Virus record (IMG/VR): IMGVR_UViG_3300049995_000009
Coordinates: 1 to 57,174 of that record
Origin: a virus
Direction: 5' to 3' (one strand)
Length of the DNA: 57,174 nucleotides
In this document: piece by piece, positions 1 to 57,174 of the stretch
How the letters are laid out: every line of letters begins with the position of its first letter
Numbering within the stretch: position 1 is the stretch's first letter
The notes under the pieces: generated by a model
What the model saw: the letters and a program-made list of their open reading frames with translations, nothing else
Database searches by the model: none
What the model was told of the DNA's origin: nothing
Program-made: the position numbers and the translations under genes

Positions 1-1
1 A

Positions 2-448
2 TATCGAGATGATAAAAACGACAGGGATATAACGCTAACGCCAGATGATGACGCAACACTCAAAGACCAAACCAGTATAGACGATAATGGCCGACGTGAT
101 TATCCTTTAGATGCTGGAAGTGCAACGACAACCACGGCAAAGAATATTGCCAAAAGATTTCTGGCGCAGCATAAGGACATGCATTATTACGTCAGCGGGC
201 CGATCAATAAAAGGGGTTCTATTCGAGGAAAGTCAGGACAGCCTATACCTGTTTCACAGATTCGGGCCGGAAAGCGTGTCAAGGTTGAGAATTTTCTACA
301 GGACCTGTCAGGCACCGGATTAACGTTCTTGATCTCTCAGACATCCTACTCCGACGCTGATGAAGCATGTTCAATCAGTTGCGGCCTGCCTGGCGACAAT
401 GCGGCGGTCACTTTGGCACAGTTAGAACTCAAGGCGATGCGGAAATAA
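2..448 (+). CDS. C-terminal part of a phage structural (probably tail) protein, 5' end outside window
   Basis: The reading frame is open from base 2 to a stop at 446-448, giving at least 148 residues with no convincing internal start, so the gene begins before the window. I do not recognise the family. The end is polar, with a short Cys pair near the C-terminus (EACSISC). It is followed by a perfect hairpin and then by a convergent gene, as expected for the last gene of a late tail operon. The far end of the window also stops inside tail genes, so this may be the end of the same tail module. Assignment as structural rests on that context alone. Confidence 0.55.
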   Translation, partial: YRDDKNDRDITLTPDDDATLKDQTSIDDNGRRDYPLDAGSATTTTAKNIAKRFLAQHKDMHYYVSGPINKRGSIRGKSGQPIPVSQIRAGKRVKVENFLQDLSGTGLTFLISQTSYSDADEACSISCGLPGDNAAVTLAQLELKAMRK

Positions 449-453
449 TTTGT

Positions 454-483
454 ATTCCCCCACCGTATACGCGATGGGGGAAT
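454..483. terminator. Bidirectional terminator hairpin between convergent genes
   Basis: A perfect 9-bp stem (ATTCCCCCA at 454-462 with TGGGGGAAT at 475-483) encloses a 12-base loop. It sits in the 39 bases between the plus-strand stop at 448 and the minus-strand stop at 488. It lacks a long T-run on either side, so its role as terminator comes mainly from position and stem strength. Confidence 0.6.
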
Positions 484-487
484 CAGG

Positions 488-967
488 TCATTGATTAATT
501 CTCATATTCATGCACTGGAAACCCTTACACCAGTATCGCTCTCCGCCTGGGCAACTAAATACATGCCCTCCCTGATAAGGATATGAGTAGAATGTGCATG
601 TGAAGAACAAGGGCGTTATCATCCATACGCCGCCCGATGTACCGCCAGTCCCCGGCGCTCCTCCCTTTATCTCTTTGAGGACCGTCCGCAGAGAATATAG
701 TATTCTTGATACTCGTGTCACCGCAGAACTTGTACTGACTCCGCGCAGGGTATATTCCAGCATGGATTCCACGCTGATTAGCAGTACCCTGAAAAGCTCG
801 CGGGTACTTCCATCCATCGGGGTTTTGGCTATTTCTATCTTGATTTGTTCTATCTGAGCATAAAGTTCATTGAACGCAGGCGGTTCAGGCGGCCCAGCGA
901 GCGCCGTTGATACATTGGCTAGTAGCATAGCCAACACGACAGCAATTGCAACCAATCTTGTTTTCAC
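488..967 (-). CDS. Small secreted protein with signal peptide
   Basis: A 159-residue protein with a clear N-terminal signal peptide (positive start, hydrophobic residues about 5-20, then Ala-Leu-Ala-Gly). It is exported if the host has the Sec system. The middle is helical and leucine-rich, followed by a Gly/Thr linker and a short C-terminal domain with four Cys that could form disulfides. It starts at GTG with an AAAGGAAA ribosome binding site 6-9 bases upstream. A TATAAT box on the minus strand (1018-1023) may be its promoter. I do not recognise a family. An accessory (moron) or envelope-acting gene is possible, because it sits alone between hairpins at the edge of the early region. Confidence 0.7.
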   Translation of the reverse strand: MKTRLVAIAVVLAMLLANVSTALAGPPEPPAFNELYAQIEQIKIEIAKTPMDGSTRELFRVLLISVESMLEYTLRGVSTSSAVTRVSRILYSLRTVLKEIKGGAPGTGGTSGGVWMITPLFFTCTFYSYPYQGGHVFSCPGGERYWCKGFQCMNMRINQ

Positions 968-1082
968 GTCAATTTCCTTTCATTTTTGATTTTGGCGGCC
1001 ACACAGTCGCCCCGGATATTATACACTTTCACATAACTACTTTGCTTTGTTTGCTTTGCCAGAGTAACAAGCCCTAATCAAG

Positions 1083-1112
1083 CCCCCTGCCCCGAAGTAG
1101 AAGGGCAGGGGG
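1083..1112 (-). terminator. Strong stem-loop after the membrane-protein gene
   Basis: A perfect 10-bp GC-rich stem (CCCCCTGCCC at 1083-1092, GGGCAGGGGG at 1103-1112) with a 10-base loop lies two bases beyond the stop codon of the minus-strand gene 1114-1896. There is no T-run on the minus strand, so it may act as an mRNA end-protector rather than a strict intrinsic terminator. Confidence 0.5.
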
Positions 1113-1113
1113 G

Positions 1114-1896
1114 TCAGTTTCCTTTGAACACGCGCTGCATTAATTCATCATGCTCGACCAGCAGGTGAGCATCCTCGCCCTGTTCTTTCGGCTCAGCCAA
1201 TTGCAACTTGACAAGGTACGTGATGACCGGCTCCCACTGCTTGCGCGTCAATCCAGCTTGCCGCGCAGCGTCCAGGGTAAGTCCGTCTTCATCGGCATAG
1301 TCAAGAAATACGTGAAGTGCCTCATAGGGAATATCGCCAAAATTAGGGATGCGATATTTTCTAGTCTCTGGCTGAGTGTGGATTATCATCGGCTCGGTTA
1401 CGCGTTCCGTGATAGGCGGCGCGCCAATTGCCCCATCCTGGTTGATGTCTATTCGCGTTATTTCTTCGATCACCTGGACGAATGTAGTCGCATCACTGTG
1501 GCGACGCATCAAGTTGAGATAGATCGCCGCGAGTGACAAAGCACTCACCACGCCCGCAATTGTTAGCGCCTCCTGGCGCAAGTCGCCAAACCATGTCACA
1601 TTGGCTAAAACCACAATCGCGGCGATGAAAATAACCACGGCGGCAAACACGCTTTGTAGAACAGGCACAAGAACATCGCTTGCTGGATTGGCGCTGCGCG
1701 GCGGTACATATCGTGTCGCAGTCATGCCGGGGGCAAGCGCAATTGATTCTTGTTGCTTTGGTGCCGCCTCTTGTGCGGATTCAAGGACACGATAATAACG
1801 CGAATCGCGCCCCTCGATCATTGCATTCAATTCGTCAATCTCCCATGCCAAATCCGGGCGCTGTGCCCGCATTCCCTGAAACAATGGCTCCCCCAC
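1114..1896 (-). CDS. Membrane protein with two central transmembrane helices and a C-terminal winged-helix-like domain
   Basis: A 260-residue protein. Residues about 76-98 and 105-127 are hydrophobic and form a hairpin of two membrane helices. The N-terminal 70 residues are polar. The soluble C-terminal part (about 175-260) contains a segment that reads like a winged helix (TLDAARQAGLTRKQWEPVITYLVKL). A GTG start at 1894-1896 is used; an ATG nine codons in is an alternative, and the ribosome binding site is weak. The gene stands between two strong hairpins, so it is probably its own transcript. A cytoplasmic winged helix tethered to a membrane hairpin would suit a sensor or exclusion protein, but that is inference. 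Confidence 0.6.
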   Translation of the reverse strand: MGEPLFQGMRAQRPDLAWEIDELNAMIEGRDSRYYRVLESAQEAAPKQQESIALAPGMTATRYVPPRSANPASDVLVPVLQSVFAAVVIFIAAIVVLANVTWFGDLRQEALTIAGVVSALSLAAIYLNLMRRHSDATTFVQVIEEITRIDINQDGAIGAPPITERVTEPMIIHTQPETRKYRIPNFGDIPYEALHVFLDYADEDGLTLDAARQAGLTRKQWEPVITYLVKLQLAEPKEQGEDAHLLVEHDELMQRVFKGN

Positions 1897-1912
1897 CTCG
1901 CACGCCCTTTCC

Positions 1913-1944
1913 GCGCGCCAGGTGTATAATGTACCTGGACGCGC
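1913..1944. promoter_or_regulatory. Imperfect palindrome with TATAAT in the loop
   Basis: GCGCG-CCAGGT and ACCTGG-A-CGCGC form an 11-bp stem with one bulged base. The loop holds TATAAT (1925-1930). It lies just upstream of the minus-strand membrane-protein gene. It could be a protein-binding palindrome or a second terminator. No good -35 box is found at the right distance on the plus strand. Confidence 0.3.
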
Positions 1945-1965
1945 CGCCTCATTCGGCGTCGCCCA

Positions 1966-1996
1966 TCCCTGCCGATGTCGTAATCATCGGCAGGGA
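1966..1996 (-). terminator. 12-bp perfect hairpin ending the leftward early operon
   Basis: TCCCTGCCGATG (1966-1977) pairs perfectly with CATCGGCAGGGA (1985-1996) across a 7-base loop. It starts eight bases past the stop of the last small gene (2004-2174) of the long minus-strand operon, so it probably ends that transcript. Confidence 0.55.
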
Positions 1997-2003
1997 AACT
2001 TTG

Positions 2004-2174
2004 TCAAAGTACCAATGTCGCACCCTTGCGAATTTTGCTCCAATGCCAAACACATCGAATGGCAGGAAGCAATCCGCGAACTTTGAGTGTCACAAGCGAG
2101 AGATAACATTCCTCGCCAGTCAGCTTGTGTTTTCTCATCATGCGCCATAGTAACTCTCGTTGTTTTTTGTCCAT
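2004..2174 (-). CDS. Small basic hypothetical protein, last gene of early operon
   Basis: A 56-residue protein beginning MDKKQRELLWRMM. An ATG six codons upstream exists, but the inner ATG has a proper GGAG site eight bases ahead and is preferred. It is rich in Lys and Arg and probably largely helical. The family is not recognised. It lies between another small gene and the 12-bp terminator hairpin. Confidence 0.5.
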   Translation of the reverse strand: MDKKQRELLWRMMRKHKLTGEECYLSLVTLKVRGLLPAIRCVWHWSKIRKGATLVL

Positions 2175-2225
2175 ATTAATCTCCGTTTCCAATCATCGTC
2201 ATCGCCGTCCCGTTGGCGGCGAAAC

Positions 2226-2405
2226 TCATCTCACTCGTCTCAGTCCTATCGAAACTACGCGCCGCTGTGTTTCATCGTATACCCACCACTCGACAAACGC
2301 CCTGCCAAAGTCTAGAACGTGCAACAGAAACATGCCCACGCGAGCGACGTAATGCCGTGCGCCGTCGGCCTCATCAAATCCCTGCCAGATCGGGCGGTTT
2401 GTCAT
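2226..2405 (-). CDS. Small hypothetical protein (59 aa)
   Basis: The reading frame starts at ATG 2403-2405, directly after the TAG of the upstream gene (2407-2409), and is preceded by a GGCGGTG site. It encodes 59 residues, MTNRPIWQGFDEAD... with a hydrophobic aromatic middle and an Arg-rich end (VVSIGLRRVR). Spacing and strand match the surrounding operon and codon use is protein-like, so I take it as real. No family is recognised. Confidence 0.55.
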   Translation of the reverse strand: MTNRPIWQGFDEADGARHYVARVGMFLLHVLDFGRAFVEWWVYDETQRRVVSIGLRRVR

Positions 2406-2406
2406 G

Positions 2407-2685
2407 CTACACCGCCAACTTCATTACGAATTCAAAGTTTCCACTCAGCCTACTTCGCTTGAATGATTCACGTTCTACACCATAGCCAGCATGTTGGTAA
2501 CGCTTTATAATTACTCCCGCGTCTTTATCCTCTATGTTGTGAAATGTAGCTATGTGCTGCGGGATGCACGCAAGGGCCAGGATTTTCTGTTGTGTCATCA
2601 CTAGATAAACCGCAACACTGCCGACAACTAATCCCAGCAGGAGTCCAGTCGGCAAAAAGGCCGCAAAAATCAATGTCGCCTCCAT
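2407..2685 (-). CDS. Small membrane-anchored protein (92 aa)
   Basis: One N-terminal membrane helix (residues about 3-30, rich in Leu, Val, Gly) is followed by a 60-residue soluble tail containing an HNIEDKDAG stretch and a basic end. The start is supported by AAGGAAC 11 bases upstream. Its first 16 bases overlap the end of a 32-residue membrane peptide gene. The tail would face the cytoplasm or periplasm depending on topology. No family is recognised. Confidence 0.6.
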   Translation of the reverse strand: MEATLIFAAFLPTGLLLGLVVGSVAVYLVMTQQKILALACIPQHIATFHNIEDKDAGVIIKRYQHAGYGVERESFKRSRLSGNFEFVMKLAV

Positions 2686-2768
2686 GCGTCAAGTTCCTTT
2701 CCGATTGCATCTGCAATCCAAACGAGCAACACGATAAATGCCACCACGAGAATTGCGAAGGCTTTCAT
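2670..2768 (-). CDS. 32-residue single-span membrane peptide
   Basis: ATG at 2766-2768 overlaps the TGA of the upstream coiled-coil gene (ATGA), and the stop lies 16 bases inside the next gene. The peptide begins MKAFAILVVAFIVLLVWIAD, which is a clean membrane helix, and ends with a charged amphipathic tail. Overlap at both ends suggests translational coupling. Holin-like or regulatory peptides of this size are common in phages, but its role is unknown. Confidence 0.5.
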   Translation of the reverse strand: MKAFAILVVAFIVLLVWIADAIGKELDAWRRH

Positions 2769-3406
2769 GTCGCCGCCTTTTCGGGCAATGGAGACAGAGC
2801 GGCGAACATTGTGCGCGCCACTTCATCCGCTTGATAGAATGATGAAGCCGCAACCAGGGGCAATGCCTGATTCAGCGCCGCGTCCTTGCGCTCAATCTCG
2901 GCGCAATGTTTCGCGTTATCTCTGGCGAGACTCGTGGCAATCTCACGCGCCTGGGCAAGTTCAGCTTGCCACTTGGATAACATTAGACTTTCCACTTCTT
3001 TATGTGTCTCTGCTGTTTTTGTCAAAGTGGCAATCTCTTTATGCGCCTGGGCGAGTTCGGCACGCAGGCGCAGACAATCAATTTCTCTATCAAGTTCATT
3101 TACATCGCCGCTTTCATCTTCACACGCCTGGCAATATCCCGTGCCTCCATCGCTCGACTGGATGAACCGAAACGCATGGCCGCACACCTGCCCCGTGATA
3201 GCGCTGGCAAGTTCGGTGCGCAATTGAGATGTTATAGCCTTTTCAGTTGCCATATCACCAAGTGCCTGGGCGAGTTCGGCGCGCAGGCGCGCAATCTCTG
3301 CGTGTGCATCGCCGCATAGCCGACGTGCATAGTCTTTTTTCAAGAACAATATATTCAGCAGATCATCAAAATCAATATCAGGTGATTCGTTGCAACAGTC
3401 ACACAT
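2765..3406 (-). CDS. Coiled-coil protein with a central zinc-finger-like insert
   Basis: A 213-residue protein with heptad-rich helical stretches at about 35-70 and 105-180, built from repeated RAELAQA-type units. The underlying DNA repeats are visible near 2949, 3041 and 3264. Between the coils is a Cys/His cluster (CGHAF...GYCQAC, residues about 74-95) that could bind zinc. Two more Cys pairs lie at the N-terminus (CDCC). AAGGAATAG upstream supports the ATG at 3404-3406. It shares its stop with the start of the next gene. It may be a scaffold or DNA-associated early protein, but no family is recognised. Confidence 0.6.
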   Translation of the reverse strand: MCDCCNESPDIDFDDLLNILFLKKDYARRLCGDAHAEIARLRAELAQALGDMATEKAITSQLRTELASAITGQVCGHAFRFIQSSDGGTGYCQACEDESGDVNELDREIDCLRLRAELAQAHKEIATLTKTAETHKEVESLMLSKWQAELAQAREIATSLARDNAKHCAEIERKDAALNQALPLVAASSFYQADEVARTMFAALSPLPEKAAT

Positions 3407-3409
3407 TAT

Positions 3410-3760
3410 CTATTCCTTTCTGCAATCCTGGCATAACCGCTCATTCGCCCGCCGCAGCGCAAACCACCTGCGGCAACGCCGGCATTGCGCGCCCGCCGTG
3501 ATCTGCCACGGCGAATGCACTGTAATCCACACGCCGATTGTTCGATCTGTATCATCGGCAATTTTCTGCGCAATCAATCGGCCAAGTTTGATAACTGCCT
3601 CGCGCGGCATGAAGCGCGTGCTATTCTGCCAGGCGCACACCTCGGCAGGACTAACGCCGCACAAGTTGCCGACTTGCGACAGCGACAAACCCAACCAGGA
3701 ACGTACGGTTTTGACGCCTTTAAGGTGTCGTAGGTAGGATAGCCCCTCGTGACGGGGCAT
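3410..3760 (-). CDS. Small helix-turn-helix protein with C-terminal zinc ribbon
   Basis: A 116-residue protein read from ATG 3758-3760. Upstream in-frame ATGs would run deep into the previous gene. Residues about 20-60 form a Xre-like helix-turn-helix (LSLSQVGNLCGVSPAEVCAW). The C-terminus holds a CxxC...CxxC pair (CRRC...CQDC) typical of a zinc ribbon. It probably binds DNA. The start codon lies beside a GCCCC/GGGGC hairpin, which may modulate its translation. It sits mid-operon, three bases upstream of the coiled-coil gene on the plus-strand map. Confidence 0.6.
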   Translation of the reverse strand: MPRHEGLSYLRHLKGVKTVRSWLGLSLSQVGNLCGVSPAEVCAWQNSTRFMPREAVIKLGRLIAQKIADDTDRTIGVWITVHSPWQITAGAQCRRCRRWFALRRANERLCQDCRKE

Positions 3761-3795
3761 GGTTGGCTTGTGGCAGTTAGGTGATAGGCGATTTG

Positions 3796-4041
3796 TCACT
3801 TCTCGCTGGCGTCCTTTCCGGCGGCGACAGTGGCGACAGGAACGTTGTACCATGCGACGGGCTTGCCGCTTCTCAAATCATATATGTCGCCGCGAAAATC
3901 CAACCACTTCTTGCCTTTTGCAATTGCCCGCCCTGCGGCCCGCTCAACAAGTTCGGCCATTGTGTAATGGCCCTTCGACGTGTTGTGAACATAGCCGACC
4001 TTGCCGGATTGTTCTGCGATTCGGATGCTGCGGATGCTCAT
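3796..4041 (-). CDS. Small hypothetical protein (81 aa)
   Basis: An 81-residue basic protein, MSIRSIRIAEQSGKVGY..., with a helical centre (YTMAELVERAAGRAIAKGK) and a C-terminal segment (FRGDIYDLRSGKPVAWYNVP) that looks like a small beta domain. Its ribosome binding site is AGGG about nine bases ahead. It is flanked by small genes on the same strand. No family recognised. Confidence 0.55.
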   Translation of the reverse strand: MSIRSIRIAEQSGKVGYVHNTSKGHYTMAELVERAAGRAIAKGKKWLDFRGDIYDLRSGKPVAWYNVPVATVAAGKDASEK

Positions 4042-4103
4042 TGCTTGTCCCTGATTCCTTGTGCGATTGTAAGCGCCTTGCCTAATCCGGCGACATATTC
4101 ATT

Positions 4104-4223
4104 TTATGTACTGACCAGAGACCAATCCGGCGCTCCGCCTGCGCTCCCGAAAATGTAGGATTGCAATAGCTTGCGCTGAATTGCGATTTCGCGTTCGAGT
4201 TGTGCTATGAGTTCGTCTAGCAT
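4104..4223 (-). CDS. 39-residue helical protein coupled to the upstream gene
   Basis: The ATG at 4221-4223 overlaps the stop of the upstream gene by seven bases (ATGCTAG). The product begins MLDELIAQLEREIAIQRKLL, an obvious amphipathic helix or coiled coil, followed by a Gly-rich tail. The overlap and helix pattern support a real, translationally coupled gene. Function unknown. Confidence 0.5.
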   Translation of the reverse strand: MLDELIAQLEREIAIQRKLLQSYIFGSAGGAPDWSLVST

Positions 4224-4474
4224 TTCGTCTTCTTTCTCGGCTCGGCGGTCATGCCAAGCCAAAAGTTGTTAGGGTGAACAAGGCGCGACGGCTCGATTTT
4301 GACAGGGCCAATTCGCAACTCGCTTTTCGGCATTTGCCCCGGATTGAGATAGCATACATCGGGGACTTGTGCGAATTTCTGGCGATACCGCTCGATTGCG
4401 CCGACTATTTTATCAGTAACGGGTTTATTAGAATCGTCAAACCATTTCCAGCCAAGCCAGTTGGGTTGCATCAT
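4217..4474 (-). CDS. Small hypothetical protein (85 aa)
   Basis: An 85-residue protein starting MMQPNWLGWKWFDDSNKPV, with a conserved-looking centre (CYLNPGQMPKSELRIGPVKI) and a basic tail. A GAGG site eight bases upstream fits the double ATG at 4469-4474. It lies seven bases after the stop of the acidic Cys-rich gene. I have no family for it. Confidence 0.55.
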   Translation of the reverse strand: MMQPNWLGWKWFDDSNKPVTDKIVGAIERYRQKFAQVPDVCYLNPGQMPKSELRIGPVKIEPSRLVHPNNFWLGMTAEPRKKTKC

Positions 4475-4481
4475 TGTCGCC

Positions 4482-4670
4482 TCACCCCGCTAATTCTGAC
4501 TCTGGGTCAAGGTCTTCGTCGTCTTCGTGCATATCCTCGTCAAAATCACCAGCAACGCAGTCGCCGAGACATTCTACACATGCACAAGATTCAGGGGCAC
4601 ATTCACACTCGCACCATACCGCGAGATTGCAGTCGTGATGACGGCCTTCTTCACATGCAATGCACATCAT
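4482..4670 (-). CDS. Cysteine-rich, acidic-tailed small protein
   Basis: A 62-residue protein from ATG 4668-4670, chosen because AAGGA lies about nine bases ahead; longer in-frame starts run into a basic, unlikely sequence. The first 45 residues hold ten Cys plus two His (CIACEEG, CECEC, CACVEC), which suggests one or two zinc sites. The last 20 residues are almost all Asp and Glu. Such acidic tails occur in DNA mimics and in partners of basic proteins. The role is unknown. Confidence 0.55.
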   Translation of the reverse strand: MMCIACEEGRHHDCNLAVWCECECAPESCACVECLGDCVAGDFDEDMHEDDEDLDPESELAG

Positions 4671-4684
4671 TTTGATTTTCCTTT

Positions 4685-4882
4685 CTATAGTTTCACCGTC
4701 GGGCTGACGTGGTACACGACGCCGCGCCCCACTTGTCTCTTGACTAGCACGCCTTGTGCCCTTGCGCCGCGCGCCCAATCGAGCGCGGAATTGACGCTGA
4801 TCTCGAATTTGCGCGCCATGTCTGCGGAACTGGCGGGACCGTGATCGTCAATCCATTGCAGGCAGTCAAGTGTTTTGCTCAT
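4685..4882 (-). CDS. Small winged-helix DNA-binding protein
   Basis: A 65-residue protein from ATG 4880-4882, supported by GAGGAAGG just upstream; the longer in-frame start lies inside the preceding gene. The pattern TLDCLQWIDDHGPASSADMA / FEISVNSALDWARGARAQG / VVYHVSP matches a compact winged helix with an ArsR/MarR-like recognition helix and a beta wing. It probably acts as an early transcription regulator. Its start overlaps the end of the zinc-ribbon gene by 17 bases. Confidence 0.6.
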   Translation of the reverse strand: MSKTLDCLQWIDDHGPASSADMARKFEISVNSALDWARGARAQGVLVKRQVGRGVVYHVSPTVKL

Positions 4883-5216
4883 TGCCTTCCTCAGTATGCA
4901 CTGTGATAAGCCACGTCCAGATTTGCTCATCCGGGACAGTTGCAAGGCAGGTCGTGTCGCCGCATTGCGGGCGGTGCTTGCCATCGCTGTAGGTCATGCC
5001 GCCGCAATCTGGACACGGTATACCCGTTTCACACCATGCACTTGCAATTTCTGCAATCATCGCATTTTGCGTTGCATCTACTATGTCCGCGCCATGTACC
5101 CGAACACATGGGTCACATACACCATTGACAATGGTAGGTTCGCACCACTCGCCGCAGATGCAGCACCTTACCTGTGCCAGAACATTTCCAATTAGTTCCC
5201 AAGCTGTAATCATCAT
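4866..5216 (-). CDS. Protein with two zinc-ribbon motifs
   Basis: A 116-residue protein. Two four-Cys clusters are visible: CCICGEWC...CDPC (about 18-37) and CPDCGG...CGDTTC (about 68-90). Both look like rubredoxin-type zinc knuckles. The start overlaps the upstream stop in an ATGATGA arrangement, which indicates coupling. Zinc ribbons of this kind are common in phage early operons, where they bind nucleic acid or replication proteins. No specific family recognised. Confidence 0.6.
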   Translation of the reverse strand: MMITAWELIGNVLAQVRCCICGEWCEPTIVNGVCDPCVRVHGADIVDATQNAMIAEIASAWCETGIPCPDCGGMTYSDGKHRPQCGDTTCLATVPDEQIWTWLITVHTEEGNEQNT

Positions 5217-5419
5217 CGCGTTTCGCCCTTTTCTATCTCATCAGATGGCAATACCCTCTCGCAAACCTTCCATACCAAGCCGCCGACATGCGCTGTAGCA
5301 TCCGCTGGAGATAAGTTATTCTCATCAGCCTCATAATCAATTCCAGACGGCAACTGGTTTATGAGTTCGCGGATTTCGTTTATGGCGATTTCAAATTGTG
5401 CAATTTTGTCGCGCTTCAT
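5213..5419 (-). CDS. Small hypothetical protein (68 aa)
   Basis: A 68-residue, mostly helical, acidic protein, MKRDKIAQFEIAINEIRELI..., with a possible short coiled coil at the N-terminus. Its start overlaps the previous stop and its stop overlaps the next start (ATGA at both ends), so it is a coupled member of the operon. Function unknown. Confidence 0.55.
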   Translation of the reverse strand: MKRDKIAQFEIAINEIRELINQLPSGIDYEADENNLSPADATAHVGGLVWKVCERVLPSDEIEKGETR

Positions 5420-5682
5420 TGCGTTTCGCCTTTCCGTTGAAGCAGTGCCACGTCAAGTGTATATTTCAGGAGAGATAATTGATCGGGATAAAAGTAGATG
5501 AAACTTTCTCCATCGTCCGCGCTGAAATAAATCTCCCCATCTGTCTTGACGACAATTTCAATTTGGTGATCCACGTAACTTGAAAAATTTTCACGTGTTG
5601 CCATGCGCACAGATGAGCCGTGATATACTTCGTCTTGCCTCGGCTCTTCTTGTTTCCAAACGACATTGATTTTGTCTGTCAT
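5416..5682 (-). CDS. Small hypothetical protein (88 aa)
   Basis: An 88-residue protein with alternating hydrophobic strands (QIEIVVKTDGEIYFSADDG and SFIYFYPDQLSLLKYTLDVALLQ), probably a small beta sandwich followed by a helix. It is coupled by ATGA overlaps to RusA upstream and to the next small gene downstream. It may be a RusA-associated early protein, but there is no direct evidence. Confidence 0.55.
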   Translation of the reverse strand: MTDKINVVWKQEEPRQDEVYHGSSVRMATRENFSSYVDHQIEIVVKTDGEIYFSADDGESFIYFYPDQLSLLKYTLDVALLQRKGETQ

Positions 5683-6038
5683 CGCATTTCGCCTTTCACT
5701 CTGTCAATCTCAATCTCGACTCGCGGGTTATCCTCATCGTACCCTTTGAAAATATGTGCCTCAACTATCTGCGAATCGTCACGATAGGCAACGCCGTTAA
5801 GTGCGTCAGTGGCGGCTTTTGCCAGGTTATCATAGTCGGCCCTGATTTTTGTGTCTCGATAGAATCTTAGTGTGATACACAAATCGCTTGCGAACATAAA
5901 AACGTTATTATATTTATACTGCCAGGCTTTCGATATATTTGATTCCCATTCTAGAGTTCTTTTTGGCGTATACGCATGACCGTCAACAACTCTTGGACGC
6001 GCTTTCGGGATTGGGTTGCCTGACACGACAATATTCAT
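5679..6038 (-). CDS. rusA: RusA-family Holliday junction resolvase
   Basis: A 119-residue protein, the usual size of RusA (about 120). RusA is a homodimeric, metal-dependent endonuclease that cuts Holliday junctions symmetrically and resolves recombination or replication intermediates. The family pattern is clear: an N-terminal GNPIPKARPRV substrate strand, then the acidic active site DYDNLAKAATDALNG...RDDSQI with Asp68, Asp70 and Asp87/88. A TAATG overlap joins it to the gene upstream. It belongs to the phage replication and recombination module with the DnaD-like and loader-like proteins. Confidence 0.93.
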   Translation of the reverse strand: MNIVVSGNPIPKARPRVVDGHAYTPKRTLEWESNISKAWQYKYNNVFMFASDLCITLRFYRDTKIRADYDNLAKAATDALNGVAYRDDSQIVEAHIFKGYDEDNPRVEIEIDRVKGEMR

Positions 6039-6247
6039 TATGTTTCACCTATCACTTCCGCCATCGCCCGCGCGCCGATGAGCGGATGACACACAGTGCA
6101 ATGCCAGCCCGGTGGCGATACATTGCGTTCCCAAGCCGTCGGGATGCTCGCATGGTTGGCAGAGCATGAACTAGAGTCAGTCGGCATTGGCGCATAATCT
6201 ATTGCGAGTTCTGGCAGGCGAGATAATTTAGTTGTTTTACGTTTCAT
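6038..6247 (-). CDS. Small protein with a CxxC motif (69 aa)
   Basis: Read from ATG 6245-6247, which overlaps the upstream stop (ATGA). The longer in-frame start lies in the previous gene. The product of 69 residues has a basic N-terminus (MKRKTTKLSRL) and a C-terminal segment GWHCTVCHPLIGARAMAEVI, a possible zinc-binding turn. It ends in a TAATG overlap with rusA. No family is recognised. Confidence 0.5.
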   Translation of the reverse strand: MKRKTTKLSRLPELAIDYAPMPTDSSSCSANHASIPTAWERNVSPPGWHCTVCHPLIGARAMAEVIGET

Positions 6248-6798
6248 CGCTCGCCCTCTGTCAACTGTTCCATTCGTTTTGCGCGCGCAATTTCCAGAAT
6301 CATATCGCGTACCTGCGGGAGCATGGTCGCGTCTTGTTTCTCTCGATTCGCGATCGTAGTCCAGCACTCGACAAAATTCTTGCGGTCTGCGGCCTGCATT
6401 TCCGACATGCACAGATTGCGCCAGCCCAGATGGTTGACGACGGCAGTCGTGATTGGGTCAGTGAATTCAGGCGTCGAATTGTGATAGGTACTGAATGCGC
6501 GCACCACCTCGCCCCACGCCTCAACTGCCCCTTGCCTGCGTGGACACATGATGCGCGCTGCTGCATCGCGGAAATTATGCGGCGTCGGAAAGAAATCGCT
6601 TTCGGAAATGTGTTGTAGGGACGCTGCGTGCAATACCTCAACCGGAATGTCAGCAAGCAACTGTCCCCAAATGTCCAGCAGTCTTGCCAGTCTTTCCTCG
6701 CAATCCCTGACAGATTCGCCAGCCTGGGGTTTCGTAATGTAACTATAATTGGTAGTCATTAGCCGCCAGATCGCGGTGATTTCGTCATTGCTTGCCAT
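6244..6798 (-). CDS. Replicative helicase loader/inhibitor-like protein
   Basis: A 184-residue protein read from ATG 6796-6798; the longer in-frame start overlaps the RMF-like gene and gives an unlikely N-terminus. It begins MASNDEITAIWRLMTTNYSYI and continues with a segment (LARLLDIWGQLLADIPVEVL...HFFPTPHNFRDAA-like) that resembles phage G39P-type proteins, which bind and load DnaB-type helicase at the origin. The C-terminal half carries the motif AWGEVVRAFSTYH...VNHLGWRNL, common in such proteins. It follows the DnaD-like initiator, a typical order for phage replication modules. Confidence 0.65.
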   Translation of the reverse strand: MASNDEITAIWRLMTTNYSYITKPQAGESVRDCEERLARLLDIWGQLLADIPVEVLHAASLQHISESDFFPTPHNFRDAAARIMCPRRQGAVEAWGEVVRAFSTYHNSTPEFTDPITTAVVNHLGWRNLCMSEMQAADRKNFVECWTTIANREKQDATMLPQVRDMILEIARAKRMEQLTEGER

Positions 6799-6979
6799 GT
6801 ATATGCTCTTGCTTATCTTCTGATAGGTCAGCATCCATCCAACCCATGCGCCAGTCGGAAATTGTCTCTGGTTTTCTGCATTTGCAGGACGTGATTGGCT
6901 TGCCAGATTTCCGCGCCTTAATTCCGCTTCGATATGCGGGTGAGTCCGTATAGGTAGGAAATTGGTCGGGGTCAATCAT
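6785..6979 (-). CDS. Ribosome modulation factor-like (Rmf/CrpP) small protein
   Basis: A 64-residue protein with the spacing typical of the RMF fold: AYRSGIKARKSGKP followed by a Cys pair and SDWRMGWMDAD. Bacterial RMF binds ribosomes and makes inactive dimers in stationary phase; phage and plasmid relatives are of uncertain function. It overlaps the initiator gene by ATGA and the loader gene by 14 bases. It might dampen host translation or simply bind nucleic acid; the sequence cannot decide. Confidence 0.6.
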   Translation of the reverse strand: MIDPDQFPTYTDSPAYRSGIKARKSGKPITSCKCRKPETISDWRMGWMDADLSEDKQEHIHGKQ

Positions 6980-7848
6980 GGTTTCTCGCTTTCGTGTGTC
7001 GCTCTCCTCGCCTGGCTGATTTGGATTGCACGCTCGGCGCGGCTGATGGTTTCGGAATTTTCATTTCCATTTGCCGCAATTGACGCGGCGACCTGCTGTA
7101 TACTCTGCGGAGCCGCAATGGTCAATTTGTCGCGACGCATTTGCGCAATTGCCAGTGCAATCAATTCCTCTGCCCGATCAATATTCGCGCCGCTGGATAC
7201 ATCATAAATCGTCCATAGCGGATTCCACCAGCGTTTTGCACTTGCCTTCTTTTCTGCATCGGTTTTTTTTGGAGGAAATGGCAAGCCAGTTTTTTGACAA
7301 AACAATTTCTCTAAACGGCCAATGGCGACATCTCTTTCGGTTGGCGCACGCTGCGGCGTAGCCGCAAGAGAATTGGGGACTGGGACTGGGACTGGGACTG
7401 GGACTGGGACTGGGACTGGGACTGGGACTGGGACTGGGACAGTTGTACTTACACCGTTACTATCATTGTTTGTAACACTGTTACTAACACTGTTACTAAC
7501 GGCATTACGTTCTGTCTCTTTCCTCTTGCGCCATTCCTCAATCCTTGTTGCATTTGCCTCTCGGTCTGCCCTGATTTGTTCTGCCGACATATTGTAGTCA
7601 AAGTAGTCGTGGACTTGATAACCGCCCTCGGCCTCTTCCCAAAGATTCTCGTGAACAAGTTTATCCGCAACCGCTATTGGGTCATCAACGTCAATCAGGC
7701 GCTTGACCTGAGACACACTTATAAATCCGTCTGTCAAATGTCGGTTGCAATATGATAATCCACACACAAAAAGTCCAACCGCAACCGGGCCGGCTGCGAC
7801 AACTTTGGGATGATCATAGAATTGATCGTCAATCTTCGCCCACGGCAT
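6976..7848 (-). CDS. Phage replication initiator / DnaD-like replisome organizer
   Basis: A 290-residue protein. Residues 1-90 form the winged helix seen in phage replisome organizers (MPWAKIDDQFYDHPKV, YCNRHLTDGFIS, DYFDYN). A charged linker follows, then a run of about eleven Pro-Val dipeptides encoded by a TGGGAC hexamer array. A C-terminal helical domain (about 165-260) includes KKASAKRWWNPLWTIYD. Such proteins bind the origin and recruit the helicase loader. The start has AAGGTG four to nine bases upstream and follows a 170-base structured leader with its own promoter. It is the first gene of the leftward replication operon. Confidence 0.75.
   Translation of the reverse strand: MPWAKIDDQFYDHPKVVAAGPVAVGLFVCGLSYCNRHLTDGFISVSQVKRLIDVDDPIAVADKLVHENLWEEAEGGYQVHDYFDYNMSAEQIRADREANATRIEEWRKRKETERNAVSNSVSNSVTNNDSNGVSTTVPVPVPVPVPVPVPVPVPVPVPNSLAATPQRAPTERDVAIGRLEKLFCQKTGLPFPPKKTDAEKKASAKRWWNPLWTIYDVSSGANIDRAEELIALAIAQMRRDKLTIAAPQSIQQVAASIAANGNENSETISRAERAIQISQARRATHESEKP
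7376..7440. repeat. Hexamer array (TGGGAC), about 11 copies
   Basis: Ten perfect TGGGAC units (7381-7440) follow a GGGAC half-unit at 7376. On the minus strand they read GTC CCA and encode Val-Pro repeats in the linker of the replication protein. Unit changes keep the frame, so length variation would alter linker length, not truncate the protein. Confidence 0.95.
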
Positions 7849-7866
7849 GTATCACCTTAAACGCAA

Positions 7867-8018
7867 ATCGCCCCGTCTATGTGTTGCCGGTGTTGTCGAA
7901 GCACACGGCACGGGACGTTAGTCCGGCACATAAACGGGGCGATCTGCCCAAAACAGATATTAGGTTTTGCTACACCGGCGGCTAGAAACAAAATCGCCCC
8001 GTAATGGTGTGCTTCGAC
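7867..8018 (-). ncRNA. Structured 5' leader RNA of the replication operon (kissing-loop/pseudoknot candidate)
   Basis: Read on the minus strand from about 8018, the transcript would start with a hairpin (GGTGT-CGAAGC-ACACC, 8006-8021). A 17-bp stem with one mismatch pairs 7927-7943 with 7867-7883. Inside it is a second hairpin whose loop holds GCTTCG. The segment 8007-8018 is a perfect 12-base complement of 7895-7906, so the first hairpin can pair with the second across the stem (a crossing interaction). A further copy of AAATCGCCCCGT at 7991-8002 competes for the same partner as 7865-7876. The long stem ends 18 bases before the ATG of the initiator. A second leader at 24305-24399 has the same layout with different sequence. 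Confidence 0.6.
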
Positions 8019-8024
8019 ACCGTT

Positions 8025-8054
8025 ATGATACCACACTTTCGCCGTCCTTGTCAA
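8025..8054 (-). promoter_or_regulatory. Sigma-70-type promoter of the replication operon
   Basis: On the minus strand TTGACA (8049-8054) and TATCAT (8025-8030) are 18 bp apart. The predicted start, about seven bases past the -10 box, falls at 8018, exactly where the structured leader begins. Confidence 0.7.
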
Positions 8055-8079
8055 GTCGCCTTCTCATTGCGTCCCTGTG

Positions 8080-8271
8080 TCAATCGTCGTCCTGGCTTTC
8101 CATTGCGGACTGCTGCTTGGTCGGCTCCGCGCTCATTCCGGTGTGTTCGCCGCGCAATACCCAGACAGAACAACCAAACATTCTGGCGGCTCTATCTACA
8201 TCATCTTGTGTCGGAGCGCGTTCTCCTAGTACATCAAGGATTTCGTCGGCATCACTGAGAAGGTAATACAT
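8080..8271 (-). CDS. Small hypothetical protein (63 aa)
   Basis: A 63-residue acidic protein starting MYYLLSDADEILDVLGE, helical at the N-terminus and polar at the C-terminus (QDDD end). GGATGAAG gives a good ribosome binding site. The sequence upstream of its start repeats the one upstream of the next gene (8281-8314 versus 8578-8610), so the two leaders arose by duplication. Function unknown. Confidence 0.5.
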   Translation of the reverse strand: MYYLLSDADEILDVLGERAPTQDDVDRAARMFGCSVWVLRGEHTGMSAEPTKQQSAMESQDDD

Positions 8272-8322
8272 CGCTTCATCCTTTCATTTCGTCGGTTGAC
8301 GCGCTGCCGTCTATATCAATGA

Positions 8323-8568
8323 TTAACTTGCATCATTGGCGCGATGCAATGTTATTGATACCGCGTCTGCGCCTTTGGTAAAATCCGCCCTGATGTATGA
8401 GAATGGGCGTTCTCCCCCAAACATTCTCATTGATGCGTCACCTGGGTTTTGAGAGTTGTTGCATTTTGGACACCTGGCGATGTAAGAGTTCTGGAAAAAA
8501 TCATTTCCCTTTGGGAATTCTGATTCATCACCCACGTATCCGCATTTGTTGCATTTTACTCCTTGCAT
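8323..8568 (-). CDS. Zinc-ribbon small protein
   Basis: An 81-residue protein with a four-Cys zinc ribbon: CNKCGYVG at residues 6-13 and CPKC at about 33-36. The rest is polar with a beta-rich end (PFSYIRADF). The ribosome binding site is a near-perfect AAGGAGAT seven bases before the ATG. It is probably an early nucleic-acid- or protein-binding factor; no specific family is recognised. Confidence 0.6.
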   Translation of the reverse strand: MQGVKCNKCGYVGDESEFPKGNDFFQNSYIARCPKCNNSQNPGDASMRMFGGERPFSYIRADFTKGADAVSITLHRANDAS

Positions 8569-8905
8569 GAAAATCTCCTTTCATTTCGTCGGTGCTGCGC
8601 TGCCGTCTATCCAAAATCTGGACCATGTCACGAACAGCGCAGCACCTTGTTGCCTGCCCCGATGCACTCCCGACGCACCAATCATACTCAATCGAGACTG
8701 AGCGCATCGGGCAGGTTGGCCGCCCGTTTCGTGGCGTCAGTGATGATGCACAGAAATTGCAGTTACAGGTGCATTTTGCCGATAGGCTGTAACCCCGTTT
8801 CGGACTACTGTGTATCATCATTCGCGCCACGATATTCAGTTGTAAAGTTTGGCGGTTCCTCGCGCTAATTCTTGTCCAGGCGTCGTCACCGCCACAACCG
8901 AACAT
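8528..8905 (-). CDS. Uncertain Cys-rich protein overlapping the zinc-ribbon gene
   Basis: The frame is open for 125 codons (97 from a second ATG at 8821). It has several Cys (CTCNCNFC, WCVG, RCCAV) and a helical segment (AVRDMVQILDRRQR). Neither start has a convincing ribosome binding site, and the 3' end runs 41 bases into the next gene through its leader. The protein-like middle and lack of any other gene in 8569-8973 favour a real but poorly bounded gene. Confidence 0.3.
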   Translation of the reverse strand: MFGCGGDDAWTRISARNRQTLQLNIVARMMIHSSPKRGYSLSAKCTCNCNFCASSLTPRNGRPTCPMRSVSIEYDWCVGSASGQATRCCAVRDMVQILDRRQRSTDEMKGDFHARSKMQQMRIRG

Positions 8906-8973
8906 TTTTATAGCATGACGCGCCGCCGGAGTTGCACCAGCGGACTGTGCGCGTTGCCAACACCCAAAGTAAA

Positions 8974-9177
8974 TTATATAACTTGTTCTGCGGCTTGTTT
9001 TGCTTCGTCTGCCGATGCGCTCTTGCCTTGTGCCAAAGTCGTGTTTCCGGTGGCATCATATACGTACCAATCGCAGTGGCCGCCAAGCCAATCATAAACT
9101 GTCAGGCGGCGCGTTTCCGTTTTGGCATGATGGTGTTGGCGACCATCTTCTAGTTTAACAGTTGTCCAGTTCATCAT
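8974..9177 (-). CDS. Small hypothetical protein (67 aa)
   Basis: A 67-residue protein from the double ATG at 9172-9177, chosen for the GAGG site just upstream; the longer frame starts in an unlikely sequence. It reads as a small beta sheet (TRRLTVYDWLGGHCDWYVYD) ended by a helix (SADEAKQAAEQVI). No family is recognised. The 68 bases beyond its stop hold no gene I can support. Confidence 0.5.
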   Translation of the reverse strand: MMNWTTVKLEDGRQHHHAKTETRRLTVYDWLGGHCDWYVYDATGNTTLAQGKSASADEAKQAAEQVI

Positions 9178-9223
9178 TTCGCCTCGATCCTGTCGCGGGG
9201 CGGTGGCTGTCCCGCCCCGATGG

Positions 9224-9445
9224 CTATGCTGCAATGTCAGTCACAACAGTTTCGGTTTTGACTTCCACGAACGAGCTGAATGTGTACCGCGCAATTCGAC
9301 TGCCTTCATCCATGCAATCATTAATCACTCGCGGGTTTTCGTCTACAAATTGCGTATTTCCTTGCGGACAAATCTCAATATATATGACTTGCGGCGCTTT
9401 CGGCTTTGCCGTCTTTGCCTTTTTGCTGGTCGGTTTCTCTGACAT
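9224..9445 (-). CDS. Small Lys-rich hypothetical protein (73 aa)
   Basis: A 73-residue protein with a Lys/Pro-rich N-terminal tail (MSEKPTSKKAKTAKPKAP) and a beta-rich core (QVIYIEICPQGNTQFVD...TETVVTDIAA). The AAGGAAATCG site is well placed. The basic tail suggests nucleic-acid contact. A weak GCGGTGG/CCACCGC hairpin (9469-9498) separates it from the next gene. Function unknown. Confidence 0.5.
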   Translation of the reverse strand: MSEKPTSKKAKTAKPKAPQVIYIEICPQGNTQFVDENPRVINDCMDEGSRIARYTFSSFVEVKTETVVTDIAA

Positions 9446-9483
9446 TTCGATTTCCTTTCATTATCCTGGCGGTGGTTGTGCCG

Positions 9484-9990
9484 CTAAAGTTCCACCGCAT
9501 TTGCCAAAGCTTCTTTGCGGATTTGCGCCGGTTCATGCAGACGTTCCAGGCTAGGCGTGTTCAGAATCAGGTCAAGTTTTGTCATGTCGAGTTGCCCGAT
9601 GGTCATCATATCCCCGCTCTTTGTGACAAATGAAGTAGCATTAGCTTGCTCTAGTGTCATAGTCTTGTGACCGTTCGGGATGCGGATGCGTACACCGCCC
9701 ATTCTTTTCCCGCCATACATCACGCCAGGATCACAGTACAACTCGATTGTCTTACCTGTCCAGTCGTCGGATTCCGGACCGTAGGTATCTTCCAGCGTTG
9801 TCCAGTTCGTGTTATTCAAGATCATCGGCTTGACATTGTCTCGGAAGTAGACAACCGGTTTGTCTTCGTCTTCACCGCCGCTCCTGCCCTGGATTGTGTC
9901 GAATCTGACAGTATCAATAGTTGCCATGACCGGCGTCTGTACGTCGTCTTTATTCACATATCGGCTCGGGAAAGCATCACTGCGTTTCAT
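9484..9990 (-). CDS. Conserved phage early protein (168 aa)
   Basis: A 168-residue protein of a type widespread in temperate phages near recombination and single-strand-binding genes. The recognisable core is KPVVYFRDNVKPMILNNTNW, then DTYGPESDDWTGKTIELY and GVRIRIP, which reads as a small OB-like or beta-barrel domain. The C-terminal third is helical. It has AAGGACAATAAC ahead of the ATG. I cannot assign a biochemical activity; a role with single-stranded DNA is plausible from the usual company of the family, but is inferred. Confidence 0.6.
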   Translation of the reverse strand: MKRSDAFPSRYVNKDDVQTPVMATIDTVRFDTIQGRSGGEDEDKPVVYFRDNVKPMILNNTNWTTLEDTYGPESDDWTGKTIELYCDPGVMYGGKRMGGVRIRIPNGHKTMTLEQANATSFVTKSGDMMTIGQLDMTKLDLILNTPSLERLHEPAQIRKEALANAVEL

Positions 9991-10021
9991 GTTATTGTCC
10001 TTTCATGTTTGTGTTCTGGTG

Positions 10022-10045
10022 GGGCGGCCCACCCCTGGGCCGCCC
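10022..10045 (-). terminator. GC-rich terminator hairpin
   Basis: GGGCGGCCCA (10022-10031) pairs perfectly with TGGGCCGCCC (10036-10045) around a four-base loop. It lies downstream of the minus-strand gene 10130-10594, so it probably ends or attenuates the first part of the early transcript. No T-run is present. Confidence 0.55.
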
Positions 10046-10129
10046 TGCTGCACGACTGTCATTCACTTTCTGTGATTCACTGCGGCTGGCGGTGCGGAGT
10101 CGCCGTCACTCTGTCGAATGTGGCACCTC

Positions 10130-10594
10130 CTAGTCTGGATGTGCGTAAAATTCAACTTCTTCGCGGCGATAGTTCCCGCAGGATTCCTCATCGTCAAAGT
10201 TTTCCTTGCTCGCCACAATGAGTCTTGCCAGCAAGACCAGATCCGGCAGCCAGTTCGAGCCGACCTTGTGCTCGGGATGCCAGCCGCCACTGGTGTCAAG
10301 CCACAGTGGAATGATTCTCATATCATGGGAGGGTTCTAGGCAATAGCAATCTCCAAGTCCACTGATATAACGGGGGAGTACCCTCCATGATTCGTGCGTC
10401 AGCTTATTCATTGCGTCCACAATATCGGAAAAATATTTGAATGGCGATTGCGGAATCGCAAAATCGCCTAGTGTGTGGTCGATGCGGTGCGGCGGTGTTT
10501 CCTCGTAGGCGTCGCGCGTTGCCTGCCGGTGTACTGTTTGGTCATTCATTGGTTTCTCCGTCAAATCAATCGCGCTGTACTCAATTTTATACAT
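10130..10594 (-). CDS. Hypothetical early protein (154 aa)
   Basis: A 154-residue protein. The first ATG overlaps the upstream gene by eight bases. An internal ATG 15 codons later has a stronger GGAG site, so the true product could be 139 residues. The centre contains FKYFSDIVDAMNKLTHESWRV and the end LPDLVLLARLIVASKENFDDEE. This mix of helices and a short beta part is not a family I recognise. Confidence 0.55.
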   Translation of the reverse strand: MYKIEYSAIDLTEKPMNDQTVHRQATRDAYEETPPHRIDHTLGDFAIPQSPFKYFSDIVDAMNKLTHESWRVLPRYISGLGDCYCLEPSHDMRIIPLWLDTSGGWHPEHKVGSNWLPDLVLLARLIVASKENFDDEESCGNYRREEVEFYAHPD

Positions 10595-10820
10595 CTCGCC
10601 TTGCTCGTCGTTTCTCTTTCCACTCTAGCGCCGCCTTGCGAATTGATAGAGCTTCTCTTTTGATGTCAATGCCCCTGTCAATTTGTTCCTGGTCTTCATC
10701 CATCCAATCCGCTAATGCCTCTATATTTATGATAATGCCGCAGGCTGCTGCCGCGATGTTTTCCAGAAATTCAAGTTCTTGATTACTTAGGCGTCTGCGT
10801 GATTTTCCGTTTTGCTTCAT
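10587..10820 (-). CDS. Small helical protein (77 aa)
   Basis: A 77-residue, strongly helical protein with basic ends (MKQNGKSRRRLSNQELEF and KEKRRARRDV) and a hydrophobic middle (NIAAAACGIIINIEALADW). It may be a DNA-binding or dimerising helix bundle. It overlaps the membrane-protein gene upstream by 38 bases and the gene downstream by eight. No family recognised. Confidence 0.5.
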   Translation of the reverse strand: MKQNGKSRRRLSNQELEFLENIAAAACGIIINIEALADWMDEDQEQIDRGIDIKREALSIRKAALEWKEKRRARRDV

Positions 10821-11088
10821 CGTTCAGACTGGCTGACTCGTCAGTATAAAGCGCAGCCGATACCGCACCCGCGATTCCAAATCCCGCAAATAGCCACAAT
10901 GTAGTTGTAAGGTCAATGATTCCTGCTAGTGCCAGTGGAGCAGCCAATACAAATATTGTAAAGACTCCCATTGTCCACCGCGCCCGCTCGTATCGTTTCC
11001 ACCTGGCTGCAAAGAGTCCATGTTCGGCGGCCATGATGAGTGCAAGGGCGAGAAGATAGCATATTTTCCATTCAATGAAGTTAGTCAC
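10783..11088 (-). CDS. Small integral membrane protein (three spans)
   Basis: A 101-residue protein with hydrophobic segments at about 8-25, 40-58 and 62-82, hence about three membrane helices, and a polar C-terminal tail. It starts at GTG with AGG eight bases upstream. It lies in the middle of the early operon, which suggests an early membrane function such as superinfection exclusion rather than lysis. This is inference. Confidence 0.55.
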   Translation of the reverse strand: MTNFIEWKICYLLALALIMAAEHGLFAARWKRYERARWTMGVFTIFVLAAPLALAGIIDLTTTLWLFAGFGIAGAVSAALYTDESASLNDEAKRKITQTPK

Positions 11089-11105
11089 AAAACAACCTTT
11101 TTGTG

Positions 11106-11300
11106 CTATCCTTGTACTAATCGAGAGCGCCGCCGAGCAGCCTTTCCGCTAATGCGCGCGACGGGTGTCGCGGCCTGATTGCGGCGGCGCTCTCGCTCTT
11201 GGCGGCTAATGTCGCGGCACAGGGTAATAAATTCTGATAAGGCGGGACTCAATCCAATGAGTTCTGGCCTGATACTATTATGCTTGATGGTGGTGCTCAT
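11106..11300 (-). CDS. Small Arg-rich protein (64 aa)
   Basis: A 64-residue protein with a helical first half (PALSEFITLCRDISRQERERRR) and a basic C-terminus (ISGKAARRRSRLVQG), likely to bind nucleic acid. GGAG lies about nine bases before the ATG, and the start overlaps the stop of a 22-residue membrane peptide (ATGA). Function unknown. Confidence 0.5.
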   Translation of the reverse strand: MSTTIKHNSIRPELIGLSPALSEFITLCRDISRQERERRRNQAATPVARISGKAARRRSRLVQG

Positions 11301-11365
11301 GCTTCCACTCCGCAGATGAGTGCGATCACAAGAATAAAGAAAAATGCGGCGATGATGAACAGCAT
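11297..11365 (-). CDS. 22-residue membrane peptide
   Basis: AAGGAAAGTGACATC precedes the ATG at 11363-11365. The peptide MLFIIAAFFFILVIALICGVEA is almost entirely one hydrophobic helix. Its TGA overlaps the start of the next gene. The clear ribosome binding site and coupling argue that it is translated. It may act as a regulatory leader or membrane-perturbing peptide; no homologue is recognised. Confidence 0.5.
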   Translation of the reverse strand: MLFIIAAFFFILVIALICGVEA

Positions 11366-11369
11366 GATG

Positions 11370-11483
11370 TCACTTTCCTTTCTTGCTAGTAATGCCCGTT
11401 GGGCCTATGCGCTTACCATCGGGCCTTTTGGATGTCTTGAGAACAACGGGCGGTCTTGGAGGCGTCTTGGGTATCTCTGTCAT
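11370..11483 (-). CDS. 37-residue Pro/Lys-rich peptide
   Basis: A near-perfect AAGGAG site lies seven bases before the ATG at 11481-11483. The product MTEIPKTPPRPPVVLKTSKR... is rich in Pro, Lys and Arg and probably unstructured. It ends four bases before the 22-residue membrane peptide. Small size and the strong site suggest a real gene. Role unknown. Confidence 0.5.
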   Translation of the reverse strand: MTEIPKTPPRPPVVLKTSKRPDGKRIGPTGITSKKGK

Positions 11484-11599
11484 TGCTCTACTCCTTGTAT
11501 GTTCTTGGTCTCAAATGTCCGCCGGCAACGCCGCCGGATCGTTGCTCATCGCCACACCGCGTTTGCGGCTCCCGGCTGTGGAGCGGCGGGCATCCGAGG

Positions 11600-11815
11600 T
11601 CAAGTGAGATCACCTGTGTACACGCCAACCAAATCCATCGCTTCTAATTGCTCGACAGTGTATGTTTCTGTCGCTTGGGGCCGTCCGATGATTTTGCCGT
11701 CTAACCATTCGAGATGGTGTTGCCATGCTTGCTCAGGCGGTTCGTGAAAACTACGGACAACATACCTGCGGGCATATTTGTCTTTCGGGTTATGAGTGTT
11801 TGATATGAATCTCAT
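11600..11815 (-). CDS. Small hypothetical protein (71 aa)
   Basis: A 71-residue protein, MRFISNTHNPKDKYARRYVV..., with an aromatic helix (PPEQAWQHHLEWLDGKII) and a C-terminal helix (TVEQLEAMDLVGVYTG). It is joined by an ATGA overlap to the gene upstream. The 115 bases beyond it up to the Pro-rich peptide show only very short frames and a GC-rich palindrome. No family recognised. Confidence 0.5.
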   Translation of the reverse strand: MRFISNTHNPKDKYARRYVVRSFHEPPEQAWQHHLEWLDGKIIGRPQATETYTVEQLEAMDLVGVYTGDLT

Positions 11816-12048
11816 CGTCCCCCCCTTCGCGCCAGGAATGGCGGTTCGGCCTGCGGGTCTGGTTGCGGCTGCGCTTGTGGCGCTGCGACAAGGTGGAATG
11901 TCTTGCCATATTCGGATTTGTCTACCACCTCAACCAATCCCCTTTTCACGAGGGATTCAAATGTGCGCATAGATGAAGATGTGTATCCGGTGTACAGGTC
12001 GCCGTATTTGCGCATAGATTGAAGTAGTTGCTTTTGTTTGGGAGTCAT
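11812..12048 (-). CDS. Winged-helix protein with Pro/Gln tail
   Basis: A 78-residue protein. Residues 1-55 read as a winged helix (KQKQLLQSMRKYGDLYTG, SSMRTFESLVKRGLVEVVDK, GKTFHLV). The C-terminal 25 residues (AQPQPDPQAEP...ARRGG) are nearly identical to the tail of the gene upstream, encoded by a 33-base perfect direct repeat. It probably binds DNA and regulates early genes. Coupled by ATGA overlaps on both sides. Confidence 0.6.
   Translation of the reverse strand: MTPKQKQLLQSMRKYGDLYTGYTSSSMRTFESLVKRGLVEVVDKSEYGKTFHLVAAPQAQPQPDPQAEPPFLARRGGR
11842..11874. repeat. 33-bp direct repeat, copy 1
   Basis: This 33-base stretch is identical to 12069-12101, 227 bases away. Both copies encode the shared Pro/Gln-rich protein tails, and the flanking CCCCCCCTTCGCGC is also shared. 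It is a recent tail duplication or recombination between the two adjacent genes. Confidence 0.9.
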
Positions 12049-12263
12049 TGTCCCCCCCTTCGCGCGGTCGGTTCGGCCTGCGGGTCTGGTTGCGGCTGCG
12101 CACTGTCGCCGTTGGTGGGGGGCTGAGGCGCTTGGTCAATGATGTACTGAATTGCCTGAGAGAACTTGCGTAAGAATGTGTACCTCTCCATATAGGAGTG
12201 TACTTTCTGAATGTGATTGGGATAGAGCGTGATATTTTGTGTTTCGGCTCTTTCTTCTGCCAT
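12045..12263 (-). CDS. Ribbon-helix-helix-like protein with Pro/Gln tail, first gene of early operon
   Basis: A 72-residue protein. The segment NITLYPNHIQKVHSYMER followed by a second helix (KFSQAIQYIIDQ) fits a ribbon-helix-helix DNA-binding domain. The tail is the same Pro/Gln-rich, Arg-ending sequence as in the next gene. It is the first gene after a consensus promoter and faces the repressor gene, so a Cro-like regulatory role is likely by position. This role is inferred. Confidence 0.6.
   Translation of the reverse strand: MAEERAETQNITLYPNHIQKVHSYMERYTFLRKFSQAIQYIIDQAPQPPTNGDSAQPQPDPQAEPTARRGGQ
12069..12101. repeat. 33-bp direct repeat, copy 2
   Basis: Second copy of the repeat at 11842-11874, inside the ribbon-helix-helix gene. 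Recombination between the copies would fuse the DNA-binding domain of one gene to the stop of the other. Confidence 0.9.
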
Positions 12264-12302
12264 CGTTTCCTCACTCTGGGGAATTTCTCTTCACTGTGAA
12301 GG

Positions 12303-12331
12303 AGTATACACCAAGACGCATAAAATGTCAA
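12303..12331 (-). promoter_or_regulatory. Early leftward promoter, consensus
   Basis: On the minus strand TTGACA (12326-12331) and TATACT (12303-12308) are separated by exactly 17 bp. It drives the early genes from 12263 leftward. It shares TATTGACATTT with the promoter at 14090-14118, which suggests a common repressor. Confidence 0.85.
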
Positions 12332-12335
12332 TAAG

Positions 12336-12364
12336 CAGTTTTTTATGTCAGTTAGGTGTAAAAT
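12336..12364 (+). promoter_or_regulatory. Repressor promoter, probably leaderless
   Basis: TAAAAT at 12359-12364 ends six bases before the repressor ATG, so transcription would begin at or next to the start codon, as in lambda PRM. The -35 region (about 12336-12341) is poor, which is typical of promoters needing activation. ATGTCA repeats at 12325 and 12344 may be operator half-sites. Confidence 0.5.
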
Positions 12365-12370
12365 AGGGGC

Positions 12371-12865
12371 ATGATGACTATGAAGGCTTGGTTAGATCAA
12401 AAGTTCGCAGACTGGCGCGGAGCAGACAGAGCGAAGGACTTGATAGATTTTTCCAAGTATCTAGGAATTGAGTATGGCACACTCAATAACTGGATGAATG
12501 GAACGCGCAACCCTAAAAAAGAAAATGTCGCAAAACTCTCAGAGAAGTTAGGGTTAGAGGCTTATGACGTGGCCGGCTTTGCGCGGCCTGGTATAGAAGG
12601 CACAGAACCGTACATGGTCTCCAAGTTTGCCCTGGGCTGGAAGATGTTCCCGCCCGACTTGCAGCGCGACTATGAAGAATTCTTCGCCTCTGCCACATCA
12701 GAGGAGGTAGTCGAATTGTTCAAGGACGTGATAAAGACGCGACTTTCGCGCGGGAAACAGGTCGCCTCCGATGCCGACGATGAGCACGACGAAGAACCTG
12801 CTTCGCCTCAGAAGAAGTCAGGACGGAAGCAAGCACGGTTGTCGCGGCGCGTGGATGGCGCTTGA
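12371..12865 (+). CDS. Xre-family phage repressor
   Basis: A 164-residue protein with a helix-turn-helix at about 22-62: DFSKYLGIEYGTLNNWMNGTRNPKKENVAKLSEKLG is the classic Cro/CI-type pattern with the recognition helix at GTLNNWMNG. The C-terminal half is helical and ends in a basic Lys/Arg tail. It lacks a peptidase-type (S24) autocleavage domain, so induction would not go through RecA-driven self-cleavage. It faces the early operon across divergent promoters and is the best candidate for the lysogeny repressor. The ATG appears leaderless; three ATGs lie within the first four codons. Confidence 0.8.
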   Translation: MMTMKAWLDQKFADWRGADRAKDLIDFSKYLGIEYGTLNNWMNGTRNPKKENVAKLSEKLGLEAYDVAGFARPGIEGTEPYMVSKFALGWKMFPPDLQRDYEEFFASATSEEVVELFKDVIKTRLSRGKQVASDADDEHDEEPASPQKKSGRKQARLSRRVDGA

Positions 12866-13051
12866 TGATGCTGGCAAGTGACATATCCATATCCTTTGGG
12901 CAGGCAATATACCAGATTAGTGTACAACAAATTGCATACGAGCACAATAGGGGATTTACGCAAATCTGCCGCAAATATTACACGATTATACGGATATTCA
13001 CTTATCCCAAGTTTATCCCAATATCGCAGATAGGGCAGGGGGTAATGAAAA

Positions 13052-13070
13052 GCCGCGCTGAGGGCGCGGC
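13052..13070 (-). terminator. Intrinsic terminator of the minus-strand lysogeny-region operon
   Basis: GCCGCGC (13052-13058) pairs with GCGCGGC (13064-13070). On the minus strand the stem is followed by CTTTTCATT, a short T-run. It sits 20 bases beyond the stop of the gene 13091-13324. The 186 bases between it and the repressor stop hold a doubled TTATCCCAA motif (near 13005-13022) but no gene that I can support. Confidence 0.7.
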
Positions 13071-13090
13071 GGGGAACTTTGAAAAGTGAA

Positions 13091-13324
13091 TCAGTCACAG
13101 ACTTCTATCAATGTGTCGGGGTCAATGTAGCGACTGATCTGACGCGGCCAGGGCGTACCATCCCTGAGTTGTCCGCCATCAACAAGGCGAGCGAATTTGA
13201 CAGTCTCACCTGTTCTACTGTAGCCGATACATTCCCATGCGCAGCGCGAATGAGGTAGCTTGACAACCTTGTTGAACAGGTCTGGATTCCCTGCTATATC
13301 ACTGGCCATCCTTTTAGTTGTCAT
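13091..13324 (-). CDS. Small hypothetical protein (77 aa)
   Basis: A 77-residue protein starting MTTKRMASDIAGNPDLFNKVV with a beta-rich second half (CAWECIGYSRTGETVKFARLVDGG). AAGGTGCAAAA precedes the ATG. It may be a small beta-barrel-like domain. No family recognised. It is the last gene of the operon read from 14118. Confidence 0.5.
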   Translation of the reverse strand: MTTKRMASDIAGNPDLFNKVVKLPHSRCAWECIGYSRTGETVKFARLVDGGQLRDGTPWPRQISRYIDPDTLIEVCD

Positions 13325-13345
13325 TTTTGCACCTTACCAATTGAA

Positions 13346-13591
13346 TCAGGAAAACTTTAGAAACGAGTCGAGATAGTATTCGATTGCATCTGTGACCAGA
13401 CGATTGACGGGCTTTGCATGTTTCTTTGAGCATCGGTGTAATCGCTCGATCAGCGCAGGCGGCAACTTTAGCGGGTGCTGCTGGTACAACTCGCTCTCCG
13501 GCTTGCGCTTCGGCCCTGGCCGTGATGCGCAAGCCGGCTCGTGCGGGATGCTGCCGCAAGTCGGGCAGGGACGGCGAGGCGGGGTGGTCAT
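13346..13591 (-). CDS. Small protein with Cys cluster and ribbon-helix-helix-like C-terminus
   Basis: An 81-residue protein with a CPTCGS...ACASR Cys cluster at the N-terminus and a C-terminal segment (LPPALIERLHRCSKKHAKPV / RLVTDAIEYYLDSF) that fits a ribbon-helix-helix DNA-binding fold. The ATG overlaps the upstream stop (ATGA). It may regulate the lysogeny region. Specific family not recognised. Confidence 0.55.
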   Translation of the reverse strand: MTTPPRRPCPTCGSIPHEPACASRPGPKRKPESELYQQHPLKLPPALIERLHRCSKKHAKPVNRLVTDAIEYYLDSFLKFS

Positions 13592-13740
13592 TGCTTGGCT
13601 TCCTTGCCTTTCTTTAGATTGCGCCCGACTCTCAGACGATCTTTGATGTACTGTTTGAGCGTCTTTTTCCAGTCTGGATTTGCCGCGAGCGTGGCATAGT
13701 ATTCAAATTCGAGTTGTCGTTTCAGTTCGTCATTGTCCAT
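13588..13740 (-). CDS. Small basic helical protein (50 aa)
   Basis: A 50-residue protein from ATG 13738-13740 with AAGGATAAG ahead of it; a longer in-frame start has no such site. It is helical and ends in a Lys-rich tail (LKKGKEAKQ). It is coupled to the next gene by an ATGA overlap. Function unknown. Confidence 0.5.
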   Translation of the reverse strand: MDNDELKRQLEFEYYATLAANPDWKKTLKQYIKDRLRVGRNLKKGKEAKQ

Positions 13741-13792
13741 TTTCTTATCCTTGCGCCGGTGGTGTCGGGTCGGCGCGCCCAATGAGTGTTAG

Positions 13793-14059
13793 TTACATTG
13801 AAACGATCTTGTAGAGTGACTGCGGGAAAACATATTGCAGGTCTGTTTCTTTTGCACGATGTTCGGTGATTGCGGCCTGTCTTTCCATCCCGCGTGAAAT
13901 TCGGTCTTTGATCGTTTCAACATCCGTGGCTGCAATTGTGCGGCGTGTCCATTCGATTTTGATTCCGCGCTCAATTGCACGTGCTTCGAGTTGATTGCGG
14001 TAGATTGATTCTGTTACTGGTGTCATGTCTGTCCCGGTCATCTGATAATGGAGTTTCAT
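13793..14059 (-). CDS. Small hypothetical protein (88 aa)
   Basis: An 88-residue, largely helical protein, MKLHYQMTGTDMTPVTESIYR..., with a central run (ARAIERGIKIEWTRRTIAATDV) and a charged helix. AAGGACGAAG is well placed and a consensus promoter lies 30 bases upstream. It is the first gene of a four-gene minus-strand operon divergent from the recombinase. It could be an excision or regulatory factor by position, but I see no excisionase signature. Confidence 0.5.
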   Translation of the reverse strand: MKLHYQMTGTDMTPVTESIYRNQLEARAIERGIKIEWTRRTIAATDVETIKDRISRGMERQAAITEHRAKETDLQYVFPQSLYKIVSM

Positions 14060-14089
14060 TTTCTTCGTCCTTTCTCTGAATGTGAATAC

Positions 14090-14118
14090 AGTATATACTA
14101 CATTGCACCAAATGTCAA
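14090..14118 (-). promoter_or_regulatory. Consensus promoter divergent from the recombinase
   Basis: TTGACA (14113-14118) and TATACT (14090-14095) on the minus strand are 17 bp apart. The -35 context TATTGACATTT is the same as in the early promoter at 12303-12331. The intergenic region 14060-14177 also lies beside the recombinase gene and could hold the phage attachment site, but no clear inverted core is visible. Confidence 0.8.
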
Positions 14119-14177
14119 TAGGTCCGTGAATTCTTTAAGGTTTGCACATTTGTTTTAAAACGAGGCAATTTTTAGCT

Positions 14178-15770
14178 ATGAAAGCCGTCATTTATGCCCG
14201 CGTCTCGACAGACGAACAGGCGACGAACTACAGCCTGCCAACGCAGTTAGCCGCCTGTCGTGACTATGCGGCCGCGCATGATATGGCCGTGGTGGGCGAA
14301 TTCTCCGATGACTTCACCGGCACGGTGCCAATTGAGCACAGGCCCGAAGGCGGCAAGGCTTACGAGTTGCTGCAAAGCGATAGCGCCGATGCTATCATCG
14401 TGCATCGTGCGAGCCGGCTCTATCGCCCGGCCAATGAGGGCGACGAATTCAAAACGCCGCTGATGATTCAATCATTGGCGGAACTCAAAAAAGAAATCCA
14501 TACGTGCAACCACGGGAAAATCGAAACGACATTTAGTGATCTACTTGTTGCATTGTTTGAATTCAAATTCGCAGGCGACGAGCGCCGCGCCATCATGGAG
14601 CGCATGATCCGGGGCAAAACTGCCATGCTGAAGGCAGGCGGTCTGATTGTCACCTGGCCGCCGTTTGGTTACCGTATAACGGGCGAGAAACGCGACGCGC
14701 TAGAGATTGTCGAGGATGAGGCTGCGATAGTGCGCGCGATTTTCGTATGGGCCATGCGCGGCGATGATGGCAACGGCCCACTGTCTATGTGGCAAATCGC
14801 CAAGCGACTCACCGATATGCACGTGCTGACGCATCGGGATAAGATCGGTAACGCGCGCCATGCCTACAAGGAAGGCACGTGGTCGCCAACGGATGTTAGT
14901 CGGCTGCTGGCTCGTGCGGCCTATGTCGGCACTTATGAGTATGATTTCAATGGACGGGTATACAGCGCGCAAGTCCCGCAGATAGTCTCCCGCGAAATGT
15001 ATGACACTGCCCAGGCGATGCGCGAACAGAATGCACGCTATTCACCGCGCAACACAAGAGGCAAGGCGAGATACCTTGTAGCCGGGATGATTCACTGTGG
15101 TTGCGGCTGCGGCCTGGCTTACGCTGGCAACACAAATAACGGGCGCGCCTGGTACGTTCCTATGGGCAAATCTCAAATGCAGTACACGCCCCAGCGCTGC
15201 ACAGGTGTCCAGGTTCCAGCGCCGGAGGTGGAAACGGCTGTGGTGGACTATATCAAAATGGCAACGCGCTCAGAATCTTTTGACGTTTATCTTGTCGAAG
15301 CGGCGCGCAACTCTAGCGGAGTGGATGAACGGCGGGCAGAATTGGCGCGGATCACACAAGAGATTGAACAATGCAGCGCAGAGGCGGCGCGGCTGGTGGA
15401 CTTGGTTGCGGCAGGCGATTTGGTTGCCGATGCGCTGGCGGCCAAGTCGAGGGCACTGGACGAATGGCACACGGAGCTAATAGCGCAGCGCAATACTACT
15501 GAGGCGGAAATAAACCGACTGGCGCTATCAGACGACGACGTACAGCGCTATCTACAACTCCGCGCTGATATTAGTCTGGGCCTGGAGGCGGCCACGCGCG
15601 AACAGATGCGCGCGATCCTGCGCGCCTGCGGGCTGGAAATTATCGTCAAAGACGGCGCGGTTATTATCAGCGCCAGGGCGTTTGAGTTCATTCCGCCCAG
15701 CGAGCCGATACAGGTCAGACAAAATGTCAGGCGTCGCCGCTCATCGCCGCGTCAATCAGATCGTGAATAA
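14178..15770 (+). CDS. Large serine recombinase (phage integrase)
   Basis: A 530-residue protein from ATG 14178, where the conserved MKAVIYARVSTDEQ begins; an ATG 12 codons upstream adds an atypical tail. It has the resolvase domain (about 1-140) with catalytic Ser10 and the Arg-rich IIVHRASRLYR motif. A recombinase domain follows (about 160-290; ATREIFRWA-like IVRAIFVWA, WSPTDVSRLL, AAYVG). Then comes a zinc beta-ribbon (CGCGCGLAYAG...QRCTG, about 305-350) and a coiled coil (about 385-460). These enzymes integrate phage DNA at attB without host factors; excision needs a directionality factor. Its end overlaps a convergent gene by 44 bases. Confidence 0.95.
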   Translation: MKAVIYARVSTDEQATNYSLPTQLAACRDYAAAHDMAVVGEFSDDFTGTVPIEHRPEGGKAYELLQSDSADAIIVHRASRLYRPANEGDEFKTPLMIQSLAELKKEIHTCNHGKIETTFSDLLVALFEFKFAGDERRAIMERMIRGKTAMLKAGGLIVTWPPFGYRITGEKRDALEIVEDEAAIVRAIFVWAMRGDDGNGPLSMWQIAKRLTDMHVLTHRDKIGNARHAYKEGTWSPTDVSRLLARAAYVGTYEYDFNGRVYSAQVPQIVSREMYDTAQAMREQNARYSPRNTRGKARYLVAGMIHCGCGCGLAYAGNTNNGRAWYVPMGKSQMQYTPQRCTGVQVPAPEVETAVVDYIKMATRSESFDVYLVEAARNSSGVDERRAELARITQEIEQCSAEAARLVDLVAAGDLVADALAAKSRALDEWHTELIAQRNTTEAEINRLALSDDDVQRYLQLRADISLGLEAATREQMRAILRACGLEIIVKDGAVIISARAFEFIPPSEPIQVRQNVRRRRSSPRQSDRE

Positions 15771-16050
15771 CTGCGGACTTTCCACCACGCGCTTCACAAT
15801 AGGCAATTTGTTTTTCAGTGAGGATTAGTGATGTGTTCGGCGGCGTGCCGACTGCGTGGCGCTTGATTCGTGCGGCTCTGGCGGCGGCCTGTTCCGCTCG
15901 CTCTAATGAGATTCCGAATTCAGTGCGCAACTGGTCGGTGACAGACTCCATGTTTGATGCGCCGCTTTCGTATAGCTTGATAAGTTCTCTGGCGCGTCCA
16001 TAAACCGGGTCGCGCTGCGCCTTCGTGGTCGTGGTGCGCTTTTTCGCCAT
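15727..16050 (-). CDS. Small protein with possible ribbon-helix-helix end
   Basis: A 107-residue protein. The N-terminus is basic (MAKKRTTTTKAQRD), the middle helical (ELIKLYESGASNMESVTDQL), and the C-terminus (TSLILTEKQIAYCEARGGKSAVIHDLIDAA) resembles a ribbon-helix-helix unit. GTGAGGCG precedes the ATG. It is convergent with, and overlaps, the recombinase gene. A directionality factor is one possibility given the location, but there is no sequence proof. Confidence 0.55.
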   Translation of the reverse strand: MAKKRTTTTKAQRDPVYGRARELIKLYESGASNMESVTDQLRTEFGISLERAEQAAARAARIKRHAVGTPPNTSLILTEKQIAYCEARGGKSAVIHDLIDAAMSGDA

Positions 16051-16148
16051 GTTCGCCTCACAAGAAAATCTCGGTCAGCGGAGGATTCTCCGGCCTGACC
16101 TGATAATTGATGAGTTGTGTTGCTTAACTGTCTGGCGCAAGATTGATA

Positions 16149-16355
16149 TTATTGCTGGGAGAGATATTCCTCTCCGGCGTCCTTGGCTTCCCAATGCGAT
16201 GAGAAGCCCTCTGTACTCTCAAAGAGCACTTCATCGCCAACAACCATGCGCTGTTCCAATTCAGAGAAATATTCTTCTCTGATTTGGAAATGATAACCAT
16301 CCGCTTCGGTTCTGCCTGATCTAACGGTCACTATCCTGTTGATCTCATTGTCCAT
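16149..16355 (-). CDS. Small acidic hypothetical protein (68 aa)
   Basis: A 68-residue protein. The ATG at 16353-16355 has AAGGA eight bases upstream, whereas the ATG two codons earlier is too close to it. The sequence (VTVRSGRTEADGYHFQIREEY...) reads as a small beta domain ending in an acidic helix. The 98 bases between it and the gene 15727-16050 contain only a short GGAG/CTCC hairpin. No family recognised. Confidence 0.5.
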   Translation of the reverse strand: MDNEINRIVTVRSGRTEADGYHFQIREEYFSELEQRMVVGDEVLFESTEGFSSHWEAKDAGEEYLSQQ

Positions 16356-16369
16356 TTTCATTTCCTTTT

Positions 16370-16438
16370 CTAAAGGAGCTTGAGAAATTTCATGCGACTA
16401 ATATCAATAATTTCCTGTGCGCTTTCAGCCATCAGCAT
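16370..16438 (-). CDS. 22-residue peptide, possible coupled leader
   Basis: ATGCTGA joins its start to the stop of the preceding 29-residue gene. The product MLMAESAQEIIDISRMKFLKLL is an amphipathic helix. It ends 14 bases before the next gene. Evidence is limited to coupling and spacing. Confidence 0.35.
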   Translation of the reverse strand: MLMAESAQEIIDISRMKFLKLL

Positions 16439-16521
16439 TTTCCCTGTGCGATGTACTTATCACGTAGTTCTGTCATTTCAGCGATTTTCTTTAGTAATTG
16501 CAACTTTGCTTCATTATCCAT
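16432..16521 (-). CDS. 29-residue helical peptide
   Basis: AAGGAAACGAAA precedes the ATG at 16519-16521. The product MDNEAKLQLLKKIAEMTELR... is a clear charged helix ending in Cys. Its start resembles that of the gene at 16355 (MDNE) and the two leaders are alike, which suggests an old duplication. Upstream lies a perfect 10-bp palindrome GCTATATAGC (16559-16568) that may be an operator. Confidence 0.45.
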   Translation of the reverse strand: MDNEAKLQLLKKIAEMTELRDKYIAQGKC

Positions 16522-16558
16522 TTTCGTTTCCTTTCTCGTTTGATTGTCTATATTATGC

Positions 16559-16568
16559 GCTATATAGC
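16559..16568. promoter_or_regulatory. Short perfect palindrome in the divergent intergenic region
   Basis: GCTATATAGC lies about 40 bases upstream of the minus-strand peptide gene 16432-16521 and 105 bases from the plus-strand -35 box. The region 16522-16673 otherwise shows AT-rich sequence with poor minus-strand promoter boxes. A regulator-binding role is possible. Confidence 0.3.
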
Positions 16569-16673
16569 ATAGAATGTACACAGTAGAAACTACTGAATTC
16601 TGGTAGTCATAATAAACTCGCTACTATTGCGTTTCGCTGTTCCAAAACAGGGTAACGCAATGGAGTAGGGGGA

Positions 16674-16703
16674 TTGACATATAGAGAGAATGTGTGGTAA
16701 AAT
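16674..16703 (+). promoter_or_regulatory. Rightward promoter of the lysis-side transcripts
   Basis: TTGACA (16674-16679) and TAAAAT (16698-16703) are 18 bp apart on the plus strand. The transcript covers a 35-residue gene and then meets a classical terminator at 16894-16919. Confidence 0.75.
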
Positions 16704-16734
16704 GATAACACTTCTAAGGCTTATTACTGGAAAG

Positions 16735-16842
16735 ATGACTGAGGATGACTTGCTCGATTTATTTAAAACGATTCGCATTGCGCTTTTGATGGTGGTGCGC
16801 TGGATCGAGCATCGGTATCCATCTCTAAAATCCAGCCGTTAG
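16735..16842 (+). CDS. 35-residue peptide with membrane-active look
   Basis: ATG at 16735 follows GGAAAG; an in-frame ATG at 16702 lies inside the -10 box and cannot be used. The product MTEDDLLDLFKTIRIALLMVV... has an acidic start, a hydrophobic amphipathic helix and a basic end. It is the only gene between the promoter and the terminator, so a small abundant transcript is expected. Role unknown. Confidence 0.5.
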   Translation: MTEDDLLDLFKTIRIALLMVVRWIEHRYPSLKSSR

Positions 16843-16893
16843 AGTTGTGCCTCTGTAGGTTCAGCTCGAAATAGCAGTAAGGAAGAGCAAGTC

Positions 16894-16919
16894 GCCCATC
16901 CCGAAAGGGGTGGGCTTTT
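16894..16919 (+). terminator. Rho-independent terminator
   Basis: GCCCATCCC (16894-16902) pairs with GGGGTGGGC (16907-16915), one G-T pair, with a GAAA tetraloop, followed by TTTT. A classic intrinsic terminator, 51 bases past the 35-residue gene. Confidence 0.85.
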
Positions 16920-16938
16920 CGTTTAAGGAGAATTATCA

Positions 16939-17094
16939 ATGGACAAGTTGTATTTATGGCTTGCATGGAAGTTGCCGCACGAATTAGTAAAATGGTGCGC
17001 AGTGCGTTTGATGGCCCATGCGACAGCGGGGCAATATAGTAGTCAAGTCGTGCCAGATTTGCTTGCAATGGACGCTTTGAGACGTTGGGGTTAG
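16939..17094 (+). CDS. Small conserved phage protein (51 aa)
   Basis: A perfect AAGGAG site lies eight bases before the ATG at 16939. The protein MDKLYLWLAWKLPHELVKWC... with ...VPDLLAMDALRRWG matches a short protein family seen in many phage genomes, usually near lysis or early genes. I recall no experimentally proven function. The first half may sit at the membrane. Confidence 0.65.
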   Translation: MDKLYLWLAWKLPHELVKWCAVRLMAHATAGQYSSQVVPDLLAMDALRRWG

Positions 17095-17205
17095 CCCATT
17101 CGCCCGCTCGTTTAAAATGGCCGCGCGGTGGTCAAGCGCCCCCTAGCCGAAACAACAGGCAATTGCCAGAGATCGGGCGCGGCCTAAAAAATATGGAGGT
17201 ATATC

Positions 17206-17403
17206 ATGCCTAGTTGGTTAATGACTCTCTTGCAGAGTGGCGCGGTATGGAGCGCCTTGATTGCCCTTCTGAATGTCCTCGCCAAGATTTTCTTGCCCAA
17301 CCTGCCCACCGAAGTTGTTGCCGCCGTCAACGCTCTCTTGGTGGTGGTCTTGGCGGCATTGGGTATTAACGTCAATCAGCGTCTTGCCGCGCGCAACAAG
17401 TAG
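17206..17403 (+). CDS. Holin-like small membrane protein
   Basis: A 65-residue protein with two hydrophobic segments (about 5-28 and 35-55) and a polar C-terminus (NQRLAARNK), the usual layout of a class II holin. GGAGGT precedes the ATG. The 111-base leader carries an 8-bp inverted repeat (GGCCGCGC at 17119-17126, GCGCGGCC at 17177-17184) that could hold the ribosome binding site region in a stem. It would make the inner-membrane lesion that lets the lysin at 21204 out. Confidence 0.6.
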   Translation: MPSWLMTLLQSGAVWSALIALLNVLAKIFLPNLPTEVVAAVNALLVVVLAALGINVNQRLAARNK

Positions 17404-17408
17404 AATGT

Positions 17409-17436
17409 GGCTCGCCTCATCAGGGGCGAGCCTTTT
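17409..17436 (+). terminator. Rho-independent terminator after the holin-like gene
   Basis: GGCTCGCC (17409-17416) pairs with GGCGAGCC (17425-17432) around an eight-base loop, followed by TTTT. It lies six bases beyond the stop codon and just before the next start. Confidence 0.8.
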
Positions 17437-17444
17437 GATAAAAT

Positions 17445-17774
17445 ATGACACAACCAGAGGTATTGTCATTACTGATTCAAGTTCCCATATTGGGGGCGTT
17501 CATTTGGTTTACATTGCGTTTGTCCTCCGACTTCCGGGCCGATGCGAAGATTCGCGATACACAATGGCAAGATTTCATTAAACAGGAAAATATCTTGTGG
17601 CGCGGATTTGTCCAAGAACTTGTTGAAAAATCCACTGTCGCGGATGACATGGTGAGCCAGCGTCTTTTTGAACTTGTTGGCATTATCAAAGACTTACAAG
17701 GCGATTTCAAAGTACACGATTTGGCAACCGCACGAGCACGAGCGGGTACTCCTCGGGGCAATAATAGTGACTGA
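17445..17774 (+). CDS. Membrane-anchored coiled-coil protein, possible second holin or lysis regulator
   Basis: A 109-residue protein with one N-terminal membrane helix (about 6-27) and a helical, charged soluble part (VQELVEKSTVADDMVSQRLFE). Such proteins accompany holins in many lysis cassettes. The start lies only nine bases after the T-run of the terminator and has a weak ribosome binding site, so some read-through transcription is needed. Its end overlaps the next gene by eight bases. Confidence 0.55.
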   Translation: MTQPEVLSLLIQVPILGAFIWFTLRLSSDFRADAKIRDTQWQDFIKQENILWRGFVQELVEKSTVADDMVSQRLFELVGIIKDLQGDFKVHDLATARARAGTPRGNNSD

Positions 17775-18018
17775 CTTGGATGCGCGCCGCGATGAATCTC
17801 TGGTAAGCGTGCAAGATACCTTCGCTATCGAATTCACTATCGCAGAGAACATTCTCAATTATGCGATTCGGCTTGGGGATGCTTACCTGATCGGTGGTGT
17901 CAAAGAACTCATAAATGCCATGCGGGGAGTCCAGGAGGCGGTTAGTCTCAAAGTAGCGCTGAATGGGCTGGCGGTGGAAGACGCAAGAAAATCAGAAGGA
18001 GAAAAGAAAGGGGATTAG
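17767..18018 (+). CDS. Small helical protein (83 aa)
   Basis: I choose the GTG at 17767, which overlaps the upstream stop, with GGGGC nearby. The longer in-frame ATG would run about 100 bases into the previous gene. The product is helical (AENILNYAIRLGDAYLIGGV, LINAMRGVQEAVSLKVAL) with a Lys-rich end. Function unknown. Confidence 0.5.
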   Translation: MTDLDARRDESLVSVQDTFAIEFTIAENILNYAIRLGDAYLIGGVKELINAMRGVQEAVSLKVALNGLAVEDARKSEGEKKGD

Positions 18019-18021
18019 AAT

Positions 18022-18921
18022 ATGCAACCGACAGGCAGTAGGTTAATCCTGTATGGTGACAAAGACGCCGAGTTTAGTTTGTATGATGTAGCCGATATTC
18101 ATTTCGGTAACAGAGGATGTGCGAAACATGTCTTAGAGCGCGACATGACAAGAATCGCCAAAGACCCGTATTCGTTCTGGGTGTTGGGAGGCGATTACTG
18201 CGACTTCATTGACTGGAACGACGCACGCTTTGACCCGGAGTGTGTTGACGTTGACATGACCGTGAATGATATGGCGGAGTTGGGCGCGTGGCTGGTACGT
18301 GGCGTGATGAAGTTTCTCTTGCCAATCAAAGATAGTTGCTTAGGGGCCGGGATCGGCAACCATGAAAAAAAGTATATGACCGGCAAGGCCCAGGCTGATA
18401 TTCACGAGACGGTATGCAAAGGACTTGAAAGTCCAGACCTGAAGTACAGTGGGTGGTTCGATCTCTATTTTGAGCATCGCCCAGATTTCGCAGGTTGCCA
18501 GCTCATTAAAAACCCCAAGCTGGAACAGATGCGCCAGCCTGGGCAGGTTCGCTTGCGAGTCCTGGTTCACCATGGATTCTCGGCTGCGGCGACAAGCGGC
18601 GGGCGCATGATTGCGCTCAAAAAAGCCTTAGACATGGTGGACGATGCCGATCTTGTTATGCTGGGCCATTTGCATGAGCAGATTGCAAAAACCAATGTTC
18701 GGATAGGGGTAGACGAAACATGCCAGACCTTGAGGGCCAAGTCAAGCATGGGCTTGATTACAGGGACGTATCTCAGGACATACTCAATGAATCAAACCGG
18801 CTACGGCGAGATGAGGGGATACCCACCGACAACGCTGGGCGCAACGCGCGCGGTGTTTATCCCGGCGGAGCGGGTGCTGACTGTCGAGAACAGGGCCGAC
18901 GGGATTGGGATGAGCTTCTAA
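18022..18921 (+). CDS. Calcineurin-like metallophosphoesterase
   Basis: A 299-residue enzyme with all five metal-binding blocks in order: DIH (25-27), GGDYCD (56-61), GNHE (112-115), VHHG and GHLHE. These bind two metal ions in phosphoesterases that act on nucleotides, DNA ends or protein phosphates. AAAGGGG precedes the ATG. Phage copies are often near replication or lysis genes; the substrate cannot be read from sequence. The following 135 bases hold a ribosome binding site and ATG (18960) in another frame, but that frame overlaps the next gene for 160 bases. Confidence 0.85.
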   Translation: MQPTGSRLILYGDKDAEFSLYDVADIHFGNRGCAKHVLERDMTRIAKDPYSFWVLGGDYCDFIDWNDARFDPECVDVDMTVNDMAELGAWLVRGVMKFLLPIKDSCLGAGIGNHEKKYMTGKAQADIHETVCKGLESPDLKYSGWFDLYFEHRPDFAGCQLIKNPKLEQMRQPGQVRLRVLVHHGFSAAATSGGRMIALKKALDMVDDADLVMLGHLHEQIAKTNVRIGVDETCQTLRAKSSMGLITGTYLRTYSMNQTGYGEMRGYPPTTLGATRAVFIPAERVLTVENRADGIGMSF

Positions 18922-19056
18922 AAGAATTGGAGGTGAAACTTAGGGAAAATACGGAGTTTATGTCATTGTCCCATGTGCCAGTGGCCTTTGAGCCCGCAGC
19001 GCACTTAGAGGACGCGATAAGACTAACACCTATTTCAGCAAACGAAAGGAAATCCG

Positions 19057-19620
19057 ATGTCGTACAAAAGTTTGACCTTCAAGATTCACGGCACAGCATC
19101 TTTACTTATGCACAACGGGCAGACGGCCAATCCGTTGAACGACTTTTCAAAGCAGATGAAAAAGCTATCCAGCAAGCGGAGCAAAACGGAGGAGGATTAC
19201 TTAGAGCTTGCGCGCGTTGAATGGTTTGCGGGCTTGTACCTAAAAAACAAAAAGCCGTGTATTCCCGGTTTCATCATGGAGGCAGTGATGGCGGAAGCCG
19301 CCCGCCGAAGTAAGCGCGGCAAGTTGGCCCTGGCCGGTATCATCGTTCCCGATGATGCGGAATTGATTTATAAGGGGCCGACTGACCTAAACGAGCTGTG
19401 GGAAGATGCGGCATTTAGGCTAACGGCTGCCGTAAAAATCAAAATGATAAAGGTCATGCGCACCCGCCCACGCTTTGATGAATGGTCAGCAGAAATCACG
19501 GTCAAATACGATCCGCGTATTTTGAACGAAGAAGATATAAAAGATATTTTTCAAGTGGCGGGTGATGTGGGGCTCATGGACTGGCGTCCGCGCTGTGGAC
19601 GATTCGAGGTGATTGAATAA
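19057..19620 (+). CDS. Conserved phage early protein (187 aa)
   Basis: A 187-residue protein with AAGGAAATC ahead of the ATG. Its ends are diagnostic: an N-terminal strand FKIHGTASLLMHNGQTANPL and a C-terminal GDVGLMDWRPRCGRFEV. Proteins with this pattern occur in many phages near recombinases and single-strand DNA genes. The strand-rich start and the Gly-x-x-Asp-Trp-Arg-Pro end recall the ferredoxin-like RAMP fold, but homology to Cas7 proteins is not established here. The gene stands directly before the pentamer-repeat element. Confidence 0.6.
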   Translation: MSYKSLTFKIHGTASLLMHNGQTANPLNDFSKQMKKLSSKRSKTEEDYLELARVEWFAGLYLKNKKPCIPGFIMEAVMAEAARRSKRGKLALAGIIVPDDAELIYKGPTDLNELWEDAAFRLTAAVKIKMIKVMRTRPRFDEWSAEITVKYDPRILNEEDIKDIFQVAGDVGLMDWRPRCGRFEVIE

Positions 19621-19886
19621 GGGTTCGGCACGGCGAGGCCTGGTAAGATGCGGCGTGACAAGGCCTGGCACGGCAGGGCGCGGCTTGGCGAGGATTTTGA
19701 ATCATCATTGATTCACGCGGCATGGTGAGGCCTGGCGAGGTAAGGCGGGGCTCGGCCGGGCATGGTTTGGCGCGGCATGGCATGGGTAGCATTGAATCAT
19801 TCATTGATTCACACGGCTGGGCGGCGTCAGGCAAGGTACGGCAAGGCGTGGTTCGGCATGGCAGGGCAAGGCTTGGCAGGGCATGG
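19621..19886 (+). repeat. GG-N3 pentamer array in three blocks separated by two near-identical hairpins
   Basis: From the stop at 19620 to the next start codon, GG doublets recur with a five-base period (units such as CATGG, CAAGG, CGAGG). Block 1 is about 19621-19693, block 2 about 19716-19790 and block 3 about 19812-19886, each with 14 or 15 units. Blocks are separated by hairpins TGAATCA-tcat-TGATTCA (19698-19715) and TGAATCA-ttcat-TGATTCA (19793-19811), 95 bases apart. The G-rich strand is the coding strand. Periodic GG doublets could fold into two-tetrad G-quadruplexes in the RNA or non-template DNA. The last unit supplies the ATG of the next gene. Confidence 0.85.
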
Positions 19887-21202
19887 ATAAAATGAAAGTA
19901 ATTTTACTAGTTCTTGTAGTATTGTTTCTAGTCGTGGATTGCGTTGCTCCACGACCTACGCCAATCACGTCGCCTGTTTCGCCATTGGCGCAACCGTCAT
20001 GGACGCCGATTCCGACGCGCGTCCCGATTGTGGTTGTGCCGGGGAATATGTTACAAGACGCATCTGTTGAAGGCCCATACCACAGCGATGGCGTTCATAG
20101 CGAAGTCAACACGAGTTACGCATGGCGAGCATGGTACAGTTGCAAGGGCGACCTGTCAGTTTGTGTCCCTCCCTGTATACCCGGTTCGCCAGGATGTAAT
20201 ATTCCCTGCCCGTCAAATTGTTCTAACTGCAAAGTTGACTATGGCTGCTACTGGAAGCGCCCAGAGTTCAACCCGTTTTCTTTCGATAAGGCGGCTTATC
20301 GTGTCCACAGTGGAGATATGGCGCAATCTCATTTCACCTATGGCGGAATGGGACTCGGCGGAATCTATCAGACCGTCACCGTCACATTGGGCACTCGGCT
20401 AAGATTCTCAGCATTTATGGAGACCTGGCAATGCTACGACTACGGCGTTGCCTGCGATTGGGGCCGCAAGTCGGATCAGCCAAGCGACATGCACACAAGA
20501 ATCGGGATTGACCCGACGGGCGGAACAGATCCAAACAGCGCCGCTATCGTTTGGTCGCCTGAGAAAGCAGCATTTGACCAATGGGTAGAGTTCTCTGTGA
20601 TAGCACAAGCACAATCAAATAAGGTGACGGTGTTCACGCAATGCGGGCCGACATTCGACTGGGCACGCAAGAACAATGACTGCTACATTGACGACCTGGC
20701 GCTGGTTTCTCTTGACCCTGTGCCGCCGACGCCAACGCCGACTGTAACCAATACGCCGACGCCGACTAAGACGCCGACGATCACGCCAACGGCAAGGCCA
20801 ACTGTGACGCCTGGGGCGACCTGGACGCCGATTCCGGGGATTACTTTGACATGCCAATTGACCCTGACGCAGCGTGTGTATGTGCTGTTGCCGCCCAATG
20901 CTGGCCCAGCTTGGATAACTGCAACCGCGCCGATACTTGCGCAACTGGGATGGAGCATTGGCTATAGCGCCGTTGATGCCTGTCTCAATTCGTGCGGCGG
21001 GCGGGTGACACTGGCAGTGAACGCGCAAGATTGGGGCTGCAACTTGGCTAAAGCCTGCGTCCCGTCTTGTGGCAATTCAGCGTATGTGCCACTCTCGGCA
21101 GAGACGCCACAAGACCTGGCGCTGGCGCTGGAGCGTTACCCGGCATGGTTGCATGAGGCGAAAGTGTTTGGATTGTGCTTGCCATTAATGATGAGGCCAT
21201 GA
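19883..21202 (+). CDS. Secreted surface protein with Pro/Thr linker
   Basis: A 439-residue protein with an N-terminal hydrophobic signal (about 5-20, followed by Cys and a Pro/Thr-rich stretch), so it is exported and possibly lipid-anchored. Residues about 50-270 form a Cys-rich, beta-rich domain resembling carbohydrate-binding jelly rolls (LGGIYQTVTVTLGTRLRFSA). Then comes a linker of Thr-Pro repeats (about 275-315) and a C-terminal domain with paired Cys. Thr/Pro linkers of this kind are characteristic of Chloroflexota secreted proteins. It starts right at the end of the pentamer array; a second ATG three codons later is possible. It may be a lysogenic-conversion factor. Confidence 0.6.
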   Translation: MDKMKVILLVLVVLFLVVDCVAPRPTPITSPVSPLAQPSWTPIPTRVPIVVVPGNMLQDASVEGPYHSDGVHSEVNTSYAWRAWYSCKGDLSVCVPPCIPGSPGCNIPCPSNCSNCKVDYGCYWKRPEFNPFSFDKAAYRVHSGDMAQSHFTYGGMGLGGIYQTVTVTLGTRLRFSAFMETWQCYDYGVACDWGRKSDQPSDMHTRIGIDPTGGTDPNSAAIVWSPEKAAFDQWVEFSVIAQAQSNKVTVFTQCGPTFDWARKNNDCYIDDLALVSLDPVPPTPTPTVTNTPTPTKTPTITPTARPTVTPGATWTPIPGITLTCQLTLTQRVYVLLPPNAGPAWITATAPILAQLGWSIGYSAVDACLNSCGGRVTLAVNAQDWGCNLAKACVPSCGNSAYVPLSAETPQDLALALERYPAWLHEAKVFGLCLPLMMRP

Positions 21203-21203
21203 C

Positions 21204-21857
21204 ATGACTGACGAACCGAAAGTTGTCAATGAATATTACAGGCGACAAATCGCCTCTATTCGCGCCATACTGGACGATATGGATGCAGTGCTAGAGAAGG
21301 ATGTTACTGGCGCAGGAATTCCATGTCATCCGTGGTCACAACTAGACCCGCGCTGGGGCGATGATTTGCTCGGCCTGGCTACCGACAGGCGATATACCCT
21401 CGCCGCTTATGGCTGTCTCTTGACGTGCTTTGCAACGGCGACAGAGATGAATCCTGCCGAGTTGAATGAATGGCTTAAACAGCGCAAGGCATTTGTGGAC
21501 AATGGTGAGGGACAATTCAATCTGATTATTTTAGACAGTTTCGCGCCATTGGGGTTTCGCCTAGCCAAAGATGTTTGGTGCTTGAAACTTACCGCTCCCG
21601 TTGCCGATGCTTCTCAATGTTTGGCGAGCGGTGGATTAATCATTGTGGGTGTCAGTCACTTGGGTATCACAGATAAGGTGCAACACTACATTCGCATCAC
21701 AAAACTTTCCGCCGATGGCGATACGGTAGAGATTATAGACCCGCTGCGCAATCCAGGCGATGAGGTCGTTTCTGGCGTGGCACAGTATGGCAACAAGTGG
21801 GGCAATGACCCGGCGCATGTGTTTTTGCGCGTCTTGTTCTATGAGGCGGTGAAATGA
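21204..21857 (+). CDS. C39-like cysteine peptidase / endolysin candidate
   Basis: A 217-residue protein. The segment PCHPWSQLDPRWGDDLLG (40-57) followed by YTLAAYGCLLTCFATATE (about 64-81) is typical of the peptidase C39-like fold, with Cys71 as nucleophile. The later VQHYIRI supplies His and EIIDP supplies Asp. Such domains serve as peptidoglycan hydrolases or peptidases in phages. With two holin-like genes upstream it is the best lysin candidate. It has no signal peptide, so it would need holin-made holes. Confidence 0.7.
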   Translation: MTDEPKVVNEYYRRQIASIRAILDDMDAVLEKDVTGAGIPCHPWSQLDPRWGDDLLGLATDRRYTLAAYGCLLTCFATATEMNPAELNEWLKQRKAFVDNGEGQFNLIILDSFAPLGFRLAKDVWCLKLTAPVADASQCLASGGLIIVGVSHLGITDKVQHYIRITKLSADGDTVEIIDPLRNPGDEVVSGVAQYGNKWGNDPAHVFLRVLFYEAVK

Positions 21858-22183
21858 CGCAACTACTTGAAAGCGACGTGGTAACCGCCCTGGACGAAGT
21901 CAAGGCTAGTTGCAGTACACAAACTTATGAACTACTGGAAGCTGTACTAACGAGTCAGGCACGCTTGATCGAGAGATTGCAGCGCGACAATATCACGATG
22001 AAAGAGAATGCTGGCTCGGCTTATTTCAATGTCATTTCATATAAGCCAACGGATACGCCAAGCGAAGTGGCGCATACAAAAGGTGATGATGAAGGCGCGG
22101 AGCGATGGCGGCCTTCTGGTGCATACGGTCTATCGTCAACGGGGCGAGATATTGGCTACACTGAGCAAAGCGTAACGGGATAA
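21854..22183 (+). CDS. Small hypothetical protein (109 aa)
   Basis: Coupled to the lysin gene by an ATGA overlap. The first half is helical with a possible coiled coil (ALDEVKASCSTQTYELLEAV, IERLQRDN); the second half is polar and probably disordered. It may be a lysis accessory or spanin-like partner, but it lacks a membrane segment. Function unknown. Confidence 0.5.
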   Translation: MTQLLESDVVTALDEVKASCSTQTYELLEAVLTSQARLIERLQRDNITMKENAGSAYFNVISYKPTDTPSEVAHTKGDDEGAERWRPSGAYGLSSTGRDIGYTEQSVTG

Positions 22184-22185
22184 AC

Positions 22186-23277
22186 ATGATGACTGACGCA
22201 ATCGAGTGGACGCCGGTTGTCGTGAGGTTGGGCAGTCTGTCGCATTGGGCAGAGAATCCCGTCACGCTGACGAAGGCGCAAGCCAGGAAGTTGCTAAGGT
22301 CAACAGAGAAGTTAGGCCGTATGCAAACGCTCGCAATCGGCCCGACGAATGGAGATGGCAAGCATCCGCTCTATGATGGGCACCAGCGTGTCAACGTCTG
22401 GGGCGGCGCGTTCGGCATGGACTTGCAGGTAAACGCGCTGCAATCATCGCGCCCGCTGACCGACGATGAACGGCACGCAGTCCCGGTCATGCTGCGCACG
22501 GCAACTGGTTCGCTTGATTGGGATGTGCTGTCTAGTTGGCCCGCCGAGAGCCTGACGCAATGGGGCATGGATGACAACCTGCTTACCGACTGGAAGCGCG
22601 ATATTGCGGCGTTGGGCAATCTGATTGAGAGCGAGGAGGCGGATACAGAAGAGACGCGGATAGGTCACGAGGGCCGTTTATATAATGCTGGCGAGGGACA
22701 TGAAATCGAACCGTTCAAACTCGCTTACAGAGTAGAAGCTATCTACAAGTCGCGCGGCAAACTTGCGCTTGATTTATTTTCTGGTGCTGGACAATTGGCG
22801 GCGTGGTATCGCAGACGATTTGAGCGCATTGTCACGGTTGACAAAAACTATGATGTGGGCGATGTAGATTATAGCATGTCCGCTCTATCGTTTATTAAGA
22901 ATCTTTTGCGGAATTATCTTGATTTTGACTTTGTAGACCTTGATGACGAAGGTTGTCCGCACGAGGAAATCAAAGCCTTGTTTGCTTTCCTGTCTGGAAA
23001 AAAGGCAGACTCTTTTGTGTTGGCGTTGACAGATGGGCAGGGCTTGAATTTGAAGTGTAGAGGGCATTTCAATCCAGAGACATATTTGCTAGATGGGGAG
23101 CAGCGGAAGGCAACACAAGAGGATTATGAGCGATTCGAGGAGATGGTAACTGGATTTATTGAACGATGTGCGAATCGGAACGGTTTTGCGGGCACGCAAT
23201 TATCAAGTTATCGCGGGCGCGAGGGCAATGTGGTGTATCAGACCTGGCTTATAGAAACTCTGCCAAGTCTCGCTTGA
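22186..23277 (+). CDS. ParB/Srx-like domain fused to a Rossmann methyltransferase-like domain
   Basis: A 363-residue protein. Residues about 5-95 match the ParB-like nuclease or ATPase fold of phage proteins (VRLGSLSHWAENP, GRMQTLAIGP, HPLYDGHQRVNVW). After a linker, about 180-345 begins with a classic SAM-binding motif (LALDLFSGAGQLAAWY) followed by an acidic strand end (IVTVDKN). No DPPY or Cys motif of DNA methylases is clear, so the substrate is open. Fusions of ParB-like domains to methylases occur in phages. It converges with the radical SAM gene, overlapping by 29 bases. Confidence 0.6.
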   Translation: MMTDAIEWTPVVVRLGSLSHWAENPVTLTKAQARKLLRSTEKLGRMQTLAIGPTNGDGKHPLYDGHQRVNVWGGAFGMDLQVNALQSSRPLTDDERHAVPVMLRTATGSLDWDVLSSWPAESLTQWGMDDNLLTDWKRDIAALGNLIESEEADTEETRIGHEGRLYNAGEGHEIEPFKLAYRVEAIYKSRGKLALDLFSGAGQLAAWYRRRFERIVTVDKNYDVGDVDYSMSALSFIKNLLRNYLDFDFVDLDDEGCPHEEIKALFAFLSGKKADSFVLALTDGQGLNLKCRGHFNPETYLLDGEQRKATQEDYERFEEMVTGFIERCANRNGFAGTQLSSYRGREGNVVYQTWLIETLPSLA

Positions 23278-24025
23278 TGTAATACTGTCGATCAACTGAA
23301 TTGGCCGACTTGACCGCATCGGGATTTGTTTGGCGGCGATAGCCGAGAGACTCTAACAACTGAATAGCCGAGCATCCAAATGAGCGCCAATCAATCATCT
23401 TGGCAATCGGGTGATAGTTCATTTTGCCGACTTTGAACAAGTCTACAAAGTTATGCGTGCGTCGAATGAGTTCTAGCGATTCTTGTGGATCAATGACCGG
23501 CTCAAGGCTGACCCAGGTCGGGATTCCGGTTTGATGAAATGCAGAGATTGCATAGATGCGGTCGGCTGGTGATGCGGCTCTCGGTTCCCATTCTAGCCAA
23601 CGGTCATCGTCGCCTGTGAATGTGAGTGTTGTTGCAAACGCATCGCCAGGGCGGAATAGATCAATGTCACGCAGAGCGCGCGTACCGCCTTTGGTCAGTG
23701 TGCAAGTTCTGAATCCGTGGCGATGCAATGTCACAATGGTCTTGCGCGTGGTTTGTTCTTTTACATCTAAATGCTGATATGGGTCACAGGTGAATGACAA
23801 GAGCACCTGCCCATGCTTGCCAAGCCTTGATAGTTGCGCCGCTTCTTTTTCGAGTAGCGCGTCAAAGTTCTTGCGCGGCTTGCTGATTGAGAAATCGGGG
23901 CGCTCTTTGAATGTTGCGGAGGGAGCATAACAATAGATGCAAGCGTGGTCACAACCTGCGTATGGATTGCAGGCGAGCGCGGCATACTCGCGGGCACGGC
24001 CCGCTGGCTCATAGATAAGAGGCAT
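23249..24025 (-). CDS. SplB-like radical SAM protein
   Basis: A 258-residue protein with the radical SAM cluster motif CxxxCxxC in GCDHACIYCYAP (Cys25, Cys29, Cys32) and the family features of spore photoproduct lyase-like proteins (NPYAGCDHAC, LSFTCDPYQ, EPVIDP). SplB repairs spore photoproduct in DNA; the many relatives outside spore formers have unknown targets. It is one of only two minus-strand genes in the rightward late region, a moron-like position. AGGATAAAAA precedes the ATG. Confidence 0.8.
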   Translation of the reverse strand: MPLIYEPAGRAREYAALACNPYAGCDHACIYCYAPSATFKERPDFSISKPRKNFDALLEKEAAQLSRLGKHGQVLLSFTCDPYQHLDVKEQTTRKTIVTLHRHGFRTCTLTKGGTRALRDIDLFRPGDAFATTLTFTGDDDRWLEWEPRAASPADRIYAISAFHQTGIPTWVSLEPVIDPQESLELIRRTHNFVDLFKVGKMNYHPIAKMIDWRSFGCSAIQLLESLGYRRQTNPDAVKSANSVDRQYYIKRDLAEFL

Positions 24026-24071
24026 TTTTTATCCTGGCAGTGGTGACGGGATGCCAGCCCGATGGCGGTGA

Positions 24072-24278
24072 CTATGTGAGCGACTCGTTGCATTTGGGAC
24101 ACCGGTCGCCCTTTACGAACTTTCCGCCTGGGCCGGTTCCCTTTCCGCTCCATCCGCAAGAGCAATCTGGCAACTCTGCGGTGCTGGCCGTTACATCGTT
24201 TTTTCCAGCAAAGTATCCATGAAGCGGACAATTGTTATCGTCGCCTTGATACTTTTTGCAAGTACATTTTTTGCTCAT
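24072..24278 (-). CDS. Zinc-binding small protein under a structured leader
   Basis: A 68-residue protein from ATG 24276-24278; the longer in-frame start would read through the structured leader. It has many Cys (KKCTCKKY, CPLHG, CSCGW, CPKC), enough for two zinc sites. It is preceded by a promoter and a leader with the same architecture as that of the replication operon, and followed by the radical SAM gene. It could be a regulator or metal-binding accessory. No family recognised. Confidence 0.6.
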   Translation of the reverse strand: MSKKCTCKKYQGDDNNCPLHGYFAGKNDVTASTAELPDCSCGWSGKGTGPGGKFVKGDRCPKCNESLT

Positions 24279-24304
24279 TTTCCTGTTCCTTTGAGAAATG
24301 GAGC

Positions 24305-24399
24305 GGCCCGTCTCGGATTGTGCGCCTGCTGAGGACACACCGCCGAAACGGGCCACATGGGAAATAAAAACGCGCCAACTCGGTTTTGTGTCCTCAGCA
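24305..24399 (-). ncRNA. Structured 5' leader RNA, second copy of the kissing-loop/pseudoknot layout
   Basis: Read on the minus strand from about 24399, the RNA starts with a hairpin whose loop is CTGAGGA. A 12-bp stem follows (24343-24354 with 24305-24316, one G-T pair) enclosing a hairpin whose loop holds TCCTCAG. The segments 24388-24399 and 24327-24338 are perfect 12-base complements, so the first hairpin can pair across the stem. Order and spacing match the leader at 7867-8018 although the sequences differ. The stem ends 26 bases before the ATG of the zinc protein. Confidence 0.6.
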
Positions 24400-24404
24400 C
24401 AGAT

Positions 24405-24433
24405 AGCATAGCACGAATCGGGCTGTGTGTCAA
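24405..24433 (-). promoter_or_regulatory. Promoter of the zinc-protein leader
   Basis: On the minus strand TTGACA (24428-24433) and TATGCT (24405-24410) are 17 bp apart. The expected start at about 24398 coincides with the first base pairs of the structured leader, as at 8018. Confidence 0.75.
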
Positions 24434-24452
24434 CAAGGTGTAACTATTCATT

Positions 24453-24959
24453 ATGGAAAGTAATAACGACAGTTCTACAGCGAGAAACAGAGGCGGGAAA
24501 CCATTTATAAAGGGCGATCCACGTATAAATCGCAAGGGCCGACCCAAATCATTTGATGCTCTGCGCGAACTCGCCAAGCAGATAGCGCATGAGGTCGCCA
24601 CGGCAAAAGATGAGCATGGCGTTATACAACCCATCATCATGGATGGTCACAAAGTCACAAATGCCGAGATGGTGATGCGAGCATGGCTGAAGTCGGGCAA
24701 GCCGCAATTGCAGCAGGGCTTTATTGAGATTGCGTTCGGCAAAGTGCCGACGCCGATTGAAATACGCGACTGGCGAGAGGCGGCAAAAGCAAGTGGTATT
24801 GAGAATCCAGATGAGGCGTTGAATGAAATCGTCGGTATCATCGCTGCCCGTATGGCAAGAGCAAATGATAGCGGAGGCGATAGAGAAGGCGAAGGCACTG
24901 AGACCACGATTAGTGAAACAGTGGCGGCCCCGTCCAACGCAGACGCCGCCGCCGGGTAA
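24453..24959 (+). CDS. Terminase small subunit-like protein
   Basis: A 168-residue protein. The segment GGKPFIKGDPRINRKGRPKS (13-33) is the basic signature of DUF5681-type phage proteins that sit before the large terminase. A helical DNA-binding part follows (about 33-90), then a polar Ala/Asp-rich tail. In phages the small subunit recognises the packaging site and feeds DNA to the large subunit. It overlaps the large-subunit gene by 137 bases. The start has only a distant AAGG site. Confidence 0.7.
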   Translation: MESNNDSSTARNRGGKPFIKGDPRINRKGRPKSFDALRELAKQIAHEVATAKDEHGVIQPIIMDGHKVTNAEMVMRAWLKSGKPQLQQGFIEIAFGKVPTPIEIRDWREAAKASGIENPDEALNEIVGIIAARMARANDSGGDREGEGTETTISETVAAPSNADAAAG

Positions 24960-26100
24960 CTGGCGCGTATGGCTATTACTGGCTGGGCGTGGATTCGGCA
25001 AAACACGCACGATCAATGAATGGGCTATGACGCAAGCCAAACCAGGAACACGAGGCGCAATCGTGGCTGCAACAGCAGCAGATGTCAGAGATGTGATGAT
25101 TGAGGGGGATAGCGGGCTGCATACGATAGCGCCGTGGATAAACTACGAGCCAAGCAAGCGGCGCGTGACTTGGCCGAATGGCGCAACGGCGACAATGTTC
25201 TCTGCTGACGAGCCCGATAGGTTGCGCGGGCCACAATTCCATTGGGCGATTTGTGATGAACTTGCAGCATGGCGTCATCCGATTGCATTTGACATGCTCA
25301 TGCTCGGCTTGCGATTGGGAACTGACCCGCGCTGCGCCGTGGCAACGACACCACGCCCAACGCGCATTATCAAGGACTTATCAACCGCGCCGACAACAGT
25401 TGTAACGCGCGGTTCAACATACGACAATAGAGACAACCTTGCGCCTGCATTCTTTGAGCAAATCGTATCACAGTATGAAGGTACTCGATTAGGGCGACAA
25501 GAAATCAACGCAGAGATACTTGATGATGTTCCGGGTGCATTATGGAATCGCAAGATGCTTGATGATACTCGCGTATCACAGGCGCCACAGCTAACGCGCA
25601 TCGTGGTTGCAGTTGACCCAGAGGCAACGGCGACAGAGACAAGCGCAGAGACAGGGATAGGCGCGGCTGGATTGGGGATTGACCATCATGGCTATGTTCT
25701 GGAGGATAGAACAATCAAGGGCAGTCCCTTGACATGGGCAACGCAGGCCGTGTCTCTATTTCATATTCTGAAAGCCGACCGCATTATATACGAAGCCAAT
25801 CAGGGCGGCGATATGGTTGCACATACATTGCGCAGTGTTGACCCCAATGTACCGCTTAAGGCAGTCCATGCCAGCAAGGGCAAACAGGCTAGAGCTGAAC
25901 CAATTGCAGCACTTTATGAACAAGGGAAGGCGCATCATGTCGGTATATTTGCAGACCTGGAAGACCAGTTATGCAACTGGACTCCGAACAGTGGACAACC
26001 ATCGCCGGACAGACTTGACTGGCTAGTATGGGCGCTGACTGAACTTATGATAGGCAGCGGAACTTCTTGGACAGAGGATGATCCCTTTGCAGGATGGTGA
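24823..26100 (+). CDS. terL: Terminase large subunit (ATPase and nuclease)
   Basis: A 425-residue protein of the Terminase_6/17 type. The N-terminal ATPase has Walker A GRGFGKT (about 55-61), Walker B in FHWAICDELAAW (about 140-150) and a coupling motif ATTPRP. The C-terminal RNase H-like nuclease has AVDPEA (about 265), a middle acidic YEANQGGD and DRLDWLVWAL. It powers packaging of DNA into the procapsid. GAGGCG precedes the ATG; an internal ATG 14 codons in is possible. It is directly followed by the portal gene. Confidence 0.93.
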   Translation: MKSSVSSLPVWQEQMIAEAIEKAKALRPRLVKQWRPRPTQTPPPGNWRVWLLLAGRGFGKTRTINEWAMTQAKPGTRGAIVAATAADVRDVMIEGDSGLHTIAPWINYEPSKRRVTWPNGATATMFSADEPDRLRGPQFHWAICDELAAWRHPIAFDMLMLGLRLGTDPRCAVATTPRPTRIIKDLSTAPTTVVTRGSTYDNRDNLAPAFFEQIVSQYEGTRLGRQEINAEILDDVPGALWNRKMLDDTRVSQAPQLTRIVVAVDPEATATETSAETGIGAAGLGIDHHGYVLEDRTIKGSPLTWATQAVSLFHILKADRIIYEANQGGDMVAHTLRSVDPNVPLKAVHASKGKQARAEPIAALYEQGKAHHVGIFADLEDQLCNWTPNSGQPSPDRLDWLVWALTELMIGSGTSWTEDDPFAGW

Positions 26101-26103
26101 TAC

Positions 26104-27561
26104 ATGGGACTAAGGCAGACGATAGGAAATGCAATAAAATTCTTTTTGCAACAAGACGAGGCATTTGATACCGAATATCAAAGCCGTCTAGAGAAATATG
26201 AGGCATTGCGAAGGCTTGTACGTGGCGAACACAAGAAAAGTCTCAAGGTCAAGTTTGATCAGTTCGATGACAATATTGCGCTAAATTTTACGGGACTTGT
26301 TATTGATCGCTCTGTTTCAATGCTGTTTGGCAAGGGGATTGAATTCGATTTCGGCGAAGAAGCAAAACAAAATATCATGGTTTTGCCGCGCCTAATTGCC
26401 CTTCATCCAGGGCGAATGACAATCGAAACCGACCCCGAAGATTATGAGCGAATAACGGAATATCGCGTTCGATTTGATTGTACTGTTACTGGAAGCGATG
26501 GAAAGGAAATGGATGTTTCCCGACTGGAAACTATCTCGCGTGAAATTGCCGAAGAATCACAGGGCACGACAAGCGAGCAAGAACGCGCCCTTACAACTCC
26601 GCGCCAAGTAGAAACAGGAAACTGGATTATACGCGAGTTCAAATTAGATAAAACAACTCAAAATAAATGGCAACAGATAGGACAAGACATCCGGTGGGAA
26701 TATTCATTCCCACCCATTCTGCATTGGCAAAACCTGCCCGACCCAGAGGGGGCATACGGTCTTTCTGACATCGAGGGCATTGACCAAGCGCAAGACCGCC
26801 TAAATTTTATCAATAGCAATATCAGTAAAATCATTCGATTCTTTGCACATCCGATGCGATGGGGAAAGAATGTTGAAAAGAAAGATTTGCTAGATTCAGG
26901 CCCAGATAAATGGTTGCGTTTTACTGGAGAAACGGCGGCGGTGGGACAACTTGATGCTATTGGGGACTTAGTGAGTAGTCGAAACTTTGCCATTGACATT
27001 CGGCAGGCGCTCTTTGATATTTCGCGCACTCAGGATATGAGTAATCTATTATTGAAAAGTGGGCAACTTACCGATTTCGGTCTACATGTTGCAATGTGGG
27101 ACGCGCTGAATAAGAACGAAACCAAGCGGGAATTATATGGCGATGCTATTCTTGAATTGAATCGCAGGCTCCTGGCATTTCGCCAAGAGGGACAGGGAGA
27201 GGATAGGGCAGAATATATTGATCTCGTTTATCGTGCCAACAAGTTACCCATATTCTTAGATCGTCTTGCATATTTTGGAAGCACTTACGGGACTTGTTAT
27301 ATAAAGATTGTCCCTGATGGCATTGAATTTGATGCGTCTGATACTGATTCGATTATTTGGCCTGACCCATTGCCCATTGATTCTATAGCGCAAACCAATG
27401 CGCTTGTGCAACAGGTCGGTGCGGGATTGGTGAGTAGGGAAACGGCAGCGCGTGAACTTGGACGAGATTGGGAAACCGAAGAAGAGCGTATGAATACGAC
27501 GGCGGTTAGTCAAACCAATGTCGGGGCTGAATTGCTAAAGTCTTTCAATCAGGGCAAATGA
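26104..27561 (+). CDS. Portal protein, SPP1 gp6-like, with a rearranged segment
   Basis: A 485-residue protein. Family hallmarks are present: DRSVSMLFGKGIEFDF (about 68-83), RLIALHPGRMTIETDP, NLPDPEGAYGLSDIEGIDQAQDRLN, LKSGQLTDFGLHVA and IIWPDPLP...LVSRETAARELG. It forms the dodecameric ring at the unique vertex. The segment EGQGED through PDGIE (about 362-408), containing YRANKLPIFLDRLAYFGSTY, normally follows GKGIEF near residue 85 in this family but here lies just before FDASDTDSIIWPDP. The pentapeptide GIEFD occurs at both sites. The gene is open throughout. Confidence 0.85.
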   Translation: MGLRQTIGNAIKFFLQQDEAFDTEYQSRLEKYEALRRLVRGEHKKSLKVKFDQFDDNIALNFTGLVIDRSVSMLFGKGIEFDFGEEAKQNIMVLPRLIALHPGRMTIETDPEDYERITEYRVRFDCTVTGSDGKEMDVSRLETISREIAEESQGTTSEQERALTTPRQVETGNWIIREFKLDKTTQNKWQQIGQDIRWEYSFPPILHWQNLPDPEGAYGLSDIEGIDQAQDRLNFINSNISKIIRFFAHPMRWGKNVEKKDLLDSGPDKWLRFTGETAAVGQLDAIGDLVSSRNFAIDIRQALFDISRTQDMSNLLLKSGQLTDFGLHVAMWDALNKNETKRELYGDAILELNRRLLAFRQEGQGEDRAEYIDLVYRANKLPIFLDRLAYFGSTYGTCYIKIVPDGIEFDASDTDSIIWPDPLPIDSIAQTNALVQQVGAGLVSRETAARELGRDWETEEERMNTTAVSQTNVGAELLKSFNQGK

Positions 27562-27582
27562 GATTTTGCGGAGGGGGCAGAA

Positions 27583-27831
27583 ATGCAGGATAACAATGCA
27601 ATTTTTGAAAAATTGTTCGCAGCGCATTTCCGGGGATTGGAATTGATTGCCCACAATACAGGAATCCGGGTTAATGTGAAAGAGGCGTGCCGGGAATATG
27701 GCGTTCAGGCAAAAGCCCCTAGCCGATATATCAAGACCCGGAAGGGAAAACGTCGTTATTGGCCGTATTTGACTAAAGAGCAAAAGCGGCAGGCAATTGT
27801 CAACGCCGTATTGAGGGAGGCACAGTCATAA
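27583..27831 (+). CDS. Small basic protein between portal and sugar cassette
   Basis: An 82-residue protein. A strong GGAGGGGGCAGAA site precedes the ATG, and nearly the same sequence is repeated before the next gene. The N-terminus is helical (NNAIFEKLFAAHFRGLELIA), the C-terminus very basic (YIKTRKGKRRYWPYLTKEQK). It could bind DNA or be a minor head component. No family recognised. Confidence 0.55.
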   Translation: MQDNNAIFEKLFAAHFRGLELIAHNTGIRVNVKEACREYGVQAKAPSRYIKTRKGKRRYWPYLTKEQKRQAIVNAVLREAQS

Positions 27832-27849
27832 TGTGTGGAGGGGGCAGAA

Positions 27850-28779
27850 TTGAATCAGGAGACAGCGGACAGGTGGTGTCTTGCACACCACAATGAACTT
27901 TATAAACTGAATAGGTTGGCTGGCGCGCGCATCCTAATGACGGGCGGCACAGGATTTGTCGGGCGCGCCATGCAAGAGCATTTCGTCTATACCGAAGCGG
28001 GACTTAATGCAACACTATATATTACATCCCGCAATGTTCAGGAAAGAACGCGAATAGGATTTGGAATATATTTGATTCCTGGCACAGCCGAAACATGCAA
28101 GATTCCCGATAACATTACGCATGTTATCCACTTGGAGCCGTATGGCGAAGAGGGAATATTTCGGCTTTTTCAAGACAGCACCCTAAAAGTTTTGTATGCC
28201 AGTTCTGGCGCGGCAGAAGCTTGTGATAGCAATTATGCCAGAGCAAAATTGACCGGGGAATATCTTTGTCATCTGCTCAGATTGAATCACGGAATAGATG
28301 CAACAGTCGCCCGCCTATGGTCATTCGTCGGGCCGCATCTTCCGCTCGATAGCAATTATGCTATCGGCAACTTTATCAGGGATGGACTGAATGGCGGCCC
28401 TATCATCGTCAAGGGCGATGGCGAGGCGGTACGCTCGTATATGTACACGACCGACCTTGCAGAGTGGATGTGGACAATCCTGCTGAATGGGCGAGCAGGC
28501 GAGATTTACAATGTCGGTTCTGAGAATGCTATCACGACTGGCGATCTGGCGCAAAAGATTGCACTTGCACTAAAGTCATACAGGTCATCACGTTTTGAGA
28601 CATGGCGAGTATACGCAGAATTGAACATTGACATTCTGAATGAACAAGGCGAGCTGTCAACGCGCTACGTGCCCGACACCAGCAAGACGCGCAATGAGTT
28701 GGGGCTAACGCAAAAGGTCGGCTTGGATGAGGCAATCGCCAGGACGATAGAATGGAATAGAAAAAATGCGCAAACTTGA
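27850..28779 (+). CDS. NAD-dependent nucleotide-sugar epimerase/dehydratase
   Basis: A 309-residue extended SDR. I choose the TTG at 27850 because GGAGGGGGCAGAA precedes it exactly as before the previous ATG; a GTG 15 bases earlier lies inside that site. The Rossmann motif GGTGFVG is at 32-38, and the active-site Ser118/119, Tyr129 and Lys133 form the SxnYxxxK set (SNYARAK). The C-terminal part has GEAVRSYMYTTDLAEWMW, typical of sugar-nucleotide epimerases and dehydratases. It opens the carbohydrate cassette; the exact substrate is not readable. Confidence 0.85.
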   Translation: MNQETADRWCLAHHNELYKLNRLAGARILMTGGTGFVGRAMQEHFVYTEAGLNATLYITSRNVQERTRIGFGIYLIPGTAETCKIPDNITHVIHLEPYGEEGIFRLFQDSTLKVLYASSGAAEACDSNYARAKLTGEYLCHLLRLNHGIDATVARLWSFVGPHLPLDSNYAIGNFIRDGLNGGPIIVKGDGEAVRSYMYTTDLAEWMWTILLNGRAGEIYNVGSENAITTGDLAQKIALALKSYRSSRFETWRVYAELNIDILNEQGELSTRYVPDTSKTRNELGLTQKVGLDEAIARTIEWNRKNAQT

Positions 28780-28990
28780 TTGGTTTGAATTATTACAAAT
28801 AAAGTTTTGGGGCACAGTTTTACATTGTCTATCCATACTTGTTGTAAGGGCATCGGGTATAGAACCGAGTCAAAAGCAATTTGACTCAACACAGACAAGG
28901 ATTGAAAACTTTCTCGATGAACTTATTAAGACTGAAAAGGCATACATTCAGGAAATGGAAAATGAAAATCGGCAATCGGCAAATCGGTGA
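28766..28990 (+). CDS. Small membrane-associated protein (74 aa)
   Basis: A 74-residue protein overlapping both neighbours. The first 30 residues (DWFELLQIKFWGTVLHCLSIL) form an amphipathic or membrane helix, followed by a charged coiled-coil segment (TRIENFLDELIKTEKAYIQE). It may tether cassette enzymes at the membrane, but this is speculation. No family recognised. Confidence 0.5.
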   Translation: MRKLDWFELLQIKFWGTVLHCLSILVVRASGIEPSQKQFDSTQTRIENFLDELIKTEKAYIQEMENENRQSANR

Positions 28991-30002
28991 CGGCGCATCG
29001 TGCTATATCATCGCAGAGGCGGGTGTCAATCACTGTGGCGAGATTGATATTGCGCGTTGCATGATTGACGCTGCAAAGCAGGCGGGCGCGGATGCGGTCA
29101 AGTTCCAACTCTACTACCCAGACAAGACCATCTCGAAGTTTTGCCCGCAGGCGGAATATGCACGCCGCGCAGGGATGACTGAATCACACAAGGATATGAC
29201 GGCGCGGCTGATGCTCGCGGTGAAGGATTACAGAAGACTCAAGAATCATTGTGACGACATTGGTATTGAATTCTTGTGTACTGGCTTTGACGAAACGGCA
29301 ATTAATGCGCTTTATGTGATGGGCGTGCGTGCACTGAAAATCCCAAGCGGCGAGATTAATAACCTCACTTACCTGCGTTATGCGGCATACTACCAATTGC
29401 CCATTATCTTGTCAACTGGCATGTCCGAATTGTGGGAAGTTGAACAGGCCATCCGCGCAATTGTATCACGTGGCAACCATGACATTGCCTTACTGCATTG
29501 TGTTAGCAACTATCCCGCCGCACCAGAAGATTGCAACCTGCACGCAATGAAGGCGATGCGTAATGAATTCGGTTATCCCGTTGGGTTTAGTGACCACACC
29601 GAAGGCAATGAGGTTGCACTTGCGGCGGTTGCGTTGGGGGCATGTATCATCGAAAAGCATTTCACGCTCGACAAGTCGCTGCCAGGACCAGACCATCAAG
29701 CGTCTTGCACACCCGACGAGTTTGCGGCTCTCGTGGAAGGGATACGAAAGGTTGAAAAGTCGCTATCAGGCGATGGTGTCAAACGCATGATGGAAAGCGA
29801 GCGCAACACGCGAGACGTGGCTCGCAAAAGTGTCGTGGCGGCGCGTGACATTCAGGAGGGGGAAACTTTCACGCGCGATAATCTGACAGTAAAGCGACCT
29901 GGAACTGGATTGTCGCCATACATGCTAGATAAACTCATCGGACATAAAGTCACAAGTCGAATTGAGGCCGATGTTATTATCGCGCGGAAGATGGTGAAAT
30001 GA
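28962..30002 (+). CDS. neuB: NeuB-like nonulosonic acid synthase
   Basis: A 346-residue protein from ATG 28962, where AEAGVNHCGEIDIA-type sequence begins; a longer start is out of family. NeuB enzymes join phosphoenolpyruvate to a six-carbon amino sugar to make sialic, legionaminic or pseudaminic acid. Visible blocks: AEAGVNH, VKFQLYYPD, CTGFDE, LKIPSGEINN, ILSTGMSE, LHCVSNYPA, GFSDHTEGN, EKHFTLDK and PGPDH. The C-terminal SAF domain (about 285-346: ARKSVVAARDI...MVK) is complete. AGGAAATGG precedes the ATG. The specific product cannot be told. Confidence 0.92.
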   Translation: MKIGNRQIGDGASCYIIAEAGVNHCGEIDIARCMIDAAKQAGADAVKFQLYYPDKTISKFCPQAEYARRAGMTESHKDMTARLMLAVKDYRRLKNHCDDIGIEFLCTGFDETAINALYVMGVRALKIPSGEINNLTYLRYAAYYQLPIILSTGMSELWEVEQAIRAIVSRGNHDIALLHCVSNYPAAPEDCNLHAMKAMRNEFGYPVGFSDHTEGNEVALAAVALGACIIEKHFTLDKSLPGPDHQASCTPDEFAALVEGIRKVEKSLSGDGVKRMMESERNTRDVARKSVVAARDIQEGETFTRDNLTVKRPGTGLSPYMLDKLIGHKVTSRIEADVIIARKMVK

Positions 30003-30109
30003 ATAAATATGATCTACAAACGCATTTAGGCGCAGCGGCGATATGGTTTATCGGTATGGGTATAGGGATTACAATTCTTTACATTGTACATCTTGTGTTA
30101 GGCGGATAA
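29999..30109 (+). CDS. 36-residue single-span membrane peptide
   Basis: ATGA overlap with the NeuB stop and TAATG overlap with the NeuC start. The product has a polar N-terminus (MNKYDLQTHLGAAA) and one membrane helix (IWFIGMGIGITILYIVHLVL). Its position between two coupled enzyme genes suggests it is translated and could anchor or couple them. Function unknown. Confidence 0.5.
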   Translation: MNKYDLQTHLGAAAIWFIGMGIGITILYIVHLVLGG

Positions 30110-31263
30110 TGAGGCGCATCGGCGTTGTCACCCAATCCCGCAGCGAGTACAGCATCTTGCGCCCCGTGCTAAAGCGCATCACTGCCGACCCTGATTTGCA
30201 ACTGGTGCTGTATGTGGGCGGGATGCACCTGTCACCCGACTTTGGCAACACAGAGACAGAGATTGAGTACCCGATTGCAGAGCGGGTGGAATGTCTCATG
30301 TCCAGCGATTCACCGGAAGGGACAGGCAAGAGCATCGGCCTAACTGCGATGGGATTCGCGCAAGCGTTCGCCAACAACAAGCCTGATATTTTGCTGGTAA
30401 CAGGCGATAGATATGAGATGTTTGCCGCTGCTGCCGCTGCTGTTCCATTTGGAATCCCAATAGTGCATCTGGATGGCGGGGCGCTGACCTACGGCGCATT
30501 TGATGAACAGTGGCGACATGCCATGACGAAATTGGCGCATTTGCATTTCTGTTACACCGAGGAAAACGCAATACGTGTCAAGCAGATGGGAGAGGAGGCA
30601 TGGCGCGTAACGATGACGGGCAGTCCGGCATTAGACGATATTCGCCCTGACAAAATATGGAAACATCTTGACGAATGCAATCTACATATCACTGGCGACA
30701 CATTGCTTGTTGTGTTTCACTCTGTCACGACTGAATATGAGCACACAGAGGAATATATTAACAACTTGCTGGCTGCCCTGCTGCGCATCAACCAACCCGT
30801 TATTATGATTATGCCGAACTCAGACATGGGTGGGCATATCATCATCAAGGCAATGCGCCACTTTGCAGAGAAGTATCCCAAGCTGGCGCAAGCGCACGCG
30901 AATTTGTGGCCCGACGTATTTCGCGGCGTCATGGCTTATTGCGGTGTGATGGTTGGCAATTCATCGGCGGGAATCATGGAAGCGCCGAGCTTTCATTTGC
31001 CCGTTGTGAATATCGGGACGCGACAGGCAGGGCGGATGCACGCCCGCAACGTGATTGACGTTGGCTATTCGGTTGACAATATTGCGAACGGTGTCGAACT
31101 GGCAAGTCGCTTTTACTTTCGTAATAGCCTGGATAATCTGGTAAATCCCTACGGCGACGGACATGCCGCCGAGCGCATTGTAGATGTGCTGAAAACGACG
31201 CCGATAAATGAGGCATTACTTATCAAGAAATTCTCGGAGGGAAAACATGACCAACCTATTTGA
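30109..31263 (+). CDS. neuC: NeuC-like UDP-N-acetylhexosamine 2-epimerase (hydrolysing type)
   Basis: A 384-residue GT-B-fold enzyme from ATG 30109. Family blocks: VVTQSRSEYSILRPVL, GGMHLSPDFG, TGDRYEMFAAA, HLDGG...DEQWRHAMTKLAHLHF, GSPALDDI, PNSDMGG, MVGNSSAGIMEAP and GTRQAGR. It removes UDP while inverting C2 to yield ManNAc or a 6-deoxy analogue that NeuB then uses. The usual HIHGGE reads HLDGG here, a small departure from the canonical motif. It is joined by TAATG to the membrane peptide upstream. Together with NeuB it defines a nonulosonate-type pathway. Confidence 0.9.
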   Translation: MRRIGVVTQSRSEYSILRPVLKRITADPDLQLVLYVGGMHLSPDFGNTETEIEYPIAERVECLMSSDSPEGTGKSIGLTAMGFAQAFANNKPDILLVTGDRYEMFAAAAAAVPFGIPIVHLDGGALTYGAFDEQWRHAMTKLAHLHFCYTEENAIRVKQMGEEAWRVTMTGSPALDDIRPDKIWKHLDECNLHITGDTLLVVFHSVTTEYEHTEEYINNLLAALLRINQPVIMIMPNSDMGGHIIIKAMRHFAEKYPKLAQAHANLWPDVFRGVMAYCGVMVGNSSAGIMEAPSFHLPVVNIGTRQAGRMHARNVIDVGYSVDNIANGVELASRFYFRNSLDNLVNPYGDGHAAERIVDVLKTTPINEALLIKKFSEGKHDQPI

Positions 31264-31981
31264 CGTATCCGGCAAAGTCGCTCTGGTGACAGGCGGGCGG
31301 CGCGGGATTGGGTTCGCGCTGGCGATGGGATTGCGCGACGCTGGCGCGAAGGTGGCTGTCATCGCCAAGTCGGATAATCGCGGCGAATTGCCCGATGAGA
31401 TATTTTACACTGAAGCAGACCTGTATCTGCGATCGGCTCGGCGCTATCTTGTTGACAGGATTGCAGATCATATGGGCGGCCTGGATATCCTGGTAAACAA
31501 TGCGGGCAACTCGATACTCGCATCGGCACTCGATACCATGCCAACAGAATGGGATACACAATTCGCCGTCAACGTGGATGCCCCATTTGAATTGTCGCAG
31601 CAGGCGGCAAAGATTATGATGACACATGGATGGGGTCGCATTATCAATATCACATCCATCTCTGCATTCAACGGAAACCGAAACGGCGCGGCCTACGTTG
31701 CCACAAAGCACGCCCTGTGGGGCATGACAAAGACGTTATCAAATGAATGGGCCCCCTACGGGATTACGGTCAATTGCATTGCGCCGGGATTCGTCAAGAC
31801 GCCAATGGCAGCAAGAAATATGGACCCTGAGAAGGAAAAACAAATCGTGGGCAGGATTCCGGTGGGAAGAATCGCCACGCCCGCCGACCTCGTTGGCCCG
31901 CTACTGTTCTTGGCGAGTGATGCGAGTCGGTATATAACAGGTTCGACAATCGTTGTTGACGGGGGATGGTTGGCGAGATGA
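31247..31981 (+). CDS. Short-chain dehydrogenase/reductase
   Basis: A 244-residue classical SDR from ATG 31247 with GGAGGGAAAAC ahead. TGGRRGIG (15-22) binds the cofactor, NNAG at 84-87, catalytic Ser137 or Ser139, Tyr150 and Lys154 (AAYVATK), and the C-terminal GSTIVVDGGW are all present. It resembles gluconate 5-dehydrogenase/KduD-like sugar-acid or ketose reductases. In this cassette it probably reduces or oxidises a sugar intermediate. The stop overlaps the next start (ATGA). Confidence 0.88.
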   Translation: MTNLFDVSGKVALVTGGRRGIGFALAMGLRDAGAKVAVIAKSDNRGELPDEIFYTEADLYLRSARRYLVDRIADHMGGLDILVNNAGNSILASALDTMPTEWDTQFAVNVDAPFELSQQAAKIMMTHGWGRIINITSISAFNGNRNGAAYVATKHALWGMTKTLSNEWAPYGITVNCIAPGFVKTPMAARNMDPEKEKQIVGRIPVGRIATPADLVGPLLFLASDASRYITGSTIVVDGGWLAR

Positions 31982-33084
31982 GTTACTCAAAGCACATGCG
32001 CGGCTACACTGACCCGCGCACATTATACCAAACTGACGCGCTGTACCATTGGCAACACGGCGAACCGTTTATGCCAGTCATGGTCGAGATTAGTCCAGAC
32101 CATCGGTGTATCCAGTGCTGCCGATATTGCTATAACCAGAATCATGTCAATGATGAAGTACTGCGCCCGCATGTCTTTGTAGATGTGATGGGTCAATTGG
32201 CCGATTGCGGCGTCAAATCCGTGATGATACAGGGTTCTGGCGAGCCGCTTATGCACAAGTCGTTGAGCGTGGCTGTTGAGGTTGGCGCAAAGTTCGGATT
32301 GGCAATGACACTGACGACGAATGGCGTGCTGTTGACGCCGCGCCTGCAAGAAAAGTTATTGCCTAATTTGGCATACATTCGATTGAGTGTTGTCGAGAGT
32401 GACCCGAAGCGGTACGCTTTTCTGCATGGATGCGATGAACTGCAATGGTACAAGCTGATTGAGAATATCAAGAGCGCCGTTGCATTGCGAGAGCGGCTCG
32501 ACTTGCCCATTGCGCTGATCGCGTCGGTGTATCTGGAAGATGTGAACTTTGCGCACACATACGAGATTGTGAAATTCTGCAAAGAACTTGGCCTGGACTA
32601 TATCTCAGTCCAGGAGGCGGGCTACTATGATCACTCGCCTGCCGGGGCTGCATCGTATGCGTCAACTCGATATTCGGCAGACGCTATCGAAGATATGCGG
32701 CACGAAGTATTGTCACTTTGTAACGATAACTTTCGCGTCAAGGTGCGCTTTCCGGTCAACGATGGTTGCCATTTCTCTGGAATGGACAAGGATACCTACC
32801 GGCCCGGCTATTGCCAGGGCGTCAAGTTTATGACCATCATCGCAGCCGACGGGAATGTGTACCCGTGTTACCGAGCCTGGGGCAATCCGCTTTTGAGCTA
32901 TGGCAGTTTATACGAGCAATCATTCGCTGGAATTTGGAACAACGCAAGGCGACGGGAGATTGAGCAATTCATCTTGGGCACGCCGCCAACGGGCCAGGAA
33001 TGCGCGGTATGCAACAACAACACGACTAACCCGATGCTGGACAGATTGCGCAATGCTACAAGATGGAAGGACTTTCTAACATGA
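31978..33084 (+). CDS. Radical SAM/SPASM enzyme 1
   Basis: A 368-residue enzyme. The SAM-cleaving cluster motif is Cys44-x3-Cys48-x2-Cys51 (HRCIQCCRYC). A GGEP-equivalent QGSGEP lies near 92-97. The C-terminal SPASM-type domain has GYCQG, YPCYRAWG and ECAVCNNN for auxiliary clusters. Radical SAM/SPASM proteins in carbohydrate clusters dehydrogenate or epimerise sugars or modify peptides. The ATG overlaps the SDR stop, and the end overlaps the TIGR04076-like gene. Substrate unknown. Confidence 0.9.
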   Translation: MSYSKHMRGYTDPRTLYQTDALYHWQHGEPFMPVMVEISPDHRCIQCCRYCYNQNHVNDEVLRPHVFVDVMGQLADCGVKSVMIQGSGEPLMHKSLSVAVEVGAKFGLAMTLTTNGVLLTPRLQEKLLPNLAYIRLSVVESDPKRYAFLHGCDELQWYKLIENIKSAVALRERLDLPIALIASVYLEDVNFAHTYEIVKFCKELGLDYISVQEAGYYDHSPAGAASYASTRYSADAIEDMRHEVLSLCNDNFRVKVRFPVNDGCHFSGMDKDTYRPGYCQGVKFMTIIAADGNVYPCYRAWGNPLLSYGSLYEQSFAGIWNNARRREIEQFILGTPPTGQECAVCNNNTTNPMLDRLRNATRWKDFLT

Positions 33085-33611
33085 TTCAAGTCAGGCAATG
33101 CGTCGGGAAAACTGATTGCGCGTGGCACAAGGCGCATAGTTGGGATGGGCATGTCTACATAGAGCCAGAGATATTCACCGGCGATGTTTGCCCTATTTTG
33201 TGGCATACACTCTATCCATACTTCTTGGGCGCACTATTCGGGGCGCGGTATCACTACAACAAGCAGGGTGATTGTCCAGTCTGCTGCCCTGCTGAGTTCG
33301 GCATTGACGTTTTCGTGAAGGTGCGGCCCAACGACGGCAAGTTCCCGGCAGAAGTGCAAGCAGATTGGCGCGATGTGATACACGCCGAAGTGGTCAAGGT
33401 CAACGGCCTATGCGACTATGGGCACAAGGTCGGTGATCGGTTCGTGTTCCCGACCTGCAGGGCGATGATGCAACGCTACGCCTGCCCTGCTGGAATCAAT
33501 AACCTGTTCCCGTTCTTGCAGATCAAGCGACCGAAGTGCATCAACCTGGCGCGGATGCGGTGCCCGGATTGGCAAGAGAATATTTATTACTCGTTGGAGC
33601 GGAATGATTGA
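33081..33611 (+). CDS. Tandem TIGR04076-like protein
   Basis: A 176-residue protein from the ATG at 33081 that overlaps the radical SAM stop. It appears to consist of two related halves. Each has a Cys near the start, an [10 protein letters not shown] or [10 protein letters not shown]-type Cys-Ala/Pro core and a final CP(A/D)...V/I strand ([14 protein letters not shown] and [13 protein letters not shown]). The second half has the diagnostic [19 protein letters not shown]04076-like proteins are small, Cys-containing and, as I recall, often beside radical SAM genes. A helper role for enzyme 1 is inferred. Confidence 0.55.
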
Positions 33612-34686
33612 CTTGCGTCTTAGTGACTTGACGAAAACAGAGCGCCAAAAACTCGAACGCTGTGAGGCGGTTATCCAGCGCGGCCTAAATACGTTTGTCG
33701 AAGTTGGGCAGGCACTCTTGACTATCCGAGATGATAGGCTGTACCGGGCAGAGTTTGGGACATTTGAGGAATATTGTAAGGGAAAATGGGGATGGGCAAG
33801 AAACTATGCAAATAAACTCATTGCGTCGGCTGAGGTGGTTGGAAATTTGGGTACCATGGTACCCATTTTACCAGAATCAGAGCGCCAAGCCCGTCCACTT
33901 ACAGCGCTTCTGCCAGAACAACAGATCGCGGTATGGCAACGCGCCATTGAAACCGCGCCGAATGGAAAGATAACAGCGGCGCATGTTCAAGGCGTTGTAG
34001 ATGATTTTATTCGGCCTCCAATCGAAAGCGCCGACGATATTGATGATGATGATTTGGGGAAAATTTGCGCAACGTGTAAGCATTGTCAAACGCATGGTGA
34101 GGACTGGTGGTGTACATTATTAGAACGTCCGGTTGGTATTGAATACACAATCTGTCAAGGAGAATCTTGGGAAGATGAATGTAAACAACCAATTCCGCAC
34201 GTTGCCCATAACAGCGGAAACAATGAATGGTACACGCCACAAGAATATATAGACGCTGCCCGCGCTGTGATGGGCGACATTGACCTTGACCCCGCTTCTA
34301 CTGAGGTAGCCAATACAGTTATCAATGCAAAGAGATTCTACACGGCGCAAGATGATGGACTGTTGCACGACTGGCGCGGGCGCGTGTGGATGAATCCGCC
34401 GTATGCGTCCGACCTGATTGGCGGTTTTATTGACAAGTTACTTGCGTCCGATGATGTTAGTCAAGCAATTGTTCTGGTGAATAATGCAACGGAGACAAAA
34501 TGGTTTCAATCGCTTGTGGGGGAAGCATCGGCTGTGTGTTTTACGGCGGGGCGTATTAGGTTTTGGAGTCCAGACAAAGAGTCGGCGTCGCCCTTGCAGG
34601 GGCAGGCGATTCTATATATTGGCGAGAATATAAAATTGTTCATCAAAGAGTTTTCAAGGTTTGGTTGGGTTGCATTGATTCAATGA
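33604..34686 (+). CDS. Phage Dam-type DNA N6-adenine methyltransferase with N-terminal helical and zinc parts
   Basis: A 360-residue protein. Residues about 1-140 are helical and resemble DUF3102-type phage domains ([20 protein letters not shown]). A five-Cys patch at 155-184 (CATCKHC...C...C) may bind zinc. The C-terminal 150 residues match phage Dam: [31 protein letters not shown] at 264-267 and GRIRFW. It would methylate adenine in phage DNA to resist restriction or mark it. Its stop overlaps the start of a nuclease-like gene. Confidence 0.82.
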
Positions 34687-35090
34687 ACAATGTACGCGGC
34701 GTGATTCGTAATAGGGAATATTATAATCAAGTCAAAGATTATTCTGGACTTAGATGGGGGAAAATTACGCCAACTGACTTAGATGGATTTATAGATTTTG
34801 GCGACAAGCTATTTGTGATAATCGAATTGAAACACGGAGATAAAAAAGTAGACAGAGGGCAGGAGTTGGCGCTTGAAAGGCTACACGCTTCTATCATAAA
34901 ATCTCGCAAGCGGTGTTTCGTAATAGTCGCCCGCTACGATACATCTGAGGACGTTGATGTGTCAAACTGTATAGTTGATTCAATGCGTTGTAATGGAAAA
35001 TGGAAACAATCTGAGGAACATATAACAGTGAAATGTTTCATTGATAGAGTCTTGAATAAATATGCACCAGAGTATTTGGGGGCAGAATGA
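34683..35090 (+). CDS. PD-(D/E)XK-like nuclease
   Basis: A 135-residue protein coupled by ATGA to the Dam gene. The pattern TDLDGFIDF (Asp32/34), then FVIIELKHG with Glu48-x-Lys50, then an amphipathic helix ([15 protein letters not shown]) is the restriction-endonuclease fold core. In phages such small proteins are often Holliday-junction or DNA-end nucleases. Next to an adenine methylase it could also form a minimal modification-dependent pair, which is speculative. Activity unproven. Confidence 0.65.
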
Positions 35091-36094
35091 GTCAGCATAT
35101 CCAGGGCGCGGACTTGCGCAACAAGAACCGCCTGCCATTGCAAGACGTTGTGCCATTGCCCGCGCCACTGTTAATGTATTTGGAGCCCGTGAATACCTGT
35201 AACATTCGCTGTTCATTCTGCCCTACAGGTGATCGGGACTTGTTGCGAAAGGTCGGCAGGCCGCAAGGCGTGATGAGTTGGTCACTCTTGCGCAAGATCG
35301 TGGCCGACCTAAAAGAGTTCCCACAACGGCTAAAGATGATTGACTTTTTCAAGGATGGCGAACCGCTGACGAACAAGAATTATCCAGAAATGGCAAGTTA
35401 TCTGCGCGCTGCCGATGTCACCGAAAAGATGTGGACAAAGACAAACGGATTGTTGCTCAGTCCTGTCGTCAGTGAACGTTTGGCTGTCGCCGGGTTCGAC
35501 ATGATAGGCATATCGGTGATAGCACCAACCGCAGCAGGATATAAGCGCATCGCAGGCGTGGACATGGATTACGCCAAACTCGTTGACGATGTGGGCTGCC
35601 TATATAACATGCGCGGCTCGTGCAAGATGTACGTCAAGATGATTGACATGCCTGGATTCGCGCAGGCTGACCGCGATAAGTTTCTGGCTGACTTTGGCGA
35701 CAAGTGCGACTACATTGCTATCGAGAACTTGCACGGCTGGTCACGCACGGACTTGAAAGACTTTACACTCGGCACGCATCCTAGCACGTTTGACGGCGTG
35801 CCTAACAAGAGCAAGATTGTGTGTCCCTGGACGCTGTACCAGTTGACGGTGAACTGGAATGGCGCGGTACAGTTGTGCAATGAGGATTGGTCGTGGCAAA
35901 ACATTGTGGGCAATGTCAACAAATCGTCTCTGCTGGACATTTGGAATAGCGATGCGGTGTACGCCTTTCGCCGGATGCACTTGGAGGGACGGCGAATGGA
36001 CAATGCGGCTTGCGGTAGTTGCTACCAGACCATGAGCCAACTTGATGACGTGGACGCATATCGGCAAGAGATATTGCAAAGGCTGCGACAATGA
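35087..36094 (+). CDS. Radical SAM/SPASM enzyme 2
   Basis: A 335-residue enzyme. Cys38-x3-Cys42-x2-Cys45 (CNIRCSFC) binds the SAM iron-sulfur cluster. FFKDGEPL holds the GEP-like motif. The SPASM region has CPWTLYQLTVNWNGAVQLCNEDW and a final CGSC. It is a paralogue of enzyme 1 at the fold level only. It starts in an ATGA overlap after GGGGGCAGA and ends in an ATGA overlap with a small zinc protein. Probably a sugar- or peptide-modifying enzyme. Confidence 0.9.
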   Translation: MSQHIQGADLRNKNRLPLQDVVPLPAPLLMYLEPVNTCNIRCSFCPTGDRDLLRKVGRPQGVMSWSLLRKIVADLKEFPQRLKMIDFFKDGEPLTNKNYPEMASYLRAADVTEKMWTKTNGLLLSPVVSERLAVAGFDMIGISVIAPTAAGYKRIAGVDMDYAKLVDDVGCLYNMRGSCKMYVKMIDMPGFAQADRDKFLADFGDKCDYIAIENLHGWSRTDLKDFTLGTHPSTFDGVPNKSKIVCPWTLYQLTVNWNGAVQLCNEDWSWQNIVGNVNKSSLLDIWNSDAVYAFRRMHLEGRRMDNAACGSCYQTMSQLDDVDAYRQEILQRLRQ

Positions 36095-36312
36095 ATATGC
36101 AACCTGTTTGTGATGAATGTGGAAAACCGGCAATCTATACAATTTCTGGAATGACTGGGAGAGCCCTTATTAATGGCATTGATAACAATATGCAAGGCGC
36201 AGCTTTTTGTAATAAGCACCGGCCACGAAAAGGATGTCATCAGCCCAACAATTGTAAACATGTCAAATTTTATTGGCCCGGAAAGAATGAGTGGAATAAT
36301 GAAACTGTCTGA
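36091..36312 (+). CDS. Small Cys-rich protein (73 aa)
   Basis: A 73-residue protein with CDECGKPA near the start and later CNKHRPRKGCHQPNNCKH, enough ligands for zinc. Coupled by ATGA to radical SAM enzyme 2 and overlapping the thiamine-enzyme gene by 14 bases. Possibly an accessory to its neighbours. No family recognised. Confidence 0.5.
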   Translation: MNMQPVCDECGKPAIYTISGMTGRALINGIDNNMQGAAFCNKHRPRKGCHQPNNCKHVKFYWPGKNEWNNETV

Positions 36313-37978
36313 TTATATCGCCGATTACATCGCCTCGCTGGGCGTGCGCCATGTATTCACCTTGCCGGGCGGCTTTAGTATGCACCTGAACGACAGCATC
36401 GCACACCATCCCAAACTGACGCCTGTCTACATGTTGCACGAGGCAGGCGCGGCGATTGCGGCCGAGGCATACGCCAAAGCCAGCGGCGGAATCGGCGTCT
36501 GTGTGGTGACGGCGGGGCCGGGCTGCACGAATGCGTTGACGGGCGTTGCATCGGCGTGGTTGGATAGTACGCCTCTGCTGGTTATCAGCGGGGACGCAAG
36601 AATGGCGCATCTGAAAGCGCGGGATGATTTTGGATTGCGTCAAGGTGGGCCGCAAGATATTGACATCATGCAAATGATACGCCCAATCACAAAGCATTCA
36701 TTCAGTGCTGGTCCTCGATTTGTAGATGTAATGATGAACGAGGCCGTCAAGTGGGCAATGGAAGGCCGGCGCGGGCCAATCTGGATAGATATACCGCTGG
36801 ACGTTCAGGCTGCGCAGATTGAGCCGAAGGCAACGAGGCCCGATATTCAATTGAGGCATATGCTTGACGTGACCAGAGTTATCACGCTGCTGAAAGAATC
36901 CAAGCGCCCCATCATCCTGGCTGGCGCGGGCGTCCAGAATTCGCGAGACGAGTTTTTGAGACTGATTGACCTATTGCAAGTCCCGGTGTTGACGACATGG
37001 GCGGCGATGGACTTGATTGACTATGATCATCCGTTGTTCATCGGACGCCCTGGCGTAGTGGCGGCACGCGGCGCAAACTTTGCGCTGCAAAATGCCGACC
37101 TGATTCTAGCGATTGGCGCTCGCCTTGACCCGCAGACCATCGGATTCGAGCGCGACCAATTTGCGCCTAATGCAAAGAAAATCATGGTAGACATTGATCA
37201 AGCAGAACTCGACAAACTAGGCGATATGTATATTGACTTGCCCATTTGTGCGGACGCGGGCGATTTCATTCGGGCGATGCTGGCGACTTGTTACGAATGT
37301 CTGCGCCCTGAGTGGCTCGCCTATTGTCAGGACTGGAAAGAACGCTACCCGTTTACGGGCAACGCCGAGACTTATCACATGATTGATATGATTTGTGAAT
37401 TATCAACGCCTGACGATGTATTTGTCGTGTCGCCATCTTGTATGGCAGGCGCTATTTTCATGGCTGGCTTTCACCAGAAGGCGGGACAGCGCATCATATC
37501 ATCGCACGGATTGGGAGCGATGGGATGGGCAACACCGGCGGCGATTGGCGCGGCGCTGGCAACGGGCAGGCGCGTGACGGTGATTGACGGCGATGGCTCA
37601 TTTGCGCAGAATGTGCAAGAACTGGAAGTAATGCGCCGTCTCAATCTGCCCATTCGATTCTTTGTGTTCAATAATGACGGATATGCCAGTATCCGCAATT
37701 CGCAAAACAAGGCATTTGGGCGGTTGTCAGGCGCGGACGAATCGAGCGGGTTATCGCTACCCAATATAGAAGACATTAGTCGAGCATACCATATTGACTA
37801 TGGATTACTGACCCCGCCATCCATTTTTGAGTTTTTCGTACCGCGCAATGAGATGCTTGCGCCGCGTGTTCAATCTGAGATGCTACCCGACGGGACGTGG
37901 CACGGTGGACGACTTGACGATATGTGGCCGTATCTGACACGTGATGAGTATGCAGAGAATATGCAATGCCTGACGTAA
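36299..37978 (+). CDS. Thiamine-diphosphate enzyme (acetolactate synthase-like)
   Basis: A 559-residue enzyme from ATG 36299, the usual start MKLSDYIADYIASLGVRHVF; the longer frame is out of family. The Pyr domain has catalytic Glu48 (HEAGAA), then a central domain with ILAGAGVQ, and the PP domain with GDG at 431-433 and NND at 458-460 (metal and diphosphate motif). Relatives make acetolactate or, in sugar clusters, attach two-carbon units to keto sugars (YerE type). In this cassette a branched-sugar role is attractive but inferred. The end overlaps the head-morphogenesis gene by 13 bases. Confidence 0.88.
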   Translation: MKLSDYIADYIASLGVRHVFTLPGGFSMHLNDSIAHHPKLTPVYMLHEAGAAIAAEAYAKASGGIGVCVVTAGPGCTNALTGVASAWLDSTPLLVISGDARMAHLKARDDFGLRQGGPQDIDIMQMIRPITKHSFSAGPRFVDVMMNEAVKWAMEGRRGPIWIDIPLDVQAAQIEPKATRPDIQLRHMLDVTRVITLLKESKRPIILAGAGVQNSRDEFLRLIDLLQVPVLTTWAAMDLIDYDHPLFIGRPGVVAARGANFALQNADLILAIGARLDPQTIGFERDQFAPNAKKIMVDIDQAELDKLGDMYIDLPICADAGDFIRAMLATCYECLRPEWLAYCQDWKERYPFTGNAETYHMIDMICELSTPDDVFVVSPSCMAGAIFMAGFHQKAGQRIISSHGLGAMGWATPAAIGAALATGRRVTVIDGDGSFAQNVQELEVMRRLNLPIRFFVFNNDGYASIRNSQNKAFGRLSGADESSGLSLPNIEDISRAYHIDYGLLTPPSIFEFFVPRNEMLAPRVQSEMLPDGTWHGGRLDDMWPYLTRDEYAENMQCLT

Positions 37979-38973
37979 TCACCCTGGCCGAACAGTATAG
38001 CGCCGCGCTCTTGAAACACGATACTGCCGCGCTCAATCGCATCATCAATGCCTATGGCGCAATCTACCAGAGACTTGACGACAAGATAACCGCACTAACA
38101 TTAGAGATAGGCGAGCAAGCGCCCACTGCCGGACAAGTCGCAAGAATGGCGCGATTCACATCGCTGATCGAACAGACAAATAACGAGTTGACAGATTTCC
38201 AGGGCTATCTCAAAACAGAAGTAAATAGTCAAGCACGCGGCGCAATTGGGATGGGCGTCAACGATGCGGCGCGGCTCGTGGGTGCATCGGCAACAGGCGA
38301 TGCCGTGGTGCTGGCAGGATTCAATCGCCTACCGACACGCGCAATTGAGAAATTGTTAGGATTCCTTGACCCAAGCGGGCCACTATATGCCAGAATCAAT
38401 TTGCTTGCGCCAACGACAGCCGACCTTGTACGCCAAAAGATTCTTGAGGGCGTGGGCCTGGGGTTCAACCCGAAAAAGATTGCAGCGCAGATACAAAATG
38501 CCTTTGGGCAAGGGTTGACCGATGCGCTGCGCATGACGCGAACGGTACAACTCTATAGTTATCGGGAGGCGAAGCGGGCAACCTATATCGCCAACTCTGA
38601 CGTAGTTTCTGGCTGGTACTGGTTCGCACATCTGAGCGGCAATTGTTGCATGTCTTGTGTCGCTCAGCACGGAACATTCCATAGCAATACTGAACGCCTG
38701 AACGATCACTATAATGGGAAATGTACCGACATTCCCGCCGTTGCTGGATTCGATAACCCGATCACGCAAGACGGTGAAGCGTGGTTTAGCCAACAAGACG
38801 AGGCGCAGCAACGTAGCATGATGGGCGCGCAATATTATCAAGCCTGGAAGGGCGGCGCATTTGGCATTGGCGATTTGAGCAAGGAATCGCCCGATGATGT
38901 CTATGGGCAGATGCGCAGCGTCGCGCCGCTGTATGATTTGTTGGGCGCGGAGCCGCCAGCAGGAATAAAATGA
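37966..38973 (+). CDS. Phage head morphogenesis (minor capsid) protein
   Basis: A 335-residue protein of the SPP1 gp7/Mu F type. The N-terminal 150 residues are helical. The C-terminal domain contains RTVQLYSYREAKRATYI, YWFAHLSGNCCMSCVAQHGT and the conserved NDHYNGKCTDIP, typical of this family, which bridges portal and capsid and enters the procapsid. It normally follows the portal gene; here the cargo cassette lies between them. Its stop overlaps the next start (ATGA). Confidence 0.85.
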   Translation: MPDVITLAEQYSAALLKHDTAALNRIINAYGAIYQRLDDKITALTLEIGEQAPTAGQVARMARFTSLIEQTNNELTDFQGYLKTEVNSQARGAIGMGVNDAARLVGASATGDAVVLAGFNRLPTRAIEKLLGFLDPSGPLYARINLLAPTTADLVRQKILEGVGLGFNPKKIAAQIQNAFGQGLTDALRMTRTVQLYSYREAKRATYIANSDVVSGWYWFAHLSGNCCMSCVAQHGTFHSNTERLNDHYNGKCTDIPAVAGFDNPITQDGEAWFSQQDEAQQRSMMGAQYYQAWKGGAFGIGDLSKESPDDVYGQMRSVAPLYDLLGAEPPAGIK

Positions 38974-39311
38974 GCCGAGTCGAGATGACCGCCGCATTTT
39001 ATCCAGACAAAATGAATGTGCGAGATTTCATCGCAGAAGTTATTGAGGGTTGCGAGCCATTCATCTCTAACATGGAACACTTGAAATGCGAGGATATGTA
39101 TGCAGAGGATTGGTATGTCTTATTTGGGGCATGGTTAGAAATGGAGTTACCAAATGATAACGTTCAAATTGGGGGATGTGTAGAAATCAAGTTACCACCA
39201 AATGTCCCTCTATTTCAATCATGGCTAACAAGAGATAAATACGATTCAATCGGCGGAGATATAGTAAATGCCACTCAGGAAAGGACGCAGCAAGAAAATA
39301 ATCAGCAGTAA
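38970..39311 (+). CDS. Small acidic hypothetical protein (113 aa)
   Basis: A 113-residue acidic protein coupled to the head gene. It has a helical, aromatic centre ([16 protein letters not shown]) and a beta part ([12 protein letters not shown]). The last 45 bases overlap the 48-residue gene. Probably an accessory head protein. No family recognised. Confidence 0.5.
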
Positions 39312-39414
39312 CATTGCCGAGTTGATTCGGTCTGGTCGGCCGCGCGCGCAAGCCGCCGCTATTGCATACGACAGGGCGGGCAAGCGCCGTAAGCGAAACA
39401 AACGAAAGAGGTGA
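39268..39414 (+). CDS. Small Lys/Arg-rich phage protein (48 aa)
   Basis: The product [20 protein letters not shown] followed by [21 protein letters not shown]... belongs to a very common class of tiny basic proteins in phage head regions. GGAGATATAG supports the ATG at 39268. Likely binds DNA or the head interior; function is not proven in the family. Confidence 0.65.
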
Positions 39415-39417
39415 TCT

Positions 39418-39735
39418 ATGCCATTTTCTAATACAGCATGGACAAGTCCAGAGGCGGATTTGTCGCCGGAAGATTTTTGCACTGTCTGTCTGATTGACGA
39501 AAATGAATCGGGCAAGCAGAAAGTCAAGGGACTGTGCAAGTTGCCAGTGCGCGCCACCCCGAACGGTCCATACAATGTCAATGCTATTCATGCGGCCACG
39601 GGCGCGCACGGTATTCTGGCAGTGCAAGCCTCGCCTGATGCCAAGCGCAAAGCGGCCAAGAAACTCATTAGTTTATATGGCGAGATGAAAGAGGAAGTAC
39701 CGGAAGGCGTCAAGCGAATTGCGGGGGCGCGATGA
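39418..39735 (+). CDS. Conserved head-region protein (105 aa)
   Basis: A 105-residue protein. The pattern CLIDENESGKQKVKGLCKLPV...GPYNVNAIHAATGAHGILAV and a basic helical end (DAKRKAAKKLISLYGEM) is seen in phage proteins of the head region, often linked to prohead protease-like or substrate domains. No protease motif is evident. AGAGGTGATC precedes the ATG. Confidence 0.55.
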   Translation: MPFSNTAWTSPEADLSPEDFCTVCLIDENESGKQKVKGLCKLPVRATPNGPYNVNAIHAATGAHGILAVQASPDAKRKAAKKLISLYGEMKEEVPEGVKRIAGAR

Positions 39736-39854
39736 ATACACCGTTATCATTTTGGGAAGCCATTGGGCTACTCGTTGCACTAAAGTTGCTGCTTTTGGGC
39801 GGCTCTATTCTCGTGTTCTGTGCAATTGACAAACTATATCGGTTGGTACATTGA
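39732..39854 (+). CDS. 40-residue single-span membrane peptide
   Basis: ATGA overlap with the gene upstream and TTGA overlap with the next. The product has one membrane helix (AIGLLVALKLLLLGGSILVF) and a basic end. It resembles the other tiny membrane peptides of this phage. Role unknown. Confidence 0.45.
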   Translation: MNTPLSFWEAIGLLVALKLLLLGGSILVFCAIDKLYRLVH

Positions 39855-40087
39855 CTGAATCGCACGCGCCCTACACAATCACCGTTACGGCAGCGCCAAT
39901 CAATGATGAACTGGCAACGCTTCCCGGCTGGCTGCGTGCGCTGTGCCTTGCTGCAAAGGACATCCGGGCGCGAAGTCGTCGCGCCATGATAATCGTCAAG
40001 GTCAACGAGGATGATACCTACACGGTTTTCAGGGCCGTGCCGGATAGAGAAATAGACTGTAGACAACAGGCAGAAAAGGTGCTATAA
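39851..40087 (+). CDS. Small hypothetical protein (78 aa), TTG start
   Basis: The start codon is TTG at 39851, overlapping the upstream TGA. The protein MTESHAPYTITVTAAPINDE... has a beta-strand start, a helix (LPGWLRALCLAAKDIRARS) and a beta-strand end. Its last codons contain the -10 box of the downstream small-RNA promoter. No family recognised. Confidence 0.5.
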   Translation: MTESHAPYTITVTAAPINDELATLPGWLRALCLAAKDIRARSRRAMIIVKVNEDDTYTVFRAVPDREIDCRQQAEKVL

Positions 40088-40088
40088 T
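40060..40088 (+). promoter_or_regulatory. Strong promoter before the tandem RNA elements
   Basis: TAGACA (40060-40065), a 17-bp spacer and a perfect TATAAT (40083-40088) lie at the end of the gene 39851-40087. Transcription would start near 40095, just ahead of the first RNA element. This is the best promoter inside the late region. Confidence 0.75.
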
Positions 40089-40102
40089 AGTCAAAATTCA
40101 AT

Positions 40103-40167
40103 AACTGAATATTGCCCGTAGAGGCGCACTGCAAGGACGTTTCCCGTCCCGGCGATGCGCCTTTTTT
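40103..40167 (+). ncRNA. Terminator-bearing RNA element, tandem copy 1
   Basis: The copy begins with AACTGAATATTGCC (40103-40116). An outer stem pairs GGCGCA (40123-40128) with TGCGCC (40156-40161). An inner stem pairs GGACG (40135-40139) with CGTCC (40145-40149). The element ends in a run of six T. It has the build of an intrinsic terminator or short RNA. Comparison with copy 2 shows compensatory changes in both stems. Confidence 0.65.
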
Positions 40168-40180
40168 GTTCATTCTCGAC

Positions 40181-40244
40181 AACTGAATATTGCCATTCGT
40201 GGCCCGACGCAAAGACGTTCCCGTCTCGGTGTCGGGCCTTTTTT
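40181..40244 (+). ncRNA. Terminator-bearing RNA element, tandem copy 2
   Basis: The same AACTGAATATTGCC head (40181-40194), 78 bases downstream of copy 1. The outer stem is GGCCCGAC (40201-40208) with GTCGGGCC (40231-40238), the inner stem AGACG (40213-40217) with CGTCT (40222-40226), followed by six T. Both stems differ from copy 1 in paired fashion, so selection acts on structure. It ends 25 bases before the start of the scaffold-like gene. Confidence 0.65.
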
Positions 40245-40268
40245 GTTTAACCCAATGGAGGCAGAGAA

Positions 40269-40958
40269 ATGTCAAACGAAACACAGACGCCCGCAACCGA
40301 GCCGGTTGCGCCCGTCCAGGTTACAACCGAGCCGGTTGTAAGTGAAACCATTGTAGCCGCTGTGCCAGAGTCAGCCGCGCCGGCTGACGACCTGAAAGCA
40401 CAACTAGCGAGAATGGAAAAAGCTCTGAAAGACGCCAACAAGGAAAGTGCCTCGCGCCGCAAGGAAATTGAGAGATACGAGCAAGCCGAAACGGAGCGCG
40501 TCAAAGCAGCCATGTCCGAGACGGATAGGCTGAAGGCCGAAGTCGAGGAGGCCAAGAAACAGGCCGCCGAAGCGAAGGCCGAACAGACGCGCATCGCAGC
40601 CGAGGCTGCATCGCAGAACCTCAAGACGCAAATCCTGTTGCGCGCAAGTGCAATGGACTTTGCGAATCCGCAGGACGCCTATGCCCTGCTTGACCTGGCA
40701 GAAGTCAACGCCGATGAATCGGAGACGATTGACAAGGCACTCGCCAAGCTAGAAGGCCGGCTTCCCAAGAAAACGCAGGCAAGACAGGCTCCCAGAGTTT
40801 CCCCGACCCAACCGGGCGGGGCCGCTTCTGGCGAGATGACTGACGATCAACTGCGTGCGGAAATCTTCGGGGTCAATATGCGCACTCCGTTTACTACCGA
40901 CGTGCTAAAAGCGAAAGGGGGCGGCGTCTTTTGGAACACCAAAGCAACACCACAATAA
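40269..40958 (+). CDS. Scaffolding-like protein
   Basis: A 229-residue protein. Residues about 40-125 are a long charged coiled coil (KDANKESASRRKEIERYEQA, ETDRLKAEVEEAKKQ) with an Ala/Val/Pro-rich N-terminus and a globular C-terminal end (FGVNMRTPFTTDVLKAKGGG). This layout and the position just before the capsid gene match phage scaffolding proteins, which shape the procapsid and then leave. GGAGG precedes the ATG. Confidence 0.75.
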   Translation: MSNETQTPATEPVAPVQVTTEPVVSETIVAAVPESAAPADDLKAQLARMEKALKDANKESASRRKEIERYEQAETERVKAAMSETDRLKAEVEEAKKQAAEAKAEQTRIAAEAASQNLKTQILLRASAMDFANPQDAYALLDLAEVNADESETIDKALAKLEGRLPKKTQARQAPRVSPTQPGGAASGEMTDDQLRAEIFGVNMRTPFTTDVLKAKGGGVFWNTKATPQ

Positions 40959-40970
40959 CATGAGGTGGTT

Positions 40971-41816
40971 ATGAGTATTCTGAATCTTGAATCCACCATT
41001 TCGGGGTACGTCAACACAATCTTTCAGGGTGCGTTGCTGGTGACGCGCGAAAACAACCTGATGGGCGCATTGGTGACGACCTTTAGCGACCGACAAGGGC
41101 TGGCCGTCCGTGACAATTCGCAGTATGGGGGCGTGACGGTCAACACCATCGGAGAGGACGACGATCTGGTCGGGCAAGCGTTTACGCCTTCCAGCATCGC
41201 AACTCTGACCCCTTCTGAACGGGGCGCTCAGTACGTCCTCACAGATTCGCGCATCGAAACCGACCCGTTTCCTGTGCGCGCTGACGCCGCGCAGGACTTG
41301 GGGATGGGGATGGCGACCAAGATCGAAACGGACTTGTTGGGCGATTTTTCGTCCCTGACTGGCGGCACCATCGGCACGGCGGGCAGCGTAATCACGTGGT
41401 CATACTTCTTCAACATGTTGTCTGTCCTACGTTACAACAAGGCTCCGATGCCATACGCCTTCGTATGTCATCCGTACCAGTGGGGCATCCTGGGCAAGGC
41501 GGTCGGGCCGGGCGCGACGGTGACGAACTCCCCGCGCATCCAAGATGCGATCACGACCAACTTCTATGTTGGCTCAGTCAGCGGTGTTGAAATCTACACG
41601 TCGGCCAATATCACGGCGGGAACGTCGGTGTATTGCGCCATGTTCAATCGGCAGGCGTTCGCGTTGGATGTTCGACGCGCTCCACGCCTGGAAGTCGAGC
41701 GGGATTCTTCACGGCGTGCGTATGAATTGAACTTCACTACTGTATACGCGCACGGTGTTTGGCGTCCCACGTTTGGCGTCCTGGGCTGGTTTGATGCCTC
41801 GACGCCGACGACGTAA
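40971..41816 (+). CDS. Major capsid protein
   Basis: A 281-residue protein from ATG 40971 (GAGGTGG ahead). The start MSILNLESTISGYVNTIFQGALLV, the axial-type MPYAFVCHPYQWGIL segment and a final GVWRPTFGVLGWFD fit the HK97-fold capsid proteins of long-tailed phages. The position after the scaffold and before a decoration-like gene agrees. No N-terminal protease-cleavage delta domain is evident, consistent with a separate scaffold. Confidence 0.78.
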   Translation: MSILNLESTISGYVNTIFQGALLVTRENNLMGALVTTFSDRQGLAVRDNSQYGGVTVNTIGEDDDLVGQAFTPSSIATLTPSERGAQYVLTDSRIETDPFPVRADAAQDLGMGMATKIETDLLGDFSSLTGGTIGTAGSVITWSYFFNMLSVLRYNKAPMPYAFVCHPYQWGILGKAVGPGATVTNSPRIQDAITTNFYVGSVSGVEIYTSANITAGTSVYCAMFNRQAFALDVRRAPRLEVERDSSRRAYELNFTTVYAHGVWRPTFGVLGWFDASTPTT

Positions 41817-41828
41817 GGGGGTGATGAA

Positions 41829-42278
41829 ATGAGTGGCTATGCAGATGTTGTCAATGTAAATCGCACCCTCTGGGCTTGCAATGGAGGGACTCTCACCAAT
41901 GGTGCCTCCATTAACCTGGGAACAACGGTGTACTTTGCGGCACAAGCGCCTACTGCTGTCAACGGCGGCGGGGTCACTGTTCTCGCCGGCTACGCCTGTT
42001 CGTCTATCGCAATGGCGGCGGGCTCGTCTCCGCTGGTTCGTTTGCTGAAATACTCCAGCGCGGCCACGCCGGTGGTGAATGGCACTATCGCTGTCGCGGT
42101 CGGCGGGTCTGCGAGCGCGTGGACTGCCAATGTTCCAAAGACGTTTACCATCTCAAGCGCGTTCGTTAATGCAGGCGAATACATTGCAGTCGAGTTGGCG
42201 GGCACATGCAGTTACTTCCTGGCCGGAACGACCAATGATCAATTGTATGTCAATCTCCAGTACGTGATGGGCTACTAG
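41829..42278 (+). CDS. Capsid decoration-like beta protein
   Basis: A 149-residue protein, Ala/Gly/Val/Ser-rich and all beta (TVYFAAQAPTAVNGGG, IAVAVGGSASAWTANVPKT). GGGGGTGATGAA precedes the ATG. Decoration or head-fibre proteins often sit directly after the capsid gene and bind the outside of the shell. It has no recognisable domain. The following 123 bases contain a GC-rich hairpin (CCCCTCC 42339-42345 with GGAGGGG 42364-42370). Confidence 0.55.
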   Translation: MSGYADVVNVNRTLWACNGGTLTNGASINLGTTVYFAAQAPTAVNGGGVTVLAGYACSSIAMAAGSSPLVRLLKYSSAATPVVNGTIAVAVGGSASAWTANVPKTFTISSAFVNAGEYIAVELAGTCSYFLAGTTNDQLYVNLQYVMGY

Positions 42279-42338
42279 TAATCGCGCGGCCCTGTGCCGC
42301 TTGATGCTCCAGGCTAGGGACGCGCCCGAAAAGCCGAT

Positions 42339-42370
42339 CCCCTCCCGGCCTGCCTGGGGCAGCGGAGGGG
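42339..42370 (+). terminator. GC-rich hairpin between decoration and glycosyltransferase genes
   Basis: CCCCTCC pairs with GGAGGGG, enclosing an inner CTGCC/GGCAG pairing. There is no T-run, so it may act as an attenuator or RNA processing site, lowering glycosyltransferase expression relative to capsid. Confidence 0.4.
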
Positions 42371-42401
42371 ACAATACTGACACTTGAGGGGAGTGTATCA
42401 A

Positions 42402-43572
42402 ATGCGAATAAATATCCTGGCAAATGCGCCCTGGGCGCGGACGGGTTACGGCGTGCAAACAGCGTTGTTTGCACCGCGTATCAAGGCGTTGGGATACGAG
42501 GTGTCCATCACGGCATATTACGGGCTGGAAGGCGCGGTACTGACGTGGAATGATATGCCCGTGTTCCCGAAGGCATACGACCCATACGCCAACGACATCA
42601 TGTCGGCAAATGCGAAGGCGTTTAATTCTGACATCATGCTCACGAACATGGATACCTGGGTGATACAACCCGAGCGGATGATTCATGCAATCCCGTGGGT
42701 GGCATGGATGCCAGTAGATCACGAACCGCTGCCTGATTGCGTCAAGGACAAGATAACAAAGTGCTTCGCACGCATTGTCTATACAAGATTCGCTGAGAAG
42801 ATGCTGAACGATGCGGGCCTTGATTGCTACTTCGTCCCGATGGGGGTGAACACAAAAGTATATAAGCCAATACCGAGAGACGAAACACGTAAGGTTCTTG
42901 GAGCAAACCCAAACACGTTCGTTGTCGGGCTGGTAGCGATGAACAAGGGACAGCCCGCACGCAAGGCCTTTGAGCCGCAATTGCGAGCCTTTGCAGAATT
43001 TCACGAGAAGCACCCAGACACCGGATTATACCTGCACACACAGTCAGGCGCGGAAATGGCAGGGATTGATCTAAAGAAACTTGTGCAACGTCTAGGGATT
43101 GAAAAGTGTGTGCAATTCTGTGACCAATATCAGAACGTTATCGGATTCAACGACGACTACATGGTCGCCGCCTATAACTCAATGGATGTACTGCTGCTGG
43201 TTTCGATGGGCGAGGGGTTCGGGATCCCGCTGATTGAGGCGCAGGCGTGCGGGACGCCCGTTATCGCGGGCGACTGGACATCAACGGGGGAGTTGGTCTT
43301 TAGCGGCTGGAAGATTCCAAAGAAGGGCGGCTGCGTGGTATTCGCCGCTGGAAGCCTATCAATTCCAGCCGCGCATCAAACCCATCGTGGAAATGCTGGA
43401 ACTGGCTTACAAGCACGCACGCGACCCGCAATATGAAACCGACGCGGTGGCAGGCGCTGCGGCCTATGATGCGGACTATATCACAGAGACATACTGGAAA
43501 CCCGTGCTGGCTGACATTGAACGGAAACTTAAGGCGTTGGGGTCTATTAGTTTTACGGAGCCAACCGTATGA
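42402..43572 (+). pseudogene. GT4-like glycosyltransferase interrupted by a +1 frameshift
   Basis: From ATG 42402 the first frame reads as a GT-B glycosyltransferase: MRINILANAPWARTGYGVQ, PWVAWMPVDHEP, YFVPMGVNTKVY, VSMGEGFGIPLIEAQACGTPVIAGDWTS. Near 43325 (AAGAAGGGCGGC) the match ends, and the expected continuation WYSPLEAYQFQPRIKPIV...YITETYWKPVLADIE is in the next frame to 43572. Removing one G from GGG restores one protein of about 389 residues. It may be a real mutation, a programmed +1 shift or a sequencing error. The stop overlaps the methyltransferase start. Family role: transfers a sugar from a nucleotide donor. Confidence 0.75.
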
Positions 43573-44843
43573 TAACACGACCCTGCCCGATTTGTAGCCA
43601 AAAGAACGCAGCCGTATTGCGCCCGTTTCGCTTTGCACTGCCTAACAATTATCCGCTTCCCGATCACTATGACGTTGTCACTTGCAATCGGTGTGGGATG
43701 GTTTATGCAGACACAACAGCAACGCAGGCGGACTATGACAAGTTGTATCAGAACTTTAACAAATATGCCACGCGATATGAGGGACGGTTAGACTATCTCT
43801 GGAATGGCTCGGTAGAGCGGGTTATCAAGTATGCCCACGTCAATCCAGATTCCAGGATTCTTGACATTGGCTGCGCTAACGGTGAAGTTTTAGCCATGAT
43901 AAGGAAACGCGGATTCAAGAACCTGCTAGGGATTGACCCATCGCTACAATGCTCGATCAATGCCCGAAAGAACGACTTGAACGTTGTCAATGGAACTTTG
44001 TCGAATCTACCGAACGGGTTTGGCACGTTTGACTGCGTGATGATGACGCACGTTGTCGAGCATATCTGCAATGTGGCCGGGGCTATCAAGCGCGTCAAGG
44101 CATTACTCAAACCGCAAGGGATGCTCTATATCGAAGTCCCTGATGCGGGCAATCAATATTCAGTCCAGATCAATGGGCCGTTTCAGGAAATCAATACCGA
44201 ACACATTAACTGTTTTTCCGAGCAATGCTTGCGCAATCTGGCAAGCGTTCACAGCATGAAGACCATCAAAGCAGGGACGGCTATCTCTGATACTTTCCCG
44301 GTGGCCTATCTTGTCGCCAGCAACGCGCCGCCCGTTCCGATGCAAGCCGATAGGGAACTGCGTTACCAGATCACGGACTACTTGAATGAATCAGAGCGAG
44401 TTCTGACTGTCTACCTTGACAATCTTGCAAATGATTTGGAAGGCATACCAGAGGTTATGTTATGGGGCGCGGGTGAACTCGTGATGAAACTGCTGTGTCT
44501 GTTCCCGCTGGCCGGGATGAAGATCGCCGCGATTATTGACAGTTACTCGGAAAAGACGGGGCATAACCTGAGCGGGATTCCTGTCATCGGGCCGGATACC
44601 ATCTCAAAGAAGAACACATTGCCCATCGTGATTACGAGCGTGATTCACCGGGAGAGTATCAGGCAGTCTATCGCAAAATACAAATTGACCAATCGTGTCA
44701 TAGAACTGAGAGGGGAAAATGGAAAGCGACAGAATTGGAATCATGGAGAACGACTTGATGATTATTCAGCAGGTTTATTGCAGGTCGGATTTCGCCAACC
44801 TGCTGAAGTTGTCAATGTCGAGGCACATGGACTATGCACTTAA
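43569..44843 (+). CDS. Sugar C-methyltransferase-like protein
   Basis: A 424-residue protein with three parts. There is a zinc-binding N-terminus (CPIC at 6-9, then CNRCGMVY). The SAM-binding core is about 90-230 (RILDIGCANGEVLAMI, TFDCVMMTHVVEHI). The C-terminal Rossmann-like domain (about 285-370: EVMLWGAGELVMKLL, AAIIDSYSEKTGHNLSGIPV) is typical of TylC3/NovU-type sugar C-methyltransferases. These add a methyl group to a keto sugar nucleotide. The last 125 bases overlap the next gene and the final 35 residues look out of family, so the true 3' end may be nearer 44720 after a frameshift. Confidence 0.75.
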   Translation: MITRPCPICSQKNAAVLRPFRFALPNNYPLPDHYDVVTCNRCGMVYADTTATQADYDKLYQNFNKYATRYEGRLDYLWNGSVERVIKYAHVNPDSRILDIGCANGEVLAMIRKRGFKNLLGIDPSLQCSINARKNDLNVVNGTLSNLPNGFGTFDCVMMTHVVEHICNVAGAIKRVKALLKPQGMLYIEVPDAGNQYSVQINGPFQEINTEHINCFSEQCLRNLASVHSMKTIKAGTAISDTFPVAYLVASNAPPVPMQADRELRYQITDYLNESERVLTVYLDNLANDLEGIPEVMLWGAGELVMKLLCLFPLAGMKIAAIIDSYSEKTGHNLSGIPVIGPDTISKKNTLPIVITSVIHRESIRQSIAKYKLTNRVIELRGENGKRQNWNHGERLDDYSAGLLQVGFRQPAEVVNVEAHGLCT

Positions 44844-45408
44844 GCACAGGATGGACTATCAGGTGATTATGAGTCACGTCATCAAAGACCATCCTTTCGT
44901 TCTTTATAAGGGCGACCCGCACGCGCCGCTCGGCGGCTGGGCGAAGATCGCGCTAATACGTGACGCCTTCACAGAGGGTTATCCCTACGTGGTCTGGATT
45001 GATGCCGACGCGCTGATTTGGGATTTGAAAGTGGATTTGCGTGACGTGTACAAAGAAATGGGTGAGGCGTGTGTCGGGGCGTGCCAGCATCCCGGCCCGC
45101 CCATACATTTGAACGTCGGCGTGGAATACTGGCGCAATACAGACCGCGCCAAAGAATTTGTCGCGGCATGGATTGCGGAAAAAGACGTGCCACACGATGG
45201 ATGGCTTGAACAGGGCGTATTCAACAGAATGAGTACCGACCTGAAATGGGCAGGTATCGTGACTCGCGTCAGCGACAAATGGAATGCGACGAAAATGGCG
45301 GGAACTGATGTTCCCGATGCAGTTATCAAAGGCTATCACGGCCCGGGTAACTATACGCCTTTGATGCGCTTTCAAGCGATGCAAGCTGACTTGGCGAGGG
45401 TAGTATAA
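44719..45408 (+). CDS. GT34-like galactosyltransferase
   Basis: A 229-residue protein. GAGAGGGG precedes the ATG at 44719. The region about 70-130 contains PLGGWAKIALIRDAF, YVVWIDADALIWD with the DxD metal motif (Asp95-x-Asp97) and HLNVGVEYWRN, which match GMA12/MNN10 (GT34) transferases; DGWLEQGVFN follows. It would transfer galactose or a related sugar. With the two genes upstream it forms a small glycosylation block inside the structural operon. Confidence 0.75.
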   Translation: MESDRIGIMENDLMIIQQVYCRSDFANLLKLSMSRHMDYALKHRMDYQVIMSHVIKDHPFVLYKGDPHAPLGGWAKIALIRDAFTEGYPYVVWIDADALIWDLKVDLRDVYKEMGEACVGACQHPGPPIHLNVGVEYWRNTDRAKEFVAAWIAEKDVPHDGWLEQGVFNRMSTDLKWAGIVTRVSDKWNATKMAGTDVPDAVIKGYHGPGNYTPLMRFQAMQADLARVV

Positions 45409-45424
45409 GACCGGAGGCATAAAT

Positions 45425-45694
45425 ATGGCGGCAGTGTGGACGGCAAAAATTATTAACGTGAAGCAGGACGGTGATCGCGGCATTGTCGGGGCGGAGATTA
45501 CCAAAACGCCCGACCTGCCAAAGCGGCCTAGAACATGGCCGTATCGAATCGAGTATCTTAACGTTGCAGATATGACGCTGGCAAAAGTGAAACATGATGT
45601 CACAAAATATGCCAAGACACTTTCAGTGAAAGGTTCCGCGCTCGAACAGCTTGAAAATCAAGTGAATCAACCCTTTACACTGGACATGAGTTGA
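45425..45694 (+). CDS. Small conserved structural-region protein (89 aa)
   Basis: An 89-residue protein, MAAVWTAKIINVKQDGDRGI..., with a beta N-terminus and a helical C-terminus (LAKVKHDVTKYAKTL). GGAGGCATAAAT precedes the ATG. It lies directly before the large spike-like gene. No family recognised. Confidence 0.55.
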   Translation: MAAVWTAKIINVKQDGDRGIVGAEITKTPDLPKRPRTWPYRIEYLNVADMTLAKVKHDVTKYAKTLSVKGSALEQLENQVNQPFTLDMS

Positions 45695-45698
45695 AACT

Positions 45699-48600
45699 AT
45701 GGCCGCAGTAGCAACCGCAGGAACTGGAGTATGGTCATCTACCACGCCGAATGCGCCGTGGCCCGGCGGAACCGTGCCCGCGATCACGGACACGATCACA
45801 ATCAATCATGCCGTCACCATTGACCAGAATGTAACGGCTGGCTCTGACCCTGGTTTTGGGGGGACGGCTGCGATTGCGATAGGCGCTGTGGGCACACTGC
45901 AATTTGACACAACGGCCTCGCGTACCCTTACACTCAAGGGCGATTTGACGATGGCGTCGGGGGCAAGTCTGCTAATCGGCGCGGCTGGCGCGGGTAGAGT
46001 TCCGTTAGGTACAGTTATTACTATCAAATTCAACTACTCTGCGGCAATGGCAAGCGGAAAATACGGGTTACGAGTCGCCTATTCTACAACGTCTGTTTTC
46101 AAAGCCTATGGACTTGTCAAGACCAACAACACCTATTTGACGCAGCAGGATAGTAGCGGACAGGCACACATCCACGTCAATGACGCGACGGGATGGGCTA
46201 ATGGTGACATCATCGAGATTGCGGCAATCAACGCTGCCGGGGGTGCATCAGCCAACTCAGAAGAGAAGATTATTCAGTCCATCAGTGGAACAGATATTAC
46301 ACTGACAGGCAATCTGTCAGTAACCCATCCGGCTAACAGTTACATTATAAATACGACGAAGAACATTGTATTGCGTAGTTATAACACAACAAACTGTTGG
46401 TTTGCCGATACGCGATTTGGAACATCAACCAACCACGTGTTGGATAATGTGGAGTTGGACACTTTAGGTTCACCTTCGACGGCGATTGGAAGCGTGGTGG
46501 GATATTCGATCAATGGATTTACGTCAGGAGAACCCGCCACGGGAGACCTTGAGCAATGCACTTTTTATAAGATTGCCGCAGCATCAGGAAATTATCTTGC
46601 TTCTGTGATTGGCCCCTACAGTACCGGACTCACTTTTAACAATTGTTCTTTCTTCAACGGTTTTGACAATGGGGGCTGTGTATATATTAGGCTGGGTTCA
46701 GTCGGTCCCGTATTGTCAAATTGTACATTTATGAAGTGCAATAGGGCTATCACAATTGATGGCTCTCCTGGAATTATCGGAGGAACACTGTCAAGTTGTA
46801 AATTCAATGGATGTATAACCTGCCTGGATTTGTATTCTGTCGCTGGTCTAATCTGCTCAAGTAATAGTTTTTCGGGAAATACAAAGGTGTATGTACTGGG
46901 GAGCGGGTTGCAAATTGACCTAGAAGAGACTTCCATGTCCTGCGGAATAATCAATGCGAATACGAGCGTCTTTGCGCCTGTACTAAATGTATTTGTCAAA
47001 TACAACTCTTTTAATCCGGAATTTGGGGCAAGTGAAACGCTGTTGTCTACTCCTCAAAGCAATATTTCAAACCTTTCGTACATCCAATTGAACAATGCTA
47101 CAGAGGGAATCACGGGTAACGTTTTCACCAAATATATCAACACGGGCAGTTGGTACAAGGACATCGCAGTCTACAAGAATAGTCCGTCATCCATTCGGCT
47201 GGATACGGTTTACGCGGGCGCGTCGGCCTACTCGTTCCAATTCCTAGCACAGACCGGAGTGACCTACACCATCAAAGTCAACCTGCGCTACAACGGAACC
47301 TATGATGACGCTGCGTACACTCTGCCTTCTGTGACAATCAGCGGCTTGGGGATTACGTCCGTTGTGGCAACTGCAACCACAGCCGCATTGAACGCCTGGG
47401 AAGCGTTCTCGTTGAATGTCGTCCAGAGTAGCGGCGCGGATGGCTTGCTGACCGTGGCCTTCTCTGGACAGTCAGCAACGGCGACGGGCAGCGCCTATTT
47501 TGATGGGCTGGTGTGTCCGCCTTTCATTACTGTGGCTCGGTTCTATGGCTATAACTTTGACGAGACAATTCCAACCCGCACGGTCAATCCCTGGGTGGAT
47601 GTCAGCGAAGCAACGGCACTAGCCTATACAGGCATTGCGATAAATTGGACTCTCAAAACTCTCGCCATCACCGAAGCGCATACCCTGCATGAGATTTACG
47701 ATTATAGCCAGGCGCAACTTTCGGCGGCGGCGAATCTGACGAAAGAAATATTCTTGACGACGGCAGATGGGATCAATTATATTCTGGTGTCGAATTGGGA
47801 CATCACGATTACAAATGTCATCGTGACGGCAACCGATCAAGCCTTATTCTGTACAGGTTCGGGCACCTATTCAGTCACCGGGGCATCGGGAGACTTTACG
47901 GGAATCTTAGGCGATGCCATTAGCACCAGGGTCAAGATAGCCATTACGGATATTGTAGACGGTTCCAGAATTCAGCTTTATGACATGACTAGCGCGGCTG
48001 AACTTGTCAACGAGATTGTATCAGGCACTGATTTCTCTATAGCTTTCATCTATGCTGTAGATCACACCATTAGATTGCGCCTGACCTATGTGGACGGGGC
48101 GACAACTGCCTATTATTGGCATACCCAAACAGGTACAGTCACGGCCACGGGTCTTACTTTTGTCGCAGTCCAGGTACAAAATACCATTTACGAGGAAGTC
48201 AATATTGACGGTTCTCTGGTGACTGAGTGCTCGATATCAGGCACAACCATCAGAATATTCATTGACGATCCCGATAATACGACGACGGCCCAGAGAATCT
48301 ATAACTGGTATCAATACTATTTGTTCACAGAGGACGGAATCAGGGAACAGGACGGGGCATACATCACCGCAACGGATAGCACGCATTACATTTTTGACGA
48401 TACCATGAAAATAGAGAATCAGGATGTGGTCAATCCTTTGAACATTACGGGGGCAAATATAACTCCCGAAACAGGGGCGGCGACAAATATTTTCGACTTG
48501 TCTAATGGGGCTTCCATTTGCCTGAATTTCAATCGAGTCGAAGGATTCTCTTATGCTTCCGGGTTATCAACGGCAGAACACAATGCGCTTATGGCCGTCC

Positions 48601-48836
48601 CCGCCGCAACCGAAAATGCGGACACGCTACTGGATAGGCCGAATGCAATCGAGACAGGATTGACGTTGCGACAGGCACACATGCTAGAGGCCGCCGCCGC
48701 CGCGGCTACCTTATCAGGCGCACAGACCAGTACAGTTGTAATCAAAAATGCCGTTGCGAATAGCAAACCGCGCATCACGGCGACGGTGGACGCATATGGC
48801 AACAGAGCGGCGGTTGTGACCGATGTTTCCCCGTAG
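45699..48836 (+). CDS. Large beta-helix virion protein (spike-like)
   Basis: A 1045-residue, Thr/Ser/Ala-rich protein. The N-terminal 100 residues (TDTITINHAVTIDQNV, LTLKGDLTMASGASLLIG) resemble a G8-type beta domain. About 200-440 reads as a parallel beta-helix (repeated NCSFFNG, NCTFMKC, SCKFNGC, SSNSFSGN). Beta-sandwich domains follow. The C-terminal 80 residues (DTLLDRPNAIETGLTLRQAHML...VANSKPRITATVDAYGNRAAV) match a conserved end seen in many phage tail and spike proteins. It probably binds or cleaves a cell-surface glycan. It lies before the connector genes, an unusual place for a tail spike. Confidence 0.7.
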   Translation: MAAVATAGTGVWSSTTPNAPWPGGTVPAITDTITINHAVTIDQNVTAGSDPGFGGTAAIAIGAVGTLQFDTTASRTLTLKGDLTMASGASLLIGAAGAGRVPLGTVITIKFNYSAAMASGKYGLRVAYSTTSVFKAYGLVKTNNTYLTQQDSSGQAHIHVNDATGWANGDIIEIAAINAAGGASANSEEKIIQSISGTDITLTGNLSVTHPANSYIINTTKNIVLRSYNTTNCWFADTRFGTSTNHVLDNVELDTLGSPSTAIGSVVGYSINGFTSGEPATGDLEQCTFYKIAAASGNYLASVIGPYSTGLTFNNCSFFNGFDNGGCVYIRLGSVGPVLSNCTFMKCNRAITIDGSPGIIGGTLSSCKFNGCITCLDLYSVAGLICSSNSFSGNTKVYVLGSGLQIDLEETSMSCGIINANTSVFAPVLNVFVKYNSFNPEFGASETLLSTPQSNISNLSYIQLNNATEGITGNVFTKYINTGSWYKDIAVYKNSPSSIRLDTVYAGASAYSFQFLAQTGVTYTIKVNLRYNGTYDDAAYTLPSVTISGLGITSVVATATTAALNAWEAFSLNVVQSSGADGLLTVAFSGQSATATGSAYFDGLVCPPFITVARFYGYNFDETIPTRTVNPWVDVSEATALAYTGIAINWTLKTLAITEAHTLHEIYDYSQAQLSAAANLTKEIFLTTADGINYILVSNWDITITNVIVTATDQALFCTGSGTYSVTGASGDFTGILGDAISTRVKIAITDIVDGSRIQLYDMTSAAELVNEIVSGTDFSIAFIYAVDHTIRLRLTYVDGATTAYYWHTQTGTVTATGLTFVAVQVQNTIYEEVNIDGSLVTECSISGTTIRIFIDDPDNTTTAQRIYNWYQYYLFTEDGIREQDGAYITATDSTHYIFDDTMKIENQDVVNPLNITGANITPETGAATNIFDLSNGASICLNFNRVEGFSYASGLSTAEHNALMAVPAATENADTLLDRPNAIETGLTLRQAHMLEAAAAAATLSGAQTSTVVIKNAVANSKPRITATVDAYGNRAAVVTDVSP

Positions 48837-49176
48837 ATATTTTACGGGCAGATATTTCGCGCCGCGCTATTGGCCCGGAATACAGTTAGGAGAACTTGGG
48901 CCGGGAACGCGAATTGTCTACAAGGCGGCTACAAGGCCAATAGATGAGCCGACAACACGCGCAGATTACGAGCCGACAGAACGGGTATCTATGATGGCCT
49001 TGTCGCATGGAGACATCAAGCCAGTTGATAGAATGAATAATGAGCCAGTTGCGCATACACAAAATGAAACAGTAGAGCGGGTAATTATCAATCCTTCGGC
49101 GCGTACAGGATACAAGGTGTCGCGCCGTATAACCGTCAAGTCATCGCCCCGGACTAGAAATAAGCCGGGCGATTAG
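48823..49176 (+). CDS. Small structural-region protein with FxRRYFxxRYFAPRYW motif
   Basis: A 117-residue protein overlapping the spike gene by 14 bases. The start MFPRRYFTGRYFAPRYWP is a motif common in phage structural regions. The rest is polar with Thr-Arg repeats and many TR/ERV units (ATRPIDEPTTRADYEPTERV), probably extended. Likely a minor virion component. Confidence 0.55.
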   Translation: MFPRRYFTGRYFAPRYWPGIQLGELGPGTRIVYKAATRPIDEPTTRADYEPTERVSMMALSHGDIKPVDRMNNEPVAHTQNETVERVIINPSARTGYKVSRRITVKSSPRTRNKPGD

Positions 49177-49183
49177 GGGCAAT

Positions 49184-50110
49184 ATGGCAACTTATCTGAG
49201 CGACGGACAGCAAACGCTATCGGAAATACGCAAGCATGTTTTCGATTATACCGACGATCTCCTGACGGGTATTACGGTCGGGACTGCTGCCTGCACCTAT
49301 ATGCAGCCAAATGGAACGGTCGGCACGGCAACAGTATCTATCACGTCGCCTTATGTGTATGCGACGATGGGGACATTATCTATCACAGGATTGTATATAT
49401 TATCATGTCTCGCAACTTTTAGTAATAGCGAGACATCCGAGATTCGCGTCACCGTCAATGTTCTGCCCGCCGTTACCGCCATTGAATCACGCGCCGGATT
49501 ATCTGATCTGCGCGACGCATTGCGCGTGATAACCGACGTCACCGAATCAGATTGGTCAATTGGACAACAAAACTTTTGGGACGACCTGCAACTCGACAAA
49601 GTTCTGGACAGGCACTATGTCGAGGCCGATCACGAATTGCTTACATCGGAACAGCACTACGACACAACGCCTGGCTCTGTTTCGACACATGATTACTATA
49701 GCCAACTTGGAAACTTTGAAACCGTCGCCAGTGGCACGTCTTATTTTATCGTGCAAGATGCGACAGGCTTAGTTCATGGCACGAGCGAATGGGATGCAGA
49801 TTATGCGCTAGGGCAAATCTCGTTTACCGCCAATACGCTCGGCAGCGCCATGTATCTGACTGCTTATGCCTATGATCTGAACGCATCGGCGGCTGACATC
49901 TGGCAACGCAAGGCAAGCCATTATGCCACGGCGTTTGATTTCAGCACAGACAACCACAACCTGCGCCGATCACAAATCTATGACCATTGTCTGAAAATGG
50001 CGGACTATTACGGGGCGCTCGCAGGCGACACAAATTCCGGCGCGGGCGGGATGTCTAGTATCAGCATGACGCGTAGTGATTGCACGACGGAGAATGACAG
50101 TGCTGAATAG
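49184..50110 (+). CDS. Head-tail connector (adaptor)-like protein with N-terminal Ig-like insert
   Basis: A 308-residue protein. The first 90 residues are beta rich and Ig-like (ATVSITSPYVYATMGTLSIT). The middle (RVITDVTESDWSIGQQNFWDDLQLDKVLDRH) and end (WQRKASHYATAFDFSTDNHN, RRSQIYDHCLKMADYY) resemble the helical adaptor proteins that sit on the portal. The position after head genes and before head-closure fits. The Ig-like part may decorate the connector. Confidence 0.6.
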   Translation: MATYLSDGQQTLSEIRKHVFDYTDDLLTGITVGTAACTYMQPNGTVGTATVSITSPYVYATMGTLSITGLYILSCLATFSNSETSEIRVTVNVLPAVTAIESRAGLSDLRDALRVITDVTESDWSIGQQNFWDDLQLDKVLDRHYVEADHELLTSEQHYDTTPGSVSTHDYYSQLGNFETVASGTSYFIVQDATGLVHGTSEWDADYALGQISFTANTLGSAMYLTAYAYDLNASAADIWQRKASHYATAFDFSTDNHNLRRSQIYDHCLKMADYYGALAGDTNSGAGGMSSISMTRSDCTTENDSAE

Positions 50111-50456
50111 TCGTGAACTGGCCGCGATGCGCGATGCGGTAGAGAACTTGATGCCTGACACCTGCAATCTGTTGACGCTGACAACGGCATCAGACGGGCA
50201 GGGGGGTGTGACGCAGACCTGGGGCACGACCTATGCGGCTGTAAGGTGCCGGCTGGATTACGTCAGCGGCTTGGAAACGACGCGGGCGGGCGCATTGAAT
50301 CCTTTCACGGGGTGGGTATTGACTGTGCCGCAATCGCAGACGATAACAGCGGCTTATCGTGTCGAGCATAGTAGCAACACGTACACGGTGCAATCTGTCA
50401 GCGAGGGCGGCTCGTGGTTGGCTTGCAAGCGGGCATGGTTACAAAGGATGATGTAA
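50094..50456 (+). CDS. Head-closure (stopper)-like protein
   Basis: A 120-residue protein from ATG 50094; a GTG two codons later is better spaced from GGAG. The pattern MRDAVENLMPDTCNLLTLTT...GGVTQTWGTTYAAVRCRLD then TGWVLTVPQSQTI matches phage head-tail joining (gp16/SPP1-like) proteins of about 110-120 residues. It seals the packaged head. Its stop overlaps the next start (TAATG). Confidence 0.7.
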   Translation: MTVLNSRELAAMRDAVENLMPDTCNLLTLTTASDGQGGVTQTWGTTYAAVRCRLDYVSGLETTRAGALNPFTGWVLTVPQSQTITAAYRVEHSSNTYTVQSVSEGGSWLACKRAWLQRMM

Positions 50457-50794
50457 TGGTAGTAGCAAAACTGGATACCAAAGAACTCGACAGGCTGATT
50501 GGCGAGCTTGAAACAAAGGCAGACGGTGTCATCCGTGCTACTGCTTTTCAGGTGCAAGGCGAAGCGGCAACGCGCGCTCCCTGGAAAACCGGGTATTTGT
50601 CAGACAGTATACACGTGGAACCGAAGGGCCGCCTTTTATATTGGGTGGCAGATGGTACAGAGTATGGAATATTTCAGGAACTAGGCCACCATGCAAGAAA
50701 TGGAAAATTTATTACTCCGCATCCCTTTATAGTTCCCGCTGTTGAAAGCGTTCGCGCGCAATTCAATCAAATGATTGCGGAGATTTTTAGATGA
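50456..50794 (+). CDS. HK97 gp10-like tail component
   Basis: A 112-residue protein from ATG 50456. The segments GEAATRAPWKTGYLSDSI and EYGIFQELGHHARNGKFITPHPFIVPAV are diagnostic of the HK97-gp10/tail-completion family, which lies between head closure and tail tube genes and helps join them. Confidence 0.85.
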   Translation: MVVAKLDTKELDRLIGELETKADGVIRATAFQVQGEAATRAPWKTGYLSDSIHVEPKGRLLYWVADGTEYGIFQELGHHARNGKFITPHPFIVPAVESVRAQFNQMIAEIFR

Positions 50795-51210
50795 GCGCCT
50801 TCAATGCCCTGAACACGGCGATTTATAGCACGCTGTCAGGCGGCACGGCATTGACTGCCCTGCTTGCCGGGACGACTTCGGTTTACTACCTGCAAGCGCC
50901 GGACGCCGCAACGTTCGATTACGTGGTGTGGAACTGGCAGGCGGGACCAACCGATGACAACGAGACGGCCAAGCGGGCCGTCGGCGGACTTGCTTTCGTG
51001 CGCACGTATTCCGCTACCAGCGCAGCCAGAGCGGGCAGCATAGATGCTCAGATTGATGCGCTGCTGCACGGCAAGACATTGACAGTCAGTGGGTGGGCGA
51101 ATTTCTGGACGGCAAGAGAGGAATCACTATCGCTTGTAGAGACAGACGAAGCAGGCAGACAAACTTTCATGGCAGGCGCAACCTATCGAGTTAGATTGGG
51201 CAAGAGTTAA
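50791..51210 (+). CDS. Tail terminator/completion protein (DUF3168-like)
   Basis: A 139-residue protein joined by ATGA upstream and TAATG downstream. The pattern FNALNTAIYSTLSGGTALTALL...VYYLQAPDAATFDYVVW...GWANFWTAREESLSLVETDEAG fits DUF3168 tail-completion proteins, which cap the tail tube at the head end. Confidence 0.8.
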   Translation: MSAFNALNTAIYSTLSGGTALTALLAGTTSVYYLQAPDAATFDYVVWNWQAGPTDDNETAKRAVGGLAFVRTYSATSAARAGSIDAQIDALLHGKTLTVSGWANFWTAREESLSLVETDEAGRQTFMAGATYRVRLGKS

Positions 51211-52637
51211 TGGAGTACCTGGGAACGTCCTGCGCCCTGACTTGGGATTCTGATGCGGGCAGCATTGATCTACTGAATGAGTTGCGCAAGACAACCATCA
51301 CGCCAACGCAACAGTTTGTAACTTGGTATGTGGGCAATAGTTCATTACAAAAAAAGGCGTTGACATTATCGAACCTGTCTGTCTCTGCCTCCATTCTGCT
51401 GCAAGACGACAGACCCGACATTGTGCCAGCGCTAGCGATCGGCGCGATGGGGACACTGACCGCCGTGCTGACGGCAGGAACGGCGGGCACAGTAGATCAA
51501 ACGACTATCATCATGCCCGCGATTGTGACGGGCGCGACTCAAAGCATTCCCTATGGCGGGGTAGTTGAACTTTCGGCGGCGTGGGAAAACCGAGGGGGCT
51601 GGATAGAGGTAGAGACACAAACTATGCCAAGCGTTTATGCTCCTTATGATGCACAGTATGTGACGATGGCGACTGACCCGATATTGAACAATGAGCGGGT
51701 GTTGCAGGCTGGCACCGGTCTCAGCAAGGCCGACGGCGGCGCGGGCGGCAATGTAACTCTGTCGCTGAAAAATACCGCCGTGACGCCTGGAAGCTATGGC
51801 GGTTCAACGCATGTCGGGACTTTCACGGTTGACCAACAAGGGCGACTGACAGCGGCGGGCAGTGTTGACATTTCAATGAATCTCTCCGCGGTATCAGGTA
51901 TTTTGCCTGTAGAAAATGGGGGAACAGGCCTAGATTCTGGTACAAGTGGAGGGATACTTTATTTTGCCGCTACTGACGATATAGAATCAAGTGATCTTCT
52001 GACTGAAAATGCTGTCCTGTTAGCGGGCGGAGACGGCCCACCTATGATTGTATCTGGACTTGGAGATGCAGGGCAGGTATTGACAAGCAATGGAGACAAC
52101 GATCCTCCGACTTGGCAGCCAATCGGCAAGGGTTTTGTACAACTTATTGGGTTGGGAAATATCTTTCTTACGGGTCCCGCAACGGAAAAAGCTGAATCTG
52201 GGGCAGGATTTTATGGTAGTTCTACACCGGGCGAAGTGATTGCTCCACTGCGTTTTGATGCTGGAACGATTGAATACTGGGATTTTTTGTCCGTGCTGAC
52301 TAATTATAACGGCGGGGGATTGACGTTCACCTTGCCGTGGTTGAGTGACGCAGGAACTAGCGGAGTATGCCGATGGGGATTAGCCGTGCGCCGAATGAAT
52401 CAGGGAGAGAATTTTGCAACGGCGCACACCTATGATTTCAACGACATGGACGGCACGGCCCAGGCTACGGCGGGAGCCATTTCAACCACAGCGGTAACGT
52501 TTACGGACGGGGCCGACATGGACAGTTGGGCAAGTGGTGAAATGGCGATTGTGCGTGTACGCCGAAATGCAACGCACGAGAATGACACCCTAGTTGGCGA
52601 TTCCGTGTTACTAGGATTCTTTGGAATCGAGACATAG
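51210..52637 (+). CDS. Tail-tube paralogue fused to an adhesin-like domain
   Basis: A 475-residue protein. Residues 1-130 resemble the separate tail tube protein that follows (both have a start with TxTWxSxAGS, ...LRKTTITP/FRKLTIAP, SASILLQD/SVDLLAQD, and a final NIPYNGVVELS/SIPYGGVVELS). The rest contains a QAGTGLSKADGGAGGNVTLSL segment typical of tail fibres, a VLPVENGGTGL-like repeat unit and a beta domain. It may be a decorated minor tube subunit or tail-tip fibre. A TAATG overlap joins it to the terminator gene. Confidence 0.65.
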   Translation: MEYLGTSCALTWDSDAGSIDLLNELRKTTITPTQQFVTWYVGNSSLQKKALTLSNLSVSASILLQDDRPDIVPALAIGAMGTLTAVLTAGTAGTVDQTTIIMPAIVTGATQSIPYGGVVELSAAWENRGGWIEVETQTMPSVYAPYDAQYVTMATDPILNNERVLQAGTGLSKADGGAGGNVTLSLKNTAVTPGSYGGSTHVGTFTVDQQGRLTAAGSVDISMNLSAVSGILPVENGGTGLDSGTSGGILYFAATDDIESSDLLTENAVLLAGGDGPPMIVSGLGDAGQVLTSNGDNDPPTWQPIGKGFVQLIGLGNIFLTGPATEKAESGAGFYGSSTPGEVIAPLRFDAGTIEYWDFLSVLTNYNGGGLTFTLPWLSDAGTSGVCRWGLAVRRMNQGENFATAHTYDFNDMDGTAQATAGAISTTAVTFTDGADMDSWASGEMAIVRVRRNATHENDTLVGDSVLLGFFGIET

Positions 52638-52676
52638 TGTATCGAGCGCGAAAGCGCATAATGACAGGAGGCTAAA

Positions 52677-53087
52677 ATGGCCGAATACGCAGGAAGTGCG
52701 GCAACAATTACGTGGAACAGCACAGCGGGCAGCGTCACCATTTCGGGTGATTTCCGCAAGTTGACGATCGCGCCGAAAATGACCGTCATTGATAGCACGG
52801 CGGGTGCGGATACCGTGGCGCACAAAATCAAGGGCGTCTCAGACTGGACAGCCAGCGTTGATCTTCTGGCCCAGGATGCAGCGGGCACACCAAAGGGAAC
52901 GGCCTACACCGCCGCGCTAGGGCCTGGGGTTAGTGGCACGCTGATCATCATCCCGAATGGCACGAGCGCAGGCACAACGACTATGACGGCGTTCACTGGT
53001 GGCGCGACTTGGAATATTCCATACAACGGTGTCGTGGAATTGTCGTGTGTGTTTGAGGGCGACGGCGGCACATTCACGCAATCATAA
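52677..53087 (+). CDS. Major tail tube protein
   Basis: A 136-residue, all-beta protein (SVTISGDFRKLTIAPK, DWTASVDLLAQDAAG, GTLIIIPNGTSAGTT, ATWNIPYNGVVELSCVFEG). Size, fold pattern and place before the assembly chaperones and tape measure identify it as the tube protein of a non-contractile tail. AGGAGG precedes the ATG. Confidence 0.82.
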   Translation: MAEYAGSAATITWNSTAGSVTISGDFRKLTIAPKMTVIDSTAGADTVAHKIKGVSDWTASVDLLAQDAAGTPKGTAYTAALGPGVSGTLIIIPNGTSAGTTTMTAFTGGATWNIPYNGVVELSCVFEGDGGTFTQS

Positions 53088-53107
53088 TACGATAACGGAG
53101 GGGTACT

Positions 53108-53368
53108 ATGACTGACTTTACGCTCAGTGATGGACGTGAAATCACGTTCGATCTGTCTCAAATCAGCATGGCAGAATATGCCGCGCTGTTTGATACCACG
53201 GCTCCGGCTGAAAAGGACACGGCTGTAATTGCGCGCGTCATGGGGCTGACACCAGAGGACTATTTGGCGATGCAAACAAGTTCGACCGTTTCCTTGAAAG
53301 AATGGAAACAGTTGCACCGCGCATTTTTCAAGAAATGCCGGGAGCCATTGGGTGATGACCCAAAATAG
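53108..53368 (+). CDS. Tail assembly chaperone (G-like)
   Basis: An 86-residue protein, helical, MTDFTLSDGREITFDLSQIS...WKQLHRAFFKKCREPLG, of the usual type encoded between tube and tape measure. It ends in CCCAAAATAG: the stop follows immediately after the heptamer CCCAAAA (53359-53365), a canonical -1 slippery site. Chaperones of this kind coat the tape measure during tail assembly. Confidence 0.78.
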   Translation: MTDFTLSDGREITFDLSQISMAEYAALFDTTAPAEKDTAVIARVMGLTPEDYLAMQTSSTVSLKEWKQLHRAFFKKCREPLGDDPK

Positions 53369-53547
53369 CAAAGGCGATCTATCTGGCATTGCGGTATCCG
53401 AAGACACATTCCATGCCATACTCATACTGGCGCTGGCACATGGTCGAGTTAACAGGCTGGACGCTTGAATACGTGGATAATCTATCACTGGCAGATTGGC
53501 ACGAATATTGGCAGCAGCGTGATGCTCGCATAAAAGCGGGAGTATAA
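53359..53547 (+). CDS. Frameshifted extension of the tail assembly chaperone (T-like part)
   Basis: A -1 shift at CCCAAAA (53359-53365) continues in the next frame as ...PK-IAKAIYLALRYPKTHSM, then a WRWHMVELTGWTLEYVDNLS... stretch, to a TAA at 53545-53547, adding 60 residues to make a fusion of about 146. This frame has no good start of its own. The pairing of a short and a frameshift-extended chaperone is conserved in long-tailed phages (gpG/gpGT of lambda). The TAA abuts the tape-measure ATG. Confidence 0.75.
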   Translation, partial: PKIAKAIYLALRYPKTHSMPYSYWRWHMVELTGWTLEYVDNLSLADWHEYWQQRDARIKAGV

Positions 53548-56100
53548 ATGTCCCAACAGGTAGCAAGTCTCTATGCCTCAATAGGTCTTGAGGGCGCAAC
53601 CACCGTCAAGCAAGGACTCGCGGATGTCAAGGGCGAGATGGGCGCGACTCAAAAAGCATCCGGCGGCGTGGGCGGTGCATTAACAGAATTAACGGGCATC
53701 CTAAAATATGTCACGGTGGGCGCAGCGGCCTTCGGCGGGGCCTGGAAAGTTGCGATGGATTTTGGTAAGCAAGGCGCGACGATCATGCAACTCAATTCCT
53801 CATTTGAACAAATGATGGGTTCCGCTGAGAAGGCCGCCGCCGCCGAACAGGCATTAGGCCGGGCCGTCAACAACACCATGACGGGCGAGCAAATCGAGGC
53901 GTCCATACTGAGGATGTTGACGGGGGCCGAAGGTGTATTCGCCGATAAAGTCAAGGCGAATTCCGTCTCCCTATTTGAGATGGCGGCGGCTTCTGCAAAA
54001 ATAAATCCCACGCTAGGTAGCACAAATGACATACTCCAGGCAATGGCCCAATCGCTTGAGATGGGCACGACGCGCGGCTTGAAACGGATGGGCATTGTCA
54101 TAGATCAATCAAAAGCAGAAACGGAATATGCCGCCAGCATCGGAAAAACAAAGGATCAATTGTCAGAGGAGGAGCGCAAGGTTGCAGTTCTGAATGGCGC
54201 ACTGGAATATCATGATACCTTATTGAGACAGGCAGGCGGTTCGACCGAGAATCTGATTGACCCATTCAAGCGATTAGAAACTGCCGTAGAGGAAACAGGC
54301 GACAAACTCAAAACACTTCTTGCGCCTGGCTTGGCTAATGCAGCGGAAGCGGCGGCGCTCTTGATTACATGGAACGATAGGTTATCGGCGGCTCAAAAAG
54401 AACACGCCGGAATCGTATTAGAAACCTCGGCATCTTATGAAGAATACATAGCGGAAATTGCCCGCGCGCAAGGTGTGCTAGTTGAACAGATTGACGCAGA
54501 AGGAAATCTAACTGATTCAACAAACGGAATGGGAGCAACTCAAAAGAGAAGCATCGCCGTCAGCCGAGAACAATATGATATTCAGCGTCAAGTGGCAGAA
54601 TCAACAAAAAGTCAAAGTCAGGCTATTGATCGTGCCGCCGAAGGACTCATCGGGTATAACACGAATGTAAAACAAGTCGCATTGTCAACAGAAGAACTAA
54701 AGAAGCAAACAGAAGACCTCCAAAAAGCCTATCAAGCCTATACTGCGGATATCGTCGGCAGTATAGATAAAACATTCAAGGCAAATGATGCACAAGCGGC
54801 TTACAATGCACAAATGAAAGATTCCCGCACTGAAATTGCCAAACTGGAAGCCGAAAATGCAAAACTCGCAAAGTCAAACGGCGTCGTGATACCGCTTTCC
54901 ATGAAGGGATTAGAGGATGCCTATGTCCATCTTGGAAAGGCAATGGACGATCAAAAGAAACATCAGGCGGGCGCAACTGCCGAGGTAGCAAAATGGGATG
55001 CGGTCATCAAAGGCACGGGGCCGAAGCAATATATTGACAACAGTAAAGAAATTCAAAAGAATAAAGAAAAGATTCTGGAACTGAAAAAAGCCGAAGCAGA
55101 ACGCGCGGAGGAGCACAATAAAGCATCGAAACAGATTATACTCGACACCATCAAAGAACGCTTTGCGGTCGGGGGTTGGACAGAACAGGAACTTACATCC
55201 TATTCCCAGGTCGCCGTCAATATGGGATTAATGACCAAGCAACAGGCGGCACAAGCACTGGCACAGGCTGCAATCAATAAAGCATATGATGAGGGTACAA
55301 TATCGGCAGGAGACTATGCAAAGGCGATGCAAGATACCTACAAGGCAGAACCGACGGCGGACAATAAACCGGGTAGAGATAGTAAATTCTACATGAAGAA
55401 TAAGAGCGACGTAGAATCAGTCAACAAGACCTATATAGACGGCTCAAAGTCAATTGCAGAATATACCGCCTCTCTGCAAAAATCCTATGAACCTGCTGAT
55501 AAGGTGGCTAAGGCACAGAAGGAAATCGGCAAAGATACTGACGTCGTTATCACGTCATTTAATATGCTGTCTGCCGTAACTCTGCCGGGATCGTGGGATA
55601 AGTTTAATAAAACAGCATTGGCGGCATGGGGTCTTGCAAATGCACTCGCAGCAGTCCAGTCAGGAGAGGATATTAATATTACGGTTAGAGGCGGCGGGAA
55701 TATTCCTGGGGGCGGAGGCGGCGCTACTACAGGCGGGGGCGGCTCCACAACTGGCGGAGGCGGCGCTACTACTACAACTACTACCAGAACAACGAGCGGA
55801 GGCAAGAGGGCAATCGGCGGCCCCGTGATGGCAGGCGTATCCTATATCGTCGGAGAACCGGGATCAGGGCCAGAACTTTTCATTCCAGACGTATCGGGAA
55901 GAATAATTCCCAATCGAGAACTGCAACAAAGCGTAACCGGAGCAACGGGGGGAAGTAGTATCTATATCGCGCCGGGGGCAATCAATGTCAATGCCGCTCC
56001 GGGCCAAAATGCGAAACAGATAGCCGATGCCGTAATAGTTGCATTGGCGGCCAGGGCACGCGCTTATCGCCAGTCCAATATAGGAGCATTGAGACTATGA
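53548..56100 (+). CDS. Tape measure protein
   Basis: An 850-residue protein. It has helical and coiled-coil stretches (FEQMMGSAEKAAAAEQALGR, EELKKQTEDLQKAYQAYTAD, KKAEAERAEEHNKASKQI), a short hydrophobic segment near residues 50-70 and a Gly-rich stretch (about 710-750). The C-terminal GGKRAIGGPVMAGVSYIVGEPGPELFIP-type end is the hallmark of many tape measures. It sets tail length and may form the DNA channel. Tail length by the usual rule of about 1.5 angstrom per residue would be roughly 125 nm. Confidence 0.9.
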   Translation: MSQQVASLYASIGLEGATTVKQGLADVKGEMGATQKASGGVGGALTELTGILKYVTVGAAAFGGAWKVAMDFGKQGATIMQLNSSFEQMMGSAEKAAAAEQALGRAVNNTMTGEQIEASILRMLTGAEGVFADKVKANSVSLFEMAAASAKINPTLGSTNDILQAMAQSLEMGTTRGLKRMGIVIDQSKAETEYAASIGKTKDQLSEEERKVAVLNGALEYHDTLLRQAGGSTENLIDPFKRLETAVEETGDKLKTLLAPGLANAAEAAALLITWNDRLSAAQKEHAGIVLETSASYEEYIAEIARAQGVLVEQIDAEGNLTDSTNGMGATQKRSIAVSREQYDIQRQVAESTKSQSQAIDRAAEGLIGYNTNVKQVALSTEELKKQTEDLQKAYQAYTADIVGSIDKTFKANDAQAAYNAQMKDSRTEIAKLEAENAKLAKSNGVVIPLSMKGLEDAYVHLGKAMDDQKKHQAGATAEVAKWDAVIKGTGPKQYIDNSKEIQKNKEKILELKKAEAERAEEHNKASKQIILDTIKERFAVGGWTEQELTSYSQVAVNMGLMTKQQAAQALAQAAINKAYDEGTISAGDYAKAMQDTYKAEPTADNKPGRDSKFYMKNKSDVESVNKTYIDGSKSIAEYTASLQKSYEPADKVAKAQKEIGKDTDVVITSFNMLSAVTLPGSWDKFNKTALAAWGLANALAAVQSGEDINITVRGGGNIPGGGGGATTGGGGSTTGGGGATTTTTTRTTSGGKRAIGGPVMAGVSYIVGEPGSGPELFIPDVSGRIIPNRELQQSVTGATGGSSIYIAPGAINVNAAPGQNAKQIADAVIVALAARARAYRQSNIGALRL

Positions 56101-57174
56101 CAACCACTGCACCCGTTTTGAAACTAACCAAGGGATCGCGCTCGCTAAACCTGAACAGTGGACGATACAAGATCGGCATTAATTTCACGCCGCCCATTGC
56201 GGAACTTGTCTCGCAATATTCCGGCGCTATCAGTGCAAACCGAACCGGCGGCGCATCCCTAGTTGGGCAATTTGCAACCAATCGCAATTTCTCCTTTGAC
56301 GTTGAGGTATCCGGCAGCAGCGAGGCAGAAATTCGGCGCGGCCTGCAAGACGTGGCGACATTCTTGACCTGGGCAGGCGATGAATCCGACCCGCTTTATT
56401 TAGAGTACAGCCCGAACAGCGACACGCCAGAACCGCTCTGGGGCAACTATGGAACAAATCTTCGGTATGAAATCTTGGACGGGACGATAACACCAGATAC
56501 ACTTTACATGACCGCAGACCTGCGCGGCGACACATTGCCCAAATGCCGCATCTCGCTGACCATCAAGCCGTTCGCGCTCGGAAAGAAACAGCGGCTTGCA
56601 AGCGCGATGGGAACCATAACGCAGGATATTACCGGAACGACAGACGGCATATCGCGCGGCGTTATCATCGGAACGTCTACCATTACACAAGAATCTATAA
56701 AACTGCTGACGGCGGCTGATACATTCGACGACACGGCGGGTGCGATTCGGGTTTGTTTTACGCCCAATGCAAATAGCGGCTCGTCAACACAATATTTCTT
56801 TGATACGACAGACGCGGTACATCCCGGGGCACTTCAGGGCTATCTTGACGACGGGACAATTTATCTTATTGGCGGGGGCGCTTCGATCAGTGGCGCTTTA
56901 TCCTGGAGTGCCAATAATAAGATCGTAACTCATTTCACGTGGGGGCCAAGTGGATTGGCAATCTACAATAACGGGACAGTTGTTGTAACAGGGGCATCAT
57001 ATACCGAGGGAACCGCCGGGACAAGTATTTATGTCGGCAGTGATCATTTGCCACTCAACAAACTCTTGGCAACCATCAACGATTTTGCGATTTTCGATTC
57101 GCAACTCACCGCCACGCAAGTCCTGAACGACTACACGAATATCGCGCCCATCATGGCGGATGGGCAGCGCGTTG
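56097..57174 (+). CDS. Distal tail protein with LamG-like domain, 3' end outside window
   Basis: Coupled to the tape measure by ATGA and open to the end of the window (359 codons). The N-terminal 180 residues (KLTKGSRSLNLNSGRYKIG, RRGLQDVATFLTWAGD, PLYLEYSPN) fit a Dit-like distal tail protein. A later part (DTFDDTAGAIRVCFTPNANS, LDDGTIYLI, NDFAIFDSQLTATQVLNDY) resembles a concanavalin/LamG domain, which could bind sugars. Such added lectin domains on distal tail proteins help host recognition. Confidence 0.65.
   Translation, partial: MTTTAPVLKLTKGSRSLNLNSGRYKIGINFTPPIAELVSQYSGAISANRTGGASLVGQFATNRNFSFDVEVSGSSEAEIRRGLQDVATFLTWAGDESDPLYLEYSPNSDTPEPLWGNYGTNLRYEILDGTITPDTLYMTADLRGDTLPKCRISLTIKPFALGKKQRLASAMGTITQDITGTTDGISRGVIIGTSTITQESIKLLTAADTFDDTAGAIRVCFTPNANSGSSTQYFFDTTDAVHPGALQGYLDDGTIYLIGGGASISGALSWSANNKIVTHFTWGPSGLAIYNNGTVVVTGASYTEGTAGTSIYVGSDHLPLNKLLATINDFAIFDSQLTATQVLNDYTNIAPIMADGQRV

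Follow-up and report, generated by a model that had tools for sequence, protein, structure and literature searches.

The sugar cassette examined here lies on the + strand of a viral record (IMG/VR IMGVR_UViG_3300049995_000009; the window is the whole 57,174-nucleotide stretch that was analyzed), between a portal gene and a head-morphogenesis gene, which bears out the insertion into the head operon claimed in an earlier note on this DNA. In order, it holds genes for an epimerase, NeuB, NeuC, an SDR oxidoreductase, a first radical SAM/SPASM enzyme, a TIGR04076-type protein, a Dam methylase, a 135-aa ORF, a second radical SAM/SPASM enzyme, and a thiamine-diphosphate (ThDP) enzyme (Table 1). All of the enzymes named previously were recovered on this one strand by Pfam/NCBIfam profile matches, while the Dam methylase and the 135-aa ORF in the middle of the cassette had been overlooked, and the module runs on past the end proposed at 37978, with two glycosyltransferases and a C-methyltransferase following after the capsid gene. 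The stop-start overlaps described earlier hold for most junctions, with 4 to 17 bp shared at every junction from NeuC/SDR through the 135-aa ORF/second radical SAM enzyme and again between the ThDP enzyme and the head-morphogenesis gene, whereas the spacers upstream of NeuB, NeuC, and the ThDP gene measure about 182, 106, and 204 bp, respectively. The G+C content is not distinctive. With regard to the idea of a moron with its own promoter, 27 promoter-like sites were counted in comparison to 23.0 in shuffled sequences, and 15 terminator-like sites in comparison to 18.4, so that both counts are at the level of shuffled DNA and uninformative on this idea.

Table 1. Features of the sugar cassette, its borders, and the capsid end, with positions in the window
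Feature	Position	Strand	Evidence
Serine recombinase	14142-15770
Portal protein, left border of insertion	26104-27561		SPP1_portal match, 5.8e-11
Extended SDR / NAD-dependent sugar epimerase or reductase, not an obvious 4,6-dehydratase	27835-28779	+	PF01370 9.7e-22
NeuB-type synthase with SAF domain	28962-30002	+	TIGR03569 414.9 bits (cut-off 399.65); PF08666
NeuC-type hydrolysing UDP-GlcNAc 2-epimerase	30109-31263	+	TIGR03568 390.4 bits (cut-off 235.9)
Classical SDR oxidoreductase	31247-31981	+	PF13561 3.9e-55
Radical SAM/SPASM enzyme 1	31966-33084	+	PF04055, PF13186; 59% identity to L002
Cys-rich TIGR04076-type protein, possibly doubled	33081-33611	+	38.7 bits (cut-off 33), C half; 79% identity to L002
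Dam-type N6-adenine methyltransferase, passenger	33604-34686	+	PF05869 2.9e-19
135-aa ORF, passenger	34683-35090	+	Matches no Pfam or NCBIfam family
Radical SAM/SPASM enzyme 2	35087-36094	+	SPASM 6.8e-12, Radical_SAM 2.5e-10
YerE-like ThDP enzyme	36299-37978	+	Three TPP domains, 4e-25 to 1e-36
Head morphogenesis protein, right border of insertion	37966-38973	+	PHROG minor head / head morphogenesis, 1.7e-6
Major capsid protein (MCP)	40965-41816	+	PF25209 1.8e-6, PHROG 267
Small beta-sandwich protein, possible cement protein or glycan acceptor	41829-42278	+	AF2 pLDDT 84.5; weak structural matches
GT4 glycosyltransferase	42402-43436	+	PF13692 9.5e-13; 87% identity to L002 over N part
Sugar C-methyltransferase-like enzyme	43569-44843	+	PF13489 3.5e-22
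GT34-like glycosyltransferase	44743-45408	+	PF05637 5.1e-6; 65% / 56% identity to L002 / L005

The first genes of the cassette resemble the NeuC-NeuB-NeuA pathways to sialic and legionaminic acids in that NeuC and NeuB both score above their equivalog cut-offs, and differ from them in the lack of NeuA and of the LegB/C/H set. NeuB is 74% identical to its counterpart in L002, an independent IMG/VR contig with the same gene order as the window; the nearest solved structure for NeuC was 5xvs/5zlr, and the classical SDR is missing at the corresponding place in L002. In agreement with the earlier note, a search for NeuA with PF02348 gave nothing at E<=1, whether in the window or in the contigs that L002 and L005 come from, the record itself possibly being a fragment, and NeuA may be supplied by the host. 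As for the supposed doubling of the TIGR04076-type protein, the whole protein passed the family cut-off through a match in its C half, whereas the N half alone reached 17.4 bits (E=0.0048), under the cut-off, and the two halves gave no significant match to each other in BLASTP, which leaves the doubling weakly supported; the AF2 model of this protein, at a pLDDT of 33, is too poor for use. The Dam methylase is absent from L002, and its position is not common to the relatives.

The ThDP enzyme contains the TPP N/M/C domains (Pfam), with the catalytic Glu and the GDG...NN motif invariant in the ThDP alignment. Its best solved relative was 8rph (2e-84), which we take to be JanthE, in comparison to 4e-66 for the best acetolactate synthase. 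A plain acetolactate synthase was rejected, since the enzyme missed all of the acetolactate equivalog cut-offs listed and 8rph scored better. Judged by these matches, the enzyme is grouped with the sugar-branching YerE-like enzymes, which supports the branching role suggested previously, and it is 76% identical to the enzyme of L002 and 56% to that of L005. The domain architecture, the catalytic Glu and GDG motif, and 8rph as best solved relative are common to the YerE-like enzymes and the window, whereas the ThDP gene of the window is located in a phage head operon, is paired with NeuB, and is not accompanied by RfbG/RfbH. These 4-keto-3,6-dideoxy sugar genes, which would provide the keto-sugar acceptor, occur in the related phages L058 and L113 (in the latter at the capsid end), whose RfbH-like enzymes weigh in favor of our best explanation, and in most bacterial ThDP relatives; none was found in the window, nor was a 4,6-dehydratase recognized there, and both results were counted against our best explanation. 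YerE (yersiniose), ErwE (erwiniose), and JanthE are YerE-like ThDP enzymes, among which ErwE prefers 4-hydroxy-2-oxo acids, and MygE accepts C3-C8 2-oxo acids (PMC12247030).

ThDP-containing cassettes were also found in two further phages, L005 and L058, in a slot identical to that of the window, and the Microcystis phage Mae-JY09 (PP395641; host Microcystis aeruginosa in its record) presents a natural empty site at this slot. The head module of Mae-JY09 is similar to that of the window in TerL (50% identity), MCP (46%), GT4 (43%), and the MCP-small protein-GT order, whereas its portal and head-morphogenesis genes have no sugar cassette between them and its second GT belongs to a different type. 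Among the cassette genes for which the rates could be estimated, dN was far below dS. As far as these sequence comparisons tell, the cassette is a conserved part of the phage lineage, kept under purifying selection in its slot between the portal gene and the head-morphogenesis gene. Misassembly or recent contamination with host DNA, the former envisaged earlier as a possible refutation, draws on the unusual gene content and nothing else; the slot and the head-gene border recur in the independent contigs L002, L005, and L058, by which misassembly is excluded, and identity to the best bacterial ThDP relatives found is about 41-45%, in comparison to 56-76% among the phages, so that we assign this explanation a negligible probability. 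When viral sequences were scanned with NeuB alone, no match was returned, and scans with alignments of the head-morphogenesis protein and of the TIGR04076 protein found the L002 contig only. No tRNA genes were found in the window, the terminase relatives come from diverse hosts, and in the literature searched this set of genes was nowhere described for a phage.

At the capsid end, a GT4 gene was located no more than 4 kb downstream of the MCP gene in 29 of 29 relatives, which were chosen by MCP alone, and the head operon of the window carries such capsid-linked glycosyltransferases. The C-methyltransferase, which lies between the two GTs in the window, has its orthologue within the sugar cassette in L002, and this ties the sugar cassette and the capsid-end cluster together. 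Compared with L002 and L005, the GT4 gene of the window shows a frame shift at about 43330, which was counted against our best explanation. The sugar-building cassette, together with the GTs that come after the capsid gene in all relatives examined, suggests that the virus puts a rare glycan on its own particles, and we consider it somewhat probable that the phage makes an unusual C-branched sugar by a pathway of its own and places it on its head. The earlier note had left virion and host surface as alternatives; the virion is favored by the conserved capsid-linked GTs together with the lack of a multi-pass membrane protein (flippase/polymerase, gtrABC-type), as a simple hydropathy scan of the window found no ORF of at least 70 aa with more than two hydrophobic segments in the non-overlapping set. 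If the sugar were instead to enter the O-antigen, capsule, or flagellin of the host, it could block superinfection or convert lysogens. This is in line with the closest bacterial counterparts being O-antigen-type loci that serve surface polysaccharides, with the usual interpretation of phage O-antigen nucleotide-sugar genes (PMC12911398), with a NeuB product that could be activated by a host NeuA, and with the serine recombinase, which suggests a temperate phage and so leaves room for surface conversion; given that the cassette sits within the head operon and that its last gene and a head gene overlap at stop and start, that GT4 is tied to the capsid gene, and that no such membrane protein was found, we regard host-surface modification as unlikely. 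It is very improbable that the sugars modify the phage DNA and not protein. The DNA of T4 is modified with glucose, glycosyltransferases can act on modified DNA, and a Dam methylase is located within the cassette; however, no base-hypermodification enzyme was recognized among the ten left-arm ORFs scanned, the GTs are placed after the capsid gene, and Dam is not common to the relatives.

The search for the gene combination in bacterial surface loci, as proposed earlier, did return counterparts. The closest bacterial kin of the ThDP enzyme lie in O-antigen-type loci with NeuB, radical SAM/SPASM, B12-radical SAM, and C-methyltransferase genes and without NeuA, and the counterpart loci combine these genes with RfbG/RfbH. 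Three such loci, L011, L195, and L201, which come from Geobacteraceae and related bacteria, have NeuB beside the ThDP gene, contain two radical SAM/SPASM genes, and lack NeuA, and L195 additionally carries the B12-radical SAM and C-methyltransferase genes. Their proteins are mostly 25-43% identical to those of the window, and their neighbors are RfbF/G/H and other surface-polysaccharide genes, not head genes. In the ThDP tree, the three NeuB-bearing phages and all NeuB-adjacent bacterial loci seen form one clade (support 97/94), whereas NeuB was absent from the other 18 ThDP loci that the genome scan returned (L012-L029), whose flanks reached at most 10 kb and were in some cases shortened by contig ends. 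In three genomes with a NeuB-ThDP pair, KdsB was the only strong candidate for a CMP-sugar synthetase, and no description of the NeuB, radical SAM, and acetolactate-type combination in O-antigen loci was found in the literature searched.

Since NeuA is lacking from those bacterial loci whose NeuB-ThDP pairs are closest, the NeuB product may feed the ThDP enzyme instead. The unusual nine-carbon sugar inferred in the earlier note is upheld for its branching part, through the YerE-like enzyme, and not for a nine-carbon CMP-activated end product. In these phages and in the bacterial clade, NeuB could serve not a CMP-nonulosonate but the YerE-like enzyme, which would decarboxylate a long 4-hydroxy-2-oxo acid made by NeuB and couple it to a keto sugar, in which case NeuA would not be needed, and the resulting higher-carbon branched sugar would be put on the capsid by the phage; we advance this as a doubtful proposal. 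It draws on the 2-oxo acids accepted by ErwE and MygE, on the common ThDP clade, on the absence of NeuB from the other 18 ThDP loci, and on the three genomes with KdsB as their only strong synthetase candidate. A possible reading, although one we hold to be less than probable, is that the product of NeuC and NeuB is an ordinary sialic- or legionaminic-type acid, activated by a host NeuA, and that a separate second sugar comes from the ThDP and radical SAM enzymes. The equivalog scores of NeuB and NeuC agree with it, as does the cassette of L058, in which the ThDP enzyme occurs with RfbH-like and epimerase genes and without NeuB; the common clade of phage and NeuB-adjacent ThDP enzymes and the missing NeuA of the bacterial pairs speak against it.

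Our best reading, in which we infer all of the chemistry, is that the cassette serves virion glycosylation with a C-branched, possibly higher-carbon sugar. NeuC would yield ManNAc or a relative, which NeuB would condense with PEP, and the epimerase, SDR, and radical SAM/SPASM enzymes would shape a keto sugar. The ThDP enzyme would then join a decarboxylated 2-oxo acid to the ketone to give a branched, perhaps higher-carbon sugar, the C-methyltransferase would add a methyl group, and GT4 and the GT34-like enzyme would transfer the product, during late expression, to the capsid or to the small protein encoded after the capsid gene.

To our knowledge, virion glycosylation of tailed phages is documented in few systems. 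In the mycobacteriophages Che8 and Rita, as far as their citation in PMC11256854 conveys, virions are glycosylated; phage-encoded glycosyltransferases and a glycan on the capsid protein, which is what we propose for the window, would be common to both, while the window phage also encodes a sugar-building cassette and has its GTs directly after the capsid gene. Groundwater Patescibacteriota phages carry O-antigen nucleotide-sugar genes of the common galE/rml/gmd type (PMC12911398) and thus also encode sugar-nucleotide enzymes, whereas in the window the head operon encodes NeuB, a YerE-like enzyme, and radical SAM enzymes. In general, the analysis points to an exchangeable sugar-building cassette within the head operon. 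In this lineage, all relatives examined, among them a phage with Microcystis aeruginosa as its recorded host, have a glycosyltransferase gene after the capsid gene, and branched-sugar glycans on the heads of such phages are a testable prediction. If it is true that NeuB supplies donors to sugar-branching thiamine enzymes, this would explain NeuB genes that occur without NeuA.

The cassette genes of the window, which covers the whole of a linear virus record in IMG/VR, are all on the + strand and are flanked by the portal and head-morphogenesis genes, with coordinates as tabulated. All the genes named in the earlier note were found at the cassette, but a Dam methylase and the adjoining 135-aa ORF had been overlooked, the stop-start overlaps described throughout were overstated (gaps of about 182, 106 and 204 bp exist), and a doubling of the TIGR04076-type protein was only weakly supported. 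The Dam methylase and 135-aa ORF (33604-35090), with overlapping starts, are wedged inside the sugar cassette, and are probably a mobile passenger, because they have no counterpart in L002, a related phage contig. For NeuB, NeuC, SDR, TIGR04076, the 135-aa ORF and the thiamine-diphosphate (ThDP) enzyme, an in-frame ATG was chosen to fit the family match, not the start of the longest ORF.

Coordinates of the features in the window
Feature	Position	Strand	Remark
Large serine recombinase	14142-15770		Resolvase, Recombinase, zinc ribbon
Epimerase	27835-28779	+	
NeuB	28962-30002	+	above curated equivalog cut-off
NeuC	30109-31263	+	above curated equivalog cut-off
SDR	31247-31981	+	
Radical SAM/SPASM (rSAM1)	31966-33084	+	
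TIGR04076-type protein	33081-33611	+	
Dam methylase	33604-34686	+	
135-aa ORF, unknown	34683-35090	+	
Radical SAM/SPASM (rSAM2)	35087-36094	+	
ThDP enzyme	36299-37978	+	
Head morphogenesis	37966-38973	+	directly after cassette
Major capsid protein (MCP)	40965-41816		
Small protein after MCP	41829-42278		
1045-aa protein	45699-48836		directly after GT34-like gene; no match in Pfam

The order of the window recurs in L002, an independent contig that turned up when viral contigs were scanned with the ThDP enzyme as query (NeuB-NeuC-rSAM-TIGR04076-[...]-ThDP-head morphogenesis). L002 has no SDR at the corresponding position, and where the window has Dam and rSAM2 it carries a C-methyltransferase together with a radical SAM enzyme of the B12-binding type. 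A further contig of the same metagenome, L005, has NeuB, an HNH-like gene, ThDP and head morphogenesis; its NeuB is a different one that scores best as PseI, and the 196-aa HNH-like gene (789-1379) lies where other modules get exchanged. In the third phage, L058, the order is portal, 289-aa gene, epimerase, RfbH-like enzyme, epimerase, C-methyltransferase, rSAM, split ThDP and head morphogenesis, the ThDP gene (5189-6870) being broken by a frameshift at about 6217-6259. The head-morphogenesis start falls within the ThDP gene end in the window, L002 and L005. In Microcystis phage Mae-JY09 the portal gene directly overlaps the head-morphogenesis gene, a natural empty site. Portal and head morphogenesis are 10.4 kb apart in the window (from 27561 to 37966); where a contig of a relative carries the two genes together, the gap is mostly less than 1 kb, and at most 1.36 kb. 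Between the window and L002, dN was 0.13 to 0.28 and dS 0.9 to 3.0 for the shared cassette genes (rSAM1 being saturated at synonymous sites), which indicates purifying selection, and the values are much like those of the capsid and head genes. The cassette is phage-resident.

The best solved relative of the window ThDP enzyme was 8rph (2e-84), which we take to be JanthE of the YerE-like group, with acetolactate synthases clearly behind (4e-66); its catalytic Glu and its GDG motif are preserved. Enzymes of the YerE-like group join 2-oxo acids to ketones as well as to keto sugars (PMC12247030). The rSAM1 protein bears a weak resemblance to the alcohol-oxidising radical SAM enzyme BtrN, and could supply a ketone.

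Bacterial ThDP relatives were at most 41% identical in a single genome-collection scan and 45% in a later whole-genome search, and most adjoin RfbG/RfbH genes of CDP-3,6-dideoxy-4-keto sugars. The nearest loci, in a Geobacteraceae genome and relatives, read RfbF-RfbG-RfbH-NeuB-ThDP-HAD followed by rSAM/SPASM genes, with B12-rSAM and C-methyltransferase additionally in L195, and hold most of the phage cassettes' combined gene catalogue; here RfbG, RfbH, NeuB, rSAM, B12-rSAM and methyltransferase were named by tool matches, and RfbF, HAD and some neighbours by sequence look and position. In another genome (L196) NeuB (37%), ThDP (40%) and SDR (34%) adjoin. At bacterial loci L195 (9277-10782) and L011 (8473-9984) the NeuB-like protein is about 500 aa long and is extended at its C-terminus, the extension weakly matching PuuR in L011; its partner is a YerE-like enzyme, and NeuA, the CMP-sugar synthetase, is absent.

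In a maximum-likelihood tree of 43 ThDP enzymes, those of the phages and all NeuB-adjacent bacterial ones form one clade (support 97/94); the tree has long branches and does not fix the order within the clade, and L058 is a phage member without NeuB. Outside the clade, NeuB was found in 0 of 18 other ThDP loci in a genome scan (L012-L029, with as much as 10 kb of flank, less where the contig ended), and none was adjacent where flanks were about 1.5 kb. Because the bacterial pairs stem from few independent lineages, namely the L011 group and G221, the association is correlative and its effective numbers are small. Among genomes with the pair, the sole strong PF02348 match was KdsB in G138 (one contig, 4.7 Mb), G239 and G221; G073 has a canonical PseI-PseF pair on another contig. 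It is established chemistry that the products of NeuB enzymes are 4-hydroxy-2-oxo acids. Donors of this kind are preferred by ErwE, and MygE accepts C3-C8 2-oxo acids (PMC12247030). Based on this chemistry, the clade and the KdsB-only genomes, we propose, as a possible explanation for the missing NeuA, that the NeuB product is the donor for the ThDP enzyme. Counting against this, Neu5Ac in solution occurs mainly in cyclic form, the window NeuB is a canonical Neu5Ac-type enzyme adjoining NeuC, and NeuA may be supplied by the host.

After the MCP and small protein, the window encodes a GT4 glycosyltransferase, a sugar C-methyltransferase-like enzyme weakly resembling TcaB9 and mycarose 3-C-methyltransferase, and a GT34-like transferase. 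The C-methyltransferase orthologue (63% identical) sits within the L002 sugar cassette, and this links the two clusters. When the capsid protein served as the only query of a scan, GT4 lay within 4 kb downstream in 29 of 29 contigs (capsid identity at least 38%, 2.5 kb downstream sequence, a few possibly near-duplicates), with gaps of 124 to 1396 bp. Compared with L002 and L005, the window GT4 changes frame at about 43330; the rest of the conserved sequence is open in another frame to about 43572 and overlaps the C-methyltransferase start. This may be an assembly error, a real mutation or a programmed shift. The small protein was predicted as a beta-rich fold (pLDDT 84.5), and a cement role is only suggested, since it weakly matches a cyanophage Pam1 capsid chain and proteins of the jelly-roll type (TM <0.5). 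The 1045-aa protein is possibly an appendage or spike protein.

Sugar genes after the MCP are also the habit of Pontimonas phage phiPsal1 (MCP-GT-methyltransferase-GT), a Manatee Spring podovirus (MW202801, 10244-16304; MCP-hypothetical-rSAM/SPASM-GT-PhyH-methyltransferase-NodB-like-GT) and phage L152 (10807-16947; MCP-[one ORF]-rSAM/SPASM-[one ORF]-B12 rSAM-NeuB-cupin, then further ORFs), where, with a distantly related capsid gene and a shortened NeuB, the cassette is apparently independent. In phage L113 (319-2137), RfbH (426.3, above the equivalog cut-off of 423) and an epimerase lie just ahead of scaffold and MCP, and GT4 and a GT34-like gene come after.

The position in the head operon, the glycosyltransferase linked to the capsid gene and the lack of a multi-pass membrane protein in a simple hydropathy scan of the window lead us to lean towards a sugar destined for virion glycosylation. 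The sugar may instead modify the host surface, as the bacterial counterparts are surface-polysaccharide-type loci and the serine recombinase suggests a temperate phage or an integrated element. Virion glycosylation by phage glycosyltransferases is already known, PMC11256854 citing the mycobacteriophages Che8 and Rita for it, and nucleotide-sugar genes are common in phages (PMC12911398). No report of a NeuB, YerE-like and radical SAM branched-sugar pathway in a head operon was found in the literature searched, which excluded most subscription journals.
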